From: Clostridia bacterium
Lineage (GTDB): Bacteria > Bacillota > Clostridia > UBA1212 > UBA1255
Reading direction: 5' to 3'
Assembly (NCBI GenBank): GCA_017517275.1
Contig: JAFWZX010000031.1
Location: 1 to 64,000, forward strand
Length of the DNA: 64,000 nt
The notes beneath the pieces are model-generated. The model was not told where the DNA came from and ran no database searches. It saw only the letters and a program-made list of their open reading frames with translations. Below are positions 1 through 64,000 of this stretch, in pieces. How positions within the stretch are numbered: position 1 is the first letter of the stretch; the number at the start of each line of letters is the position of its first letter. The position numbers and the translations under genes are program-made.

Positions 1-68
1 AGTACGGATACAAGATATATAATAGGGGATATAAATTCTATCCCATGCAGTTGAAAGGAGCAGTTACT

Positions 69-908
69 ATGAGAAAACGATTGTTTATTTGCCTTTTAAT
101 TACACTTGTTATTTTTACAGGATGCAAAAATAGCAAAGAATATCAGGTTCTTAGTGTTGCTATGGGCCATAGTCATTTTGATTGCGATTTGACCTTAAAA
201 ACTTACGAAATAAAAAAAGATATAGAATTGAATAAAACAATAACATTGCTTGGAAACACGATAGATCTCGAGTATGATTTTTCGTATTTAACTAGCTTGC
301 TTAACGCTATGGATGCATATAAAGTTAAGTATATTAACGGGGTTTCATGTGAAGAAGACGATAGTTTTATATGTTTTTCTGAGGACGGAAATGTTGCGAT
401 TATTATTCGTTTGAGGATATTATCTAGAATTGGTGCAAATTTATCCGCGACAAAAGAAAATAGGGTAGCAGCTTTATTAGAGCAGTTAGAGTTAGACGAA
501 GTATTTGATATTGATCCGAGTTACAATAAAATTAGTGAAACTATAAGAGATGATAAGTTGATAATAACAATCGGTAATGATGATTCTGAATTAACCCATA
601 GATCTCTGGTAATAGCGTGTGATAAATCTAATGGAAGGGTATTACGAGTCGCATACACGCCACCTATATCTGAAAACTTAACAAAAGAAAAAATTCTTTC
701 TAAAAAGGATGTATTTCCTTCTGTTAAAAAGAAAGTTCTTGAAATGAAAAGGGATGACGTTACCTTAGAGAGTATAGAAATCGAATATATGACTGTTGTT
801 GAATATAAGGGCAAACTATATTATTATTGCGATGTAGACGCAGAAATAACACAAAACGGAAAAGACTATGCAAGTACTGACACTTTTACTTTTCTGATTC
901 CTGTCTGA
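69..908 (+). CDS. Small secreted lipoprotein, unknown function
   Basis: A 279-residue protein that I cannot assign to a family. The N-terminus has Arg/Lys (MRKR), a hydrophobic stretch and a lipobox-like end at IFTGC with Cys19, so it is probably lipidated and held on the outer face of the membrane. The mature part is charged and mostly beta-like, with no catalytic motif I recognise. An ATG 24 nt upstream is in frame, but GAAAGGAG at 53-60 sits 8 nt before the ATG at 69, which fixes the start. It lies beside a recombinase remnant and is poorer in the tetranucleotide ACGT than genes further right, which suggests an accessory origin. Confident that it is a gene and a lipoprotein; function open. 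Confidence 0.75.
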   Translation: MRKRLFICLLITLVIFTGCKNSKEYQVLSVAMGHSHFDCDLTLKTYEIKKDIELNKTITLLGNTIDLEYDFSYLTSLLNAMDAYKVKYINGVSCEEDDSFICFSEDGNVAIIIRLRILSRIGANLSATKENRVAALLEQLELDEVFDIDPSYNKISETIRDDKLIITIGNDDSELTHRSLVIACDKSNGRVLRVAYTPPISENLTKEKILSKKDVFPSVKKKVLEMKRDDVTLESIEIEYMTVVEYKGKLYYYCDVDAEITQNGKDYASTDTFTFLIPV

Positions 909-964
909 TTGGATTGGTGTGGAAAAGTGTAAGTAGGTAAAATATAAGTATTGAGCATAAAAAT

Positions 965-1210
965 TTAAAGCCTCAAAACAATGTCCATTTCTAACGCTAT
1001 GCTGCCTCTGTGTCCTGTTCCTGCCTCCGCTTTGTTAATAATGGATATCTTGCATACAATAGCCTTGAGTATGTCATTCTTTTCCTTGGGAGTCATGCTG
1101 TTATCTCGTAAGGCAGCTATAGCTTTCTTTAGAGATAGAGCTTTCTCTCCGTAATCAATATGCTTTGGAATAGAAGCTCTTGCTTCTTTAGTGCATTGGG
1201 ATATATGAGT
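965..1210 (-). pseudogene. C-terminal remnant of a large serine recombinase
   Basis: Read on the minus strand, this stretch is open for 81 codons and ends at TAA (965-967). It contains the text YGEKALSLKKAIAAL followed by TPKEKNDILKAIV and a tail ending IVLRL. That pattern (K-A-I-A-A-L, then P-K-E-K-N, then L-K-A-I) is typical of the extreme C-terminus of TndX-like large serine recombinases of Clostridia integrative elements. No start codon with a ribosome site and no catalytic or zinc-ribbon domain is present; an in-frame TAG lies at 1213-1211. It is therefore a broken end, probably left when an integrative element was lost or rearranged. The family assignment is by remembered motif, not by a search. 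Confidence 0.6.
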
Positions 1211-1229
1211 CTATTGGAGTATAGAATAG

Positions 1230-1382
1230 CAAATAAAGGAAAAGGCGCTTGATTTTAATGAGGTTGTTAAGTATGATGATAACGTAAAAAGGACTAACGT
1301 TTTGACAACCAATCCAAAAGCAATGAGCGTACCGTTCTTTTTTTGTTTGACAGATAGCGATATATGGAATAAACTTCAGTAA
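1230..1382 (+). pseudogene. Possible 3' fragment of an unidentified gene
   Basis: Fifty sense codons lie between an in-frame TAG (1227-1229) and TAA (1380-1382). The translation (starting QIKEKALDFNEVV, later NVLTTNPKAMSVPFFF) reads like a protein C-terminus, but there is no start codon with a ribosome site. The fragment contains two ACGT tetranucleotides, as native genes here often do. It may be the end of a gene cut by the element whose recombinase tail lies next to it, or it may be chance. Confidence 0.25.
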
Positions 1383-1415
1383 TGTAATATTTTATCGGGA
1401 ATGAAATGGTAGAAA

Positions 1416-2318
1416 ATGGCTAAAAATGATTATGAAATCTTAGGTATACCGGAAGACAGTGATAAAAAGATCGTAAAAGATCGATATGATCTGCTTATAA
1501 GGCAGTATAAATATAAAACGGACGAATATGGGACGACGAACGAAGATTTAACATATTATAACAGTATTACGGAAGCTTATGACAGAATTATGGGTATTAC
1601 CCATGATTACAGCGATCCTAATCCTACCAGTATTATTCCATATCCTATAAGAAAACTTTGGTATAAAATAGACACCAAGTTAGATGGATACCAGATGCTC
1701 ATCATGGGTGTTTTTCTCATATTATGCCTTGTGGGCATTATTACTTATCAGATTGTCTCGGAACCGGATTATGATATAAAGGTTAAATTTGTAGGTGCGT
1801 TTGAGTCGATGAATACTGTTCAGGTATGTGATTCCATAGAAGAAAGCTTGGATACGGACATGGAGCTGTCAGCCTCTTTCTTTACCGTTATAGAAGATGT
1901 GACTATAATGGACAATCATGCAAAAAACAGCGCTGTTCAATTCAGGTCACAGACCATGGCAGGCGCCCTTGACGTTATACTGATTGACGTTGAGAACCTT
2001 GACGTGTATATCGACGATTATATGTTTTTGAATTTGAACGACTACGTTGATAAGATAAAATCAAACCCCGAAACGGCTAAGCTTCTTGACGGAGTTCAAT
2101 TCTATACTTATGAGAATAAGGGAGAAACAGACCGTCTCGCCGGCGGTATATACGGTATATACGTTACCGACACACCCGTCTTTTCACAGGAGTCTACAGG
2201 TCTTATGTGGGGATATGATGAAGAACGCCGAACTATGATTGCAACCGTTTGCAGAACAAGTGAGAATCAGGATAAAGCGCTTGATTTTATTACAATGCTT
2301 CTTGAAGCAAACTCATAA
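1416..2318 (+). CDS. Membrane protein with a J-like domain lacking HPD
   Basis: Three parts are visible in 300 residues. Residues 4-60 match the helical pattern of a DnaJ domain (DYEILGIPEDSDKKIVKDRY, later YNSITEAYDRIMG), but the HPD tripeptide that stimulates DnaK is replaced by Lys-Thr-Asp (34-36). Residues 92-114 form one strong membrane segment. The remaining 185 residues are outside and contain phrases such as LDVILIDVENLDVYI and a C-terminus NQDKALDFITMLLEA, which recall the type of fold found in ABC solute-binding proteins. With the HPD motif gone, it is unlikely to be an ordinary DnaK co-chaperone; the J-like part may serve in binding. The ribosome site is weak. It stands alone ahead of the glycogen operon promoter. 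Function unknown. Confidence 0.75.
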   Translation: MAKNDYEILGIPEDSDKKIVKDRYDLLIRQYKYKTDEYGTTNEDLTYYNSITEAYDRIMGITHDYSDPNPTSIIPYPIRKLWYKIDTKLDGYQMLIMGVFLILCLVGIITYQIVSEPDYDIKVKFVGAFESMNTVQVCDSIEESLDTDMELSASFFTVIEDVTIMDNHAKNSAVQFRSQTMAGALDVILIDVENLDVYIDDYMFLNLNDYVDKIKSNPETAKLLDGVQFYTYENKGETDRLAGGIYGIYVTDTPVFSQESTGLMWGYDEERRTMIATVCRTSENQDKALDFITMLLEANS

Positions 2319-2336
2319 AACCGACGCCGGCCTTAC

Positions 2337-2365
2337 TTGAATATGACTTTCTGCGGTGATATAAT
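2337..2365 (+). promoter_or_regulatory. Extended -10 promoter of the glycogen operon
   Basis: TTGAAT (2337-2342) and TATAAT (2360-2365) are separated by exactly 17 nt, and TG lies one base before the -10 box. Transcription would begin near 2372, giving a leader of about 27 nt before the MutS-like gene. No promoter of similar quality was seen in the short gaps downstream, so all genes to 13944 are probably read from here. Confidence 0.75.
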
Positions 2366-2398
2366 CGTAAGACAATATTCAAATGGAGGAAACGATTG

Positions 2399-4126
2399 GT
2401 GGATAAAAAGTACGAATTCAGCCTTGTATGGCCAGATTATCACGTTGGTAAGGAATATGAGCGAAAAGCAAAAACCGGTGAAGGTAGAGCGTTTAATATA
2501 GACGTTATGGCAAGAGATATCAATGTAGACATGATAATGTCAGGCATGGATATCAGGAACGAAGCCCGAGGATACATCCGCGACAGATTGGTTGACATGG
2601 TAATAGATTATAATGTCATTAAGTATCGCCAGGATATCTTAAAAGATTTTATGAAGTGCCCCGATATTGAGGAACGCTTTGATACTACGATGCTTCCTGC
2701 TATAACAAATCTCCGTAAGATGGAGAAGGCAAACCTTTCACATGATGACAGTTTAAGACAGATAGCATGGCGTATTGACATGTTGCGTATATATGTACAG
2801 TGTGTAGAAGTTCTTTATGACCTGTTTGTTTTCAACGACAGACAGTTTGAATCAAGCGGTGTTATATATTTCAGAGATATGATCCGCGAGATGTACACAT
2901 CAGACAGTTTTACAGAATTAAGACGAATTCTTCCTGATTTCTATGATAAGCTGCTGTCTATGAAGAGTGTTACTATCGGTATTAACCTAAATAGTGAGCT
3001 TAAAGCAGAAGAGGCTATTATTTTATCAGTAAATGAGAAAGAGTTTAAGCGGAAAGGTGTTATGACTTCTATTCTGGGTCTTGGTTCTAATGATATGACA
3101 TATTCCGGATTAAGCCCCTTCTTCTCAATTCTTAAAGAAAACAAAGCGAATTCCCTTGATGTGGCTATTATGCGAGAGCTTGACAGTGTGGTTGGTGATT
3201 CCTTTAAGAATATCGCGGCAACTTTGAATAGATTTGAGTGGATTGAGACGAGATTTTTGTTTGATCTGCTTCCGGAAGTATATTTCTACATAGGAGGATG
3301 CAGATTTGCAAGAGCTCTTACCAACGCCGCTATGCCAGTATGTTTCCCGACTCCTAAACCTGCAGATGATCGAGTTTTCAAGGTTAAGGATATTTACGAT
3401 GCCGGATTTGCATTAAGAATTCTTTGTGATATGAATATTGAAAAGATTGATAACATTGTTGTAACAAATGACGTTGACATGTCTGATGAGGCAGGTCGTA
3501 TCTGTATTCTTACAGGTGCAAACCAAGGCGGTAAGACTACGTACACAAGAGCAGTAGGAATTGCTCAGATGCTCTTCCAGACAGGATACCCGATTCCGGG
3601 CTCCAGCGGTGAGATGAGTCCGGTAGATAATATCCTTACACACTTCCCGGAGCTTGAGACAAACTCGCTGTCAGAGAGCCGTTTAGGTGAGGAATGTGTC
3701 AGATTTGAAGAGATTTTACCCAGACTTACAAAATACAGTCTGATTCTTATGAATGAATCTTTATCAAGTACCAGTCATCAGGAATGTTTATTTATTGCAG
3801 AAGAGATTATGAAATACATGCGTACCGTAGGTGTAAGATGCGTATTTGCTACACATATCCATGAATTGGCTGAAGATATACCGGAGCTTAACCGTGAACC
3901 TGCACTCAGTGATCTTGTAAGCCTTGTTGCAGGTGTTGATGAGAATGAGGATATAGAAGTCCTTACTACAGACGGTAAAGTAAAATATGAAGGTTCTAAA
4001 AGAACGTATATCATCAGACCTATGCCGCCGCAAGGTAAGAGCTTTGCTTTGGATATTGCAAGAACGTATGGTATTACCTTTGATCAGCTTATGCAAGCTC
4101 ATAACAAAAACCACCAAAAGGATTGA
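2399..4126 (+). CDS. MutS-family ATPase, not a canonical mismatch-repair MutS
   Basis: A 575-residue protein with a C-terminal ABC-type ATPase of the MutS family. Walker A is GANQGGKTT near residue 374, and the H-loop region FATHIHEL is near 484. The Walker B segment reads LILMNESLSSTS, so the usual Asp before the catalytic Glu is Asn. The N-terminal 350 residues are helical and lack the mismatch-binding domain with its Phe-X-Glu motif; there is no Smr nuclease domain at the end either. Both TTG (2396) and GTG (2399) could start it; GTG is 8 nt from GGAGGA, so I prefer it. It is the first gene of the glycogen operon and ends 10 nt before glgB. Its task is unknown. Confidence 0.85.
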   Translation: MDKKYEFSLVWPDYHVGKEYERKAKTGEGRAFNIDVMARDINVDMIMSGMDIRNEARGYIRDRLVDMVIDYNVIKYRQDILKDFMKCPDIEERFDTTMLPAITNLRKMEKANLSHDDSLRQIAWRIDMLRIYVQCVEVLYDLFVFNDRQFESSGVIYFRDMIREMYTSDSFTELRRILPDFYDKLLSMKSVTIGINLNSELKAEEAIILSVNEKEFKRKGVMTSILGLGSNDMTYSGLSPFFSILKENKANSLDVAIMRELDSVVGDSFKNIAATLNRFEWIETRFLFDLLPEVYFYIGGCRFARALTNAAMPVCFPTPKPADDRVFKVKDIYDAGFALRILCDMNIEKIDNIVVTNDVDMSDEAGRICILTGANQGGKTTYTRAVGIAQMLFQTGYPIPGSSGEMSPVDNILTHFPELETNSLSESRLGEECVRFEEILPRLTKYSLILMNESLSSTSHQECLFIAEEIMKYMRTVGVRCVFATHIHELAEDIPELNREPALSDLVSLVAGVDENEDIEVLTTDGKVKYEGSKRTYIIRPMPPQGKSFALDIARTYGITFDQLMQAHNKNHQKD

Positions 4127-4135
4127 TGTAATTTT

Positions 4136-6112
4136 ATGTTTTCCAGGGGTCTTCCCAACAACATAATATCCGATTACCATAATGGAGATTTGAGTAACTG
4201 TTATAAATATTTCGGCAGCCATTTGTGTCATTATGAAGATAATTTATGCCCACAGGAAGGTGTTTTTTTCCGCTTGTGGGCACCTTTTGCATATAAAGTA
4301 AGTGTTGTAGGGTCGTTTAATAACTGGAATCCGGATAAAAATACATTATTCAAAACGGAGCAAGGCTATTGGGAAGGTGTGGTCCCGGAGGCCAGAGAAG
4401 GAGATTTGTATAAGTATTATATTTTAGGATCGGATAACGTTGTCCGATACAAATCTGACCCATATGCGTTTACAAGTCAGTTAAGGCCAAACAGTGCTTC
4501 TGTTATATTTGATATTGACAGGGTTTATCCGTGGACCGACTATAAGTGGCTGGAGGCGCGCAGTCGTATAGATTGGATTCACTCTCCGATAAATATTTAC
4601 GAGCTTCATCTCGGCTCATGGAGACGAGGTAACATCCCGGGGATTGACTACGAAAATAATTATCAGGAGGCAGACCTGCGCAAGAGCGAAGAGCCTCTTA
4701 TGAATTACCGTGAGATAGCAGTATGTCTTGCAAAGTACTGCAAAGAGATGAATTATACTCACGTAGAGATTATGCCTTTGTCTGAGCATCCGTTTGACGG
4801 TTCCTGGGGATATCAGACAACGGGATATTATTCTATTACTTCCAGATACGGTTCACCTGATGATTTTAAGTATTTTGTTGATTATCTGCATAGTTTTGGT
4901 ATTGCGGTTATTTTAGATTGGGTACCTGTTCATTTTTGTAAAGATGAATTTGGACTCTATAATTTTGACGGAAGCTTCTTGTACGAATACAATACAGAGA
5001 TCTTTCGTGAAAACAAATTATGGGGGACTGTTAATTTTGATCTTACAAAAGGAGAAGTTCAAAGTTTTCTTATATCAAATGCAGCATATTTTTTCAGGGA
5101 ATATCATATAGATGGAATAAGGGCGGATGCGGTGGTTAATCTGCTCTATCATTCGTACGGGCAACCGGAGCATATGAGTGCACGTAACATATATGGCGGC
5201 AGAGAGAATATTGAGGGTATAAATTTCCTTCGTAAGTTGAATCAAAAGATATACGAAGAATTCCGTAATCCAATAATGATTGCAGAAGATTCTAGCAATT
5301 GGCCGATGGTTACGAAACCCACTTATGTTGGCGGCTTGGGCTTTACTTTCAAATGGTGTATGGGGTGGATGCATGATACTCTGGAGTATTTACAGACAGA
5401 TCCTCTTTATCGAAAATATATTCATAATAAAATGACATTCTCTTCGATGTATGTGTTCGGCGAGAATTATATTTTGCCTTTGTCTCATGATGAGGTCGTT
5501 CACGGTAAGAAAACAATACTTGATAAGATGCATGGCATACTTGAGGCTAAGTTTGATACGGTGCGAACGTATTACACATATATGATAACTCATCCCGGTA
5601 AGAAGCTTCTTTTCATGGGAAATGAATTTGGTCAGATAATGGAATGGAGATATTATGAAGAACTGGAATGGAAGATGCTTGCATATCCGAAGCACCGCGG
5701 CTTATGCAAATTCATTTCAGAACTAAATTATTTATACAGAACACAAAGGTCATTATGGGAAAATGATGATAAAAACGATTGTTTCGAATGGATAGACGCA
5801 GATAATTCAGATGAGAGTGTTTATTCTTTTATGCGCAAATCGGCAGATCCTAATGATTTTCTCGTTGTAGTATGCAATTTTACACCGCTAAGACGTGAGA
5901 ATTTCGAAGTGGGAGTACCCCGATTTGCCGATTATTACTGTATAATGAACAGTAACGAGGTAAGGTTCGGAGGTACAGATGAACCTGAAGATGTTATGAT
6001 AAGACCTGTGCCAAGCGGAAGACATAACAAGCCTTTTCACCTTAAGATCAATCTACCGGGTAACGGGGCTGTTATATATAAACCAATTTTCAGGAAAAGA
6101 GGAGATAGATAA
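4136..6112 (+). CDS. glgB: 1,4-alpha-glucan branching enzyme
   Basis: GlgB cuts an alpha-1,4-glucan chain and re-attaches it as an alpha-1,6 branch during glycogen synthesis in the cytoplasm. The 658 residues carry an N-terminal CBM48 domain ([18 protein letters not shown]), then a GH13 barrel. The nucleophile is Asp331 in GIRADAV, the acid/base Glu384 in MIAEDSS and the third acidic residue Asp452 in [10 protein letters not shown]; all are intact. [20 protein letters not shown] is the usual GlgB block before the active site. It is shorter than E. coli GlgB (about 730) because the extra N-terminal domain is reduced. AAAAGGA lies rather far from the ATG, so coupling to the gene before may help translation. 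It overlaps glgC by one base. Confidence 0.96.
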
Positions 6113-7257
6113 TGGCAAAGAAAAATATTGTTGCAATGATTCTTGCAGGCGGACAAGGCAGCCGATTAGGACTTATGACAAAGAAAATGGCCAAGCCGGC
6201 AGTTCCGTTTGGCGGTAAATACAGGATAATCGATTTTGCATTGAGTAATTGTTCTAATTCAGGTATTGATACAGTTGGTATCCTCACTCAGTACAAACCT
6301 CAAGTCCTGAATTCTCATATCGGTATAGGAACACCTTGGGACCTTGACCGTGTTCACGGCGGTGTTGCGATGCTTCCTCCTTATATGACAGAAGCCGGGG
6401 GAGATTGGTACAAGGGAACGGCCAATGCAGTTTATCAGAATATGAGTTTCTTAGATGAGTATAATCCGGATTACGTGCTCATGTTATCGGGAGACCATAT
6501 TTACAAAATGGATTATAGGGTAATGCTAAGAGAACATAAGAAGAATAAGGCTGATGCAACAATTGCAGTTATCGACGTGCCACTTGAAGAGGCTTCCAGA
6601 TTCGGTATTATGAGTACGGATGAAAATATGCAGATAACTGAATTCGAAGAGAAGCCAAAGCAACCGAAGAGTACGTTAGCCTCCATGGGTATTTACATTT
6701 TTTCATATCCAAAGCTTCGTCAGTATCTTATAGAGGATGCACAGAACCATGAATCCAGCAATGACTTTGGTAAAAACATTATCCCTAATATGTTAAAAAA
6801 TGGCGAAAGGTTATTTGCTTACAGATTTGAGGGCTATTGGAAAGACGTTGGTACCATAGAGAGTTATTGGGAAACGAGCATGGATTTGCTTGACCCTGAT
6901 AACGATGCGAAATTATACGATGACAGCTGGAAAATTTTCACAGATACGGCATCAAGACCCGCGCAACACATCAGTGCCGGGGCGGTCCTTGAGAACTCTA
7001 TCATATCAGAAGGCTGCATAGTTGACGGCACCGTTATTAATTCCATTATTTTCCCTGACGTAACCATTGGAAAGAATACGCGTATTGAAAATTCAATTAT
7101 CATGAGCGGCTGCAAGATCTGCAATAACGTAATCGTAAGCAAGAGTATTCTACTGGAAAATATTACTGTTATGGACCATACAGTTATAGGAAACGGTAAA
7201 GATATAGCCTTGATTGACGGTGGCAGAGTAATAGAAACACAAGGCAGGATGGATTAA
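6112..7257 (+). CDS. glgC: Glucose-1-phosphate adenylyltransferase
   Basis: GlgC makes ADP-glucose from ATP and glucose-1-phosphate, the committed step of glycogen synthesis. The 381 residues begin with the nucleotide-binding loop AGGQGSRLG, followed by [19 protein letters not shown], the metal-binding GDHIYKMDY and the sugar-phosphate region [10 protein letters not shown]. The C-terminal hexapeptide repeats ([18 protein letters not shown] onward) form the beta-helix used for allosteric control and oligomerisation. The start TAATG overlaps the glgB stop, and a GGAG site precedes it. It is paired with glgD just downstream, as in Bacillus and Clostridia, where the two form a hetero-oligomer. 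Confidence 0.97.
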
Positions 7258-7272
7258 GAGGAGGGATACATA

Positions 7273-8391
7273 ATGTTAAAAGATTACATGGCAATTCTTA
7301 ATTTGGCAGAAAATGAAGGTGAAATACGAAGCCTTACAACAAACAGACCTATAGCATCACTGCCTCTTGGCAGCAGATATAGAGTCATTGACTTTATGCT
7401 ATCTAATATTGTTAATTGCGGTATAAAAAACGTAGCTGTTTACAGTAAGTCAAACTCAAGATCATTAGTAGACCATATCGGCGATGGCAAGCCTTGGGAT
7501 CTTAACAGAAAAATTGACGGAATATTTCTTTTTAATCATGCTCTTGGCGACTTTGCCGGTGGAGATATCAAATTGCTCAAGAATAACATGGAGTATTTTT
7601 ACAGAAGCAAGAGTAAGAATGTTATTTTAGCTTCTTCATATATGGTATGTAATATGGATCTTAACGCTGTTGCAGAATCTCATGAGCAATCCGGCCGTGA
7701 CATTACTGTTGTCTATACCCAAACAAATGAGGCGGACAATAAGTTCATAGGTTGCTATACGCTGGATGTTGATGAAAATAATAATCGTATTACAGGTGTG
7801 GGTAAGAATGCAGGTATTGAGTCAAACGCCAATATCTGTATGGAAGTATTTGTAATGTCAAAAGACAAGCTCGTTCAAATGATATACAAGTGCTCTAAGA
7901 AATTAAACGAGCATAATATTTATAACATCATCTTTGATGAGCTTTCTGATACAGAGATTAATGCTTATAAGTATGAGGGGTTTGTATCTTGTGTAAATAC
8001 GATTGCTGCATATTACGAAACTAATATGAAAATGCTTGACCTGGACGTGAGCAATCAACTGTTTAGACTGCCAGACAGACCGATATATACAAAGATTAAG
8101 GATGAACCACCAACGCAGTATATTAAAGGTTGTTATGTAGAAAATGCTTTGATTGCAGATGGCTGTGTTATTAAGGGAAAGGTTAAGAATTCACTCCTCG
8201 GCAGGTACGTTGATATTGAAGACGGTGCGGAGATAGAAGATTGTATTATTCTTCAGAACATCAGGATTCATAAAGGCGCAAAGCTTTCTCACGTTATCGT
8301 AGACAAAAACGTCGACATCGAGCCGGAAACCATCTTAAAAGGAAATAAAGTCTTTCCCCTTGTAATCGAAAAGAAAAATCTTATTAAGTGA
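7273..8391 (+). CDS. glgD: GlgD regulatory subunit of ADP-glucose pyrophosphorylase
   Basis: A GlgC paralogue of 372 residues. The overall layout is kept (SLPLGSRYRVIDFMLSNIVN, later hexapeptide repeats VENALIADGCVIKGKV), but the catalytic loop AGGxGxRL is lost (LNLAENEGEIRSLT) and the GDH metal site is replaced by ASSYMVCNMDL. It is therefore not expected to be a good catalyst. In Bacillus-type systems GlgD binds GlgC and raises or tunes its activity. Strong ribosome site GAGGAGG; 15 nt after glgC. Confidence 0.95.
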   Translation: MLKDYMAILNLAENEGEIRSLTTNRPIASLPLGSRYRVIDFMLSNIVNCGIKNVAVYSKSNSRSLVDHIGDGKPWDLNRKIDGIFLFNHALGDFAGGDIKLLKNNMEYFYRSKSKNVILASSYMVCNMDLNAVAESHEQSGRDITVVYTQTNEADNKFIGCYTLDVDENNNRITGVGKNAGIESNANICMEVFVMSKDKLVQMIYKCSKKLNEHNIYNIIFDELSDTEINAYKYEGFVSCVNTIAAYYETNMKMLDLDVSNQLFRLPDRPIYTKIKDEPPTQYIKGCYVENALIADGCVIKGKVKNSLLGRYVDIEDGAEIEDCIILQNIRIHKGAKLSHVIVDKNVDIEPETILKGNKVFPLVIEKKNLIK

Positions 8392-8399
8392 GGTATAAA

Positions 8400-9833
8400 A
8401 TGAAAATATTATTTGTTTCTACAGAAGTTCAGCCTTTTATAAAAACGGGTGGTCTTGCTGATGTGGCTTATGCACTTCCAAAGGCTTTGAAAGCTGCCGG
8501 CATAGACGTTCGTGTTATTTTGCCTAAATATGGTGATATATCTGTAGATTATACGTCAAGAATGCGACATTTGTCCTCTTACGGGGTTAACGTAGGTTGG
8601 AGAAATCAATATTGCGGACTGGAATATCTGGAGTACGAGGAAGTACCTGTATATTTCATTGATAATGAATATTATTTTAAAAGATCCGGATGTTACGGAT
8701 TCTATGACGATGGCGAGCGGTTTGCATATTTTTGCAGAGCTGTTATGGAATCAGTAAAGCATATGGAAGACTTTTACCCTGATATAATCCATTGTAATGA
8801 TTGGCATACAGGTATGATACCTCTTTATTTAAAAGATTTTTACTGTGAAAAGCCGGAGTTTTATAATGCAAAATCAGTTTTCACTATTCACAATCTGCAG
8901 TATCAGGGATTATTTTCACCGTCTATATTGGAGGATTTATTAGGCCTTGATTATAGTTATTACTGCGAGGATAAGATTAAGTTCAACGATTGTATCTCCT
9001 TCATGAAGGCAGGAATAGTTTACGCAGATAAGATTACTACCGTCAGCACAACGTATGCATCGGAAATACAAACGTCGTATTTTGGCGAAGGATTAGACGG
9101 TCTGCTTCGTGCTAATTCACATAAATTGGTAGGCATATTAAACGGAATAGATTATGACACAAACAGTCCGAAGAATGATCCTAATATTATTACAAATTAT
9201 ACGCTGCGATCTATAAAGCGAAAGGCTGATTGTAAAGAGGATTTGCAGCAGTATGTAGGACTTCCTAAGAACCCGAACGTACCTGTAGTCGGTATGATAA
9301 CACGTTTGGTCAGACAGAAAGGTATTGATCTTGTTACGTGCGTAATGGAAGATATTTTAAAGCTTGACATACAGCTTGTCGTTTTGGGTATGGGAGATCA
9401 AGATTATCAGGATTTCTTTGAGTATTATGCTTATTCGTACCCGGGTAAGGTTGCGGCCTGTATGAAGTTTGATAACACGCTTGCATCTAAGATTTATGCC
9501 GGAGCGGATATTTTCCTGATGCCTTCACTGTTTGAACCTTGCGGGCTCAGCCAGATTATTTCTATGTCGTACGGTACGATTCCTTTAGTACGTGAGACAG
9601 GTGGGCTTAAAGATACAGTTATACCGTACAATGAGTATACCGGGGAAGGAAACGGATTTTCTTTTGCAAATTATAATGCACATGAGATGTTAAATGTGTT
9701 ACAATACGCTACCTTGCAGTATCACAACAAGGAAGCCTGGTCTCAAATAGTAAAGCAGGCTATGAAAGCTTGCTACGACAGAGACCGTCAGGCAAGAGCG
9801 TACTTGGAAGTTTATCGTGAATTAATAGATTAA
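8400..9833 (+). CDS. glgA: Glycogen synthase (ADP-glucose)
   Basis: GlgA (GT5) extends alpha-1,4-glucan from ADP-glucose. The N-terminal ADP-glucose motif KTGGLADVAYALPKAL is present, with HCNDWHTGMIPLYLK, FTIHNLQYQG and the GT-B C-terminal signature PSLFEPCGLSQIISMSYGTI followed by RETGGLKDTV. The 477-residue length is normal. A GTG at 8388 is in frame, but it overlaps the glgD stop and has no proper site; AGTGAGG at 8387-8393 lies 6 nt before the ATG at 8400, giving MKILFVSTEVQPF, the usual GlgA beginning. Confidence 0.97.
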   Translation: MKILFVSTEVQPFIKTGGLADVAYALPKALKAAGIDVRVILPKYGDISVDYTSRMRHLSSYGVNVGWRNQYCGLEYLEYEEVPVYFIDNEYYFKRSGCYGFYDDGERFAYFCRAVMESVKHMEDFYPDIIHCNDWHTGMIPLYLKDFYCEKPEFYNAKSVFTIHNLQYQGLFSPSILEDLLGLDYSYYCEDKIKFNDCISFMKAGIVYADKITTVSTTYASEIQTSYFGEGLDGLLRANSHKLVGILNGIDYDTNSPKNDPNIITNYTLRSIKRKADCKEDLQQYVGLPKNPNVPVVGMITRLVRQKGIDLVTCVMEDILKLDIQLVVLGMGDQDYQDFFEYYAYSYPGKVAACMKFDNTLASKIYAGADIFLMPSLFEPCGLSQIISMSYGTIPLVRETGGLKDTVIPYNEYTGEGNGFSFANYNAHEMLNVLQYATLQYHNKEAWSQIVKQAMKACYDRDRQARAYLEVYRELID

Positions 9834-9848
9834 CCGGAGGAAAACAAC

Positions 9849-12284
9849 TTGAATCTTAATAAAGAAAATTTTATTCAGGACTATAAGCGTAAAATGATAT
9901 CAATGTATCAGGTATCCGTAGAGGAGGCACCTGATATGATTAAATATATGACGTTAGGTGCTACTATTAGAGATTACATGTCGTATGATTGGCATGAGAC
10001 TCAAATTGAATATGATAAAAGCAGAACGAAGAAGGTATATTATTTCTCTATGGAGTTCCTTATCGGCAGACTGATGGATTCAGCGTTGATAAATCTTGGT
10101 ATCAGGCAAGTAGTACAAGAGGGGTTGGCAGAGCTTGGTATTGATCTTGTGCAAATGGAGGAGATTGAGCCGGATGCCGGTCTTGGCAACGGCGGCCTGG
10201 GCAGATTGGCAGCGTGCTTTATGGATTCTATGGCATCTATCGGTGTCCCGGGTGTTGGTATAGGACTCAGATACAGATATGGCCTTTTTAAACAGCAGAT
10301 TGTAAACGGCTATCAGATAGAAAGTCCTGATGATTGGCTTAAAATAACAAATGTTTGGGAAACACGTCGTGATAATGAAGCTTGCATGGTAAGATTTGGC
10401 GGTACGTGTAATACATATTGGGGTGAAGACGGTAAAATGCACGTATCGTATACAGATTACGAGCCGATATTAGCAATTCCTTATGATATGCCTGTTCCCG
10501 GATATCAAAACGGTGTGGTAAACACGCTGAGGCTATGGAGCGCCGAAACAGGCGGGGTGGGTTTTGACTTTGCTACCTTTAGTCGTGGTGATTTCGAAAA
10601 AGCAATTGAAAGTCAGTCTGCTGCAAATGCTATAACCAGCGTTTTATATCCTGATGATTCTACTGCAAGGGGAAAATTACTTCGCTTGAAACAGGAGTAT
10701 TTTTTCACCAGTGCCGGAATACAAAGCATAATCAATTCAGCAAAGAAGAATGACGTTAATTTGTATGAACTTCATAATTACGTGGCAATTCACGTAAATG
10801 ATACACATCCTGCGCTCGCCGTGCCGGAACTTATGAGAATTCTTATGGATGAAAACGGAATGGATTGGGACTCTGCTTGGAACGTGACCGTAAAAACCAT
10901 TGGATATACAAATCATACAATTCTTGCTGAGGCATTGGAGAAGTGGAATATAAACGTATTTAAGCATCTTCTTCCGCGTATATACATGATTGTAGAAGAA
11001 ATTAACAGGCGCTTTTGCGTTGGATTGCAGGAAAAATACGGTAATGACTGGGATAAAATCAGTCGTATGTCCATTATTAAAGATGACGTTGTAAAGATGG
11101 CTCATCTGGCGATTGTTGGCAGTCACAGTGTGAACGGGGTTGCTAAATTACACACAGATATATTGAAAGAACAGGAATTAAAGGATTTTCATCTTTACTA
11201 TCAAGGTAAATTCAACAACAAGACCAACGGAATTACTCACAGGCGTTGGCTTATGCAGGCTAATCCGCAGTTGGCGGATCTGATTGATAATACTATCGGC
11301 ACTTCTTGGCAAAAAGCTCCATTGGAACTAAAAAAACTGAGAAAATACGAAAATGACAGTGCTTTTGTCGATAAATGCGCTGATATTAAACGACAGAATA
11401 AGGAAAATCTTGCTGCTTATATAAAAGAAAATTACAATATAACTGTTGACCCCCAATCTGTATTCGACATTCAGGTTAAAAGACTTCACATGTATAAACG
11501 TCAGATCTTAAATATAATGCAGATTATGGATTTATATAATAGACTGTGTGAGGATCCCGGCCTTAATATTGTTCCGCGAACGTATATTTTCGGCGCAAAG
11601 GCATTTCCGGGTTATACCATCGCGAAGAATACCATAAAGCTGATATGTACTGTTGCAGATAAGATTAACAATGATAAAAGGATTCAAGACAAACTAAAGG
11701 TTGTTTTCGTACCGAATTACGGTGTGAGTAAGGCTCAAATAATGATTCCGGCCGGTGACATTAGCGAACAGATATCAACAGCTTCCAAGGAAGCTTCCGG
11801 TACAGGCAATATGAAATTTATGATGAATGGCGCTGTGACGGTTGCGACTTTAGACGGAGCTAACGTTGAAATTCATCAGGTGGTTGGCGACGATAATATC
11901 ATACTCTTTGGCTTAAAATCAGATGAGGTTATTGCTTATCAAAAGAATGGAAATTATTCTGCTGCAGAAGTTATCAACAAGGATTACAGGATTAAAAACA
12001 TCTTAACGCAGATTAAAAACGGTTACTTCGGATTAGCTCCGGAAAGTGAATTTGATCTTATTTACGACCAGCTGGTAACACATAACGATCCTTTCTTTAC
12101 TCTTAAGGATTTCGCTTCATACGTTGATGCGCAGAATAAGGTCGGTGAATTGTACAAAGACAAAAAAACATTCAGGAAAATGTCAGTTGTTAATATTGCT
12201 GAATCAGGTATTTTCTCCAGTGACAATACGATAAGAAAATATGCAGAGGAGATATGGCGCGTAAGACATGACTATCAAGCATAA
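9849..12284 (+). CDS. glgP: Glycogen/maltodextrin phosphorylase
   Basis: GlgP (GT35) releases glucose-1-phosphate from the non-reducing ends of glycogen, using pyridoxal phosphate. The 811 residues include EPDAGLGNGGLGRLAACFMDS, the HVNDTHPALAVPELMRIL block, GITHRRWL and the cofactor motif EASGTGNMKF with the PLP lysine at Lys656. The start is TTG at 9849, supported by CCGGAGG 8 nt upstream; the next in-frame ATG would cut the N-terminus. It is the mobilising arm of an operon whose other genes build glycogen. Its end overlaps the GH13 gene by 17 nt. Confidence 0.97.
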   Translation: MNLNKENFIQDYKRKMISMYQVSVEEAPDMIKYMTLGATIRDYMSYDWHETQIEYDKSRTKKVYYFSMEFLIGRLMDSALINLGIRQVVQEGLAELGIDLVQMEEIEPDAGLGNGGLGRLAACFMDSMASIGVPGVGIGLRYRYGLFKQQIVNGYQIESPDDWLKITNVWETRRDNEACMVRFGGTCNTYWGEDGKMHVSYTDYEPILAIPYDMPVPGYQNGVVNTLRLWSAETGGVGFDFATFSRGDFEKAIESQSAANAITSVLYPDDSTARGKLLRLKQEYFFTSAGIQSIINSAKKNDVNLYELHNYVAIHVNDTHPALAVPELMRILMDENGMDWDSAWNVTVKTIGYTNHTILAEALEKWNINVFKHLLPRIYMIVEEINRRFCVGLQEKYGNDWDKISRMSIIKDDVVKMAHLAIVGSHSVNGVAKLHTDILKEQELKDFHLYYQGKFNNKTNGITHRRWLMQANPQLADLIDNTIGTSWQKAPLELKKLRKYENDSAFVDKCADIKRQNKENLAAYIKENYNITVDPQSVFDIQVKRLHMYKRQILNIMQIMDLYNRLCEDPGLNIVPRTYIFGAKAFPGYTIAKNTIKLICTVADKINNDKRIQDKLKVVFVPNYGVSKAQIMIPAGDISEQISTASKEASGTGNMKFMMNGAVTVATLDGANVEIHQVVGDDNIILFGLKSDEVIAYQKNGNYSAAEVINKDYRIKNILTQIKNGYFGLAPESEFDLIYDQLVTHNDPFFTLKDFASYVDAQNKVGELYKDKKTFRKMSVVNIAESGIFSSDNTIRKYAEEIWRVRHDYQA

Positions 12285-13944
12285 TTCACGTGATAAAAAA
12301 TATAAAGACCCATACGGCGCGGTGCCTTGTATGACCCGCGTCCGTCTTTCGTTTGATATAAACGATTCGGATTGTGATTTGTGGTCTTTACCTCTTTATC
12401 TGCGATGGGAGTCGGGATATTCAAAAGATGAGATATCCTTGATGCCGATGGAAGTAGCAGGAAATTTTGTTACGTATTATCTGGCAGAGGATTATCTATC
12501 CAGACCGGGTACGTATTATTACTACATCAACGGCTTTTGTGAAAAGCAACTGACTGTATACAGACAGGACCTGGATATTCCGGAATGGTTTTATGATGCC
12601 ATAATTTACCAGATTTTTCCTGACAGATTTTTCCGTGGTAACGGAAGTGTTTTCTTTAAGAAAGATTCGTTTATTTATGCCACGTGGGAAGATATGCCTA
12701 TGTACATAAGAAACGAGGATAATGAAATTGTCAGATGGGATTTTTACGGTGGAAATTTATGGGGTGTCGCACAGAAGCTGGAATATATTAAAGCCTTAGG
12801 TGCAAACGTTATATATCTTAATCCGATTTTTAAGGCGGTAAGCAATCATCGTTACGATACGTGTGATTATACGAAGGTAGATGAGGTCCTCGGCGGTGAA
12901 GAGGCCTTTTCATATCTGCTCTCTCAAGCGCAAAATGAAAAAATCGGCATAATGCTTGATGGTGTTTTCAGCCATACAGGCAGCGACAGCATATATTTTG
13001 ATATGTATAATAAATATGGGAACGGTGCGTACCATAACGAGGATTCTCCTTACAGAAGCTGGTATCGTTTCAAAGAAGACGGAACGTACGAATGTTGGTG
13101 GGATATAGCTGCCGTGCCAAATGTAAACGAGTTAGAACCGTCTTATCTGGATTTTATTGTACGAAACGACAATAGTGTGATAAAGACACGAGGCAGACAA
13201 GGTATCTGCGGTTGGCGTCTGGATGTTGCAGACGAGCTTCCCTCCGAATTTTTGCGAGAACTCAGGGCGGCTGTGTCAGACAATCAGATTGTACTTGGCG
13301 AAGTTTGGGAAGACGCATCAAATAAAGTCAGCTATGGAGCCAGAAGAACGTATTTTACAGAAAAAGAACTGCATACTGTAACAAATTACGTTTTTCACGA
13401 TAATTTACTTAGTTTTTTAAAAGGTGAAAAGTCGGGCGGCAATCTGACTGAGGTATTTGAATTACTTAAAGAAAACGTTCCGAAGCACAATTTCTATGCG
13501 CTTGTCAATATGACCGGAACTCATGATATAAAGCGATTGGCAACGGAATGCAATTGTAAAAGTATGGTAAAAGCTTTTACGATGGTAATGTTTACTTTTC
13601 CTGGAATACCTCTGATATATTATGGAGATGAAACACTACTCGAAGGTTCAACAGATCCTGATAACCGAAGACCAATGCCGTGGAACAACTTAGATGAATC
13701 TTCCGTTAAATGGTTTTCTGATATGGCTTGTCTGAGACGATCTGACAGTGTTTATACAAAAGGCGAAATATCATTTGTTGATATGAAGGATGATGATATT
13801 TTTGCATATAAAAGGACCTTAGATGAGAAAGAAATAATGGTAATTATTGATAGAAAACATAGGGGTATTGAATATTTTGACAAAAAAGTATATAGTGTGT
13901 TAGCAGATGCCGACGGATGGGGCTATGTGTTAGAAAGAATATAA
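12268..13944 (+). CDS. GH13 alpha-amylase / neopullulanase-type glucan hydrolase
   Basis: A 558-residue cytoplasmic GH13 enzyme, with no signal peptide. An N-terminal beta domain (about 20-105) is followed by the barrel starting EWFYDAIIYQIFPDRF. The active site is complete: nucleophile Asp319 (GWRLDVADE), acid/base Glu345 (VLGEVWED) and Asp420 (MTGTHD); NHRYDTCDY is the conserved region before them. The IYQIFPDRF start and FYGGNLWGV are typical of cyclomaltodextrinase, neopullulanase and related enzymes that act on maltodextrins and some alpha-1,6 links, so it probably finishes limit dextrins left by GlgP. No GlgX or MalQ is present here. It starts inside glgP with only a distant GAGGAG, so translational coupling is likely. 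Confidence 0.9.
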   Translation: MTIKHNSRDKKYKDPYGAVPCMTRVRLSFDINDSDCDLWSLPLYLRWESGYSKDEISLMPMEVAGNFVTYYLAEDYLSRPGTYYYYINGFCEKQLTVYRQDLDIPEWFYDAIIYQIFPDRFFRGNGSVFFKKDSFIYATWEDMPMYIRNEDNEIVRWDFYGGNLWGVAQKLEYIKALGANVIYLNPIFKAVSNHRYDTCDYTKVDEVLGGEEAFSYLLSQAQNEKIGIMLDGVFSHTGSDSIYFDMYNKYGNGAYHNEDSPYRSWYRFKEDGTYECWWDIAAVPNVNELEPSYLDFIVRNDNSVIKTRGRQGICGWRLDVADELPSEFLRELRAAVSDNQIVLGEVWEDASNKVSYGARRTYFTEKELHTVTNYVFHDNLLSFLKGEKSGGNLTEVFELLKENVPKHNFYALVNMTGTHDIKRLATECNCKSMVKAFTMVMFTFPGIPLIYYGDETLLEGSTDPDNRRPMPWNNLDESSVKWFSDMACLRRSDSVYTKGEISFVDMKDDDIFAYKRTLDEKEIMVIIDRKHRGIEYFDKKVYSVLADADGWGYVLERI

Positions 13945-13959
13945 GAAAAGGTGATAGTT

Positions 13960-14415
13960 GTGAAATGTCCTTTTTGCGGTCATATGGAAGACAAAGTAAT
14001 TGATTCGCGCCCGACAGAAGAGGGGAGTGCAATCAGAAGAAGACGTGAATGCCTTAAATGCGGTTCGCGCTTTACAACGTATGAGAAGATTGAGGATACG
14101 CCTCTTATCGTTATAAAGAAAGACGGTACACGTCAAATATACGATAGGAATAAAATTATTAATTGTATACTCAAAGCCTGCAGCAAACGTCCGGTATCCA
14201 TTACACAGGTAGAAGATCTTGCTATAAACGTGGAACAGATTATATTAAATACAATGAAAAGAGAGATTACTTCTACTGAAATAGGTGAGTTAATTATGCC
14301 GCGCCTTAAGAATCTTGATGATGTTGCATACGTTAGATTTGCTTCTGTATATAAGCAATTTAAGGACGTTGACACGTTCTTGTCCGAATTATCCAAAATT
14401 ATCCAAGAAAAGTAA
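13960..14415 (+). CDS. nrdR: Transcriptional repressor NrdR
   Basis: NrdR senses ATP and dATP and represses ribonucleotide reductase genes. The 151 residues hold an N-terminal zinc ribbon (CPFCGH near the start, then CLKCGSRF) and an ATP-cone domain ([24 protein letters not shown] written here in part). A GTG three codons earlier (13951) is in frame, but the family begins MKCPFCG, and AAAAGGTGA at 13946-13953 fits the GTG at 13960. It follows the glycogen operon by 15 nt and may be read through from it. No NrdR box pair was recognised nearby. Confidence 0.95.
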
Positions 14416-14447
14416 TTCGGGAAATATATCCAAAGAAAATGAAACAA

Positions 14448-14483
14448 TTTTTTCACTGCTTTTTTGCAAAAACAGTGAAAAAA
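14448..14483. repeat. Near-perfect hairpin downstream of nrdR
   Basis: Eleven-base arms, T6 followed by CACTG (14448-14458) and CAGTG followed by A6 (14473-14483), enclose a 14-base centre that can itself pair. There is no T-run after the right arm on the plus strand, nor a suitable one on the minus strand, so it is not a standard terminator. CACTGCT in the left arm is part of a direct repeat with 14506-14520. Confidence 0.5.
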
Positions 14484-14520
14484 ACGAAAAAATATTAATA
14501 TTTTACACTGCTTAAATGCA
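14454..14520. repeat. 15-bp direct repeat pair upstream of the comM-like gene
   Basis: CACTGCTTTTTTGCA (14454-14468) and CACTGCTTAAATGCA (14506-14520) agree at 12 of 15 positions. Their starts are 52 bp apart, close to five DNA turns, which would place both on one face of the helix. Possible regulator sites for the comM-like/dprA block; no regulator is known. Confidence 0.35.
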
Positions 14521-14555
14521 CCTGTCGGGAAATATAACCCGGGGTGTATTTTTTT
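14519..14555 (+). terminator. Intrinsic terminator before the comM-like gene
   Basis: CACC and CGGG (14519-14522, 14526-14529) pair with CCCG and GGTG (14538-14541, 14543-14546), with a small internal loop, an 8-nt apex and a following T-rich run to 14555. It would end transcripts from nrdR and the glycogen operon. Confidence 0.65.
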
Positions 14556-14608
14556 GCGTTCGAGCCTATGCTACACTCTTTCTATCTGAAAAAGAAAGGA
14601 ATGAACAT

Positions 14609-16171
14609 ATGTTATCGAAAATAATCACATATGGGATTTGGGGCACAAAAAGCTTTAAAATAGACCTTGAAACAAATATATCAAGAGGAATTCCGGAATT
14701 TAACGTTGTAGGACAGGGAGACGTTTCTATTAAAGAGGCACGGGTTCGTGTTCGTACTGCGATTAATAACAGTGGATATAAATTTCCTAACGGAAGGATT
14801 GCTGTCAATCTTGCTCCTGCCGGGCTAAGGAAAGAAGGTGCTTTTCTGGATCTACCTATGGCAGTGGGAATATTAGCTGCCGGCGGGGAGGTTAAATGCT
14901 CGTGTATAAATAAGTGTGCAATTATTGGTGAACTGTCATTAAACGGAAGCGTAAGACCGTCTGTCGGAGTATTGATACGCCTTGCCCAAGCTGCAAAAGA
15001 TGGCGCTTTGCATGCAATTATTCCTTGTGAAAATGCAAATGAAGCGCTTAACGTGAAGGAGTTAAATATTTTCCCGGTAAGAAGTTTAAAAGAAGCTGTC
15101 AGTATACTCAATTCCATAACAGTAAAGACGCAAGGAATGAACCGGGGGTGCTTGGATAAATGGGGGAATATGGAAGCACAGTCGAATGAAGACAAGATTA
15201 GAAATGACGAGCTTCTTGACTTTTCAGATGTAAAAGGACAATATCAAGCTAAACGAGCTATGGAAATTGCTGCGTGCGGAGGCCATAATATCATTATGGT
15301 TGGAGCTGCCGGGTGTGGGAAAACCATGCTGGGAAAGCGCTTTACCGGGATACTTCCGCCTTTATCAGTAGGCGAAGCCTATGAGGTTACAGGGGTGTAT
15401 AGCTTGGCCGGAATGCTTCCTTCTGATTACGGATTGATGAGAACAAGACCGCTTCGCCTTATAAGTCCGGGGATTACAAGATCCGCTTTAATCGGAGGCG
15501 GAAGACCATTAATCCCGGGGGAAATCTCACTGGCCCACAAGGGTGTACTTTTTATGGACGAAATGACCGAATACGACTCATCCTTGATTCAACTGCTTCG
15601 ACGACCGTTAGAACAAAAAAATATGCTGATATCCCGTTTGGGATACACTGAAAATTTACCAACGGATTTTATCTTCATAGGGGCGGCAAATCCATGTCGC
15701 TGCGGAAAGCTGTTTGAAGGCACGTGTAAATGTACGCCTCTTCAGATAAAGTCCACTTTATCAAAAATATCCAAGCCCGTTTTTGATAGAATTGATATCC
15801 ATATTCCTATGAAAAGAGTTCCTTTCAAGGATATAGATGAGGACGGCAACAACGAAAGCAGCGCTGTTATTCGAAGCAGAGTTGTTAAAGTAAGAGAATT
15901 GCAATCAGCTCGATATAAAAACTGTGATACCCGTACTAACAGCAGCATGACGCTTCGTGAACGAGAAAAGTATTGCATTCTAAGTAAAGATGGCAAACTT
16001 CTACTTCAAAAAGCCACGGATTGTATGGGTTTTAGCGCCAGGGCATACGACAAAGTTCTTAAGATTGCAAGAACGATTGCCGATATGGATTTTGAAGAGT
16101 CAATTAAAGAGGCGCATATAGCAGAAGCTATTTCATACAGAACGTTAGATAGTGTGATGGAAGATGAGTGA
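14609..16171 (+). CDS. YifB/ComM-family AAA+ ATPase
   Basis: A 520-residue member of the Mg-chelatase-like YifB/ComM family. ComM of Gram-negative bacteria is a hexameric helicase that aids branch migration during transformation. Domains: an N-terminal Lon-protease-like domain (ISRGIPEFNVVGQGDVSIKE, PAGLRKEGAFLDLPMAVGIL), an AAA+ core with Walker A GAAGCGKT (Lys238) and Walker B VLFMDEMTEY, a cysteine-rich insert (NPCRCGKLFEGTCKC), and a C-terminal Mg-chelatase-type domain (ARAYDKVLKIARTIADM). The frame extends 31 codons further upstream, but GAAAGGA lies 8 nt before the ATG at 14609, which starts MLSKIITYGIWG as in the family. It overlaps the frame of dprA. Confidence 0.92.
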   Translation: MLSKIITYGIWGTKSFKIDLETNISRGIPEFNVVGQGDVSIKEARVRVRTAINNSGYKFPNGRIAVNLAPAGLRKEGAFLDLPMAVGILAAGGEVKCSCINKCAIIGELSLNGSVRPSVGVLIRLAQAAKDGALHAIIPCENANEALNVKELNIFPVRSLKEAVSILNSITVKTQGMNRGCLDKWGNMEAQSNEDKIRNDELLDFSDVKGQYQAKRAMEIAACGGHNIIMVGAAGCGKTMLGKRFTGILPPLSVGEAYEVTGVYSLAGMLPSDYGLMRTRPLRLISPGITRSALIGGGRPLIPGEISLAHKGVLFMDEMTEYDSSLIQLLRRPLEQKNMLISRLGYTENLPTDFIFIGAANPCRCGKLFEGTCKCTPLQIKSTLSKISKPVFDRIDIHIPMKRVPFKDIDEDGNNESSAVIRSRVVKVRELQSARYKNCDTRTNSSMTLREREKYCILSKDGKLLLQKATDCMGFSARAYDKVLKIARTIADMDFEESIKEAHIAEAISYRTLDSVMEDE

Positions 16172-16178
16172 GGTGTTT

Positions 16179-17276
16179 ATGGATAATGAATTTAATACTG
16201 TTTTTCACATATGGCTTACACTGCTGACCGGCACAAAGCGGTATGAATTGCGAAAAAAATTATTAGAGGATTTTCAGACTCCGGAAGCAGTTTATAATTT
16301 AAAAAGCTCCAAAGATTTTTCACCTGAGTTGATGAAAAAAAACGAATTGATCTCTCGGATTCTTGATTATTCATTAAAAAAGAAAGCTACGGAAATATTC
16401 CAACAGGCGCGCAAAGACAAGATTAGTATTGTTTCTTTTGATGATGATGACTATCCGCGATATTTAAAAGAATTATATTCTCCGCCGCTTGTGCTGTATT
16501 ATCGGGGGGATATATCACATAATTACCGTTATTCCGTATCTGTAGTCGGATCGCGAAATGCAGACGGCTACGGAAAGAAGGTTGCTTATGACATATCAGG
16601 AGATCTGGCACGTATGGGAATGATGATAATAAGCGGTATGGCAAGAGGTATAGATAGTTATGCTCATTTAGGAGCGTTGGATAGTCAGGGCAGAACAATT
16701 GCCGTCTTAGGTTGCGGCGTTGATTTTGTATATCCCCCTGAAAATAAGAAATTATACGACCGTATAATAAACAATGGCGCTGTCTTAAGTGATTATTTAC
16801 CGGGTTCTCATCCTCAAAAACAAAATTTTCCCGCAAGAAACAGAATAATTGCAGGCCTTAGTATGGGAACTTTAGTCGTTCAGGCAGGTAAAAGCAGCGG
16901 CGCACTGATTACAATTGATAATGCACTTCGGGAGAATCGGACAGTGTATGCAATCCCCGGAAATGTCAATAATGAATTATCTCATGGAACTAACAGTCTG
17001 ATCAAAAGCGGATGCGTATGTGTTACGTGTGCGAGTGATATTATTGATGATATGGGAATTGAAGTTATATCTTTAAAAAAACAGAAACAAAACATAGGAG
17101 ATCTTAACGAAAATCAAAAATTGGTATATTCTGCCTTAGAAAAGAATGCTTCCAGCATGGAAGAAGTATGCGAAATAACAAAGCTGGATGTGCCATCAAT
17201 TCTATCTGCCATAACGGTACTAAAAGTAAACGGTTTGCTTGAAGGTGCAAGCTTCGGGTCGTATGTTGTAAAATAA
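16179..17276 (+). CDS. dprA: DNA-processing protein DprA
   Basis: DprA binds incoming single-stranded DNA and loads RecA in natural transformation; it is also present in many species not known to be competent. The 365 residues show an N-terminal helical domain, the Rossmann-like core with VVGSRNADGYG, ISGMARGIDSYAHLGAL, VLGCGVDFVYPPEN and FPARNRIIAGLS, and a short C-terminal winged-helix part (NENQKLVYSAL onward). An ATG at 16164 is in frame, overlapping the previous stop, but GTGAGG sits 5 nt before the ATG at 16179, which I prefer. Pairing with the ComM-like gene suggests a shared role in DNA uptake or recombination. Confidence 0.94.
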   Translation: MDNEFNTVFHIWLTLLTGTKRYELRKKLLEDFQTPEAVYNLKSSKDFSPELMKKNELISRILDYSLKKKATEIFQQARKDKISIVSFDDDDYPRYLKELYSPPLVLYYRGDISHNYRYSVSVVGSRNADGYGKKVAYDISGDLARMGMMIISGMARGIDSYAHLGALDSQGRTIAVLGCGVDFVYPPENKKLYDRIINNGAVLSDYLPGSHPQKQNFPARNRIIAGLSMGTLVVQAGKSSGALITIDNALRENRTVYAIPGNVNNELSHGTNSLIKSGCVCVTCASDIIDDMGIEVISLKKQKQNIGDLNENQKLVYSALEKNASSMEEVCEITKLDVPSILSAITVLKVNGLLEGASFGSYVVK

Positions 17277-17314
17277 TATGCAGCGTACGGCAGGACTCCT
17301 ACGATAAAAAACAC

Positions 17315-17343
17315 TTTACATATTCAAAAACAGAGGGTATTAT
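17315..17343 (+). promoter_or_regulatory. Promoter of topA
   Basis: TTTACA (17315-17320) and TATTAT (17338-17343) are separated by 17 nt. The predicted start near 17350 gives a leader of about 48 nt to the topA ATG. In that leader TCGT and ACGA flank TTCAAAT and may form a small hairpin. Confidence 0.6.
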
Positions 17344-17397
17344 AAAAAAATCGTTTCAAATACGATGACTTTTGATTAGAGGAAGGGTATTTATATA

Positions 17398-19515
17398 ATG
17401 GCTGATAATTTGATTATCATAGAATCACCCGGAAAAGTTAAGACGATAAGTAAAATTCTCGGAAGTAAATACAAAGTAGTTGCTTCTGCTGGTCATCTTC
17501 GCGATTTGCCTGCAAGCAAGCTGGCAATAGACGTTGAGAACGATTTCAAACCGGAATATATAAATATAAGAGGTAAAGGTGACGTTATAAAAGAGCTTAA
17601 AGCTGCAAGCAAAGCGGCAAAGAAAGTTTTCTTGGCAACAGACCCTGATCGGGAGGGAGAGGCAATATCATGGCATCTGTCATATCTGCTTGGCATAGAT
17701 CCGAAGTCTCTTTGCAGAATAACGTTTAATGAATTAACTGAAAAGGCAATTAAAACAGCTGTAAAAGAGCCGCGTAGTATAGATATAGAGAAAGTAGATG
17801 CCTACCAGGCTCGCAGAGTTTTAGACAGGCTCGTAGGATATTGTATCAGTCCCGTCTTGTGGCGTAAGGTAAAAAAAGGTTTGAGTGCCGGCCGCGTTCA
17901 ATCAGTAGCCGTACGTATGATTTGTGACAGAGAAGATGAAATAGATGCTTTTGAAAGCAAGGAATTCTGGACAATTTCTGCGGTTCTTAGTAAAAATACG
18001 GAAGTAAAGTCAAAGGCTAAAGATTTTTCAGCCAAATTCTATGGTACAAAGAATAAGAAAATCAACATCGATACAGAGCAACAGGCACAGGAAATTACTC
18101 AGGCTGTATCAAAAGAGACTTTTACCGTGGACACAATCAAAAACAGCGAGAAGAAAAAGTCACCGCTGCCTCCTTTTATTACCAGTACACTTCAACAGGA
18201 TGCTTCAAGGAAGCTGGGCTTTGCTGCATCGAAGACGATGAGTGTGGTACAAACTCTATATGAGGGTGTAAATTTGGGAAAATCGGGAGCTACAGGTCTT
18301 GTTATGTATATAAGAACTGACTCTATGCGTATATCAGATGAAGCGGCCCAAAGTGCTATGGAGTATATTGAGCATACCTACGGAAACAATTTCCTTCCGC
18401 CTAAGAGACGTATATATAAAAACAAAAATGCGGCTCAGGATGCACACGAAGCGATTCGCCCGACCCATATCGATCTTAAGCCTGATGATATAAAGGATAG
18501 CCTGACAAATGATCAATATAAATTATATAAATTGATTTATGAGCGTTTTATTGCAAGCCAAATGGCAGATTGTGTATATGACGTATGTGCGGTTGATATA
18601 CAAGCCGGTGAATATGTGTTTAAAGCAACCGGTACGGTTGTAAAATTCCCCGGTTACACAAAAGTATATGAAGAAGTAAATGATAAAAAAGAAAAAGAAG
18701 CTGGGGAAAATGGCAAACTTCCTCAGTTAGAAGAACATGAAGAGCTTAAAACAATAGAAATTCTTCCAAAACAGCACTTTACCCAGCCTCCGTCCAGATA
18801 TAATGAGGCTTCCTTAATAAAAGCCCTTGAGGAACACGGAATCGGCAGACCGAGCACATATGCGCCAACGATTACGGTTGTACAGACTCGCGGATACGTA
18901 GGAAAAGAAAAAAAGATGCTTTATCCTACAGCGTTAGGGCGAATTGTAAATGATCTTATGAAAAGTAGCTTCCCTGATATTGTAGACGTGACTTTTACTG
19001 CCAACGTAGAAGAGAATCTCGACCGTGTTGCAGAAGGCGATATTTATTGGGTAAAAGTAATACGTGATTTTTATACAGACTTTGACAAGGAAGTCAAAGT
19101 GGCTCTCGAAGAATTGGAGCATGTTAAGATACCTGATCCTGTAAGTGACGTTCCGTGTGACAAGTGTGGTCGCATGATGGTGATTAAAACAGGTAAATTC
19201 GGCCAATTTTTGGCCTGCCCGGGCTATCCTGAATGTAAAAATACTAAGCCTATTATTGAAGAAACCGGTGTCGATTGTCCAAAATGTGGTAAAAAGCTTA
19301 TATACAGGAAATCAAAGGCGGGTAAAAAGTATATTACGTGCAGCGGATATCCGGAATGTAAGTTTATGTCATGGAATCTTCCGACGGGCAAAGATTGTCC
19401 TCAGTGCGGAGAACACCTTGAGTACGTAATAGGTAAGACTGGCCGTTTTGTTGCATGCAGCAATAAAGACTGTCAATATAAAATCGGACTTAAAGAATAC
19501 AAAAAAAGTGAGTGA
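17398..19515 (+). CDS. topA: DNA topoisomerase I (type IA)
   Basis: TopA relaxes negative supercoils by transient cleavage of one strand. The 705 residues start with a Toprim domain (NLIIIESPGKVKTISKIL, ATDPDREGEAISWHL), then the cleavage domain with the active Tyr304 in MYIRTDSMR. HGIGRPSTYAPTI is also typical. The C-terminus has three four-cysteine zinc ribbons, each of the form CxxCG then CxxYPEC or CSNKDC. Length and order are as in Bacillus. AGGAAGGG precedes the ATG. The dprA-topA-trmFO order is conserved in many Bacillota. Confidence 0.97.
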   Translation: MADNLIIIESPGKVKTISKILGSKYKVVASAGHLRDLPASKLAIDVENDFKPEYINIRGKGDVIKELKAASKAAKKVFLATDPDREGEAISWHLSYLLGIDPKSLCRITFNELTEKAIKTAVKEPRSIDIEKVDAYQARRVLDRLVGYCISPVLWRKVKKGLSAGRVQSVAVRMICDREDEIDAFESKEFWTISAVLSKNTEVKSKAKDFSAKFYGTKNKKINIDTEQQAQEITQAVSKETFTVDTIKNSEKKKSPLPPFITSTLQQDASRKLGFAASKTMSVVQTLYEGVNLGKSGATGLVMYIRTDSMRISDEAAQSAMEYIEHTYGNNFLPPKRRIYKNKNAAQDAHEAIRPTHIDLKPDDIKDSLTNDQYKLYKLIYERFIASQMADCVYDVCAVDIQAGEYVFKATGTVVKFPGYTKVYEEVNDKKEKEAGENGKLPQLEEHEELKTIEILPKQHFTQPPSRYNEASLIKALEEHGIGRPSTYAPTITVVQTRGYVGKEKKMLYPTALGRIVNDLMKSSFPDIVDVTFTANVEENLDRVAEGDIYWVKVIRDFYTDFDKEVKVALEELEHVKIPDPVSDVPCDKCGRMMVIKTGKFGQFLACPGYPECKNTKPIIEETGVDCPKCGKKLIYRKSKAGKKYITCSGYPECKFMSWNLPTGKDCPQCGEHLEYVIGKTGRFVACSNKDCQYKIGLKEYKKSE

Positions 19516-19520
19516 TTTAA

Positions 19521-20858
19521 GTGGCTGTATGTGTAATCGGCGGAGGACTTGCAGGTTGTGAGGCAGCGTGGCAGATTGCCCAAAGAGGAGTTAGGGTAGA
19601 TTTATATGAAATGAAGCCTACCGGATATTCTCCTGCTCATCATTCTAATGATTTGGCAGAAATGGTGTGCAGTAATTCTCTTAAGGCAAAGACACTTGAT
19701 AATGCTTCCGGCTTGCTTAAAGAAGAAATGCGCCGTATGAATTCCATTATTTTGAAATGTGCCGATGATAATAGTGTGCCGGCAGGCGGAGCACTTGCTG
19801 TGGATCGAGAAAAATTTTCACAGAGTGTCACATTTGCTATATGTAATCATTCATTGATAAAAGTTATCAGGGAAGAAGTTAAGTCGATAGACGAAAAAAT
19901 AATGTCATATGATGCGGTTATAATAGCTACCGGACCGCTTACTTCTGATGCACTTGCGTCAAAACTTCAGGAGAAAGGTCTTGCACTTTTGAACTTCTTT
20001 GATGCAGCTGCTCCGATTATAATGGAAGACAGTATTGATCACTCAAAGGTTTTCAAAGCTGCCCGTTATGGAAAAGGCAGTGATGATTATATCAACTGCC
20101 CTATGAATAAGGAGCAATATCTTGCTTTTTACAATGCCTTGATTAGCGCAAAGCGAGCGGATGTACATGATTTTGATAATTCTTGCGTATATGAAGGTTG
20201 TATGCCGGTAGAGGTTATGGCAGAACGCGGTGTAGATACTCTCCGCTTTGGACCTCTAAAGCCTGTGGGGCTTAATAATCCGGACACGGGGGATGAATAT
20301 TATGCAGTATGTCAGCTAAGGCAAGATAATAGCGAAGGAACTATGTTCAATATGGTCGGCTTCCAGACACGCCTTACGTTCGGCGAACAAAAACGCGTAT
20401 TTGGATTGATTCCGGGTCTGGAAAATGCAGAATTTGCCAGATATGGCGTTATGCATCGTAATACATACATAAATTCTCCGGGAAACCTTGATGAGACGTA
20501 TCTTGTTAAGAAATCGGCAGACGGTGTTCCTCTGTTCTTTGCAGGACAGATAACCGGTGTAGAAGGCTATATTGAATCGGCATCCTCAGGGCTTGTTGCA
20601 GGTATTAATGCGGCACGCATCGTGAAAAAAGAACCAAAACTGATTTTTCCGTCATCTACTATGATCGGTGCTCTGGCAAATTATGCCGCCAACTATCAAG
20701 GCAGTGATTTTCAGCCCATGGGAGCTAATTTTGGTATTGTGAAGCACAACGTAGGTTCTACCGTATATATAGACGGCAAAAAGAAAAAAATCGGAAAATC
20801 AGAAAAAAAACAGTTGATATCTGAGTCTGCATTAAATATACTATCTACAATTAATTAA
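19521..20858 (+). CDS. trmFO: tRNA (m5U54) methyltransferase, folate- and FAD-dependent
   Basis: TrmFO (formerly Gid) makes m5U at position 54 of tRNA using methylenetetrahydrofolate and FAD. The 445 residues open with the FAD-binding VIGGGLAGCEAAWQ, then the family blocks SNDLAEMVCSNSLKA and DREKFSQ. GPLKPVGLNNP and the C-terminal AGQITGVEGYIESASSGLVAGINAA complete the match. The catalytic Cys of the EGCMPVEVMAERG block is present. GTG start at 19521, five nt after topA stops, with GAGTGA as a modest ribosome site. Confidence 0.96.
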   Translation: MAVCVIGGGLAGCEAAWQIAQRGVRVDLYEMKPTGYSPAHHSNDLAEMVCSNSLKAKTLDNASGLLKEEMRRMNSIILKCADDNSVPAGGALAVDREKFSQSVTFAICNHSLIKVIREEVKSIDEKIMSYDAVIIATGPLTSDALASKLQEKGLALLNFFDAAAPIIMEDSIDHSKVFKAARYGKGSDDYINCPMNKEQYLAFYNALISAKRADVHDFDNSCVYEGCMPVEVMAERGVDTLRFGPLKPVGLNNPDTGDEYYAVCQLRQDNSEGTMFNMVGFQTRLTFGEQKRVFGLIPGLENAEFARYGVMHRNTYINSPGNLDETYLVKKSADGVPLFFAGQITGVEGYIESASSGLVAGINAARIVKKEPKLIFPSSTMIGALANYAANYQGSDFQPMGANFGIVKHNVGSTVYIDGKKKKIGKSEKKQLISESALNILSTIN

Positions 20859-20872
20859 AAAGGAGGCCCCTG

Positions 20873-23359
20873 ATGAAGAATAAAGATTTTTGGAGTAAAG
20901 TCAAATGGATCTCAGCCGTTGCTACTGAAGGTGCTGAGGGCATTCCTCTTTTCAGGAAAAAATTCAATTTAAGTAAGAAACCGGCTAAGGCAACTTTATA
21001 TGCTACGTCTCTTGGCGTTTATGATGCATATATTAATTCACAACGCGTTGGAAATGATGAAATGAAGCCAGGCTGGACGGACTATGATAAACGAGTTTTA
21101 TACTACACATATGATATAACTGATTTGCTTAAAGAAGAAAACTGCATATTATTTGCTGTTGCCAGCGGTTGGTGGAACGGCCGCATTTCATACGGAACGT
21201 ATGCAAATAACGACATTGCGCTTGCTGCATATATTCAACTTGAATATGAAGACGAGTCTGTTGAGCGCATTGTTACTGACAGAACATGGCAGTCCAAAAT
21301 CGGTGGACCTGTTATCAGTGCAGATATTTGGGATGGCGAAACGTACAATGCCAACATTGACTCATATTCAAAGATGTCTACCGTAGAGTATAAAGGAACA
21401 AAATGGAAAAAGCCGGTTCTTTTCAAGCATTTTCACGGTATTATTACAGAACATATCGGACCTACGGTAAAGGTTCGCCCGCAGTTTTGTCTTGATCCTG
21501 TTAAATCTGTTCTTTATTCATCAATCAACGATAACGGAACAGATCATGGTGAGATTATAGAAGACAAGGTTGTTGATGGTAAATATACCGGTAAGATTAA
21601 AGCAGGTACAACTCTGGTAATCGATCTTGGACAGAATATGGTCGGCTGGGAAAAGGTTACGATAAAAGGTAAGAAGAATACAACGGTTACTTTCAGGTTT
21701 GGCGAGATGCTTAATGACTCGGGAGCTGTAAGCCGCGGAAATGACGGACCGAAAGGATCTATTTACACTGCGAATTACAGAACGGCAAAAGCAACCGGTC
21801 AGTATATCATGAAAGGTGCTAAAGAAGGAGAAACGTACAGACCTAACTTTACTTTCTTCGGCTTTAGATACGTTGAGATTACTGCAGACAAAGACATCAA
21901 TCTTATTGATTTTAAAGCAGAATTTGTAAGTTCAGATATGACAGAGACCGGTTTCGTTGAGACTTCTAATGATGACGTAAATAAACTTATCAGTAACGTA
22001 TTCTGGGGCCAGCGTTGTAACTATCTTAGCGTACCTACAGACTGTCCTCAACGCGATGAACGTCTCGGATGGACAGGCGACACGCAGATCTTTGTAGGCA
22101 CAGGTGCATATAATGCAGATGTACGTGGATTCTTCCATAAGTGGATGCAGGATGTACGTGACAGTCAAAGTGAGGACGGAAGATATTCTGACGTTGTTCC
22201 ACGCTCACGTGTTGTAGGAATGGGTAATGCTGCATGGGGAGATGCCGGTATCGTTGTTCCGTACGTTATATACAGAACGTATGGAGATATTGACATTATC
22301 AAAGAGTGTTACGCATCAATGACGAAATATATGAATTTCCTCATTAAGCACACAAATATGAACGGTCCGGCAGGCGGCTACGGCGATTGGCTGGCTTATG
22401 AACCTACAGATAAACAGTATATCGGCGTTGCATATTATGCATATGATTCTACTCTTATGAGCCAAATGGCTTCTGCGTTGATGGAAGATGCGCAAAAGTC
22501 ATGTGACGAAGCATTGGCAAAGAAGTATGCCAAAGATGCCGCTAAATACAGAAACCTTTTCAAAAAGGTTAAAAAGGCTTTTCAGGCAAGATATATGCCG
22601 GAAGGTGAGTTGGTTGAGACGTCTCAGACTGCTTATCTTCTTGCTCTGTATTTTGATTTACTTCCGAAAGCATACGCTAAGAAAATCAGAAAGCGTCTTC
22701 TTGAGAAGATTAAAGAAAACGGATATAAGCTCAGTACCGGGTTTGTTGGTACAGGTATTATAAACAAAACTCTTAGTGAAAACGGCGCAACTAATATGGG
22801 ATATTCACTGCTCCTGCAGACACAGAACCCGTCTTGGCTGTACAGTGTTTACCAAGGAGCAACAACAATTTGGGAGAGATGGAATTCATATACACTTGAA
22901 ACAGGTTTTGGCAAAGTTGCGATGAACTCCTTTAATCACTATGCGTATGGCTCCGTGTTGGAATGGGTATACAAATATGTTGCGGGAATAGATACAGATG
23001 CAAATATAGCAGGCTACAAACATATAGTATTAAGACCTATGCCTGATACACGTAAAAAATCTGAACTGCCGGAAGGACAGAGTAAGATTACTTGGGTACG
23101 TGCGAAATACGACTCCGTTTCAGGCACAATAGAAAGTGCTTGGTCAGTAGAAGATGGATTATTTACATATGAAGCGACGGTTCCTGAAGGGACGGTGGCC
23201 TCTGTTCATATTCCTGTTTTCGACAAAAATGCAAAGACCATAGTTATAAATGGTGTTGTACATTCAACGGAGGAATATGAAGTAAAAGAGCTTTCATGTG
23301 TGAAATGCTATGTTATTGATTGTGCACCGGGAAAATACACGTTTGAGATTATGATGTAA
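20873..23359 (+). CDS. GH78 alpha-L-rhamnosidase, cytoplasmic
   Basis: An 828-residue family 78 enzyme that would remove terminal alpha-L-rhamnose from oligosaccharides. The beta-sandwich domains at the front include GWTDYDKRVLYYTYDIT and FAVASGWWNGRISYG. The helical barrel carries the family signature DCPQRDERLGWTGD with Asp390, Glu396 and Asp403, and later GATTIWERWNSY and NSFNHYAYGSVLEWVY. There is no signal peptide, so it works on imported sugars. AAAGGAGG precedes the ATG, 14 nt after trmFO, so it may be co-transcribed with an unrelated housekeeping gene. A perfect terminator follows. Confidence 0.93.
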   Translation: MKNKDFWSKVKWISAVATEGAEGIPLFRKKFNLSKKPAKATLYATSLGVYDAYINSQRVGNDEMKPGWTDYDKRVLYYTYDITDLLKEENCILFAVASGWWNGRISYGTYANNDIALAAYIQLEYEDESVERIVTDRTWQSKIGGPVISADIWDGETYNANIDSYSKMSTVEYKGTKWKKPVLFKHFHGIITEHIGPTVKVRPQFCLDPVKSVLYSSINDNGTDHGEIIEDKVVDGKYTGKIKAGTTLVIDLGQNMVGWEKVTIKGKKNTTVTFRFGEMLNDSGAVSRGNDGPKGSIYTANYRTAKATGQYIMKGAKEGETYRPNFTFFGFRYVEITADKDINLIDFKAEFVSSDMTETGFVETSNDDVNKLISNVFWGQRCNYLSVPTDCPQRDERLGWTGDTQIFVGTGAYNADVRGFFHKWMQDVRDSQSEDGRYSDVVPRSRVVGMGNAAWGDAGIVVPYVIYRTYGDIDIIKECYASMTKYMNFLIKHTNMNGPAGGYGDWLAYEPTDKQYIGVAYYAYDSTLMSQMASALMEDAQKSCDEALAKKYAKDAAKYRNLFKKVKKAFQARYMPEGELVETSQTAYLLALYFDLLPKAYAKKIRKRLLEKIKENGYKLSTGFVGTGIINKTLSENGATNMGYSLLLQTQNPSWLYSVYQGATTIWERWNSYTLETGFGKVAMNSFNHYAYGSVLEWVYKYVAGIDTDANIAGYKHIVLRPMPDTRKKSELPEGQSKITWVRAKYDSVSGTIESAWSVEDGLFTYEATVPEGTVASVHIPVFDKNAKTIVINGVVHSTEEYEVKELSCVKCYVIDCAPGKYTFEIMM

Positions 23360-23389
23360 TTTAACTGATTGCCACTAAGAAAGAAACGT

Positions 23390-23432
23390 CCGGCATTTCA
23401 CGAGTAATAATAGTGAAATGCCGGTTTTATTT
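23390..23432 (+). terminator. Intrinsic terminator after the GH78 gene
   Basis: A perfect 12-bp stem, CCGGCATTTCAC (23390-23401) and GTGAAATGCCGG (23413-23424), with an 11-nt loop, is followed by TTTTATTTATT. It separates the GH78 gene from mgtE. Confidence 0.92.
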
Positions 23433-23455
23433 ATTATAGAAGCAGGAGGGTACAA

Positions 23456-24814
23456 ATGGAAATAACAATCCGGGACATAATTGAACTTTTAATAAACAAA
23501 CAGTATAAACAATTGCGAGCTACGTTGGAGAACATGTATCCATATGAGATAGCAGCACTTTTTAACGAACTAAATAAAGAATACGTCCCGGTTGCCTTCA
23601 GATTGCTTCCAAAAGAGCTTGCTGCCGAAACGTTTGTTGAGATGGACAGCGATGCACAGGAGCTGTTGATAAAAAGTTTTTCTGACAGCGAACTTAAAGA
23701 GGTTATTGAAGAATTATACGTAGATGATGCCGTTGACATCGTAGAGGAAATGCCTGCTAACGTAGTACGCCGTATGCTTGCTCAAGCGACACCGGAAATG
23801 CGACGCAGTATTAATGAAATACTCAAGTATCCTGAGTTAAGTGCCGGCAGTATTATGACTACAGAGTTTGTAGAACTCAAGTCCTTTATGTCTGTAACAG
23901 AGGCAATAACGCGTATTAGACGAACAGGAGTAGATAAAGAAACAATTGATGTTTGTTACGTAACTGCAGGCGACAGGAAACTGATAGGTGTTATATCGCT
24001 TAGAACACTTATTCTTGCAGAAGAAGACAGTATTGTTGCCGATTTAATGGAAATTAACGTTATTAGTGTTAATACTTTAGAGGACAGAGAAGAAGCTGCT
24101 AATATGTTTAATAAATATAACGTTACTACACTTCCTGTCGTTGATAACGAATCACGACTTGTAGGTATTATTACGGTAGACGATGCTATTGAGGTTATTG
24201 AAGAGGAGGTTACTGAGGATATTGAGAAGATGGCCGCTATCGTCCCGGGTGATAAACCGTATCTTAAAACAGGTGTTTTTGAAACGTGGATGAGAAGAAT
24301 TCCGTGGTTGCTTCTTTTGATGATATCTGCAACATTTACAGGAGGAATTATTAATTCATTTGAAAAAGCGCTTACCACAGTTCCTATTCTTATTTCTTTT
24401 ATTCCGATGCTTATGGATACCGGTGGTAATGCAGGCGGCCAGACATCTGTCACTATTATCCGTAGTATGGCGATAGGTGACGTTGAGATGAGAGATATAT
24501 TCAGAGTAATCTGGAAGGAATTGCGAACGTCAATATTATGCGGAATGACTTTAGCCGCTGTGGGTTTTGTTAAAATATTGCTGGTGGACAATATGATATT
24601 CAAAATGAATGTCTCTTACACGGAAGCATTTGTTATATGTGTTACGATTATGATTACCGTTATTTTTGCTAAAATAGTCGGATGTGTACTGCCTATGTTC
24701 GCAAAACGAATAGGCCTTGACCCGGCTGTAATGGCAAGCCCTTTTATTACTACAATTGTCGATGCTATATCTCTTTCTATATTTTTTATCTTTGCAACCT
24801 GGTTCTTATTATGA
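23456..24814 (+). CDS. mgtE: Magnesium transporter MgtE
   Basis: MgtE is a Mg2+-gated channel of the cytoplasmic membrane. The 452 residues have the N-terminal helical superhelix domain (about 1-130), two CBS domains (ending TTLPVVDNESRLVGIITVDD), a plug helix and about five membrane segments from residue 275. The pore region contains FIPMLMDTGGNAGGQTSVT, and the end carries LDPAVMASPFITTIVDA with the conserved metal-site Asp. CAGGAGGG precedes the ATG. No Mg2+-sensing leader was recognised in the short upstream region. Confidence 0.96.
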   Translation: MEITIRDIIELLINKQYKQLRATLENMYPYEIAALFNELNKEYVPVAFRLLPKELAAETFVEMDSDAQELLIKSFSDSELKEVIEELYVDDAVDIVEEMPANVVRRMLAQATPEMRRSINEILKYPELSAGSIMTTEFVELKSFMSVTEAITRIRRTGVDKETIDVCYVTAGDRKLIGVISLRTLILAEEDSIVADLMEINVISVNTLEDREEAANMFNKYNVTTLPVVDNESRLVGIITVDDAIEVIEEEVTEDIEKMAAIVPGDKPYLKTGVFETWMRRIPWLLLLMISATFTGGIINSFEKALTTVPILISFIPMLMDTGGNAGGQTSVTIIRSMAIGDVEMRDIFRVIWKELRTSILCGMTLAAVGFVKILLVDNMIFKMNVSYTEAFVICVTIMITVIFAKIVGCVLPMFAKRIGLDPAVMASPFITTIVDAISLSIFFIFATWFLL

Positions 24815-24842
24815 AAAATGTAAATAAAATGTAAAAAGATGG

Positions 24843-24871
24843 TTGCAAAATAATATTATATAATGTAAAAT
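24843..24871 (+). promoter_or_regulatory. Probable promoter of the beta-helix surface protein
   Basis: TTGCAA (24843-24848) and TAAAAT (24866-24871) are spaced by 17 nt in a very AT-rich stretch; another TATAAT lies at 24859-24864 without a good -35 partner. The predicted start near 24878 leaves a leader of about 60 nt. Confidence 0.5.
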
Positions 24872-24938
24872 ACAAAATAGTGTTATTGAATGGGTGGTTA
24901 TCCTTTTCAGTGATAAAAAAAACATCGGAGGTAAGATT

Positions 24939-27900
24939 ATGAAGAAAATTGTTTCAATTTTAACAGTTTTGGCTATAGTTGCGTCATTGTTTTTAATGGC
25001 TATGCCAATGACTGTTTCAGCAGAAGCGGTTGAATTCTCAGGAGATGCCAGTCAGATCCCGGAAGGCAAGATTGTTCTCACTGACGACATTAGTGGTGAG
25101 TTCAACAGAAGTTCCGGTAAATATGAGATTGACTTGAACGGTCATAAATGGACACATAATGGTCCTGCGGTTTACTTGAAAGGTACTGCAGAACTCGTTA
25201 TTTACAATGGTACCGTAGATAACAGCGCAGGTACGTCAGATGGCTTTTCACTTGAGGATGATGCGAAGGTTACTGCTACTAACGTTACAGTTATAGGCGG
25301 CAAAGGTGGTGCAGACGCATTCTGGATTAAAGGCGGCAATGCAACTATTACGGATTGTACTATATCTGCTGGTAAAGCTGGCATTGATGTAGATAACGGT
25401 AACGGTAACGCAGTTGTATCAGTTGACGGTGGTAAATTTGTTAATTATACAGGTAGCGCTGATGCCAGAAATTGCGCAATTGAGATTAGAAGAGACGGTG
25501 CTATTTCTTTGACAGGTAACATTACTTTTGAAAACAATAAGATCCTTGCCGGAAAAACTATGAATAAAACTCTCGGCGAGTCTATATCTGTTAAAGGCGC
25601 ATACGAGGCAAAGCTTGCCAATGCTTCTGTGAACAACCCGGGCGACGCAAATCCGAATACTTATACTACTATTGACTACAAGGCTGTTAAAGTTACAAAG
25701 TCTATTGACTACTTTAATGGTGTAAGAGGATCTATTGCTGATTGCAACGTATTTGAGGGACAGGATGCGATTACTATCCTTGGTTGGATTATTACAGATG
25801 CCGGTTTGTCAAACGTTAAGTATTCAATTGACGGCGGCGAGCTCATTGAACTTAATCCTACAAGAGAAAGACCTGATGTTGTTGCAGCCGTTAATTATAC
25901 AGGCGAATTAGTTGCAGCAAACAAGGTTGGTATTGGTTTGGATGCTGAACATGCAAAGATTGACATTTCAGGCTTAGAAATTGGTGAGCATGTTGTTAAG
26001 CTCTATGCATTCACAAATGCTGGAACTCAAGTAGAGGCAGGTTCTTTCAAAGTTACAGTTTTAGCTCCTTTGGCAGATGGTGAAGTTGCTGATCTTTCTA
26101 CTATTAAAGAGCCCGGTGAATATAAATTAGTTGCTGACGTAAAAGGAAACTTAACTCTTACTTCAGGCGACTATGTAATTGATCTTAACGGTCATACATG
26201 GACAAATGGTGGTATTGCTCTGAATGTTCAGGGCGCAAAAGTAACACTTACTGATACAGTAGGTACTGGCTATATCAAGGCAACTAACGACTGTATTGAT
26301 ATTAGCTCAGGTTCGATTACTGTAACAGATGCTACTGTAATTGCAGAAGGTGCCGATTTTGATGCGATCTTCGTTGGCGGCGGCGTAGTTGTTACTAATA
26401 ATGCTACTCTTTATGCAGGTAAATCAGGAATCAATGCATCACAGGCAGCAGTAGATATCACTGTAAACGGTGGTACGTTCGGTGGTGTATATTCAGGCGA
26501 TAAGTTTATACGTACATCAGCATTTGAATTCAGAAATAATGCGAAAGTAAAATTAAACGGCGATATCAATTTTGTTGAAACTGCGATTATCCGCAGAAGT
26601 GAAAAGCATACTATTTCATGGGCAGAGAGCTTCATAGTTGGCGATGACGTTACAGTAACATTTGCTTCTGATGATACAGATATCGGCGTATTCTATGACA
26701 ATCAGTATCACAGCAATGCAATTAGTTATACTAAGAGCAAGTCTGAACCTAAAGATGTAGGTATTACATCTCACTCAGGTCACTATGGTTCTCCTGTTTT
26801 GTGGCTTAAGAACTCAGAACATTTCTACCAAATAACAATTAATGCAAAGGGCGCATTTAATTCAATTATTTCATCTTTGTGGGGAGCAAATGCCGGTACA
26901 ACATGTACACTTGATATTTACGCATGGGATACAAATACAGAGGTTACATTGAATTCATTACCTGCAGCAAGTGTTACAAAGACATTTACAGGCAATCCCG
27001 CAAATTTTGTATTTGATTTTGATACTCTTGAAGCAGGACAGTATATCATCAAAGTGACATGTTCAGAAGGTTACGTTGTATTACCTGTTGCAGATGCAAC
27101 AAACGGTGTTGAAGCAACAGTATTAACAGAGAACGAGTCAAACATAAAGAATAAGTACTGGGTTGCATCTATTAGATTTGTAGACTCTAATGCAGCATCA
27201 TTCGATAGCCTTATTGAAGAAGTTAACTATGGCGATACAGAAGAATTGCCTTACATGATCTTTGATCAGGAAGATAAGGTAACAGTAGGCGCTGGCAAGA
27301 CATTCTATATTAATGCTTTCTGGGGCGGAATGAACGTTACTATTACAGGTGAAGGAGACTTTAGCGTAGTATATAACGGAACAACGTATGAATCTAATAA
27401 CGGAAAGGTAACCTTTGCAGCAGCTCCTTCAATGGGACGTATGCCCACTGCATTTTCTATAACAAACAAGACAGATGCTGCAGTAGAGTACTCACTTAAG
27501 GGAGAATATCCTGCAGGTACAATGATGAATCCTGAGAAGTATGATGATCAAGCAGATAAGACAATCAAGACAGAAGAAGGCAATGGAGAAGGATATTTCT
27601 ATGCATTCGACGCTGACAAAGACGGTTCTATCACTTTATACATCAGCGAGATTACAGAAGGTGTAAACGGAAATATCGTAATTCAAGTTATTTCACCTGA
27701 CGATACTGTTAAATATTTATCATTAGATGAAAACGGCGTTGATGGCAAACTTACGGCAGACTACAAGGCCGGCGATCGGGTTGTTATTAACGTAGCTGTA
27801 TTACCGGATGCATCATGGAACGTTCCTGCTGCAACAATTACACTGTCTGAGTATACAGAGGGTGCAGATACAGGTGACTTCGGTCTTATTGCTCTTGCAT

Positions 27901-27947
27901 TCGTGGCTGTTTCTTCAGTAGTTGTTAAAAAGAGAAAAGAAAATTAA
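24939..27947 (+). CDS. Large surface protein with two beta-helix units
   Basis: A secreted protein of 1002 residues. It has a signal peptide (MKKIVSIL..., cleavage likely after VSAEA or VSA). Two related units of about 190 residues (roughly 35-240 and 380-570) share the repeats YEIDLNGHKWTHNG and YVIDLNGHTWTNGG and look like pectate-lyase-type right-handed beta-helices. Between them lies an Ig-like stretch (ILGWIITDAGLSNVKYSIDGG). The C-terminus has TGDFG, a hydrophobic segment and KKRKEN, resembling a sortase-type or membrane-retaining tail, although LPXTG is absent. The frame reaches 15 codons further upstream, but GGAGG before 24939 decides the start. No catalytic residues recognised; adhesion or glycan binding is a guess. 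Confidence 0.85.
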   Translation: MKKIVSILTVLAIVASLFLMAMPMTVSAEAVEFSGDASQIPEGKIVLTDDISGEFNRSSGKYEIDLNGHKWTHNGPAVYLKGTAELVIYNGTVDNSAGTSDGFSLEDDAKVTATNVTVIGGKGGADAFWIKGGNATITDCTISAGKAGIDVDNGNGNAVVSVDGGKFVNYTGSADARNCAIEIRRDGAISLTGNITFENNKILAGKTMNKTLGESISVKGAYEAKLANASVNNPGDANPNTYTTIDYKAVKVTKSIDYFNGVRGSIADCNVFEGQDAITILGWIITDAGLSNVKYSIDGGELIELNPTRERPDVVAAVNYTGELVAANKVGIGLDAEHAKIDISGLEIGEHVVKLYAFTNAGTQVEAGSFKVTVLAPLADGEVADLSTIKEPGEYKLVADVKGNLTLTSGDYVIDLNGHTWTNGGIALNVQGAKVTLTDTVGTGYIKATNDCIDISSGSITVTDATVIAEGADFDAIFVGGGVVVTNNATLYAGKSGINASQAAVDITVNGGTFGGVYSGDKFIRTSAFEFRNNAKVKLNGDINFVETAIIRRSEKHTISWAESFIVGDDVTVTFASDDTDIGVFYDNQYHSNAISYTKSKSEPKDVGITSHSGHYGSPVLWLKNSEHFYQITINAKGAFNSIISSLWGANAGTTCTLDIYAWDTNTEVTLNSLPAASVTKTFTGNPANFVFDFDTLEAGQYIIKVTCSEGYVVLPVADATNGVEATVLTENESNIKNKYWVASIRFVDSNAASFDSLIEEVNYGDTEELPYMIFDQEDKVTVGAGKTFYINAFWGGMNVTITGEGDFSVVYNGTTYESNNGKVTFAAAPSMGRMPTAFSITNKTDAAVEYSLKGEYPAGTMMNPEKYDDQADKTIKTEEGNGEGYFYAFDADKDGSITLYISEITEGVNGNIVIQVISPDDTVKYLSLDENGVDGKLTADYKAGDRVVINVAVLPDASWNVPAATITLSEYTEGADTGDFGLIALAFVAVSSVVVKKRKEN

Positions 27948-27978
27948 TCAGATTTTATCTAGCTAATTTTCAATAAGT

Positions 27979-28008
27979 AAGGGCTGCGATTGAGCAGCCC
28001 TTGTTTTA
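27979..28008 (+). terminator. Intrinsic terminator after the surface protein gene
   Basis: AAGGGCTGC (27979-27987) pairs perfectly with GCAGCCCTT (27994-28002) around a 6-nt loop and is followed by GTTTTAT. Confidence 0.92.
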
Positions 28009-28075
28009 TGGTAGGATACTACTATTGTATAGTATGCAGTAAAAACATGGAACACATTATATTGTGTTTTTCGTC

Positions 28076-28104
28076 TTGACACAAAAGTTCTTCGGATATA
28101 GAAT
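28076..28104 (+). promoter_or_regulatory. Promoter of the aldolase/dehydrogenase gene
   Basis: TTGACA (28076-28081) is followed after 17 nt by TAGAAT (28099-28104). Transcription should start near 28111, leaving about 29 nt before the ATG. It may also serve the two topoisomerase genes and beyond, since no terminator was seen until 36931. Confidence 0.8.
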
Positions 28105-28139
28105 ACTGTAGTTAGATTATACATTTTAGGAGGCTTTTT

Positions 28140-30113
28140 ATGTCTTTAGCAACAATCATTAAGATATCAAATAAGTACGGATCAAAGCCTGAGTTTGTTT
28201 TGGCAGGCGGCGGAAACACTTCTTTTAAAGATGACGATTTCCTCTACATTAAAGGTTCCGGTACAACACTTGCTACAATCAAAGAAGCAGGCTTTGTAAA
28301 AATGAACAGAGCAAAGCTTAGCGCAATGTTTGACAAGAAATATTCAGAAGATACAGTTAGCCGTGAAGCAGAAGTATTAGAAGATATGATGGATGCAAGA
28401 GATAAAACAGAGCTGGCAAAACGTCCAAGCGTTGAGACTCTTCTTCATAATCTCATTAACTATACTTACGTTGTTCATACTCATCCATCTATGTTAAATG
28501 GCCTTACTTGCGGCAAAGACGGTGAGAAGATTGCAAAAGAATTATTCGGCGACAACATTATCTGGATTGAATGTGTAGAACCCGGATATATTCTTGCTGC
28601 AAAATTAAGAGAAGCAATGATTGAGTATAAAGCAAATACAGGTAAAGATGCAGATATTATCCTTCTTCAGAATCACGGCATTTTTATCGGTGCTGACTCA
28701 GCAGAAGAGATTGATAGCAAGACAGATGCAGTATTTTCAAAGATTAAGTCAAAAATAACGCGTGAACCGGATTTTTCACCTGTGCAATTTGATAAAGAAA
28801 GAGCAGCCTTGATTGCTCCTGCTATCAGAATGATGCTCAAAGGCGATAACGCTACTTCTATAGTTACGTTCAGGACGAACAAAGAAGTTATGAATTTCGT
28901 AGCAGATAAAGACGCTTTCTATCCTGTTTCTTCAGCATACTCACCGGACCATATTGTATACTGCAAGCCTTTTGCACTGTTCGTTGAAGCTAAAGAAGAT
29001 ATTGAAGAACAGTACGTTGCAATTAAAGCGGCTATTGAAGAATATACAACAAAGAATGGCTTTGCTCCCAAGATTGTCGCAATCCAAGGTCTTGGCTTCT
29101 ATGCTTGGGGCACATCAAAGAAGAATGCTGACATTTGCGCTGAAGTATTCATCGATGCTTGTAAAATCGGCGTTTACTCACAGAGCTTTGGCGGTAGCCA
29201 GTTTATGTCAGATTACATGATTAACTTCATTTGCAATTGGGAAGTAGAATCCTATAGATCAAAGGTAAGTCTTGCAGCCGGTGCGGCTAAGAGACTTGAC
29301 GAGAAGATTGCTATTGTAACAGGCAGTGCGCAAGGCTTCGGTCAGGGTATTGCCGATGAGATGTTAAAACAAGGCGCAAACGTTACTATTGCAGACCTCA
29401 ATATAGAGCTTGCAAGTGCAAATAGCGATAAAATGAATGAACTCTATGGTAAGAACAAGACAATCGCATGCAAAGCTGACGTAAGTTCAGAAGAAGCTGT
29501 TGCAGACATGGTTTACGATACTGCCTTAGCATATGGCGGTCTTGACGTGTTTGTAAACAATGCAGGTATCGCTATTGCAGGTGCACTGGAAGAAATGACA
29601 GTTGCTAAATTTGATCTCGTTACGAAGATTAACTACACCGCGTATTATATTTGTGCGAAATTTGCTTCCAGAATAATGAAAATTCAGCACAAATTTGCAC
29701 CGTCATATATGATGGATATTATCCAGATCAACTCTAAATCAGGCCTTTCAGGTAGTAAAAACAACTTTGCTTATGCAGGCAGTAAATTTGGCGGCATCGG
29801 TCTTACACAGAGCTTTGCACTTGAACTTGTCGGTTACAATATCAAAGTTAACGCAATCTGCCCGGGCAACCTTTTAAACGGTCCACTGTGGTCTGATCCT
29901 GTAAAAGGTCTGTTTGTTCAATATCTCAACGCCGGCAAAGTACCCGGTGCTAAGACCGTTGCTGACGTTCGTGAATTCTATGAGTCTAAAGTTCCGATGC
30001 ACAGAGGTTGCGAGATTATTGACGTAGCGAGAGCTATTCTCTACATCATTGAGCAAGAGTATGAGACAGGACAAGCAATTCCCGTAACAGGCGGACAGAA
30101 TATGCTTAACTGA
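28140..30113 (+). CDS. Fused class II aldolase / short-chain dehydrogenase (rhamnose type)
   Basis: A 657-residue fusion. The first 390 residues are a class II aldolase with the zinc His sites in VVHTHPSMLNGLTCG and QNHGIFIG. The rest is a short-chain dehydrogenase with the nucleotide loop VTGSAQGFGQGIAD, NNAGIA and the catalytic Tyr/Lys of YAGSKFGG. This architecture is known as rhamnulose-1-phosphate aldolase/lactaldehyde dehydrogenase (RhaE/RhaEW type), giving dihydroxyacetone phosphate and oxidising L-lactaldehyde. That fits two GH78 rhamnosidase genes in the window, but L-rhamnose isomerase and rhamnulokinase are absent, so the substrate is inferred. Strong AGGAGG site before the ATG. 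Confidence 0.88.
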   Translation: MSLATIIKISNKYGSKPEFVLAGGGNTSFKDDDFLYIKGSGTTLATIKEAGFVKMNRAKLSAMFDKKYSEDTVSREAEVLEDMMDARDKTELAKRPSVETLLHNLINYTYVVHTHPSMLNGLTCGKDGEKIAKELFGDNIIWIECVEPGYILAAKLREAMIEYKANTGKDADIILLQNHGIFIGADSAEEIDSKTDAVFSKIKSKITREPDFSPVQFDKERAALIAPAIRMMLKGDNATSIVTFRTNKEVMNFVADKDAFYPVSSAYSPDHIVYCKPFALFVEAKEDIEEQYVAIKAAIEEYTTKNGFAPKIVAIQGLGFYAWGTSKKNADICAEVFIDACKIGVYSQSFGGSQFMSDYMINFICNWEVESYRSKVSLAAGAAKRLDEKIAIVTGSAQGFGQGIADEMLKQGANVTIADLNIELASANSDKMNELYGKNKTIACKADVSSEEAVADMVYDTALAYGGLDVFVNNAGIAIAGALEEMTVAKFDLVTKINYTAYYICAKFASRIMKIQHKFAPSYMMDIIQINSKSGLSGSKNNFAYAGSKFGGIGLTQSFALELVGYNIKVNAICPGNLLNGPLWSDPVKGLFVQYLNAGKVPGAKTVADVREFYESKVPMHRGCEIIDVARAILYIIEQEYETGQAIPVTGGQNMLN

Positions 30114-30145
30114 TAGGTATAATATTTTCAGCAAAGGATAAACAA

Positions 30146-32116
30146 ATGGCAAAAAAAGATACTTACGATAATGAAAGTATTAAGTCGCTGAAGGGGCCTG
30201 ACAGAGTCAGGCTCCGCCCGGCGGCTATTCTTGGTTCTGACGGACTGGAAGGATGCGAGCATACTTTCATAGAAATACTCGCAAATTCCATTGATGAAGC
30301 ACGTGAAGGATACGGAAAAGTAATTGAGATTACACGGTTTAAAGATCACTCGATCCAAATTCGTGATTACGGACGTGGATGTCCTGTTGATTACAACGCA
30401 AAAGAGAAACGCTACAACTGGGAGCTGGTATACTGCGAGCTGTATGCCGGCGGTAAATACAATAACAACTCAAGCGGAGACTATGAATATAGCCTTGGCT
30501 TAAACGGTCTTGGCAGCTGTGCAACACAGTATAGCTCTGAGTATATGGACGTAACCGTTTACAAAGACGGATATAAATACGATCTTCATTTTGAAAAAGG
30601 ATATAACAAAGGCGGCCTTAAGAAGGAGCCTTTTCAATATAAACAGTCAGGTACTATTCAAAAATGGAAGCCTGATTTAGACGTTTTTACAGATATTAAC
30701 ATTCCATTAGAATATTTTCAGACAGTATTAAAGAAGCAGGCGGTAGTAAACGCCGGCCTCAAATTCAAACTTTTTGATGAAGTCAGCGGTGAAAAGTTCG
30801 AGTATCTTTACGAAAACGGAATAATTGACTACGTTAAAGAATTATCACAGGATCAGGGCTTTTCATCTCCTCAATATTATGAGACAAGCACAAAGGGGCG
30901 CGATAGAGAGGATAAGCCGGAATACAAAGTGAAAATGCAGTTTTCGTTTTGTTTTAACAATAAGATTAACGTTATTGAATATTATCATAATTCCAGTTAT
31001 TTGGAAAACGGCGGTTCTCCGGACAAAGCTGTTAAGGCTGCTTTCGTGGCAGAAATTGATAAATATATAACAAAAGAAGGTAAATACACAAAAAATGACG
31101 ATAAAATTTCATTTACTGATATTGCCGACAGCCTAATCATAGTAACGAACTCGTTTTCAACAGAGACCAGCTACGAAAATCAAACAAAAAAAGCTATAAC
31201 AAATAAATTCATAAGAGAAGCAATGACAGACTTCATCAAGAAAAATCTGGAAGTTTATTTTATCGAAAATAAGCTTGAAGCAGATCGGATTATGGAGCAG
31301 GTGCTTATTAATATGAGAAGCCGTCTGTCTGCTGAGAAACAGCGTGTTAATATTAAGAAAAAGTTGCAAGGCAACGTTGACATGACAAACAGAGTAAAAA
31401 AGTTTGTCGATTGCCGTACGAAGGATGTAAACAAACGCGAGCTTTACATCGTAGAGGGTGACTCTGCATTAGGTTCGGTAAAGATGGGTCGTGATAGTGA
31501 GTTCCAGGCTATTATGCCCATTCGCGGTAAAATATTAAATTGTCTTAAGGCCGATGACAGCAAAATTTTTGAAAGTGATATTATAACGGATCTTGTTCGT
31601 GTTCTTGGCTGCGGCGTACAATTAAAAAGCAAGCATAATAAGGATTTATCGATGTTTGATATAAATCTTCTGAAGTGGAACAAAGTAATTATCTGTACCG
31701 ATGCAGACGTTGACGGATACCAGATAAGGACGCTTGTTCTTGCTATGATTTACAGGCTTATGCCGGAATTGATCCTGCATGGTAAAGTTTTCATTGCAGA
31801 ATCTCCGCTCTACGAGATAAATTGTAAGAAAGATACGTATTTTGCATATGATGAGAAGGAGAAAGCACAGATTCTGTCAGAGATTCAAGGTAAATACACG
31901 ATTCAACGTTCTAAAGGTCTTGGTGAGAATGAACCTGAGATGATGAGGCGTACTACTATGAATCCCGAAACAAGAAGACTCATAAAAGTTATGCCTGATG
32001 AGGCAGAACAAACGGCAAGTGTCTTTGAAATGCTGCTTGGAGATGACCTTGAACGACGCAAGGAGCATATAAGATTATTTGGTCACTTATATTTAGATGA
32101 CCTTGATTTGGCTTGA
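30146..32116 (+). CDS. Divergent type IIA topoisomerase, ATPase subunit (ParE/GyrB-like)
   Basis: A 656-residue GHKL ATPase plus Toprim subunit. The ATP site is visible: EILANSIDEAREG, IRDYGRGCPVDY and SLGLNGLGSC. The Toprim domain has LYIVEGDSALGSVKM, PIRGKILN and CTDADVDGYQIRTL. The segment that normally reads RKRPGMYIG is RLRPAAILGSDGLEG, so it belongs to a divergent clade and not to ordinary GyrB or ParE. Together with the next gene it forms a complete enzyme that cuts both DNA strands. Gap of 32 nt to the gene before and 15 nt to the next; a pair, so one complex. Confidence 0.9.
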   Translation: MAKKDTYDNESIKSLKGPDRVRLRPAAILGSDGLEGCEHTFIEILANSIDEAREGYGKVIEITRFKDHSIQIRDYGRGCPVDYNAKEKRYNWELVYCELYAGGKYNNNSSGDYEYSLGLNGLGSCATQYSSEYMDVTVYKDGYKYDLHFEKGYNKGGLKKEPFQYKQSGTIQKWKPDLDVFTDINIPLEYFQTVLKKQAVVNAGLKFKLFDEVSGEKFEYLYENGIIDYVKELSQDQGFSSPQYYETSTKGRDREDKPEYKVKMQFSFCFNNKINVIEYYHNSSYLENGGSPDKAVKAAFVAEIDKYITKEGKYTKNDDKISFTDIADSLIIVTNSFSTETSYENQTKKAITNKFIREAMTDFIKKNLEVYFIENKLEADRIMEQVLINMRSRLSAEKQRVNIKKKLQGNVDMTNRVKKFVDCRTKDVNKRELYIVEGDSALGSVKMGRDSEFQAIMPIRGKILNCLKADDSKIFESDIITDLVRVLGCGVQLKSKHNKDLSMFDINLLKWNKVIICTDADVDGYQIRTLVLAMIYRLMPELILHGKVFIAESPLYEINCKKDTYFAYDEKEKAQILSEIQGKYTIQRSKGLGENEPEMMRRTTMNPETRRLIKVMPDEAEQTASVFEMLLGDDLERRKEHIRLFGHLYLDDLDLA

Positions 32117-32131
32117 TGAGGAGGGAATATA

Positions 32132-34324
32132 ATGGCAGAAGATAAAAATCTATATAAAGAACAAATCATCACAGACACCCTTGAGGTCAATTATATGCCC
32201 TATGCAATGAGTGCTATTCTATCTCGTGCTATTCCGGAAATAGACGGATTTAAGCCCTCACACAGAAAGCTTTTATACACCATGTATAAAAAAGGATTGC
32301 TGACAGGTTCAAGAACAAAGTCGGCTAACGTAGTAGGTGAGACAATGAGGCTCAACCCTCACGGCGACCAGGCCATCTACGAGACGATGGTCAGAATGAC
32401 AAGAGGAAACGGTTCTCTACTCCATCCTTACGTAGACTCGAAGGGAAACTTTGGTAAAGTATATTCCAGAGATATGGCCTTTGCCGCTTCCCGTTATACA
32501 GAAGTAAAATTAGAAAAAATCTGCGAAGAGGTCTTTAGGGACATAGACAAGGACACGGTTGATTTTGTGGATAATTATGACGGTGAAATGAAAGAGCCTG
32601 TGCTTCTTCCTGTTACTTTTCCTACTATACTTGCAAACTGTACCCAGGGTCTTGCCGTTGGTATGGCTACCAATATATGCAGTTTTAATCTTCATGAACT
32701 GATTGATGCAACGTGCAGCTATATAGACAATCCCGAGTGTGATTTGCTCCAATACATACAGGCTCCTGATTTTTCAACGGGAGGCACTTGCGTCTATAAT
32801 AAGAGTGTAATGTCATCTGTAATCGAAACAGGCCGCGGAAGTATAAAAGTCAGAGGAAAATACAGATACGATAAGAAAAACAATTGTATCGAGATTTACG
32901 AAGTCCCTTATACAACCACTGCGGAAGTTATCATGGATGATATTATTAAGATTTTCAAAGAGGGAAAAATCAAGGATATCCAGGATGTACGTGACGAAAC
33001 TGATATTAACGGACTTAAGATAACAATAGACGTTAAGAAATCAGCAAATGTAGAAGATATAATGAATAAAATATATCGTTTTACAACTTTGCAAGACAGT
33101 TTTGCGTGTAATTTTAATATAATTGTCGACGGCGCTCCTATGGTACTCGGTGTTCGCGGAATTCTTAAACACTGGCTTGATTTTAGAATAAAGTGTTTAA
33201 AAAGACAAATTGCACATGATATCACTGCAAAGAAAGACAGACTCCACCTTTTAAAGGGCCTTGAGAAGATATTGCTTGATATTGATAAAGCTATTAAAAT
33301 TATTCGTGAAACAGAAAAAGACGATTTGGTTATTCCTAACTTGATGTGGGGCTTTGGCATTGACGAGATTCAGGCGAATTTTATAGCGGAAATCAAACTG
33401 AGAAATATCAATAAAGAGTATATTATTAACAAACTGGATGAGATAGATAAGCTGCTTAAAGAGATTGAGGATCTTGAGGATTTAATAAAAACAGATAAGC
33501 GCATTCGCAAATATATTCAGAATCAGCTTAGGGCTATCGAAAAGAAATTTGCCAAGGAGAGGAAAACAGATATAATTCACGAAGAAGAAGTTGTTGTCGT
33601 TACTCAGGACCAGATGATTGAAGAATATAACGTAAGACTCTTCTTGTCAGAAGAAGGATACTTTAAGAAGATTCCTCTAACGGCTCTTCGTAACAATCCT
33701 GAACATAAATTCAAAGAAGGAGACAGCTTTATTCAGGAGTCGGATTGGCATAACAAATCTGAGATTATATTTTTCTCAGACAAGCAGAGCGTATACAAAA
33801 TGAAAATCTATGATTTCCCTGATAGAAAAGCCGGTGAAATAGGAGACTATCTTGTAAACAGCCTTGGACTGGAAGACGGGGAGAAGATCCTTTGCTTTGT
33901 GCCTACCGACGGTTACACAGGTAACTTGTTATTTGGCTTTGCCAACGGAAAAATAGCAAAAGTTCCAATGGACAGTTATGCCACGAAGAATAACCGTAAG
34001 AAACTTATCAATGCATATTCAGACGTCAGTCCTATAGCAGGAATAGAATTTTTTACCGAAGATATTGACGTGGCAATATGCGCAGAAAACGACAGATTAC
34101 TCGTTATAAATTCATCTTTGATACCGCTTAAGACTACAAAGAGCTCTCAGGGAGTTCAGGTTCTGAAGATGAAGAAAGGTATGAACGCAAAATACATGAA
34201 ACATGTAGACAAATGCGGCTTTGCGGAGTATAAAGTATATCGGGTTAAAAATATCCCTGTAGCCGGCAGCTTCCTTAAAGATGCCGACAGACAAAACAAA
34301 CAACTAAGTTTATTTGATGATTGA
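32132..34324 (+). CDS. Divergent type IIA topoisomerase, DNA-cleaving subunit (ParC/GyrA-like)
   Basis: The 730-residue partner of the preceding ATPase. The cleavage domain carries SRAIPEIDGFKPSHRKLLYTM, MRLNPHGDQAIYETM and the active Tyr122 in FAASRYTEVKLE. A coiled-coil arm (about 345-470) and a six-bladed C-terminal DNA-wrapping domain follow. The gyrase QRRGGKG box was not found, so decatenation in the manner of topoisomerase IV is more likely than supercoiling. GAGGAGG precedes the ATG. The organism's normal gyrase is presumably elsewhere. Confidence 0.9.
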   Translation: MAEDKNLYKEQIITDTLEVNYMPYAMSAILSRAIPEIDGFKPSHRKLLYTMYKKGLLTGSRTKSANVVGETMRLNPHGDQAIYETMVRMTRGNGSLLHPYVDSKGNFGKVYSRDMAFAASRYTEVKLEKICEEVFRDIDKDTVDFVDNYDGEMKEPVLLPVTFPTILANCTQGLAVGMATNICSFNLHELIDATCSYIDNPECDLLQYIQAPDFSTGGTCVYNKSVMSSVIETGRGSIKVRGKYRYDKKNNCIEIYEVPYTTTAEVIMDDIIKIFKEGKIKDIQDVRDETDINGLKITIDVKKSANVEDIMNKIYRFTTLQDSFACNFNIIVDGAPMVLGVRGILKHWLDFRIKCLKRQIAHDITAKKDRLHLLKGLEKILLDIDKAIKIIRETEKDDLVIPNLMWGFGIDEIQANFIAEIKLRNINKEYIINKLDEIDKLLKEIEDLEDLIKTDKRIRKYIQNQLRAIEKKFAKERKTDIIHEEEVVVVTQDQMIEEYNVRLFLSEEGYFKKIPLTALRNNPEHKFKEGDSFIQESDWHNKSEIIFFSDKQSVYKMKIYDFPDRKAGEIGDYLVNSLGLEDGEKILCFVPTDGYTGNLLFGFANGKIAKVPMDSYATKNNRKKLINAYSDVSPIAGIEFFTEDIDVAICAENDRLLVINSSLIPLKTTKSSQGVQVLKMKKGMNAKYMKHVDKCGFAEYKVYRVKNIPVAGSFLKDADRQNKQLSLFDD

Positions 34325-34344
34325 TCATATTTGGAGGTAATAAA

Positions 34345-35541
34345 ATGAAAAAAGCAGAATTACTTATTGAAAAATTAAATGACAATGACGTTAACGTTAG
34401 ACTTGACTCTTTAAGACAGCTCAAGGCTATGATAGATAGTGGAGAACTTGAAGCTCCTGTTCAGGGCAATGACGTTAATAATCATATCCATACAATTTAT
34501 TCTTTTTCTCCGTATTCACCTACAAAGGCAGTGTGGATGGCATATCAGGCAGGGCTCAAAACCTGCGGTATAATGGATCATGATTCACTAAGCGGCGCAC
34601 GTGAGTTTATAGAAGCTGCAAAGATTATTGATCTTTTGTCAACAATCGGAGTTGAATGCCGCGTAAAAATGTCAGGCACGCCGTTAGTCGGAAGAAGAAT
34701 TAACAACCCTGACCAGGATAGCGTTGCGTATATGGCGCTTCACGGTATTCCTCATCAGTATATCGATACAGTCATTGAATTCTTTAAGCCCTACGTAGCT
34801 GCAAGAAATATCAGAAACAGAAAAATGATTGACAATATTAACGCTCTGACAGAACCTTACGGAATTACAACCTCCTTTGATAATGACGTTGTGCCGATTT
34901 CTATGTTTCACGACGGCGGTTCGATTACAGAGCGTCACTTACTGTTTGCCGTTGCAAAGAATATAGTTGCCAAGCTTGGCAAAGGTCCTCAGGTTGTTTC
35001 TTTCCTGGAAGACGAGATGAAAGTTCCGCTGTCTGCCAAGGTAAAAGGCTTCTTGAATGACAGCGATAATGACGTTTACGAATACGACCTTCTCGGTGCA
35101 TTAAAGAGCAATATGGTAGAGAAGTTCTACATCGATGCTACGGATGAGTGCCCCGATGTTCGTGAAGTAATTGCACTTTCCGAGAAAATCCACGCTTTCA
35201 GTGCATATGCTTATCTCGGTGACGTAGGCGACAGCGTAACGGGAGATAAGAAAACGCAAAAGTTTGAAGATGATTATCTTGATACTTTATTTGAGGTTCT
35301 AAAAGAGCTCAAGTTTACAGCTGTTACGTACATGCCTTCACGTAATACCATGGATCAGCTTCACCGCGTAAGAGATCTTTGTGTAAAGCATGATTTATTC
35401 CAGATAAGCGGAGAGGATATTAACTCACCAAGACAGTCATTTATTTGCGTAGCTCAGAGGAATCCGGAATTCAAAAATCTTTACGATGCTACGATGACTC
35501 TCATTGAAAGAGAGAAGAGGTTAACTGATGAAAACGTATGA
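34345..35541 (+). CDS. PHP-domain metal-dependent hydrolase
   Basis: A 398-residue PHP-superfamily protein. The first metal motif is HIH (His47, His49) in VNNHIHTIYSFSPY, followed by IMDHDSLSGAREF (Asp78-His79-Asp80) and later SGEDINSPRQ. PHP proteins split phosphoester bonds, for example histidinol phosphate or 3',5'-nucleoside bisphosphates, using a trinuclear metal centre. The N-terminal 40 residues (ELLIEKLNDNDVNVRLDSLRQLK) look like a short HEAT-type helical lead. The frame begins at a TTG 24 nt earlier, but GGAGGT fits the ATG at 34345. It overlaps the next gene by 14 nt, so the two products probably act together. Substrate unknown. Confidence 0.8.
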   Translation: MKKAELLIEKLNDNDVNVRLDSLRQLKAMIDSGELEAPVQGNDVNNHIHTIYSFSPYSPTKAVWMAYQAGLKTCGIMDHDSLSGAREFIEAAKIIDLLSTIGVECRVKMSGTPLVGRRINNPDQDSVAYMALHGIPHQYIDTVIEFFKPYVAARNIRNRKMIDNINALTEPYGITTSFDNDVVPISMFHDGGSITERHLLFAVAKNIVAKLGKGPQVVSFLEDEMKVPLSAKVKGFLNDSDNDVYEYDLLGALKSNMVEKFYIDATDECPDVREVIALSEKIHAFSAYAYLGDVGDSVTGDKKTQKFEDDYLDTLFEVLKELKFTAVTYMPSRNTMDQLHRVRDLCVKHDLFQISGEDINSPRQSFICVAQRNPEFKNLYDATMTLIEREKRLTDENV

Positions 35542-36919
35542 TATTGTTATTATCGGCGGTGGTACAGCCGGTATATTTGCTGCATATGAATTGAATAAGC
35601 TTAATCCTGATTCAAAAATTGCAATTATTGAACAGGGTCATCCAATAAGATGCAGAGTATGTCCTATTGTTGAGGGTAAGGTAAAGACGTGTATCAACTG
35701 TAAAAATTGCTCGATAATGAATGGCTTTGGCGGAGCCGGGGCCTTTTCAGACGGTAAGTTTAATTTTACTACTGAATTTGGCGGATGGCTTAATGATTAT
35801 CTTCCGGATAGTGAAGTTATGGATCTTATCGAATACGTTGACAGTGTAAACGTAGAATTCGGAGCTACAACCCAAAGGTTTTCTACATACTCAGATGCGG
35901 CTCGCGCTTTGGAAAAGAAAGCGCTTGAACACGACTTGCATCTGCTCCAGGCATCAGTAAAACACCTTGGAACAGAGAAAAATCTGGATATTCTTACTAA
36001 TATTTATGATTATTTGCAGGATAAAATTGATATTTTGTGCAATACCACGGTAGAGCATATTATCAAAACCGGTACCGGTGAGTACGAGCTTATGATTAAT
36101 GGCGCAGCGGACGTAAAATGTCAGTATTTAGTCGCGGCTCCCGGACGGTCCGGTGCTGAGTGGTTCTCGGCCGAATGTAAGAAGCTCGGTATAGAGCTTG
36201 TAAACAACCAGGTAGATATCGGAGTAAGAGTTGAGCTTCCTGCAAAGGTTTTTGAAGACATTACGAACGTTGTATATGAAGCAAAACTGGTTTACAGAAC
36301 AAAACAGTACGGCGACAATGTAAGAACATTCTGCATGAATCCTAACGGACACGTTGTTATGGAGAACGTAGACGGATTAATAACGGTCAACGGTCACAGT
36401 TACAGCGAGGCTTCATTGCAAAGTGAGAATACAAACTTTGCGCTTCTTGTAAGTAACCGTTTTACACAGCCTTTTAATCAACCATATCAGTACGGTAAGA
36501 GAATCGCATCATTATCGAACATGTTAGCCGGAGGTGTCCTTGTACAGCGCTTCGGAGATTTGATTAAAGGCGTGAGAACAAATGAGCATAGATTAGGCAA
36601 GAGTTTTACAAAGCCTACGTTGAATGCTACACCGGGAGATTTGAGCCTTGTTCTTCCCAAACGTCATCTTGATAATATTATCGAGATGATTTACGCCCTT
36701 GATAAGGTTGCTCCCGGAACGGCAAACCACGATACTCTGCTATACGGAGTTGAGGTTAAGTTCTACAGTTCAAGAATTGTTCTGAGCAATCAGTTAGAAA
36801 CGGAACATACAAATCTTTTTGCCTGCGGTGACGGTGCCGGAATTACAAGAGGCCTGTCTCAGGCGGCTGCCAGCGGTGTTCACGTTGCTCGTGTGGTTAG
36901 CAAAAGGATGTCAAATTGA
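35528..36919 (+). CDS. FAD-dependent oxidoreductase with a five-cysteine cluster (COG2509-like)
   Basis: A 463-residue flavoprotein with the dinucleotide loop IIGGGTAGIFAAYEL at the start and a closing FAD motif LFACGDGAGITRGLSQAAASG. A cysteine-rich insertion near the start holds Cys42, Cys45, Cys55, Cys58 and Cys61 just before GFGGAGAFSDGKFNF, which could ligate an iron-sulfur cluster or zinc. It belongs to the uncharacterised FAD-dependent dehydrogenases I know as COG2509. No experimental substrate is known to me. It is translated with the PHP hydrolase (14-nt overlap) and precedes purine salvage genes. Confidence 0.8.
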   Translation: MKTYDIVIIGGGTAGIFAAYELNKLNPDSKIAIIEQGHPIRCRVCPIVEGKVKTCINCKNCSIMNGFGGAGAFSDGKFNFTTEFGGWLNDYLPDSEVMDLIEYVDSVNVEFGATTQRFSTYSDAARALEKKALEHDLHLLQASVKHLGTEKNLDILTNIYDYLQDKIDILCNTTVEHIIKTGTGEYELMINGAADVKCQYLVAAPGRSGAEWFSAECKKLGIELVNNQVDIGVRVELPAKVFEDITNVVYEAKLVYRTKQYGDNVRTFCMNPNGHVVMENVDGLITVNGHSYSEASLQSENTNFALLVSNRFTQPFNQPYQYGKRIASLSNMLAGGVLVQRFGDLIKGVRTNEHRLGKSFTKPTLNATPGDLSLVLPKRHLDNIIEMIYALDKVAPGTANHDTLLYGVEVKFYSSRIVLSNQLETEHTNLFACGDGAGITRGLSQAAASGVHVARVVSKRMSN

Positions 36920-36930
36920 CAAAATTTATT

Positions 36931-36964
36931 TGGCGGATAGGTTGCATTTATCCGCCATTTTTAA
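36931..36964 (+). terminator. Intrinsic terminator before xpt
   Basis: TGGCGGATA (36931-36939) pairs perfectly with TATCCGCCA (36949-36957) around a 9-nt loop and is followed by five T. It ends the operon that begins at 28076. Confidence 0.9.
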
Positions 36965-37006
36965 TATAATCATATTTGATTTACAATTTATGGGAGGATA
37001 CGTTTT

Positions 37007-37582
37007 ATGGAAATGCTGAAGCAAATGATATTAAGTCGCGGCACTGTAAAAAGTGGCGGGGTTCTTAGAGTTGACAGCTTCCTTAATCATCAGATAGACA
37101 TTAATCTGTATCAAGAAATCGGTAAGGAATTTTACCGTTTGTTTGGTAGCGAGAACGTAACCAAAATTGTAACCATCGAGGCATCCGGCATTGGAATTGC
37201 CTGCATTACCGCGCAATTTTTCAACGTTCCGGTTGTTTTTGCAAAGAAGAGTAAGACTTCGAATGTGGCCGATGATAATTACGTAGGTCACATTTATTCT
37301 TTTACTCATCAATGCAATAATGATATTTTGATTCATAAATCCTATATCAATGAAAATGACAGAGTTCTTCTTATTGATGATTTTCTGGCAAAAGGCAGTG
37401 CTCTTGAGGGTTTGATTGATATAGTTACTACAGCAAAAGCCCACCTTGTTGGGGCAGGTACGGTAATTGAAAAAGGTTTCCAGGGCGGAGGGGACAAGCT
37501 AAGACAGGCAGGAATCAGAGTCGAGTCTCTTGCTATTATCGACGCTATGGATGAAGACGGGACGATAAGCTTCCGCAATTAA
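37007..37582 (+). CDS. xpt: Xanthine phosphoribosyltransferase
   Basis: Xpt converts xanthine and PRPP to XMP in purine salvage. The 191 residues match the family from the start (MEMLKQMILSRGTVKSGGVLR written in part), with VDSFLNHQID and the PRPP loop RVLLIDDFLAKGSALEGLI. KIVTIEASGIGIA is also typical. A GGGAGGA site lies 8 nt before the ATG. In Bacillus xpt is controlled by a guanine riboswitch; the 85 nt upstream here hold only the terminator of the previous operon and AT-rich DNA, so no such riboswitch is present. Confidence 0.94.
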   Translation: MEMLKQMILSRGTVKSGGVLRVDSFLNHQIDINLYQEIGKEFYRLFGSENVTKIVTIEASGIGIACITAQFFNVPVVFAKKSKTSNVADDNYVGHIYSFTHQCNNDILIHKSYINENDRVLLIDDFLAKGSALEGLIDIVTTAKAHLVGAGTVIEKGFQGGGDKLRQAGIRVESLAIIDAMDEDGTISFRN

Positions 37583-37589
37583 TATTCGG

Positions 37590-37606
37590 TGTAAATTTTA
37601 TTTACA
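37590..37606. promoter_or_regulatory. Operator-like palindrome between xpt and the nucleoside transporter
   Basis: TGTAAATTTTATTTACA is a perfect 7-bp inverted repeat around three bases, 44 nt before the BMP lipoprotein ATG. It has the form of a repressor site for a dimeric regulator. No T-run follows and the stem is pure A/T/G-poor, so a terminator is unlikely. The regulator is unknown. Confidence 0.35.
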
Positions 37607-37649
37607 TATATCTTTTAATTTTGCCATATAGGCAGGGAGGTTTTATACA

Positions 37650-38882
37650 ATGAAAAAAGTATTATCTTTAGTACTGGCTTTAGTTATGCTGTTTTCTTTT
37701 GCTGTAGTAACAGGTTGCGGCGGAAATAGTGATAGCTCAGAAGATGATTTCCTCGTAGGTGCTATTTATATCAATGGTAAGAATGACACTGCAGGTTATA
37801 CTTTTGCTCATCACAATGGTATTACAAAAGCTATGGAACAACTCGGCATGGACGTTTCTAAACAGCTTAAAATCGTTGATAACGTTCCGGAAGATGACGC
37901 TCAGGTAACAAATGCTATTAATACTCTTGCTTCACAAGGTTGTAAGATTATTATCGGTATCAGCTTTGGTTATATCAATGCCATGGAAGCTGCTGCTGAA
38001 AAATATCCTGAGATTATTTTCAGCCATGCAACAGGTTATTTATCAAACGACAAGAACTTCAACAACTACTTTGGTAGAATTTACCAAGCTCGTTACCTTG
38101 CCGGTATTGCAGCAGGAAAGAAGTCCCTTGCTCTTGGCAACAATAATATCGGTTACGTAGCAGCATACGGCACAGAATATGCTGAGACGTGTAGCGGTAT
38201 CAATGCATTTGCTCTTGGTGTTCAGGCTATCAATCCTGATGCAAAAGTTCACGTTATGAAACTCAATGCATGGGCAAACGAGTCTTTAGAGCGTCAATTT
38301 GCTGAACAGCTTATCACACAGTATGGTTGTGGTGTTATCGCTCAGCATTGCGACAGTGCTCAGCCTCAGATCGCAGCTCAGGATAAGGGTGTATTCGGTT
38401 GTGGATACAACTCAGATATGACAAGCCAAGCTGCTAATGCTCATCTTACTGCTCCTATCTGGAACTGGGATGTTTATTACAAACTCGCTATTGAAACAGC
38501 TAAGAATGATCCTGATAACTTTATGACAAAAGTTGGTATTTACTACGGCGGTCTTAAAGAAGGTTTTGTAGACATTTCTCCTTTAACAAATAACTGTGAA
38601 GAAGGCACAAAAGAGATTATCGATGCTGTTAAAGCTATGATGGTTAGCGGCGAGTGGGACGTTTTCACAAACGTTAAGCTCTCTATTGCTGCTGATGGCA
38701 CAATTACAAAAGTAGACGGCGCTATGCTTGATAACAAGGGCGGCGAAGTTATTTCTGCTGATAACACATATTACGTTTACGCTGATGGCGCTCTCAAGGC
38801 TGTAGACGGCGGAGCTGCTGCTCAGGACGGCGTTATTAAGGGTTCAATGAACTGGTATGTAGCAGGCGTTGAAGAAAAATAA
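37650..38882 (+). CDS. BMP-family nucleoside-binding lipoprotein
   Basis: The substrate-binding component of a nucleoside ABC transporter, 410 residues. The signal ends at a lipobox VVTGC with Cys23, so it is lipid-anchored outside. The BMP/Med fold is shown by LVGAIYINGKNDTAGYTFAHH, GYVAAYGTEYAETCSGINAFALGV and the GCGYNSDMTSQAAN region. BMP proteins such as PnrA bind purine nucleosides, which agrees with xpt just upstream. GGGAGG precedes the ATG. The complete transporter follows in order. Confidence 0.93.
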   Translation: MKKVLSLVLALVMLFSFAVVTGCGGNSDSSEDDFLVGAIYINGKNDTAGYTFAHHNGITKAMEQLGMDVSKQLKIVDNVPEDDAQVTNAINTLASQGCKIIIGISFGYINAMEAAAEKYPEIIFSHATGYLSNDKNFNNYFGRIYQARYLAGIAAGKKSLALGNNNIGYVAAYGTEYAETCSGINAFALGVQAINPDAKVHVMKLNAWANESLERQFAEQLITQYGCGVIAQHCDSAQPQIAAQDKGVFGCGYNSDMTSQAANAHLTAPIWNWDVYYKLAIETAKNDPDNFMTKVGIYYGGLKEGFVDISPLTNNCEEGTKEIIDAVKAMMVSGEWDVFTNVKLSIAADGTITKVDGAMLDNKGGEVISADNTYYVYADGALKAVDGGAAAQDGVIKGSMNWYVAGVEEK

Positions 38883-38900
38883 TCGATAAGGACAACGTAT

Positions 38901-40487
38901 ATGGACAATAATATTTATGCGATTGAATTAGAGAATATTACTAAAACTTTTGGTAGTGTTGTCGCAAACAAGAACATAAACCTTAATGTCAAGCAGGGCG
39001 AGATTCTCGCCCTGCTTGGCGAAAACGGCTCCGGAAAAACAACATTGATGAATATGATTTCCGGAATTTATAAACCGGACAGCGGATCTGTAAAGGTCAA
39101 TGGTGTGCCGGTTTCTATTAATTCACCGGAAGATTCCAAAAAATATGGGATCGGAATGGTCCATCAACATTTTAAGCTGGTTGATGTCTTTTCAGCGGCT
39201 GACAATATTTGGATGGGAACAGAAGGAACGGGTTTATTACTTAAAAAAGACCGTTATGAGAGGATTTCCGAAATAAGTAACAAATTCGGATTTGATTTTA
39301 ATCCTCGTAAAATAGTTGCTAATATGTCTGTAAGTGAGAAGCAGACACTAGAAATTCTGCGTGTGCTTTATTATGGCGCAAAGATTATTATTCTTGACGA
39401 ACCTACTGCAGTTTTAACCGTACAGGAGATTCGTAAGCTTTTTGACGTACTCAGACGAATGAAGGCTGAGGGTCATTCGATTATTATTATTACTCACAAA
39501 TTAAATGAAGTTATGGAAATAAGCGACCGCGTAACAATATTACGTAAGGGCGAATACATAGATACAGTAAATACGAGTGAAACAAACGAGCAGAAATTGA
39601 CAGACCTGATGGTTGGTCATAAGGTTAATCTTAATATTGCCCGTGTTGAGACAACGTTTGACAGACCTTTGTTGGAAATTCGCGACCTGTCAATTAACAA
39701 TGATGAAGGATCAAAGGCAATAGATAGCGTTAATTTTTATATTCGCGGAGGCGAGATTCTCGGTGTTGCAGGTATTGCAGGTTGTGGACAGAAGGAATTA
39801 TGTGAGGCTATAGCAGGACTTCGCAAAGTTGAGGGCGGTCAGATTATACATAAGGGCGACAATATTGTAGGGCTTCCTCCCAAGGCTATCATTGAAAAGG
39901 GTATTGCAATGAGCTTCATTCCTGAGGACCGTCTGGGAATGGGACTTGCTCCTTCCTTGTCAATTACAGATAATATGATGCTCAAAAACTATAACAAGGG
40001 CAAGTCCATATTAGTGGACAGAGATTCCGCACGTGTTAAAGCTCAGGAAATAATCGACAAGTTGGGCGTCGTTACACCTTCTACCGAGACTCCTGTAAGA
40101 CGTTTATCCGGAGGTAACGTCCAAAAAGTTCTTGTTGGCCGTGAGATTGACGCAGGTCCTAACGTTATTATCACAGCATATCCTGTAAGAGGTCTTGATA
40201 TTAATTCATCATATGCGATTTACGATATTTTAAACGACCAGAAGAAAATGGGCGTGGGAATATTATTTGTAGGCGAAGACCTTGACGTTATGCTTGCCTT
40301 ATGTGACAAAATAATGGTTCTTTGCCACGGAAAATTAATGGGTGTTGTACACGCTCATAAAACATCAAAAGAAGAATTAGGCCTTATGATGACAGGCGCT
40401 AAAGATATTTCGCTGATAAATGGTAAAGTCGCCGGCATTGCAAAAGATTCCAGAATAGAAGAAACAAAGGAGGCTGAGGTAGAATGA
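38901..40487 (+). CDS. Nucleoside ABC transporter, double ATP-binding subunit
   Basis: A 528-residue protein with two ABC domains, as in RbsA and YufO. The first has a normal Walker A (LLGENGSGKTT), the signature MSVSEKQTLEIL and Walker B IIILDEPTAVLT. The second has a weakened Walker A (GVAGIAGCGQKELCEAI) with signature RLSGGNVQKVLVGREI and NVIITAYPVRGLD, as is usual in this family where only one half hydrolyses fully. AAGGA lies 8 nt from the ATG. Its stop overlaps the permease start (ATGA). Confidence 0.95.
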   Translation: MDNNIYAIELENITKTFGSVVANKNINLNVKQGEILALLGENGSGKTTLMNMISGIYKPDSGSVKVNGVPVSINSPEDSKKYGIGMVHQHFKLVDVFSAADNIWMGTEGTGLLLKKDRYERISEISNKFGFDFNPRKIVANMSVSEKQTLEILRVLYYGAKIIILDEPTAVLTVQEIRKLFDVLRRMKAEGHSIIIITHKLNEVMEISDRVTILRKGEYIDTVNTSETNEQKLTDLMVGHKVNLNIARVETTFDRPLLEIRDLSINNDEGSKAIDSVNFYIRGGEILGVAGIAGCGQKELCEAIAGLRKVEGGQIIHKGDNIVGLPPKAIIEKGIAMSFIPEDRLGMGLAPSLSITDNMMLKNYNKGKSILVDRDSARVKAQEIIDKLGVVTPSTETPVRRLSGGNVQKVLVGREIDAGPNVIITAYPVRGLDINSSYAIYDILNDQKKMGVGILFVGEDLDVMLALCDKIMVLCHGKLMGVVHAHKTSKEELGLMMTGAKDISLINGKVAGIAKDSRIEETKEAEVE

Positions 40488-41629
40488 CAAAATCAAGTAA
40501 AGAGCCTCTTATCCGCGTCGTAAAAAGGCAAGGAATCAAGACGTGGCAGATTTGTTTGTTATATTTAGGTGCAGTAATTCTTGCTCTCGGTATAGGGGCT
40601 GTTTTGTTGCTGTTTTTAAAAGCAAATCCTTTTGAATACTATGAAATGATGTTTACTCTTAATACAGTGGGCAACAAAATGGCATATATTCAGTATGAAA
40701 CGTATATACAGGAATTAGTTCCGCTTCTTATTACGTCTCTTGCTCTGTCTTTGGCATTTAAAATGAGATTTTGGAATATTGGCGGTGAAGGCCAATTTTT
40801 CCTCGGCGCTCTTGCCGGTGCTGCCGTAGCATTTATGATTCCTACTTCCGCTAACGTTTTCTTGACGATATTCCTTATGGTTGTAGCAGGTAGCCTTGTT
40901 GGTGGATTAATCGGATTGTCTACTGCCGCATTAAAGGTAAAGTTTAATACTAACGAGACGTTGTTTACGCTCATGATTAACTATATTGCTCTTTATATTA
41001 TGCGATTTTTTGGAGAAACAAAAGCAGACTGGAATATATTCCTTCGTCCTGATTCAGAGCGTCCTAAGTTTAATCAAATACCGGATAATGCTAAGATGTT
41101 TACGATTCCAATCGGAAAATTTTCACTGGAATTGTCTTTTATACTTGTTATTTTGCTTGTTGCTGTTGTGTATTTCTATCTCAAACATACGAAACAGGGG
41201 TATGAGATTGCGGTAGTAGGAGACAGTATCAATACGGCACGTTATGCAGGTATGAAGGTTAATAAGGTTATTTGCCGTACAATGTTTATGTCAGCTGCGT
41301 TAATCGGCGCTGCCGGAGCACTGCGAGTATCAAGTGTATACGCTTTGTCTGATACAATATCAAATGACGTTGGCTGGACAGGTATAGTAGTAGCGTGGCT
41401 TGCAAAATTAAATCCTATCGGAATTGTTATTGTTTCAGCGTTGATTACAATTCTTCAGTGCGGAAGCGTGGTTGCATCTTCGAACTTCAGTAACGTTGAC
41501 AGCCACTTTGCTGATTTGCTGCAGGGTATTATCCTGTTTGTTGTACTTGCCGCGGATTTCTTTATAAGATTTAAAATTGTTTTCCGTAAGAAAAATACAG
41601 AGAAACAAAGTAAGGAGGCAAATGTATGA
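40484..41629 (+). CDS. Nucleoside ABC transporter permease 1
   Basis: A 381-residue inner-membrane protein of the BPD_transp_2 family (YufP-like) with about eight to ten hydrophobic segments. Typical phrases are LALSLAFKMRFWNIGGEGQFFLGALAGAAVAF and VGDSINTARYAGMKVNK (parts of longer blocks). It forms the pore together with the next gene. ATGA overlaps on both sides (with the ATPase and with permease 2) point to coupled translation. Confidence 0.93.
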   Translation: MTKSSKEPLIRVVKRQGIKTWQICLLYLGAVILALGIGAVLLLFLKANPFEYYEMMFTLNTVGNKMAYIQYETYIQELVPLLITSLALSLAFKMRFWNIGGEGQFFLGALAGAAVAFMIPTSANVFLTIFLMVVAGSLVGGLIGLSTAALKVKFNTNETLFTLMINYIALYIMRFFGETKADWNIFLRPDSERPKFNQIPDNAKMFTIPIGKFSLELSFILVILLVAVVYFYLKHTKQGYEIAVVGDSINTARYAGMKVNKVICRTMFMSAALIGAAGALRVSSVYALSDTISNDVGWTGIVVAWLAKLNPIGIVIVSALITILQCGSVVASSNFSNVDSHFADLLQGIILFVVLAADFFIRFKIVFRKKNTEKQSKEANV

Positions 41630-42612
41630 ACGTTTTTGCATCATTTATCGCAGCTTTATTAAAATACAATACGCCTCTGCTATACGGTACCGTAGGTGAG
41701 ATCGTTACTGAAAAGTCCGGAAGTCTCAACCTGGGTGTTGAGGGTACTATGGCAATCGGTGCAATCGGCGGCCTGCTTATCGGTTGCAAAGCAGACAGCC
41801 TGCTTATCGGTATCCTCGCGTCATTCTTTATTGCGGCATTATGCGGATTGTTCTTCGCATTTATGACAGTTACACTTCAGGCAAATCAGAACGTTACCGG
41901 TCTTACTATTACAACCTTCGGTTTGGGCCTTTACTTTTTCATAGGCAACGGTTTTAAAAGTGCAGGTAAATGGCCGGATATGCTTCAGTGCGAAGGCTTT
42001 TTAGAGAGTACGAAGCCTATAAATATTCCTTTATTAAGCAAGATTCCGTTTTTTGGAGAAGCTTTTTTCTCGCAGAGTATTTTTGTGTATCTCGGTATTA
42101 TTATAGCCGTTGTTATGTGGTGGTATCTTAAATATACAAAGCCGGGACTCAGAATTCGTTCTGTGGGTGAAAATCCTGCGGCAGCAGATGCAGTAGGTAT
42201 TAACGTTACTTTATATAAATATATCCACATTGGTATCGGGTCCGGTGTAATGGGTATCGGTGGTCTTCTTATGGCTGTAAACTTATCGGGCAGCTTTGAA
42301 GGCAGCAAATGCTGGATTGACGGATACGGATGGATTTCAATTGCGTTGGTTATTTTTGCCAAATGGAACACGTTGCTTGCTATTCTCGGTACTTTTGTTT
42401 TTGGTATATTCAATACGCTTCAGGTGTTCGGACCGACTCTTGCTGAGAAATTCCCGGGTGTACTTGGTTGGCTTAATAAGATTCCACCGCAGTTTATGAA
42501 AGCGCTGCCTTTTGTTATTACAGCTGTTGTATTGGTTATCACCTCTATCAGCAACAAGAAAAATGATCAGCCGGCGGCAATTGGCCGAAATTACTATCGT
42601 GAAGAGAGATGA
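41626..42612 (+). CDS. Nucleoside ABC transporter permease 2
   Basis: A 328-residue YufQ-like permease of the same family. It contains the family blocks GTVGEIVTEKSGSLNLGVEG and VGENPAAADAVGINVTLYKY, plus GIGGLLMAVNLSGSF. About eight hydrophobic segments. AAGGAGG is 7 nt before the ATG. It closes a complete four-gene uptake system for purine-type nucleosides; trpS follows with a 4-base overlap of frames or a few nt gap, depending on its start. Confidence 0.93.
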   Translation: MNVFASFIAALLKYNTPLLYGTVGEIVTEKSGSLNLGVEGTMAIGAIGGLLIGCKADSLLIGILASFFIAALCGLFFAFMTVTLQANQNVTGLTITTFGLGLYFFIGNGFKSAGKWPDMLQCEGFLESTKPINIPLLSKIPFFGEAFFSQSIFVYLGIIIAVVMWWYLKYTKPGLRIRSVGENPAAADAVGINVTLYKYIHIGIGSGVMGIGGLLMAVNLSGSFEGSKCWIDGYGWISIALVIFAKWNTLLAILGTFVFGIFNTLQVFGPTLAEKFPGVLGWLNKIPPQFMKALPFVITAVVLVITSISNKKNDQPAAIGRNYYREER

Positions 42613-42617
42613 TTATA

Positions 42618-43613
42618 ATGGATAAAAAGAAAAGAATTTTCAGTGGTATACAGCCATCAGGCAATTTGACTATTGGTAATTATTTAGGTGCATTAAAGCG
42701 CTTTCCGGAGCTCCAAAGCGAATATGACTGTCTTTATTGTGTTGTTGACCTGCACACTCTTACCGTTCGTCAAGATCCGGAAGCCCTGCGTCAGCGTTCT
42801 TATGCGCTGCTTGCGTTATACATGGCATGCGGCCTTGATCCGGAACAGACTACACTTTTCCTGCAGTCACACGTATCAGGCCATGCAGAACTTGCATGGA
42901 TTTTGAATTGTTATACGTATATGGGCGAGCTTAGTCGCATGACACAGTTTAAGGATAAATCGCAAAAGCACGCAGATAATATAAATGCCGGATTATTTAC
43001 GTATCCTGTTTTAATGGCAGCGGATATTCTTCTGTATCAGACTGACGTTGTGCCTATCGGGCAAGATCAGAAGCAACATCTTGAAATCGCTCGTGATATT
43101 GCAATTCGTTTCAATAAACTCTACGGTGACACTTTTGTTGTACCGGAAGCTCTGATTGCAAAACAGGGAGCCAAGATTATGAGTCTTCAGGAGCCTGATA
43201 AGAAGATGTCTAAATCAGACACTAACGTTAACAATTTTGTGCTTCTTATTGAAGAGCGTGATGCGATTATTAAAAAGTTTAAGCGTGCTGTTACAGATTC
43301 CGGCAGTGAGGTTAGATTTGATCCTGATGAGAAACCTGGAATCAGCAATTTGCTTAGTATTTATGCGGCTACACGCAGTATTACGGTAGAAGAAGCCCAA
43401 GCAGAGTTTGCCGGCTCACGGTACGGAGATTTTAAAATCGCAGTTGGTACTGCAGTTGCCGATATGTTGGCACCTATTCAGGCAGAATATCGCAGAATCC
43501 TTGACGATAAAGCGTATCTTGACCGTGTGCTTAAACTCAACGCTCAAAAGGCATTTGCTATTGCAGAAGAGACGTATCGTGACGTTCGTCAGAAGGTCGG
43601 CTTTATAGTTTGA
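42618..43613 (+). CDS. trpS: Tryptophanyl-tRNA synthetase
   Basis: TrpS charges tRNA-Trp. A class I synthetase of 331 residues with the nucleotide motif PSGNLTIGNYLGAL (HIGH-type, here TIGN) and the KMSKS loop PDKKMSKSD. DLHTLTVRQDPEALR and YPVLMAADILLYQTDVVPIGQDQ are family blocks. Two ATGs are possible: 42609, overlapping the permease stop, and 42618, which starts MDKKKRIFSGIQPSG and lies 9 nt from AAGAGAG; I prefer the second. No T-box leader is seen, since it sits at the end of the transporter operon. Confidence 0.96.
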   Translation: MDKKKRIFSGIQPSGNLTIGNYLGALKRFPELQSEYDCLYCVVDLHTLTVRQDPEALRQRSYALLALYMACGLDPEQTTLFLQSHVSGHAELAWILNCYTYMGELSRMTQFKDKSQKHADNINAGLFTYPVLMAADILLYQTDVVPIGQDQKQHLEIARDIAIRFNKLYGDTFVVPEALIAKQGAKIMSLQEPDKKMSKSDTNVNNFVLLIEERDAIIKKFKRAVTDSGSEVRFDPDEKPGISNLLSIYAATRSITVEEAQAEFAGSRYGDFKIAVGTAVADMLAPIQAEYRRILDDKAYLDRVLKLNAQKAFAIAEETYRDVRQKVGFIV

Positions 43614-43629
43614 TTTTTTTTACTGCGGC

Positions 43630-43662
43630 TTTTGTTAATAGATTGCTGCTTCGTTAACAAAA
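43630..43662. repeat. AT-rich inverted repeat after trpS
   Basis: TTTTGTTAA (43630-43638) is repeated inverted as TTAACAAAA (43654-43662) with 15 nt between. It could fold in RNA at the 3' end of the trpS transcript, but it is weak and without a T-run after it. The half-sites look like Rex sites, yet the spacing is far too long for one. Confidence 0.3.
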
Positions 43663-43683
43663 TATTGTAGGCAAATTGTTATC

Positions 43684-43713
43684 TTGACACACAAATACCC
43701 ACTATAGTAAAAT
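43684..43713 (+). promoter_or_regulatory. Promoter of the large lipoprotein gene
   Basis: TTGACA (43684-43689) is followed after 18 nt by TAAAAT (43708-43713). The start would be near 43720, leaving about 32 nt to the ATG at 43752. Confidence 0.65.
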
Positions 43714-43751
43714 TATTGTTAATAATTTAGCAATAATTGGGTGGGTGTTAT

Positions 43752-46745
43752 ATGCGTATTACGAGAATAATGAAATTCTGTATATTCTTTGTTGTGATAG
43801 CGGTTATCAGTACGGCTGTGTTATCATTTGTGGCTTGCAAAAAGGTGGTTGATGAACCGGAACCGGAACAGGAAGATTTCATCCCGGAAGATCCGCTAAG
43901 CTTCAGGATAAAAGCAATTACACCCGGCTCGTATCCGGTGAATACCGACAGTTCTCTTTCTGCCAGTTTTGCATATTCCGGCAGTATAGCAAATGGTGTA
44001 CAAGGTTTTTATACTAATGCTGATAGGGAGTTTTATGCTTTAGTAAATACGGATATGAGTCTCGTACATACGTTAGAGAGCACTGATGAATTGAACGTAA
44101 GAGACATTGCTAACAAAGACGGTATATCTTATGCCCATGATACTCTTGATGTATTTATAAAGACACAAGATAACAAAATGTATTATTCTGGCAACTCTTC
44201 AACCTCAGCCAGAATGAATACAACCAGATTAGGATATTATTATTACGAAACGCACATACGTGATTTAGGCTTTGGCGAGAGAATATCAGAAGACAGTTTT
44301 CAACAAGAAGTAAGTAGCACTACTGAAGTTAAGATTGATGCAGGATGGGCAGTAAACCAAATGTCTCAACCTATATACGATCAAGGCGGAGTAACTTTTA
44401 AGGCGGTAGACACGTACGATCCTTATTGCTATATTACTAATTTAGATACAGAAGGCTCTGAATCAGATTATCTGGAGGTAACGATTAATTCAACGGGAAC
44501 GACAACCTCAGCAGAACTTTTTATTTCTACAACGTCCGGTAAGGGATTTAACGGCGAACAGAGGATTGGTTTTGCTATTAAATCAAATGCGAAGGACAAT
44601 ACGTACAGATTGGATTTGTCCGGAATAAAAAGTCAAAAAGAAGGCATTGTCGGTCTGCGTTTTGATTTCGGACAGACAATCGGCGACTCTTTCACAATCA
44701 AATCAATAAAACTAATTGGCAGAAAAACAAGTTCCTTAAGTTATAAATTAGACAAAATCTTCCATTTCTACTCAGATAAAGTTCATCAGGAATACAGATT
44801 GATCGATAACAAAAAAAGCTCCGGCGTTAAAGAGTTTGATTCCTTTGGCGTTGAACTCAAAATACCGCTTCAGAACGTTATAGAATATAAAATATCATAT
44901 GACGGTAGCGGCAATCCGGAATATGTTGCCGCAAGTGTACAATATGCAGGAGTAATAGGATTTATTATTCCGAATGATGGAAGGACGTATAGTGTAACAG
45001 CAGAATCTGAGGGTGATTTCCTTGTAATAAGACAGTCTGTTGCGTATAACAAGAGAGATTTGGTTATAGGCAGCAGAATATATAATGATGAATCAAACAG
45101 TTTTGACGGCATCGCAGAGCAAGCACGGATAGAACGCAATCCATTGACACAAATCTCTGTTGAATCCAATAAGAAAACCGGCACAAGATACGTAAAATAT
45201 GACCCGTTGCGAGGCTCTTACCATTTTACTTTAAACGGTTCTGAGTTTAATGTGGCATATAAAGCAAAAAATGAATATTTCTCATCGGATATAACAATTA
45301 CAAATGATACTTCGGAAGAACGCAGTCTATATGTGTGGATGAACAGCCGTACAGGTGCTTTGGAAGGAGCTGCAGTAGTAGACTCCCAAGGTATCTTGCA
45401 ACCTATACAGCCTCAGGTTTGTAAGAATTTCTCAGGAGAAAAGGAAGAACCTTTTTACGATCCTACCGATACAGGCTACGGCGATAGCTTTGTTCCTTTG
45501 AAGATTGCTTCCGGACAAACGATAGAGTATACGCTACATCATATATATCAGAATTGGGGAGTTTTTCCTCTGAAGCAAATATCTTCTATCCAATTTCATA
45601 TTTCATATTATCATCTGTCTACAGGTGTTACAGAGTCAAACTGCATTGCTCCTTATTTCGTATACGGCAAGGATTTGTGGACTTTACCGGACTTTAGAGG
45701 TTGCAGTGGTATCATGTGGACGTCTCAGCCTCAGTATAATTCTATTGGCAGGCTTCGTTTTGTATCCTTCTATAAAGATTCGCTATACGTTAAGTCAGAG
45801 TATACGGATTCATATATAAGATCCTCCGGAAATACATATGCGGATATGGATTATAATTACATTTCTGATTGCGGCTCTTTTAAATATTCTTTAAGACATT
45901 TAGAATTTCCGCAGAACGATGAAAACAGAACGTATTACACCATGGACCTTCAATTTCTGAAGGATTTGAAAGTTGAGGATGTAAAGAATACGTTTACTTT
46001 ATTTAGCTTTGACGGTCGGTCGGAGAATTTTGATTACGTCGGATACAGTAATAAGAATGGTGAAGCTGTAAATAAAAGAACAAAAAAAATAGACGGCTCA
46101 TTTGAACTTATCAATATAGGAAATAAGGCTCCGTATTTTACATACTACGGATTGAATAATCCTAACACCGGCGTTATGAACTTTGCATATATAATGATTG
46201 ATTATGATATTGTAATCGGCGGCAAAAAGTGGAACGGAGATTTTGCATTCAGAAATTCTTTTGCAGGGAATTTGAATTATGGTGAGCTTTCTCTAATGGA
46301 AGATACAGTATCATTTAAAAAAGGCGACCATATCGTAATAAACTTTATTCTTCTTCCGTGGGGGAATGGAACAGATACAAATGACGCAAACGTACAGGCT
46401 GTAAGACAGGATTCTGTATTCAATAATTTAAAACTGTCTGCAATTTGCGGCACCGAAGTAAAAGATACGTTTTTACCGGGAATCAAGGCGCATAATAATC
46501 TGGCGGAGTTTACCGTTTCAGGCGGACGCAATCGCTTTACTGTCAGAATAGACGGAATGACTTCGATTGCCGGAATCAAGATAGAAGAAAAGGTAGGATC
46601 TTCTTGGAGCCCCTACGTTACTAACGTAGAAGCCTACGACGGATATCAGATTACTTATAATGAAGACGGCACGTACAGCTATTTCTTTGTTTTTGAAATG
46701 GATGATGTGGGATCTGCAAGAACGTTTAAAGTCACGGCGAAATAA
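43752..46745 (+). CDS. Very large lipoprotein of unknown function
   Basis: A protein of 997 residues with a hydrophobic leader and a lipobox-like LSFVAC (Cys29), followed by an acidic linker (DEPEPEQEDF) as in many surface lipoproteins. The body is rich in beta strands, aromatic residues and Asn/Thr/Ser. It contains a probable jelly-roll segment (about 200-330, VTINSTGTTTSAELFISTTS, KSIKLIGRK) and a region mentioning WNGDFAFRNSF. It has no catalytic motif I know. The frame opens at a TTG 15 nt earlier, but GGTGGG and the MRITRIMKF beginning favour the ATG at 43752. It stands alone between its own promoter and a strong terminator. Binding or processing of polysaccharide outside the cell would be a guess. 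Confidence 0.8.
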   Translation: MRITRIMKFCIFFVVIAVISTAVLSFVACKKVVDEPEPEQEDFIPEDPLSFRIKAITPGSYPVNTDSSLSASFAYSGSIANGVQGFYTNADREFYALVNTDMSLVHTLESTDELNVRDIANKDGISYAHDTLDVFIKTQDNKMYYSGNSSTSARMNTTRLGYYYYETHIRDLGFGERISEDSFQQEVSSTTEVKIDAGWAVNQMSQPIYDQGGVTFKAVDTYDPYCYITNLDTEGSESDYLEVTINSTGTTTSAELFISTTSGKGFNGEQRIGFAIKSNAKDNTYRLDLSGIKSQKEGIVGLRFDFGQTIGDSFTIKSIKLIGRKTSSLSYKLDKIFHFYSDKVHQEYRLIDNKKSSGVKEFDSFGVELKIPLQNVIEYKISYDGSGNPEYVAASVQYAGVIGFIIPNDGRTYSVTAESEGDFLVIRQSVAYNKRDLVIGSRIYNDESNSFDGIAEQARIERNPLTQISVESNKKTGTRYVKYDPLRGSYHFTLNGSEFNVAYKAKNEYFSSDITITNDTSEERSLYVWMNSRTGALEGAAVVDSQGILQPIQPQVCKNFSGEKEEPFYDPTDTGYGDSFVPLKIASGQTIEYTLHHIYQNWGVFPLKQISSIQFHISYYHLSTGVTESNCIAPYFVYGKDLWTLPDFRGCSGIMWTSQPQYNSIGRLRFVSFYKDSLYVKSEYTDSYIRSSGNTYADMDYNYISDCGSFKYSLRHLEFPQNDENRTYYTMDLQFLKDLKVEDVKNTFTLFSFDGRSENFDYVGYSNKNGEAVNKRTKKIDGSFELINIGNKAPYFTYYGLNNPNTGVMNFAYIMIDYDIVIGGKKWNGDFAFRNSFAGNLNYGELSLMEDTVSFKKGDHIVINFILLPWGNGTDTNDANVQAVRQDSVFNNLKLSAICGTEVKDTFLPGIKAHNNLAEFTVSGGRNRFTVRIDGMTSIAGIKIEEKVGSSWSPYVTNVEAYDGYQITYNEDGTYSYFFVFEMDDVGSARTFKVTAK

Positions 46746-46752
46746 TTTTCAT

Positions 46753-46797
46753 AAACAAAATCAGGCAAAACAAAATGTCTGATTTTGTTTTTTTTTC
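46753..46797 (+). terminator. Intrinsic terminator after the large lipoprotein gene
   Basis: AAACAAAATCAG (46753-46764) and CTGATTTTGTTT (46779-46790) form a perfect 12-bp stem with a 14-nt loop, followed by a run of T. Confidence 0.88.
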
Positions 46798-46798
46798 A

Positions 46799-46827
46799 TT
46801 GTATTTTTAACTGCTTCGTGATATCAT
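46799..46827 (+). promoter_or_regulatory. Possible promoter of the DUF1846 gene
   Basis: TTGTAT (46799-46804) and TATCAT (46822-46827) are separated by 17 nt. CTTCGT (46814-46819) and ACGAAG (46828-46833) form an inverted repeat that frames the -10 box and could be an operator. Moderate match only. Confidence 0.4.
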
Positions 46828-46886
46828 ACGAAGACGTGGGTCGGACGCCTTACATTATGACTTTATAGAGAACAGGATTTAATCGT

Positions 46887-48371
46887 ATGCAAACAGGATT
46901 CGATAATAGTAAGTATTTGCAAAAACAGACTGAACAGATTAAGAAGCGTATAGAGCGTTTTGGCGATAAGCTGTATCTGGAATTCGGCGGAAAGTTATTT
47001 GACGATTATCACGCAGCCAGAGTATTACCCGGCTTTGCATATGATGCTAAGATACGCCTCTTATGCGAATTTAAGGATATTTGTGAGATTTTGTTCTGTA
47101 TTAATGCTACTGATATAGAAAAAAGCAAAGTTAGAGCAGATTTGGGCCTTACGTATGACTTAGAACTGCTTCGTTTAATCGATTCAATGCGCGAACTTAA
47201 TCTTAAAGTTGATAATGTCGTTATAACACAGTATAACGGACAGCCTGCTGTAGATAAATTCAGAAATAAATTGGAAAGACACGGAATACATACGTATCTT
47301 CACTATCCTATTAAGGGATATCCTACAAATGTGAATCTTATTGTAAGCGATGACGGATACGGTAAAAATGAGTACATACCCACATCCAGACCGCTTGTTG
47401 TCGTTACTGCTCCCGGACCGTGCAGCGGTAAAATGGCTACGTGCTTGTCTCAGCTTTACCATGAAAACAAACGTGGTGTCAAAGCCGGTTATGCGAAGTT
47501 CGAGACGTTTCCTATATGGAATATACCGCTTAAGCATCCTGTGAATCTTGCTTACGAAGCTGCAACTGCAGATCATAACGATGTAAATATGATCGACCCG
47601 TACCATCTTGAATCATACGGAGAACTTACTGTAAATTACAATAGAGATATCGAAATTTTCCCGGTTGTTAAAACGATTCTCAAAAGAATTTTAGGAGAAG
47701 ACGTTTATAAATCGCCTACGGATATGGGTGTAAATATGGCGGGTTACGCAATTTGTGACAATGATATTGTATGTAAAGCTGCAAAAGATGAAATTATCAG
47801 AAGGTATTACAGGATTAAAGCAGACTACGTTCAAGGCCTTGTTGATTCAGAGACTGTCGATAAGATTAGTATTATAATGCAGCAAGCAGAACTTATGCCC
47901 GAAGACCGCGGTGTTGTTAAAGCTGCTTTGGACAAGCGCGCACAATCAGGCAAACAAGCAATTGCCATTGAATTACCTAACGGAGGCTTCGTAACGGGCA
48001 GAGATACGGATCTTATGATTGCAACTGCCAGTTCTTTGTTAAATGCGCTAAAGAAACTTGCTGATTTGCCTGATGAACTGCTGCTAATATCGCCGGAAGT
48101 CCTAAAACCCATAATTGATCTCAAAGAAACACTTAACGGTAAAAAGGACCTTGTCTTAAACATTGAAGAGATTTTAATTGCTCTGAGTATCTGTGCCGGA
48201 TCTGACGAGAATGCTGCTAAAGCATTGGCACAATTAGAAAAATTACGTAATCTCGAAGCTCATTCAACAACGATTCTTCCTGCTACAGACGAGCACCTTC
48301 TCAAAAAAATAGGACTCAACCTTACTGTTGAGCCCAGCTTTGCATCAAATTACTTGTATAACGGTAATTAA
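46887..48371 (+). CDS. DUF1846 family protein
   Basis: A 494-residue protein of the DUF1846 family (COG4868), widespread in Bacillota and of unknown function. The beginning (GFDNSKYLQKQTEQIKKRI, LYLEFGGKLFDDYHAARVLPG), VTAPGPCSGKMATCLSQLYH with a phosphate-binding-like GPCSGK loop, and SPTDMGVNMAGYAI are typical. It is cytoplasmic by its composition. Structures of family members exist, but I know no confirmed activity. It converges with the LuxS-Pfs gene: the two stop codons overlap by four bases. Confidence 0.9.
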   Translation: MQTGFDNSKYLQKQTEQIKKRIERFGDKLYLEFGGKLFDDYHAARVLPGFAYDAKIRLLCEFKDICEILFCINATDIEKSKVRADLGLTYDLELLRLIDSMRELNLKVDNVVITQYNGQPAVDKFRNKLERHGIHTYLHYPIKGYPTNVNLIVSDDGYGKNEYIPTSRPLVVVTAPGPCSGKMATCLSQLYHENKRGVKAGYAKFETFPIWNIPLKHPVNLAYEAATADHNDVNMIDPYHLESYGELTVNYNRDIEIFPVVKTILKRILGEDVYKSPTDMGVNMAGYAICDNDIVCKAAKDEIIRRYYRIKADYVQGLVDSETVDKISIIMQQAELMPEDRGVVKAALDKRAQSGKQAIAIELPNGGFVTGRDTDLMIATASSLLNALKKLADLPDELLLISPEVLKPIIDLKETLNGKKDLVLNIEEILIALSICAGSDENAAKALAQLEKLRNLEAHSTTILPATDEHLLKKIGLNLTVEPSFASNYLYNGN

Positions 48372-49498
48372 CTAAAAAGCAAATCGTATAAATAGTTTTG
48401 TAAAGAGGAGGCTACCTCAGGTTGGTATGCCTCTTTTGTTATTTCATTATTTGAAATAACTCTGATACCTGCACAAGGTACGCCAAAGTGCTTGCACACT
48501 TCATACACGGCAGCACACTCCATTTCCTCTGCAATCTCTCCGTACATATCACGCAGTTTCTTGATTTGATTTTCATTTCTGCTAAACAAATCGCCGCTTC
48601 CGAGTATGCCTTTGAAAATCTTGATGTTTTCACCGCCTGATGACAGTTTTTTTACTAAGTCAACATCACCGTCAAGGAATTTAAATTGATTATCAAGAGG
48701 AATCCCGGCATCATCGTTTCCGAAATTGATATTGATGTTCACACTTTTTTCCGCTACTACGAAATCTCCTACGTGCATTTCGGCAAGATGAGCACCGGCT
48801 GTTCCTTGATTAATAATATACGTGGGGTGAAAATGGTTGATAGCAATAGTGGTTGCGATAGTGGCGTTTGTCATTCCGATTCCTGTCAAACTGATTACAA
48901 GACCGTTTGATACGTAAAATGTAAAATCGTTTATAATAACTTTCTTAAAATCGTCACGCTTTGCAAGCAGATCCACAATTTCCACCATCATGGCGCCTTG
49001 AATCAATATAAGGGGACGATATGATAATTTATCGATAGTCCAGTGCTCCAAAACTCTGCGCATTTTATTAGCTAATTTACATGCGCCGTACAAATCGTGT
49101 GCCAGATAGTTGCCGCATTCAACTTTAGAACAACCGGGGATATATGACAAACTATAGCTGTGATCTTCGGCCAGACTTATGAAATCAAGCGCGTCACGGA
49201 CAAGCGTTATAGCATCTTCGTATGATACAGTGTTTCGAAGAAGCAGGTAGAAGCCCGTCATACAGCCCATCGGTCCAAAATATACTACTTCAGCGCCGAA
49301 ATGACTGTTTCTGACAAAAGTTGCAAATAAATGTTCAATTGTATGAGCTGCCTCAACACTCATAAACGGGGGAGTGTTGGGCTTAATAAAACGTATATCA
49401 TACGTAACTACATCGCCGTCTATACGGGATATATACATTCCCGGTTCAAGTACGTCATGATTAACTTCAAAACTCGCGATACGTTTTAACTCCTTCAT
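48368..49498 (-). CDS. LuxS-Pfs fusion: S-ribosylhomocysteine lyase and SAH/MTA nucleosidase
   Basis: A 376-residue fusion of two consecutive enzymes of SAH recycling. Residues 1-155 are LuxS: the metal ligands His52 and His56 (HTIEH) and Cys128 (ECGNY), and the catalytic Cys79 ([10 protein letters not shown]). Residues 162-376 are a Pfs-type nucleosidase: GAMMVE with the catalytic base Glu173, [17 protein letters not shown] and the ribose site Met326-Glu327. The position of the catalytic Asp (ISD in E. coli Pfs) is Asn350 in IRVISNNE, which is unexpected. Products would be adenine, homocysteine and the AI-2 precursor DPD. The ATG overlaps the metK stop (ATGA), so translation is coupled. A frame extension of 8 codons upstream has no ribosome site and is rejected. 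Confidence 0.93.
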
Positions 49499-50616
49499 CT
49501 TAAGTCCACAACCTCTTCCCATTTAAGACCGAGATTCTCTTTGCCGAAATGTCCGTAATTTGTAGTCTTAGCATATAAAGGAGTACGGAGATTCAAATAC
49601 TTAATAATAGAAGCAGGTTTCATATCAAAATGTTTTAAAATACGGGCTTCAATCTCGTTTTCAGGAATTGTATTCGTACCGAATGTATCTACTCTTACGC
49701 TTACGGGCTCTGCTACACCAATGGCATAGCTAAGTTGAATTTCACATTTAGAAGCAAGCTTTGAAGCTACTACGCTCTTTGCAATATGGCGCGCCATATA
49801 TGCACCGCTTCTGTCTACCTTCGTCGGATCTTTTCCGCTGAAAGCACCGCCGCCATGACGTCCCATTCCGCCGTACGTATCAACGATTATTTTACGTCCG
49901 GTAAGACCTGAATCGGCACAAGGGCCTCCAAGTACAAACCTACCTGTGGGATTTATAAAGAATTTTGTATTATCATCAATAAGCTCAGCGGGCAAGACAG
50001 CTTTAATAACGTATGTCTCTATATCTTTGCGCAAATCTTCAATAGAAACCGAATCTGCATGTTGTGATGACACAACAACAGCATCAATGCGCAGTGGCTT
50101 ATCATTTTCATCATATTCAACTGTAACTTGTGATTTACCGTCCGGTCTTAGGTAGGGGAGAACGCCTTCTTTTCTTACTTGTGTAAGTTTATAAGCTAAC
50201 TTGTGAGCAAGACTTATCGGTAGCGGCATTAACTCCGGAGTCTCATCGCAGGCAAAACCAAACATCATACCCTGGTCGCCGGCACCTTCTATGTCTACAC
50301 CCATTGCAATATCGGGAGATTGCTCGTGTACGCAGTTGAGTACGGCACATGTATGACCGTCAAAACCTAATTCGGAAGAATCATATCCGATGTCAACAAC
50401 GGTATCTCTTACGATTTTCTGGAAATCAACGTACGTTGTAGTGGTTATTTCCCCCATAATAAGAATTTGTCCTGTTGCTGCTGTTACCTCGCATGCAACA
50501 CGTGCTTTGGGATCATCGTTTATAATAGCATCCAATATACGGTCTGCAATCGTGTCGCAAATCTTATCGGGATGACCTTCTGTAACTGATTCTGAAGTAA
50601 AAAATTTTCTTGCCAT
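49495..50616 (-). CDS. metK: S-adenosylmethionine synthetase
   Basis: MetK makes SAM from methionine and ATP. The 373 residues begin [21 protein letters not shown] and have [15 protein letters not shown] and the phosphate loop [22 protein letters not shown] (given in part); length is slightly shorter than the usual 385-395. GAGGTG lies 6 nt before the ATG at 50616; the frame extends three codons further, which I reject. It lies between hisF and the LuxS-Pfs gene, so SAM formation and SAH recycling share an mRNA. No SAM riboswitch was seen ahead of the operon. Confidence 0.96.
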
Positions 50617-50633
50617 ATAAAACACCTCAATAA

Positions 50634-51407
50634 TTATATTCTTATGGAAATACCCTTGCTGCTTAAATACTTCTTAAGTTCGGGGATTTCCAACTCTTTA
50701 AAATGAAAGAGCGATGCTGCCAGCACTGCCTGCGCATGACCCTGAGTAAAACAATCGTAAAAATGCTCCATTGTACCTGCTCCTCCGGATGCAATAACGG
50801 GAATACCGACGTTGTCGCTGACAACTCTTGTAAGATCAATATCGTATCCTGATTTAGTTCCATCGCAGTCCATACTTGTAAGAAGTATTTCACCGGCTCC
50901 CAGACGGTAACACTCAATAGCCCACTTAACAGCATCTATGCCCGTGTTAACACGGCCTCCGTTTAGATAAGCATCATATCCAACTACTTTACCGTTGGAA
51001 TCATAGCGCCTTTTTGCATCGATTGCAACAACAATACATTGACTTCCGAAGCGGTACGCTCCTTGTGAAATAAGCTCCGGATTCTTAAGTGCGGCAGAAT
51101 TTATTCCAACTTTATCTGCTCCGGCAAGTAACGTATCTCTGATATCGTTACTCGTTCTGATACCGCCGCCTACCGTAAACGGAAGGAAAATATTCTCTGC
51201 GATCCTTTTTACCATATCAAGCCTTGTGGCTCTGGCATCACTGGAAGCAGTAATATCAAGGAAAACAAGCTCATCGGCACCTTGCGCATCATAAACTTTT
51301 GCACATTCAACAGGATCACCGGCATCTATAAGATTAACAAAATTAACTCCCTTTACAACACGTCCGTCTTTGACGTCAAGACACGGAATTATTCTTTTTG
51401 TATGCAT
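50634..51407 (-). CDS. hisF: Imidazole glycerol phosphate synthase, cyclase subunit
   Basis: HisF closes the imidazole ring of histidine, using ammonia from HisH, and releases AICAR. The 257 residues form a complete barrel with both catalytic Asp residues ([16 protein letters not shown] and [12 protein letters not shown]), [23 protein letters not shown] and [14 protein letters not shown]. The frame extends 10 codons upstream, but AAAGGAG lies 6 nt before the ATG at 51407, which gives the usual HisF start. No other his gene, not even hisH, is in this window; it heads the operon with metK and the LuxS-Pfs gene. Confidence 0.95.
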
Positions 51408-51446
51408 AAAATGCTCCTTTTCGCAAATAAAAGCCAATAAAAAGGC

Positions 51447-51475
51447 TTTGAAATATTATAAATCAGATATATAAT
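51447..51475 (+). promoter_or_regulatory. Promoter of the second GH78 gene
   Basis: TTTGAA (51447-51452) and TATAAT (51470-51475) are separated by 17 nt. The boxes interleave with those of the opposite promoter, so the two cannot be occupied at once. The start near 51482 leaves a leader with a hairpin at 51496-51514. Confidence 0.6.
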
Positions 51476-51483
51476 AAATGCAA
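51455..51483 (-). promoter_or_regulatory. Promoter of the hisF-metK-luxS/pfs operon
   Basis: On the minus strand TTGCAT (51483-51478) is followed after 17 nt by TATAAT (51460-51455). Transcription would start near 51448, at the edge of a small stem formed by AAAGCC (51449-51444 read on the minus strand) and GGCTTT (51435-51430), so the mRNA would begin with a hairpin. Confidence 0.6.
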
Positions 51484-51495
51484 TTACAAATACAC

Positions 51496-51514
51496 GATAC
51501 TTTCTCAAAGTATC
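51496..51514 (+). promoter_or_regulatory. Leader hairpin or operator before the second GH78 gene
   Basis: GATACTTT and AAAGTATC form a perfect 8-bp stem around CTC and end directly against the ribosome site AAAGGAGAGG. It may hide or stabilise the leader, or be a repressor site. Confidence 0.45.
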
Positions 51515-51529
51515 AAAGGAGAGGACCTG

Positions 51530-53830
51530 ATGAACAACTCAAATTGTAAAATGATATGGACGGACGTCGACTGCGATATAAAAGAAAATTTATACGTTCA
51601 TTTTAGAACTGCTTTTATCGCTTCTCCTAAAGTCGATCAAAACATACCATATACTTTTAAAATCAGTGCTGACAGCCAGTATGCGCTGTGGATTAACGAT
51701 AATTTCGTGAATTACGGACAATATGCTGATTTCCCTGTATATAAATGTTATGACATTTTGGACGTTACTGATTATATTGTACCTGGTGAAAATAAAATAA
51801 GTATACTTGCTTATTATCAAGGTCAAAGCTCTTTTACGTATATCACAGGAAGAGCCGGCATATTGTTTACGTTAGAAGAAGGCGATCGTGTTGTTGCACA
51901 AAGTGACGCTAATGTAGAGTGTGCTGTTGCCGATGAATACAAAAACGGACCGATGGAAAGAATTACCGGCCAATTGGGCTATTCTTTTGAATATGATGCT
52001 ACGAAAATCGACGACAGGAACTGGCAAAATGCCGTTGTTGTAGGTTCGTGCATTCGTATGAATCCAAGACCTATACCTAAAATGATCATCGAAAGCAGAA
52101 GACTCGGCAAAATAATTTCACAAGGAGTTTATAAATATTCTCCTGATACAATAGATTCTCTTACAGCCTGCAAGATGCAGCAGGCATATCTGTCAGCCCG
52201 CCTTATGTCTTCAATTGCGCCTGATTCAGGTGCTGCGCCGTTTAATCTTGACGGAACAAAACCATTTTCAGTAAGAACTAAGTGCGATGACGGAGTATAC
52301 GTTATAATCGACCTGGGAAAAGAAACTGCCGGCATATTTGACCTTGAGATAGAAGCAGAGCGTGGGACTGTTGTAAACATTGGATACGGTGAGCACTTAG
52401 ATGACCTTCGTGTACGCACTAACGTAGGCGGCAGGTGTTTTTCTGGTAAGTATACCTGCAAAGGAAACGGCATTGAGCATTTTACACATTTTAATAAAAG
52501 ATTTGGTTGCAGATATATTGAGCTTATGGTAGAAAGTGGCAATTTTGATCTTTATTATGCAGGTGTACTTCCTACTGTATATCCTGTGAAAAATGTGGGA
52601 CGCTTTGGCTGTTGTGATTCTCTTCATAATAAGATACACGATGTTTGTATAGACACTTTAAAGCTTTGCATGCATGAACATTACGAGGATACTCCATGGA
52701 GAGAACAGGCTTTGTATGCAATGGATTCACGAAACCAGATTTTGTGTGGATATTACGCTTTTGGAGAATTTGACATGCCAAAGGCAAGTATAAGACTTCT
52801 GGCTCTCAGCCAATTAGACAACGGTCTGCTTGAAATTTGCGCACCGGCAAAATCAGCGACAACTATACCTTCTTTTTCCTTGCAATGGATACTGGAGTTG
52901 TACGAGTATGTTTTGTATAGCGGAGATACTGATTTTGCCTACGAGATGTGGCCGTATGCTGAAAGGATAATATCGGCCTTCTGGCGGAAAGCCGGCGGCA
53001 GAGACCTGGTAGGTCCGTGGTTTGATAAGAAATGCTGGGAATTCTACGAATGGATGCCCGGTCTTTGCGGCGGGTATATGAGTAACGTAAGAGACCGTAA
53101 TAATCGTGAAAATTACGATGCTCCGTTATCATGCTTCTATATGATTGCTTTGGACAGTATGGTAAAAATTGCAAAATGGCTCGTACCGTATACAAGTGAA
53201 GATATTGATTTTATGGAAAAAGCTTCATGGTATGAGATGCTTGCAAGCGGAATCAGGGATTCTTTTGATGATGTCTTTTGGAACGAAGATAAAGGTTGTT
53301 ATGCCTCTTTTGTAGTAAACGGTGAATTAACAAATCACTTTTGTAAACTTACAAATGCATTGGCTTTGTACGCAAAACTTGTACCTGAAGATAAGATTTT
53401 TGCAGTTGCAGATAAGCTTGCTTATGATGATACACTCATTGATACGAGTCTTAGCGCTTCTATATTTAAATATGAAGCTTTGTTAATGCTTGGTGACACT
53501 TATGCCCAGTTTGTTTTCGATCAGATAGGTCAAAAGTGGGGACATATGCTCTATAGCGGCGCAACTTCCTTCTGGGAAACAGAAAAAGGTGCATGGGACT
53601 TTGATAATGCAGGTAGCTTATGTCACGGATGGAGCGCTGTTCCCTTGCTGCTTTATTACAAATATCTTCTTGGTGTAAGTCCTAAAACAAAAGGATTCGA
53701 GGATTACACATTCAAACCTCTTAGAACGTCAATAATTGAAGCTCACGGCAATATAATACGCAAAAACGCTAAGCCGCTTTTTGTCGGTATCACGCCGCAG
53801 GGTGTTGTTGTGGAAGAACAATATTCTTGA
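51530..53830 (+). CDS. GH78-like alpha-L-rhamnosidase, cytoplasmic
   Basis: A 766-residue protein related to family 78. Its beta-sandwich front part (TFKISADSQYALWINDNFV, YDILDVTDYIVPGENKISIL) is followed by a helical barrel. The active-site stretch is EDTPWREQALYAMDSRNQ, where Asp387, Glu392 and Asp399 keep the spacing of the D-5-E-7-D acidic residues known from GH78, though the neighbours differ from the DCPQRDER type. Later, GATSFWETEKGAWDFDNAGSLCHGWSAVPLL is a family C-terminal block. No signal peptide. It is alone in its transcript. A specificity different from that of the first GH78 enzyme (20873-23359) is likely. Confidence 0.85.
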   Translation: MNNSNCKMIWTDVDCDIKENLYVHFRTAFIASPKVDQNIPYTFKISADSQYALWINDNFVNYGQYADFPVYKCYDILDVTDYIVPGENKISILAYYQGQSSFTYITGRAGILFTLEEGDRVVAQSDANVECAVADEYKNGPMERITGQLGYSFEYDATKIDDRNWQNAVVVGSCIRMNPRPIPKMIIESRRLGKIISQGVYKYSPDTIDSLTACKMQQAYLSARLMSSIAPDSGAAPFNLDGTKPFSVRTKCDDGVYVIIDLGKETAGIFDLEIEAERGTVVNIGYGEHLDDLRVRTNVGGRCFSGKYTCKGNGIEHFTHFNKRFGCRYIELMVESGNFDLYYAGVLPTVYPVKNVGRFGCCDSLHNKIHDVCIDTLKLCMHEHYEDTPWREQALYAMDSRNQILCGYYAFGEFDMPKASIRLLALSQLDNGLLEICAPAKSATTIPSFSLQWILELYEYVLYSGDTDFAYEMWPYAERIISAFWRKAGGRDLVGPWFDKKCWEFYEWMPGLCGGYMSNVRDRNNRENYDAPLSCFYMIALDSMVKIAKWLVPYTSEDIDFMEKASWYEMLASGIRDSFDDVFWNEDKGCYASFVVNGELTNHFCKLTNALALYAKLVPEDKIFAVADKLAYDDTLIDTSLSASIFKYEALLMLGDTYAQFVFDQIGQKWGHMLYSGATSFWETEKGAWDFDNAGSLCHGWSAVPLLLYYKYLLGVSPKTKGFEDYTFKPLRTSIIEAHGNIIRKNAKPLFVGITPQGVVVEEQYS

Positions 53831-53855
53831 CTTTTGACAAGGTAGACAGTATCAT
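53827..53855 (+). promoter_or_regulatory. Possible promoter of the threonine/aspartate operon
   Basis: TTGACT (53827-53832) and TATCAT (53850-53855) are separated by 17 nt. A second TTGACA lies at 53834-53839 but has no good -10 partner. No T-box or other leader can fit in the 50 nt before thrC. Confidence 0.45.
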
Positions 53856-53906
53856 ACAACGTTGATATATTATTTTTATGTCTAAATATGCTATTAGGTG
53901 ATTAAT

Positions 53907-55388
53907 ATGACATTCGGAAGTACAAGAGGAATGAGTAAAGGATATAGTTTTTCAGATGCGGTACTAAGAGGTATTGCCCCTGACGGAGGTCTTTTCATTC
54001 CTGATGATTTTTACGTATATGATTCTTTTCAATTGTCTGAACTCTCAACAATGGATTATAAAAGTCTTGCTTGTGAGATTTTCAGCCATTATGCAACGGA
54101 TTTCACAAAAGAGGAGATCCAAAGATGCGTTGACAACGCTTACACAAATATGGACGTAAAGCTTACCTCAGTAAACGGATATCTTAACGTTTTAGAGTTG
54201 TGGCATGGTCCCACGGCGGCGTTTAAGGATATGGCTCTTCAAATTTTGCCTGAGTTTATGTCTGTCGCTTTAACAAAGAATAACAGACATGAGAAGATTG
54301 CAATTTTAACTGCTACTTCAGGTGATACGGGCAGCGCAGCGCTCAAGGGTTTTAAAGACGTTCCCGGTATAAAGCTTATGGTATTTTATCCGGCACATGG
54401 TGTCAGTCAAATGCAAAAGCAGCAAATGGTAACGCAGGAAGGCTCAAATCTTAAAGTAGTTGCAGTAGAAGGTAATTTTGATGATGCTCAGACAGGTGTA
54501 AAGAATATTTTTGCCAACTATGAGTTTTCACAGAGAATGATGGAAAGAGGATACAGTTTGTCTTCTGCAAACTCGATTAACATCGGCAGACTGCTTCCTC
54601 AGGTAGTTTACTATTTTTACGCATATTTCCTTATGTGTAAAAAGGGCGTGGTTTCCTTTGGAACAAAGATCAATTTTGCAGTTCCGACAGGCAACTTTGG
54701 TAACATTCTTGCATGTTATTATGCTAAAAAGTGCGGCCTTCCTATCAATAAGATTATTTGCGCAACGAACGATAATAACGTAGTATCTGATTTTATGAAT
54801 TCCGGAACGTACGACGCAAACAGAAAATTCATGGAAACAATCTCTCCTGCAATGGATATTTTAATTTCATCTAATCTGGAAAGATTACTGTATGATATGA
54901 CAGGCAGCAACAGTCAGTCAGTTACTGATATGATGGTTTCTCTTAAAAGTAAGGGTGTGTACAGCGTGGATAAGAGTACTATGGATAACATTAGTACACA
55001 TTTTTGGTCTTCTTACGCAACACAGGAAGATTGTATCAGGACTATCAAATCGGTTTACGACAGGTACGGGTATTTAATCGATCCTCATACCAGCGTAGGC
55101 TTTGATGTTTATGATAAATACGTAATCTCAACCGGAGATACAACGAAGACAGTCACAGTCTCAACTGCCAGTCCTTTTAAATTCAATAAGACAGTTTCAG
55201 ACAGTATATTCGGTGAAAAGGATACGGAACAAATGAATGAGTTTGAAATACTTAAGTATTTGTCAACGAAAACAGGAAACCAAATTCCGTGGCCATTTAA
55301 GGATCTTGATAAGAAGAAAGTATTGCATAATAAAGTATGTAACAAAAACGATATGATGAAAGAGGTAGATGAGTTTTGTTCAAAATAG
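53907..55388 (+). CDS. thrC: Threonine synthase
   Basis: ThrC converts O-phosphohomoserine to threonine with PLP. The 493 residues have FGSTRGMSKGYSFSDAVLRG at the front, the cofactor Lys107 in HGPTAAFKDMALQ, and LTATSGDTGSAALKGF. NSINIGRLLPQVVYY is a hallmark of the longer threonine synthase class. A GTG nine bases upstream is in frame, but TAGGTG lies 6 nt before the ATG at 53907. It overlaps hom by 13 nt. Confidence 0.96.
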   Translation: MTFGSTRGMSKGYSFSDAVLRGIAPDGGLFIPDDFYVYDSFQLSELSTMDYKSLACEIFSHYATDFTKEEIQRCVDNAYTNMDVKLTSVNGYLNVLELWHGPTAAFKDMALQILPEFMSVALTKNNRHEKIAILTATSGDTGSAALKGFKDVPGIKLMVFYPAHGVSQMQKQQMVTQEGSNLKVVAVEGNFDDAQTGVKNIFANYEFSQRMMERGYSLSSANSINIGRLLPQVVYYFYAYFLMCKKGVVSFGTKINFAVPTGNFGNILACYYAKKCGLPINKIICATNDNNVVSDFMNSGTYDANRKFMETISPAMDILISSNLERLLYDMTGSNSQSVTDMMVSLKSKGVYSVDKSTMDNISTHFWSSYATQEDCIRTIKSVYDRYGYLIDPHTSVGFDVYDKYVISTGDTTKTVTVSTASPFKFNKTVSDSIFGEKDTEQMNEFEILKYLSTKTGNQIPWPFKDLDKKKVLHNKVCNKNDMMKEVDEFCSK

Positions 55389-56629
55389 CTATTTTAGGAG
55401 GCGGCGTAGTCGGCTCAGGCGTTGCCGATATATTGATTGATAAGAGCAAGGCGCTGTCAGAGCGTTTCAACAAAGATATTTCACTTAAGTACGTTCTTGA
55501 TATCAGAGATATGACAGGCACAAAGTATGAGCCGTATTATACCAACGATAAAGAGGTAGTATTTGGTGATGATGAGATTAAGCTTATCGTTGTTACTATT
55601 GGAGGACTCGATCTTGCTGCTGATTTTTGCAGACGTGCTCTCAAATCAGGAAGACACGTTGTTACCTCTAACAAAGAGGTAGTAGCTGCAGTGGGTTGCG
55701 AGCTTACTTTGCTTGCCGATGAGAACAACGTAAGATTCCTTTATGAAGCCAGTGCAGGTGGCGGTATTCCGATTATCCGTCCTCTTAATCTTTGTTTGGC
55801 ATCAAATGATATTTATGAGATAAACGGCATTTTAAACGGAACTACAAACTACATCCTTACTTGTATGTATCAGGATAGATTATCTTTTGATGTTGCACTT
55901 AAGAACGCTCAGGCAGCCGGATATGCAGAAGCGAATCCTTCTGCTGACGTTGACGGCTTCGATGCCGCTCGTAAGATTGCTATCCTTTCATCAATTTCAT
56001 ATAATAAATTTGTTGATTACAAAGATGTAAAATGCATGGGTATCAGAGACGTTATTTACGACGACCACGAATTTGCAGCCGGTGCAGGCTACGCAATCAA
56101 ACTCATCGCCGGTAGCCGTAACACAGATAAAGGCGTTACAATCAGCGTAGAACCCAAGCTTGTTCCTAAGACAAATATGCTGGCAGCTGTTAATTCAGTA
56201 TACAACGCAGTTCTTGTAAAAGGCTCATATACAGGTGATACTCTTATGTATGGTCAGGGTGCCGGAAAACATCCTACTGCCAGTGCTGTTGTAGGAGATA
56301 TTATTGACGTTCTTACAGATGCGTGCAAACAGTCTATTCCGGGATTTGTAAACAGTAATGCCGTTGTTATTGAAGATAAAGAAGAGACCAGTAAGTATTA
56401 CGTACGTATTTCTATTGAGAATCATGATAACGAAAGCGACGAACTTAAGGCAGCTACGGTTAAATGTTTCGGCAATGGGGCTTCTTTCCTGGGTGCATCA
56501 TTATCAAACAATAATATCGCAGCTTTGATAACAGATATGTGCACGGCTGAAGAATTTGACAAGAAATTATCGGATTTTTGTGACATTACAGGTGCAAAAG
56601 CAGAATATAAATTAAAAGTAATAAACTAA
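55376..56629 (+). CDS. hom: Homoserine dehydrogenase
   Basis: Hom reduces aspartate semialdehyde to homoserine with NAD(P)H. The 417 residues start with the Rossmann loop AILGGGVVGSGVADIL, then VVTSNKEVVAA, LYEASAGGGIPIIRPL and GILNGTTNYILTCM. AAGYAEANPSADVDGFDAARKIAIL (in parts) and a C-terminal ACT-type domain complete it. The start is TTG inside the end of thrC, 9 nt after AAAGAGGT. Confidence 0.96.
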   Translation: MFKIAILGGGVVGSGVADILIDKSKALSERFNKDISLKYVLDIRDMTGTKYEPYYTNDKEVVFGDDEIKLIVVTIGGLDLAADFCRRALKSGRHVVTSNKEVVAAVGCELTLLADENNVRFLYEASAGGGIPIIRPLNLCLASNDIYEINGILNGTTNYILTCMYQDRLSFDVALKNAQAAGYAEANPSADVDGFDAARKIAILSSISYNKFVDYKDVKCMGIRDVIYDDHEFAAGAGYAIKLIAGSRNTDKGVTISVEPKLVPKTNMLAAVNSVYNAVLVKGSYTGDTLMYGQGAGKHPTASAVVGDIIDVLTDACKQSIPGFVNSNAVVIEDKEETSKYYVRISIENHDNESDELKAATVKCFGNGASFLGASLSNNNIAALITDMCTAEEFDKKLSDFCDITGAKAEYKLKVIN

Positions 56630-56650
56630 TTATTTGGTGGTACGGGTAAA

Positions 56651-58006
56651 ATGAAAGTTATAAAATTTGGCGGCAGTTCTCTTGCCGATGCAAAACAGAT
56701 ATTAAAGGTATGTAAGATTATATTATCAGATGAAGAAAGACGCCTCGTAGTTGTTTCGGCTCCCGGTAAACGTTACAGTGATGATAAAAAAGTTACTGAT
56801 ATGTTGATTTCACTGGCGCAAGCAAGTTATAACGGTGAAAATACTGACGTTATCTTAAATGAAATCGTAGAAAGATACGCAAGTATATCCGTAAATCTCG
56901 GCCTTGGAAAAGATATTGTCAATCTTATCAGAGCTGATCTTATACAAAGAATAAATACTAAGACAGAAAGTTACGGTAAATTTGTTGATTTGCTAAAAGC
57001 TGCGGGCGAGGATAATAATGCAAAGTTGATTGCAAGCTACCTTCAGAGCAAAGGTGTTAATGCAGAATACGTTAATCCAAAAGATGCAGGGTTGATACTG
57101 ACTGAAGAATTCGGAAACGCGCAGGTTCTTCCGTCTTCTTACGAAAAACTCAGTGAATTGGCAAAGCGCGACACGATAATGATTTTTCCGGGATTTTTTG
57201 GATATTCCGAAAAAGGAGAGGTTGTCACATTTTCACGCGGCGGTTCTGATGTTACCGGAGGTATTCTTGCAGCTGCAATTAAAGCTTCTGTTTATGAAAA
57301 TTTCACAGATGTTGATTTTGTATATGCGGCTAATCCGAATTTAATAAACAACCCATTTCCTATACCGCTTTTTACGTATGAGGAGATGCAGGAATTATCC
57401 TATGCAGGTTTCAGTGTTCTTCATGAAGAAGCTTTGGCTCCTGTATACAAGGTTGGTATTCCTGTAAATATACGTAATACAAATAATCCGGATGCGAAAG
57501 GTACTATGATAGTACCCGGTAAGATGGCTCCGAAGCCAACGCTTCCGGTTGTCGGTATTGCTTGTGATAAGGGATTTTTAACTCTGCACGTTCATAAGTA
57601 TATGATGAACAGGGAAATTGGTTTTGGTCGCAAGCTTCTCCAAATATTAGAAGAAAATAACGTTTCTTTTGAACATATGCCTTCCGGTATGGACAGCATT
57701 TCAATTATCATGAGAGAAAAGCACTGTGCAAACGGTATTCTTGAAAAAATGGTTGAAGAAATAAAATTGAAACTTGCTGTTGACAGCGTAGTTGTAGAGA
57801 AGAACCAGGCAATACTGATGTTGGTAGGCAGAGGTATGACAAAGAGCGTAGGTGTAGCGACCAGGGCTACTGCTGCTTTCTCAAAATCAGGAATTAACAT
57901 CAAAATGATAAATCAAGGTTCTTCTGAGGTCAGCATTATGTTCGGTGTTGAAGAGCAGGATGCAAAGGCTGCCGTAGTTGCTCTTTACAATGAATTTTTT
58001 GAATAA
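56651..58006 (+). CDS. lysC: Aspartate kinase
   Basis: Aspartokinase opens the pathway to threonine, methionine and lysine. The 451 residues begin MKVIKFGGSSLADAKQI, with VVVSAPGKR, FSRGGSDVTGGILAAA and two ACT domains at the end (VGIACDKGFLTLHVHKY, ILMLVGRGMTKSVGVATRAT) that would bind an amino acid for feedback control. With thrC and hom in the same operon, threonine is the likely signal, but that cannot be read from the sequence. The C-terminal layout and length are those of the Clostridia type. Confidence 0.95.
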   Translation: MKVIKFGGSSLADAKQILKVCKIILSDEERRLVVVSAPGKRYSDDKKVTDMLISLAQASYNGENTDVILNEIVERYASISVNLGLGKDIVNLIRADLIQRINTKTESYGKFVDLLKAAGEDNNAKLIASYLQSKGVNAEYVNPKDAGLILTEEFGNAQVLPSSYEKLSELAKRDTIMIFPGFFGYSEKGEVVTFSRGGSDVTGGILAAAIKASVYENFTDVDFVYAANPNLINNPFPIPLFTYEEMQELSYAGFSVLHEEALAPVYKVGIPVNIRNTNNPDAKGTMIVPGKMAPKPTLPVVGIACDKGFLTLHVHKYMMNREIGFGRKLLQILEENNVSFEHMPSGMDSISIIMREKHCANGILEKMVEEIKLKLAVDSVVVEKNQAILMLVGRGMTKSVGVATRATAAFSKSGINIKMINQGSSEVSIMFGVEEQDAKAAVVALYNEFFE

Positions 58007-58016
58007 GGTGCTGTTT

Positions 58017-59453
58017 ATGATCACAAACTTAACCGAATATAAAGAGTTTATAAAAAACAAAAAGATTGCTGTTATCGGTCTCGGTATCAGCAATCAAGCT
58101 TTAATACGCTTTCTAAACGACTGCGGTGCTTTTAATATAAGTGTTTTTGATAAAACAACTGCTGACAGCTTTATTAAATTATGCGATAAGCTTGTATCAG
58201 ACGGAGCAGTTTGTGATTACTACTACGGCAACAACTATTTATCCCATATAACGGAGGGGGGATACGACGTAATATTTCGCTCTCCCATAGTTCGTTACGA
58301 TACTCCGGAAATAGCACGATGTGTGGCAAACGGAAGTATACTCACTTCTGAAGTTGAGACAGTTCTTCAGTTGGCCCCGTGTAAGACGTATGGAGTTACC
58401 GGCAGCGACGGAAAGACTACTACAACAACGTTGATAAGTAAATTTCTGTCCGCTCGTTATGAAAATACGGATACAAAAATATGGCTCGGCGGTAATATAG
58501 GAATTCCGTTGATTGATAAACTGCCGCAAATTAAAAAACAAGACAGAATCGTTCTTGAACTCAGTAGTTTTCAGTTAATGGATATGAAAATCAGCACGGA
58601 TGTTGCTGTTATAACTAATATTTCACCGAATCATTTAGATGTACACAAAAGCTACGACGAGTATGCTTTTGCAAAAAAAAGCATTTTTGCTTTTCAAAAT
58701 CAAGGCGGACGTCTGATTTTAAACGCAACTGATGAAATGTCCGCACGTCTACTGGGTGACAGGCGCGATAACGTTTTTTATTTTTCTGCTAAAACTGATA
58801 AAGTACCTGATTTTTCCTGCGGCAGCTCGCTACTCACTGACAATGGAACTCTATTACGATATAAAGACAACGAAATAAATCTTGAAATGGACAGATCTCA
58901 TATTCGAATACCCGGGTTTTTTAATATCGAGAATTTCCTTGCGGCTATGTGTGCCGTAAAAGATGAAGCTAATATTTTGGATATTATAAAAGCCACAGAT
59001 TCTTTTTACGGGGTAGAGCACCGTCTTGAATTTGTAAGGGAAGTAAGCGGAGTGAGGTTTTATAACAGTTCTATTGACAGTAGTCCCAAAAGGACGATTT
59101 CAACTCTTTCAGTATTCGATAAGAAAGTAATTATGATAGGAGGCGGCAAGGACAAAGGAATTTCTTATGAAGAAATCGGTCCTGTTCTTTGTGAAAAGGT
59201 AAAGGTTCTTGTTCTTGTAGGACCTACATCCAAGGCTATTGAGGATGCAGTATGTCATGCCGATCCCAATCATACTATAAATATCATAAAAAAGGATAAT
59301 TATCCCGATGCAGTTTCCTGTGCATACCTCGCAGCGGACGATGGCGATGTCGTTGTTTTGTCTCCTGCAAGCACAAGTTTTGACCTGTTTAAAAACTTTG
59401 AAGAGCGTGGACGCAAATATAAAGAAATTGTAAATTTACTAAACCTCAAGTAA
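58017..59453 (+). CDS. murD: UDP-N-acetylmuramoylalanine-D-glutamate ligase
   Basis: MurD adds D-glutamate to UDP-MurNAc-L-Ala in peptidoglycan synthesis. The 478 residues have an N-terminal Rossmann domain (AVIGLGISNQALIRFL), the ATP loop GSDGKTTTTTLIS, LELSSFQLMDM and NISPNHLDVHKSYDEY. HRLEFVREVSGVRFYNSSIDSSP and GGGKDKGISYEEIGP close the family pattern. AAGGTG lies 6 nt before the ATG at 58017; a longer frame starting 39 nt upstream overlaps lysC and is rejected. Whether it is read with the threonine operon or alone is not clear; no terminator lies between. Confidence 0.95.
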   Translation: MITNLTEYKEFIKNKKIAVIGLGISNQALIRFLNDCGAFNISVFDKTTADSFIKLCDKLVSDGAVCDYYYGNNYLSHITEGGYDVIFRSPIVRYDTPEIARCVANGSILTSEVETVLQLAPCKTYGVTGSDGKTTTTTLISKFLSARYENTDTKIWLGGNIGIPLIDKLPQIKKQDRIVLELSSFQLMDMKISTDVAVITNISPNHLDVHKSYDEYAFAKKSIFAFQNQGGRLILNATDEMSARLLGDRRDNVFYFSAKTDKVPDFSCGSSLLTDNGTLLRYKDNEINLEMDRSHIRIPGFFNIENFLAAMCAVKDEANILDIIKATDSFYGVEHRLEFVREVSGVRFYNSSIDSSPKRTISTLSVFDKKVIMIGGGKDKGISYEEIGPVLCEKVKVLVLVGPTSKAIEDAVCHADPNHTINIIKKDNYPDAVSCAYLAADDGDVVVLSPASTSFDLFKNFEERGRKYKEIVNLLNLK

Positions 59454-59482
59454 AAAACTCATAAAATTTAAAAGGGTAATAG

Positions 59483-59511
59483 TTGACACTGTTGCATAAA
59501 ATCTATATAAT
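59483..59511 (+). promoter_or_regulatory. Consensus promoter of the sugar ABC operon
   Basis: TTGACA (59483-59488) and TATAAT (59506-59511) are a perfect match to the housekeeping consensus with the ideal 17-nt spacer. The start near 59518 gives a leader of about 80 nt with a small stem GCCCA/TGGGC (59527-59531 and 59541-59545) close to the 5' end. Confidence 0.9.
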
Positions 59512-59597
59512 CGTTTTGTTTAGTTTGCCCAAATCTAACCTGGGCGCATTTTGTGTTATTAATCGTTTCACAATCTACAATATGGAAGGTTGAGCGT

Positions 59598-62500
59598 ATG
59601 AATAAAAAGAAGAAGAAGAGAATTATTCAATTATCGGTCGTGGCCGGTCTTCTCATCATTCTTATTGCTGTTCTCGTTATCAACTCTGCTACCAAAGAAC
59701 CGGGAGCGCAGCAGTTTGAGTACGAAAACTTCGATGAGATGGAATTTAATCCGTTTATAACGAATGAAGACAGACTCGACAACAGTTTACTCAAGTACGG
59801 TAAAGTATTGAGTAAGTATGCGAAGAAGGGTTACAAGTATTACACAGGTGATGATATCAGTTATGATTTCTCAACTGATACTAATGGTAATCTTACTATC
59901 TATGAGACAGGTAAGCCTGAGACAGCTGTTACAGTAGAAGGCAGCGATGCATCGGAGGCTCTTTCTTTGTTTTCACAGATAGAGATGTTCGCAGAAGGAT
60001 TCAAGTATACTGATCCGTCAAAGGATGCAGAAGTTGTTGTTACAGACATTGAAGATGGTCTGTATGCTTCTACAGGCAAGACTACCATTACTTTCCAGGT
60101 AACAATCCCCGAGGCAGCTTTATATTCGTTGAAGTTGGATTATTATCTTTTAAGCGGAAAATATGCAGATATGCTTGTTTCCTTTACAATTGACGAGAAA
60201 TATCCTTTTGCTGAGGCAAGCAATTTGTCCCTTAAACGTACATATACGTTCTATGATACGGATTACTTAGAGAATAAAGATATAGTAGGTAATCAGATTC
60301 GTGGTAAGACAATGATTCTCTATGGACAGAGAAGTCAGATAATGACAAACCCTGACGGATTGTATAAAGATCCTTATAGATTCTACATGACAGAAGGTAC
60401 ACACGTTATTACAATGACTTTTGACAGAGAACCCGGTGTTATAAATGGAATCAGTTTCGTAGCTCCTCCTGTTGTAAGTTCGTATGAAGACTACAAAGCA
60501 GCAAACGGATTTAGCGAAGGCGCTATTTATAAAGGCGGTATCATCAAAACTGAACTTGAAGTTGCTGATTTTGTTACAAGCATCAGTACCCGTATGGAAA
60601 CAGACGGTAACTACTGTACGTCATCAGATGTAAATGCAAAGCCGTATAAGGTTACTCTTTACAATATCTTCGGCGGAGACAAATGGAATACAGGCGGAGA
60701 TATGGCAAAATGGACGTTTAGCGTTCCTGAAACCGGATGGTACGAACTTGGTTTCAGATACAAATCACAACTTACATATGTTGCTTGCTATAGAGAGATT
60801 AGAATTGATGATGAGATTCCTTTTGAAGAGATGAAAGAGTACTGCTTCCCATATTCAAACGGTTGGATCGGAACTTCTCTTTGTGATGCCAATCAAAATC
60901 CTTACTTGTTCTATCTTGAAAAAGGTACTCATACAATCACAATCACAAACAAAGTTGGTCCTCTCAGACATGCACTCCTGTCTCTGGAAGAGTCAATGGA
61001 TTCAATCTCCACGTTGATTAACAAGATTGTTAAGATCACAGCTTCAACACGTTCAAGCTCCGGCGGTTATATCGTAGACAGCAACCGTGACTGGGACTTA
61101 CAGAAGTACATTCCTTCCATACAAGAAGATATTGCTACATATAGAGAGCTTTTTGATAAGACCTATGAAGAGATTCTTTCTTTGAATGGAAATAAAATTC
61201 CGTCCTATGCATCTGCAATCCAGGTTGCATCTGAGCTTTTTGAAAAATTTGAAGAGGATCTTGAAAAAATACCTACTTCTCTTAATGATATTAATAATGC
61301 ACTTTCCGGTTTAAGTACAACACTTTCTTCTATAAAGGATCAGCCTATGACTGCTGACTATATGGTTGCTTGTACAAGTGGATATGATTATCCGAATACG
61401 ATAAGTTCCGGCTGGCAGAATTTCAAGGTCGGAGTTGTTAGATTTATTGATTCTTTTGATACAGAAAAGTATAAGAATTATGGCTTGAGAGAAGAAGTAA
61501 CCGATGATGATACAGAGATTACAGTTTACGTGTCGCGTGCAAGAGAATACGTTACAATTCTTGAGAACATGATTGGTGAAGACTTTACAGCTAAGTATGG
61601 CATTAAAGTTAACGTTAACATGGTTGCCGGCTCTTCGGAAGGTTTGATTATGCCGCGTTATGTAGCAGGCACAGCTCCTGATGTTGCTATTTCAATTGGT
61701 GTAGGTACTCCTTTTGAATATGCTGTACGTAGTGCACTGACACCTTTGGATACGTTTGAAGCCGGTGAATATAATGGTCAGCCGTATCTTGGATTTGAAG
61801 ACCTCAAGGGCGAATCGTATTATGACGAAGTTTTCAGGCCTATTGTATTTAAAGATCATTGTTACGGTTTCCCGGAGACACAAGGTTGGTCAGCTCTCTT
61901 CTATAGAACAGATATATTTGAAGAATTAGGCATTACTCCTCCTGATACGTGGCAGGATGTATATGATATTATTCCTATCCTTACAAATTCAGGTTATGAC
62001 TTCTGCTATAACTATGGTGTAGGCGGTTATACACCATTCCTTTATCAGCACGGCGGTACGTTCTATGATGAACACGGCATGGTATCAGCTCTTGGTACAC
62101 AAGCAGCATACGATGGATTTATTGAATATTGTAACTTATATTTGCAGTACAACTTTGTATATGCAGCTAACTTCTATATGAGATTTAAGTCAGGTGAGAT
62201 GCCGATCGGTATTGGTGATATGGGCTTCTACTGCCAGCTCAATTATGCAGCTCCCGAGCTCGAAGGTAAGTGGGCAATGAGACCTGTTCCGGGTCATGCT
62301 ACTATCAACGAGGCAGGCGAAGTTGTAATTGACAGATCTATGAACGCTGTTGGTACGTGTTCAATTATTCTCAGCAGTTCAAAACTCAAGGAAGAATCAT
62401 GGATTTTCTTACAGTGGTGGGCATCTGACGATGTTCAGGCTGAATATGGCAGAGAGATTGAAGCTACTTTCGGTGTTGCCGGAAGGTGGACTACTGCTAA

Positions 62501-62798
62501 TAAGAACGCTGTTCAGGAATTACCTTACACAGCTGAGGAATTAGAAGTTATCAACGCTCAGTGGGAATGGATTAAAGAAACTCCTCAAACACTTGGCGAC
62601 TATTATACATCAAGATACTTGGTTACTGCTTTGAACCAGACTGTATTACAAGGACAAAGCGCCAGAGTTGCTATTGAAGATGCTATACGTGAAATCAATA
62701 AAGAAATGAGACGTAAGCAAGAACAATATTGGGATATTTTGGCTGATGGCCCAGATCCGAGCATTGGATCATGTCTCCATAGCCTTAAGGAAAATTAA
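59598..62798 (+). CDS. Membrane-anchored sugar-binding protein with two CBM-like modules
   Basis: A 1066-residue extracellular binding protein. A lysine-rich start (MNKKKKKR) and one membrane segment (about 9-29) without a lipobox suggest a permanent membrane anchor. Two beta-sandwich modules of the CBM6/35 type seem present: about 90-320 (FQVTIPEAALYSLKLDYYLL, YMTEGTHVITMTF) and 340-470 (WTFSVPETGWYELGFRYKS, YLEKGTHTITITN). A helical linker follows (about 475-600), then a family 1 solute-binding domain (about 625-1050) with MPRYVAGTAPDVAIS and FYRTDIFEELGITPPDTWQD. Two permease genes follow at once. A GGAAGGT site fixes the ATG at 59598; the longer frame has none. The substrate is probably an oligosaccharide. 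Confidence 0.9.
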   Translation: MNKKKKKRIIQLSVVAGLLIILIAVLVINSATKEPGAQQFEYENFDEMEFNPFITNEDRLDNSLLKYGKVLSKYAKKGYKYYTGDDISYDFSTDTNGNLTIYETGKPETAVTVEGSDASEALSLFSQIEMFAEGFKYTDPSKDAEVVVTDIEDGLYASTGKTTITFQVTIPEAALYSLKLDYYLLSGKYADMLVSFTIDEKYPFAEASNLSLKRTYTFYDTDYLENKDIVGNQIRGKTMILYGQRSQIMTNPDGLYKDPYRFYMTEGTHVITMTFDREPGVINGISFVAPPVVSSYEDYKAANGFSEGAIYKGGIIKTELEVADFVTSISTRMETDGNYCTSSDVNAKPYKVTLYNIFGGDKWNTGGDMAKWTFSVPETGWYELGFRYKSQLTYVACYREIRIDDEIPFEEMKEYCFPYSNGWIGTSLCDANQNPYLFYLEKGTHTITITNKVGPLRHALLSLEESMDSISTLINKIVKITASTRSSSGGYIVDSNRDWDLQKYIPSIQEDIATYRELFDKTYEEILSLNGNKIPSYASAIQVASELFEKFEEDLEKIPTSLNDINNALSGLSTTLSSIKDQPMTADYMVACTSGYDYPNTISSGWQNFKVGVVRFIDSFDTEKYKNYGLREEVTDDDTEITVYVSRAREYVTILENMIGEDFTAKYGIKVNVNMVAGSSEGLIMPRYVAGTAPDVAISIGVGTPFEYAVRSALTPLDTFEAGEYNGQPYLGFEDLKGESYYDEVFRPIVFKDHCYGFPETQGWSALFYRTDIFEELGITPPDTWQDVYDIIPILTNSGYDFCYNYGVGGYTPFLYQHGGTFYDEHGMVSALGTQAAYDGFIEYCNLYLQYNFVYAANFYMRFKSGEMPIGIGDMGFYCQLNYAAPELEGKWAMRPVPGHATINEAGEVVIDRSMNAVGTCSIILSSSKLKEESWIFLQWWASDDVQAEYGREIEATFGVAGRWTTANKNAVQELPYTAEELEVINAQWEWIKETPQTLGDYYTSRYLVTALNQTVLQGQSARVAIEDAIREINKEMRRKQEQYWDILADGPDPSIGSCLHSLKEN

Positions 62799-62810
62799 GA
62801 GGTGAGTAGA

Positions 62811-63788
62811 GTGGCAAAAAATAATGATTCCAACAAAAAAGAATCGGCTGTGCCTGCAGTTCAAAAGCCAAAGAAGCGTTTCTTTAACGTAGAGAAACGT
62901 TTTGGTTATACACTGCATGAGATTTGGCGTTATAAAATGTCATATGGTCTTATTGCACCGTTCTTTATAGTATTTATAATTTTTTCACTGCTTCCGTTGC
63001 TTGCTTCTACAGCATTGAGTTTTACATATTGGAGTATTTTGGAAGATCCGGTTTTCACAGGACTTGATAACTATCAGTATCTTTTCGTCGATGACCCGCT
63101 GTTCCTCAAGGCATTCAGTAACACTCTTTACTATGCTGTTATTGTAGGTCCTTGCGGATACGTTGCATCGTACTTCTTTGCATGGCTTATTAATCAGGTT
63201 CCTGATAAATTCAGAGCATTATACGTTCTTGCATTCTATGCTCCTTCTCTGACAAGTGGCGTTGCAATGGCAGTTGTTTGGGGTGTAATGTTCTCAAATG
63301 ATAGCACGGGATATTTGAATGCGTTACTTTTAAAATTAGGTTTTATTTATGAACCTATTATGTGGACTCAGGACGTTAACTTGATCATGCCTGTAACAAT
63401 TGTAGTTGCGTTGTGGTCTTCACTCGGTACAGGCTTCTTGTCTTTTGTTGCCGGTTTCAGAGGGGTAGACAGAGAACTTTATGATGCAGCTGCTGTTGAC
63501 GGTGTTACATCAAGATTCCAGAGACTTCTGTACGTGGATATTCCGCAAACAATGCCACAGTTGCTGTTTGCTGCCGTTCTTCAGATAACGGGCGCATTTA
63601 CTGTCGGCGGTACAATGGCAGGTCACCCGTCTCCTGAAGATGCAGGTCTTACAATTATGTTACACCTTGGTGACTATTCAGGAACGAGGTTTGAGGTTGG
63701 TTATGCTTCGGCTATTGCCGTTGTATTATCAGTGTTAATTTTGGGTCTTGGACGTATTGCGTTCAAACTCTTGCAAGATAAGGAGTGA
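62811..63788 (+). CDS. Sugar ABC transporter permease (LplB/UgpA type)
   Basis: A 325-residue permease with six membrane segments and the MalF-like EAA loop AAAVDGVTSRFQRLLYVDIPQT, whose Gly follows DGV. LLPLLASTALSFTYWSI is the usual first segment. GTG at 62811 is preferred over the GTG at 62802, because AAGAGGTGA ends 5 nt before 62811 and overlaps the other. It would form the pore with the next gene product; an ATPase gene is not in view and is often supplied from elsewhere in such systems (MsmK type). Confidence 0.93.
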   Translation: MAKNNDSNKKESAVPAVQKPKKRFFNVEKRFGYTLHEIWRYKMSYGLIAPFFIVFIIFSLLPLLASTALSFTYWSILEDPVFTGLDNYQYLFVDDPLFLKAFSNTLYYAVIVGPCGYVASYFFAWLINQVPDKFRALYVLAFYAPSLTSGVAMAVVWGVMFSNDSTGYLNALLLKLGFIYEPIMWTQDVNLIMPVTIVVALWSSLGTGFLSFVAGFRGVDRELYDAAAVDGVTSRFQRLLYVDIPQTMPQLLFAAVLQITGAFTVGGTMAGHPSPEDAGLTIMLHLGDYSGTRFEVGYASAIAVVLSVLILGLGRIAFKLLQDKE

Positions 63789-63796
63789 GGACACAC

Positions 63797-64000
63797 ATGT
63801 TACAAGTTGATGTTGATTATTTAAAGAAAGCCAGAAAACACAGAGACTATTCAGGTCCGATTATTTTAATATTCTTATCATTGGCAGGTATCGTATCATT
63901 CCTTCCTTTGATTTATCTTGTAAGTACAGCTTTTAAGCCACCGGAGGAATTATTCCTATATCCTCCTACGTTCTTCGTTAGGAACCCTACATTGCAGAAT
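63797..64000 (+). CDS. Sugar ABC transporter permease (UgpE/MalG type), partial
   Basis: The first 68 codons of the second permease; the window ends inside it. The translation begins MLQVDVDYLKKARKHRDYSG and continues with a membrane segment (IILIFLSLAGIVSFLPLIY) and the typical VSTAFKPPEELFLYPPTFF, as in MalG-like proteins. AAGGAGTGAGG precedes the ATG. It completes the binding-protein and permease trio. Confidence 0.9.
   Translation, partial: MLQVDVDYLKKARKHRDYSGPIILIFLSLAGIVSFLPLIYLVSTAFKPPEELFLYPPTFFVRNPTLQN

Follow-up and report, generated by a model that had tools for sequence, protein, structure and literature searches.

In this study, a long solute-binding protein (SBP) of a Clostridia bacterium was found to carry two domains resembling carbohydrate-binding modules (CBMs) ahead of a family 1 solute-binding domain, and its gene opens a recurrent gene cassette with two permease pairs. 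The protein is most likely the binding protein of a glycan ABC importer that bears its own putative glycan-binding modules. More specifically, it is probably the subunit that binds the substrate in a carbohydrate ABC importer, with two CBM35-like modules, a stalk and a helix tether, and it may work as follows. The CBM-like domains would keep a polysaccharide bound to the cell's surface, the DUF5696 protein of the cassette would trim or bind the held polysaccharide, and the released oligosaccharide would be taken by the terminal solute-binding domain and passed to permease pair A, with permease pair B served by lipoprotein SBPs and both pairs energised by one shared MsmX-type ATPase. Family 1 SBPs in general pass sugars to MalF/MalG-type permeases, and the power comes from a MalK/MsmX-type ATPase. 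The features of the protein and of the cassette, located in the window (the whole stretch of 64,000 nucleotides that was analysed) and on the contig past the window's edge, are collected in Table 1.

Table 1. Features of the long SBP and its cassette; coordinates are window positions unless marked as contig positions
Feature	Residues	Coordinates	Strand	Length and remarks
Long SBP gene		59598..62798	+	1066 aa, single intact ORF
Lysine-rich N-terminus with membrane helix (either signal anchor or signal peptide)	1-32	59598..59693	+	without lipobox
D1, CBM35/6-like beta-sandwich	about 140-292	60015..60473	+	homologous to D2
D2, CBM35-like beta-sandwich	about 329-462	60582..60983	+
Helical spacer/stalk, predicted	463-625	60984..61472	+	from low-confidence model and conservation
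Family 1 solute-binding domain	626-1046	61473..62735	+	Pfam SBP_bac_1, profile
Permease A1 (MalF/UgpA-like)		62802..63788	+	328 aa
Permease A2		63785 to contig 64666 (window part 63785..64000)	+	293 aa
NHL/Yip1 membrane protein		contig 64683-66794		703 aa, past window edge
DUF5696 protein		contig 66787-69351		854 aa, GH129-like
Permeases B1/B2		contig 69355-71261
Two lipoprotein SBPs		contig 71283-74221		494 and 450 aa

The long solute-binding protein

The reading frame of the long SBP starts with ATG and has no internal stop. Close relatives begin at the same lysine-rich motif (of the MNKKKKK type), which makes the in-frame GTG at 59553 a less probable start. Pfam searches with the window protein identified SBP_bac_1 at residues 655-948 (77.6 bits against a cut-off of 26, E 2.1e-21) and no other model above its cut-off, and no NCBIfam model reached its cut-off on the long SBP or on permease A1. 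The genome holds six further SBP_bac_1 matches, one of them below the cut-off, in open frames of 362-544 aa, against 1095 aa for the frame of the long SBP, which bears out the initial annotation in its claim of an extra-long binding protein. Mis-assembly or a frameshift fusion is ruled out by a full-length homologue with 80% identity in the Oscillospiraceae metagenome-assembled genome SIG424; this homologue, and the recurrence of the same architecture in relatives down to about 25-30% identity, show that the N-terminal half was not joined on by chance. Altogether 35 sequences could be aligned end to end, the identity of the 34 relatives to the window protein ranging from 25 to 80%.

The SBPs of Gram-positive bacteria are typically short lipoproteins, whereas the long SBP has two CBM35-like modules, a stalk and a non-lipid N-terminus. 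The lipobox is missing in 33 of the 35 long SBPs, the two exceptions (L041 and L046) having a Cys within the hydrophobic stretch, whereas the ordinary SBPs encoded in these operons mostly have one (13 of 14 for SBP494 and 5 of 5 for SBP450, fragments below 380 aa being skipped); a non-lipid N-terminus, as proposed at the outset, is supported, the helix being either a retained anchor or a cleaved signal peptide. On visual inspection, some of the distant relatives resemble secreted proteins with cleavable signals. At the other end of the protein, the solved relative closest to the solute-binding domain by sequence profile is Lin1841 (5ysb, E 2.5e-31), the ligand of which is given as beta-1,2-glucooligosaccharides in PMC12369401; Lin1841 is too distant, and therefore its ligand does not settle that of the long SBP.

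Fold and conservation of D1 and D2

Searched against solved structures, the D2 profile matched 20 distinct sequences at E <=1, nearly all of them, by name, carbohydrate enzymes or binding proteins of kinds known to carry CBMs, as some of the structure titles also show. The top match was cycloisomaltooligosaccharide glucanotransferase (E 1.6e-9), in a region that we take to be its CBM35. The D1 profile found the same kinds of protein weakly (best E 0.0047), plus a few unrelated ones. As judged by profile comparison, D1 is a homologue of D2: hhalign aligned the two with a probability of 99.6% (E 9.6e-24), and the D2 profile recovered D1 of the window protein at E 2.7e-6. Across the aligned family, the Pfam model CBM_35 matched 21 of the 35 members at E <=1 (best 2e-6) and Golvesin_C matched 29 of the 35 (best 6.4e-5), mostly below the cut-off where scores were given. 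When nine relatives were scanned singly, only L055 passed the CBM_35 cut-off, and narrowly (28.5 against 28); in this relative CBM_35 falls on D1 (104-149) and CBM_6 on D2 (308-392). CBM_35 was absent from the Pfam matches of the window protein even at E 10, and for this reason outright membership of D2 in CBM35 is rejected.

Structure prediction took only sequences of the window protein and of its relative L002 as input, and the D2 model, built from four domain sequences, was of moderate confidence (pLDDT 58.9, pTM 0.58); an AlphaFold2 model of the whole protein from two sequences was unusable (pLDDT 31.3) and was left out of the fold search. Foldseek with the D2 model returned five matches at E <=0.001 with low TM-scores, the first being of the cycloisomaltooligosaccharide glucanotransferase type (E 6.1e-5, TM-score only 0.45). 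Comparison by VIA-align with Xyn30D and CBM35 chains gave Z values of 10.6, 9.9, 9.6 and 9.4, the best pair having an rmsd of 2.6 with 111 aligned. Further down the fold search were a GH98 endoxylanase (Z 8.7), Cry5B (Z 8.6), other Cry toxins with lower values and virus capsid sandwiches, and we read the Cry toxin and capsid matches as generic jelly-roll similarity.

The initial annotation had proposed two CBM6/35-like sandwiches plus a helical spacer and had named a non-CBM fold as the finding that would count against them. With D2 appearing CBM35-like by Pfam in relatives, by structure profile and by the model, and with D1 homologous to it, a CBM35-like fold of D2 is supported and the proposal holds, the span of residues 90-470 given there being refined to the D1, D2 and spacer boundaries of Table 1. 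The CBM35 modules of cycloisomaltooligosaccharide glucanotransferase, Xyn30D and Clostridium thermocellum appear to share fold and profile with D2, and with D1 by homology. Those modules sit on enzymes, whereas D1 and D2 sit on the binding protein of a transporter.

In D2, N356, G380 and Y382 are invariant across orthologues and paralogues (55/55), and W363 is present in 54 of 55. The conservation of D1 is 0.49, against 0.61 for the solute-binding domain, and among 20 copies of the paralogue set the mean pairwise identity is 0.44 for D1, 0.49 for D2, 0.43 for the helical region and 0.52 for the solute-binding domain. The modules thus show a little more divergence than the solute-binding domain, but for D2 the extent among paralogues of one genome is about that of the solute-binding domain, and a role of D2 in specificity is therefore only putative. 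Alternatively, D1 and D2 might be a scaffold or docking site for DUF5696, for the NHL propeller or for the cell's own envelope glycan, with no polymer specificity. Several near-invariant residues of D2 leave room for docking, the DUF5696 and NHL/Yip1 proteins travel with the long SBP, and a CBM35-like fold by itself is no proof of sugar binding. However, the closest fold and profile relatives of these domains are carbohydrate-binding modules, and D1 is less conserved than the solute-binding domain both in the family and between paralogues, as a ligand-adapted module might be; we consider docking an unlikely account of the two domains.

Organization of the cassette

The genes follow the order long SBP, A1, A2, NHL/Yip1, DUF5696, B1 and B2, after which lipoprotein SBPs usually come. 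The seven-gene order was wholly visible at 27 of the 35 loci; left out of this tally were L038, L050, L054, L061, L064 and L066, which run into the edge of the stretch or contig, and L035 (B1) and L043 (DUF5696 and B1), in which the ORFs named were uncalled by the greedy ORF finder. BPD_transp_1 of Pfam scored above its cut-off in A1, A2 and B2 and below it in B1. NHL and Yip1 are one gene at most loci and two adjoining genes in L049, L054, L055 and L058. An SBP-like or lipoprotein gene, mostly assigned by eye, follows B2 in several distant loci, L072 being without one. In L045, permease A1 is split in two pieces.

On the contig of the window, the cassette stands beside the housekeeping genes thrC, hom, lysC, murD and metA, with two GH78-like genes about 6 and 36 kb upstream, and it lies outside any clear degradation locus. 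In the genome, which is 80% complete, one OB_MalK match was found, on another contig.

The DUF5696 partner

The DUF5696 family profile matches the 3,6-anhydro-D-galactosidase DagB (5opq) at E 1e-16 and the GH129 protein NagBb (5wzn/5wzq) at E 7.5e-4. The position of NagBb Asp330, which we take to be a catalytic residue, is Tyr or Phe in 15 of 25 DUF5696 members and Asp in none of the 25, as read by eye. The position of DagB Asp202 corresponds to Lys in the profile alignment (hand-counted from the anchors Cys198, Lys208, Asn218 and His347). In PMC5698469, DagB is reported to be inactivated by mutating Asp202, Asp486, Glu517 or Glu531, and of two catalytic residues of NagBb, Asp435 alone is said to persist in DagB homologues. 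The DUF5696 alignment stops short of the Asp435/Asp486 region. DUF5696 has conserved acids of its own (Asp280 in 24 of 25 members, Asp642 and Asp702 in 22 of 25 each, Glu738 in 24 of 25; own numbering). DUF5696 thus resembles the GH129 or GH129-like proteins NagBb and DagB by profile but does not keep their Asp330 and Asp202, and its standing as a proven GH129 enzyme is unsupported. No paper on DUF5696 was found in the open-access literature.

Distribution of the long SBP and its cassette

A protein search of 58 genomes gave matches in 43 of them. Within the window's family, the long SBP was matched in 15 of 16 genomes, its own included; further matches came from 14 of 15 others of the order and 14 of 27 genomes elsewhere in the class, several of these last being weak or partial. 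In a phylum sample of 299 genomes, the long SBP was counted in 27 genomes, DUF5696 in 26 and both in 25, based on 52 D2-profile matches (E <=1.7e-33, a cut picked after inspecting the match list) and 45 DUF5696 matches above the cut-off, with no more than four DUF5696 candidates scored per genome. At these cuts, 6 of the 33 genomes with a D2-profile match are lost because their matches are weaker, as are 7 of the 33 with a DUF5696 match, which score below the cut-off; without the cuts, 28 of the 299 genomes have both, five D2 only and five DUF5696 only. For at least 22 of the 52 SBP copies, a DUF5696 hit lay no more than 12 kb away on the same strand of the contig (19 downstream and 3 upstream), a figure lowered by fragmented multi-copy genomes and by the scoring of at most four candidates per genome.

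Genomes of the lineage to which the window belongs have one copy of the cassette or little more, and six genomes of the phylum sample have 3-8 long SBP copies each. No relatives were found in the viral contigs scanned with the family profile. A plasmid search gave 13 matching records, from which both named hosts come, Paenibacillus cellulosilyticus and Butyrivibrio fibrisolvens, the long protein being recorded there as 'extracellular solute-binding protein' only; among the matches listed, 10 of the remaining 11 records align to the SBP part only, with <=33% coverage. In P. cellulosilyticus, ugpC, which encodes a MalK/UgpC-type ATPase, lies directly upstream of the long SBP, and in B. fibrisolvens a GH43 gene lies upstream and two SBPs downstream.

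Neighbouring genes were surveyed for 20 copies in five genomes (four of the six with 3-8 copies and one with two), 96 of 112 proteins of at least 200 aa being scanned. Among the first 25 of 122 families were LacI (8), AraC-type HTH (5), GH43 (4), GH28 (2) and GH2 (2). Ten neighbours were also hand-picked from the longer ones at five of the 20 loci, and eight of them were glycosidases (GH38, GH2 twice, GH78-like, GH127, GH10/GH43 with CBM6, GH35 and GH43), the other two being a transglutaminase-type protein and a protein that matched no family; these glycosidase figures are raw counts, uncorrected for background.

The cassette might instead serve mainly as a glycan sensor or in envelope maintenance, with transport secondary. 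Its near single-copy presence across the window's family (15/16 genomes), its place among housekeeping genes on the window's contig and the Yip1/NHL protein among its products would suit such a function, but the two permease pairs, the extra lipoprotein SBPs and the adjacent ugpC of Paenibacillus fit import, as does the multi-copy expansion beside diverse glycosidases, and we regard a sensing or maintenance function as improbable. Finally, the poor conservation of the linker (residues 33-139) and of the tail could point to a standard sugar SBP whose N-terminal fusion is accidental or degenerate and has no function, but the 35 aligned sequences have one architecture, with invariant residues in both D1 and D2, and this explanation is hardly credible.

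Discussion

The preferred reading, an importer binding protein with its own CBM-like modules, places the long SBP among the MsmX/UgpC-energised ABC importers that take up carbohydrates by means of family 1 SBPs, such as the Lin1841 system and the beta-glucan gpPUL of Blautia producta, with which it has SBP_bac_1, MalF/MalG-type permease pairs and a MalK-type ATPase in common. Its cassette differs from known carbohydrate ABC importers in uniting two permease pairs, NHL/Yip1 and DUF5696. It is plausible that the long SBP both holds a polymer and captures the oligosaccharides released from it, and the cassette context strengthens this reading.

According to PMC10318527, Gram-positive PULs lack both SusD and surface glycan-binding proteins, and the task often falls to CBMs that are part of endo-acting enzymes. 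The cassette is most likely a variant of Gram-positive PUL transport in which the CBM-like modules are placed on the SBP itself. The likeness to SusD and the surface glycan-binding proteins of Bacteroidota would lie in the proposed task of holding a polymer, whereas the type of importer differs; no SusD model was among the Pfam matches of the window protein up to E 10, and the comparison is drawn by analogy only. That the whole cassette might form one surface machine for glycan processing and import, a Gram-positive counterpart of SusCD in which the CBM-armed SBP would grip the polymer, DUF5696 and NHL/Yip1 would join it in the membrane and the products would go to the two permease pairs, is a tentative idea, and a somewhat doubtful one.

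Among the open-access papers listed, judged by title and the opening of the abstract, no description of the architecture or of the cassette was found, and the parts of the cassette are named by domain only in Butyrivibrio (rumen) and Paenibacillus records. If the role proposed here is true, it suggests how such cells avoid losing polymer fragments, and DUF5696 and the bacterial NHL/Yip1 proteins would get a testable function.

In five genomes of family f45 (G064, G111, G150, G184 and G213), open frames of 384-390 aa each carried two matches resembling D2, the CBM35-like second beta-sandwich of the long sugar-binding protein; the D2-profile matches listed for these genomes did not include a frame some 1000 aa long. 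These short frames are possibly free-standing relatives of the sandwich pair. At another locus, L080, a cassette includes a 2721-aa ORF with a match to the GH129-like partner DUF5696 at 30% identity, its length being well above all other DUF5696 ORFs observed.

Relatives of the leucine-rich-repeat protein on contig C30 adjoin the cassette in three other genomes examined (L074, L075 and L076). The window holds a complete-looking glycogen operon. Pfam scans of two large ORFs in it (1017 and 1002 aa) gave nothing above any cut-off.

Genes and loci around the cassette and its relatives
Feature	Coordinates	Remarks
Glycogen operon	window 4136-13944	branching enzyme, two ADP-glucose pyrophosphorylase-type proteins, starch synthase, phosphorylase, alpha-amylase
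Alpha-L-rhamnosidase-type (GH78-like) protein, first	window 20873-23359	upstream of cassette
1017-aa ORF	window 24894-27947	
1002-aa ORF	window 43737-46745	
Alpha-L-rhamnosidase-type (GH78-like) protein, second	window 51530-53830	upstream of cassette
Leucine-rich-repeat protein	C30 76872-77984 (L032:17872-18984)	downstream of metA, a housekeeping gene beside cassette
L080 locus	G097:C5:97500-117400	

The two GH78-like proteins possibly hint at the substrate of the cassette.
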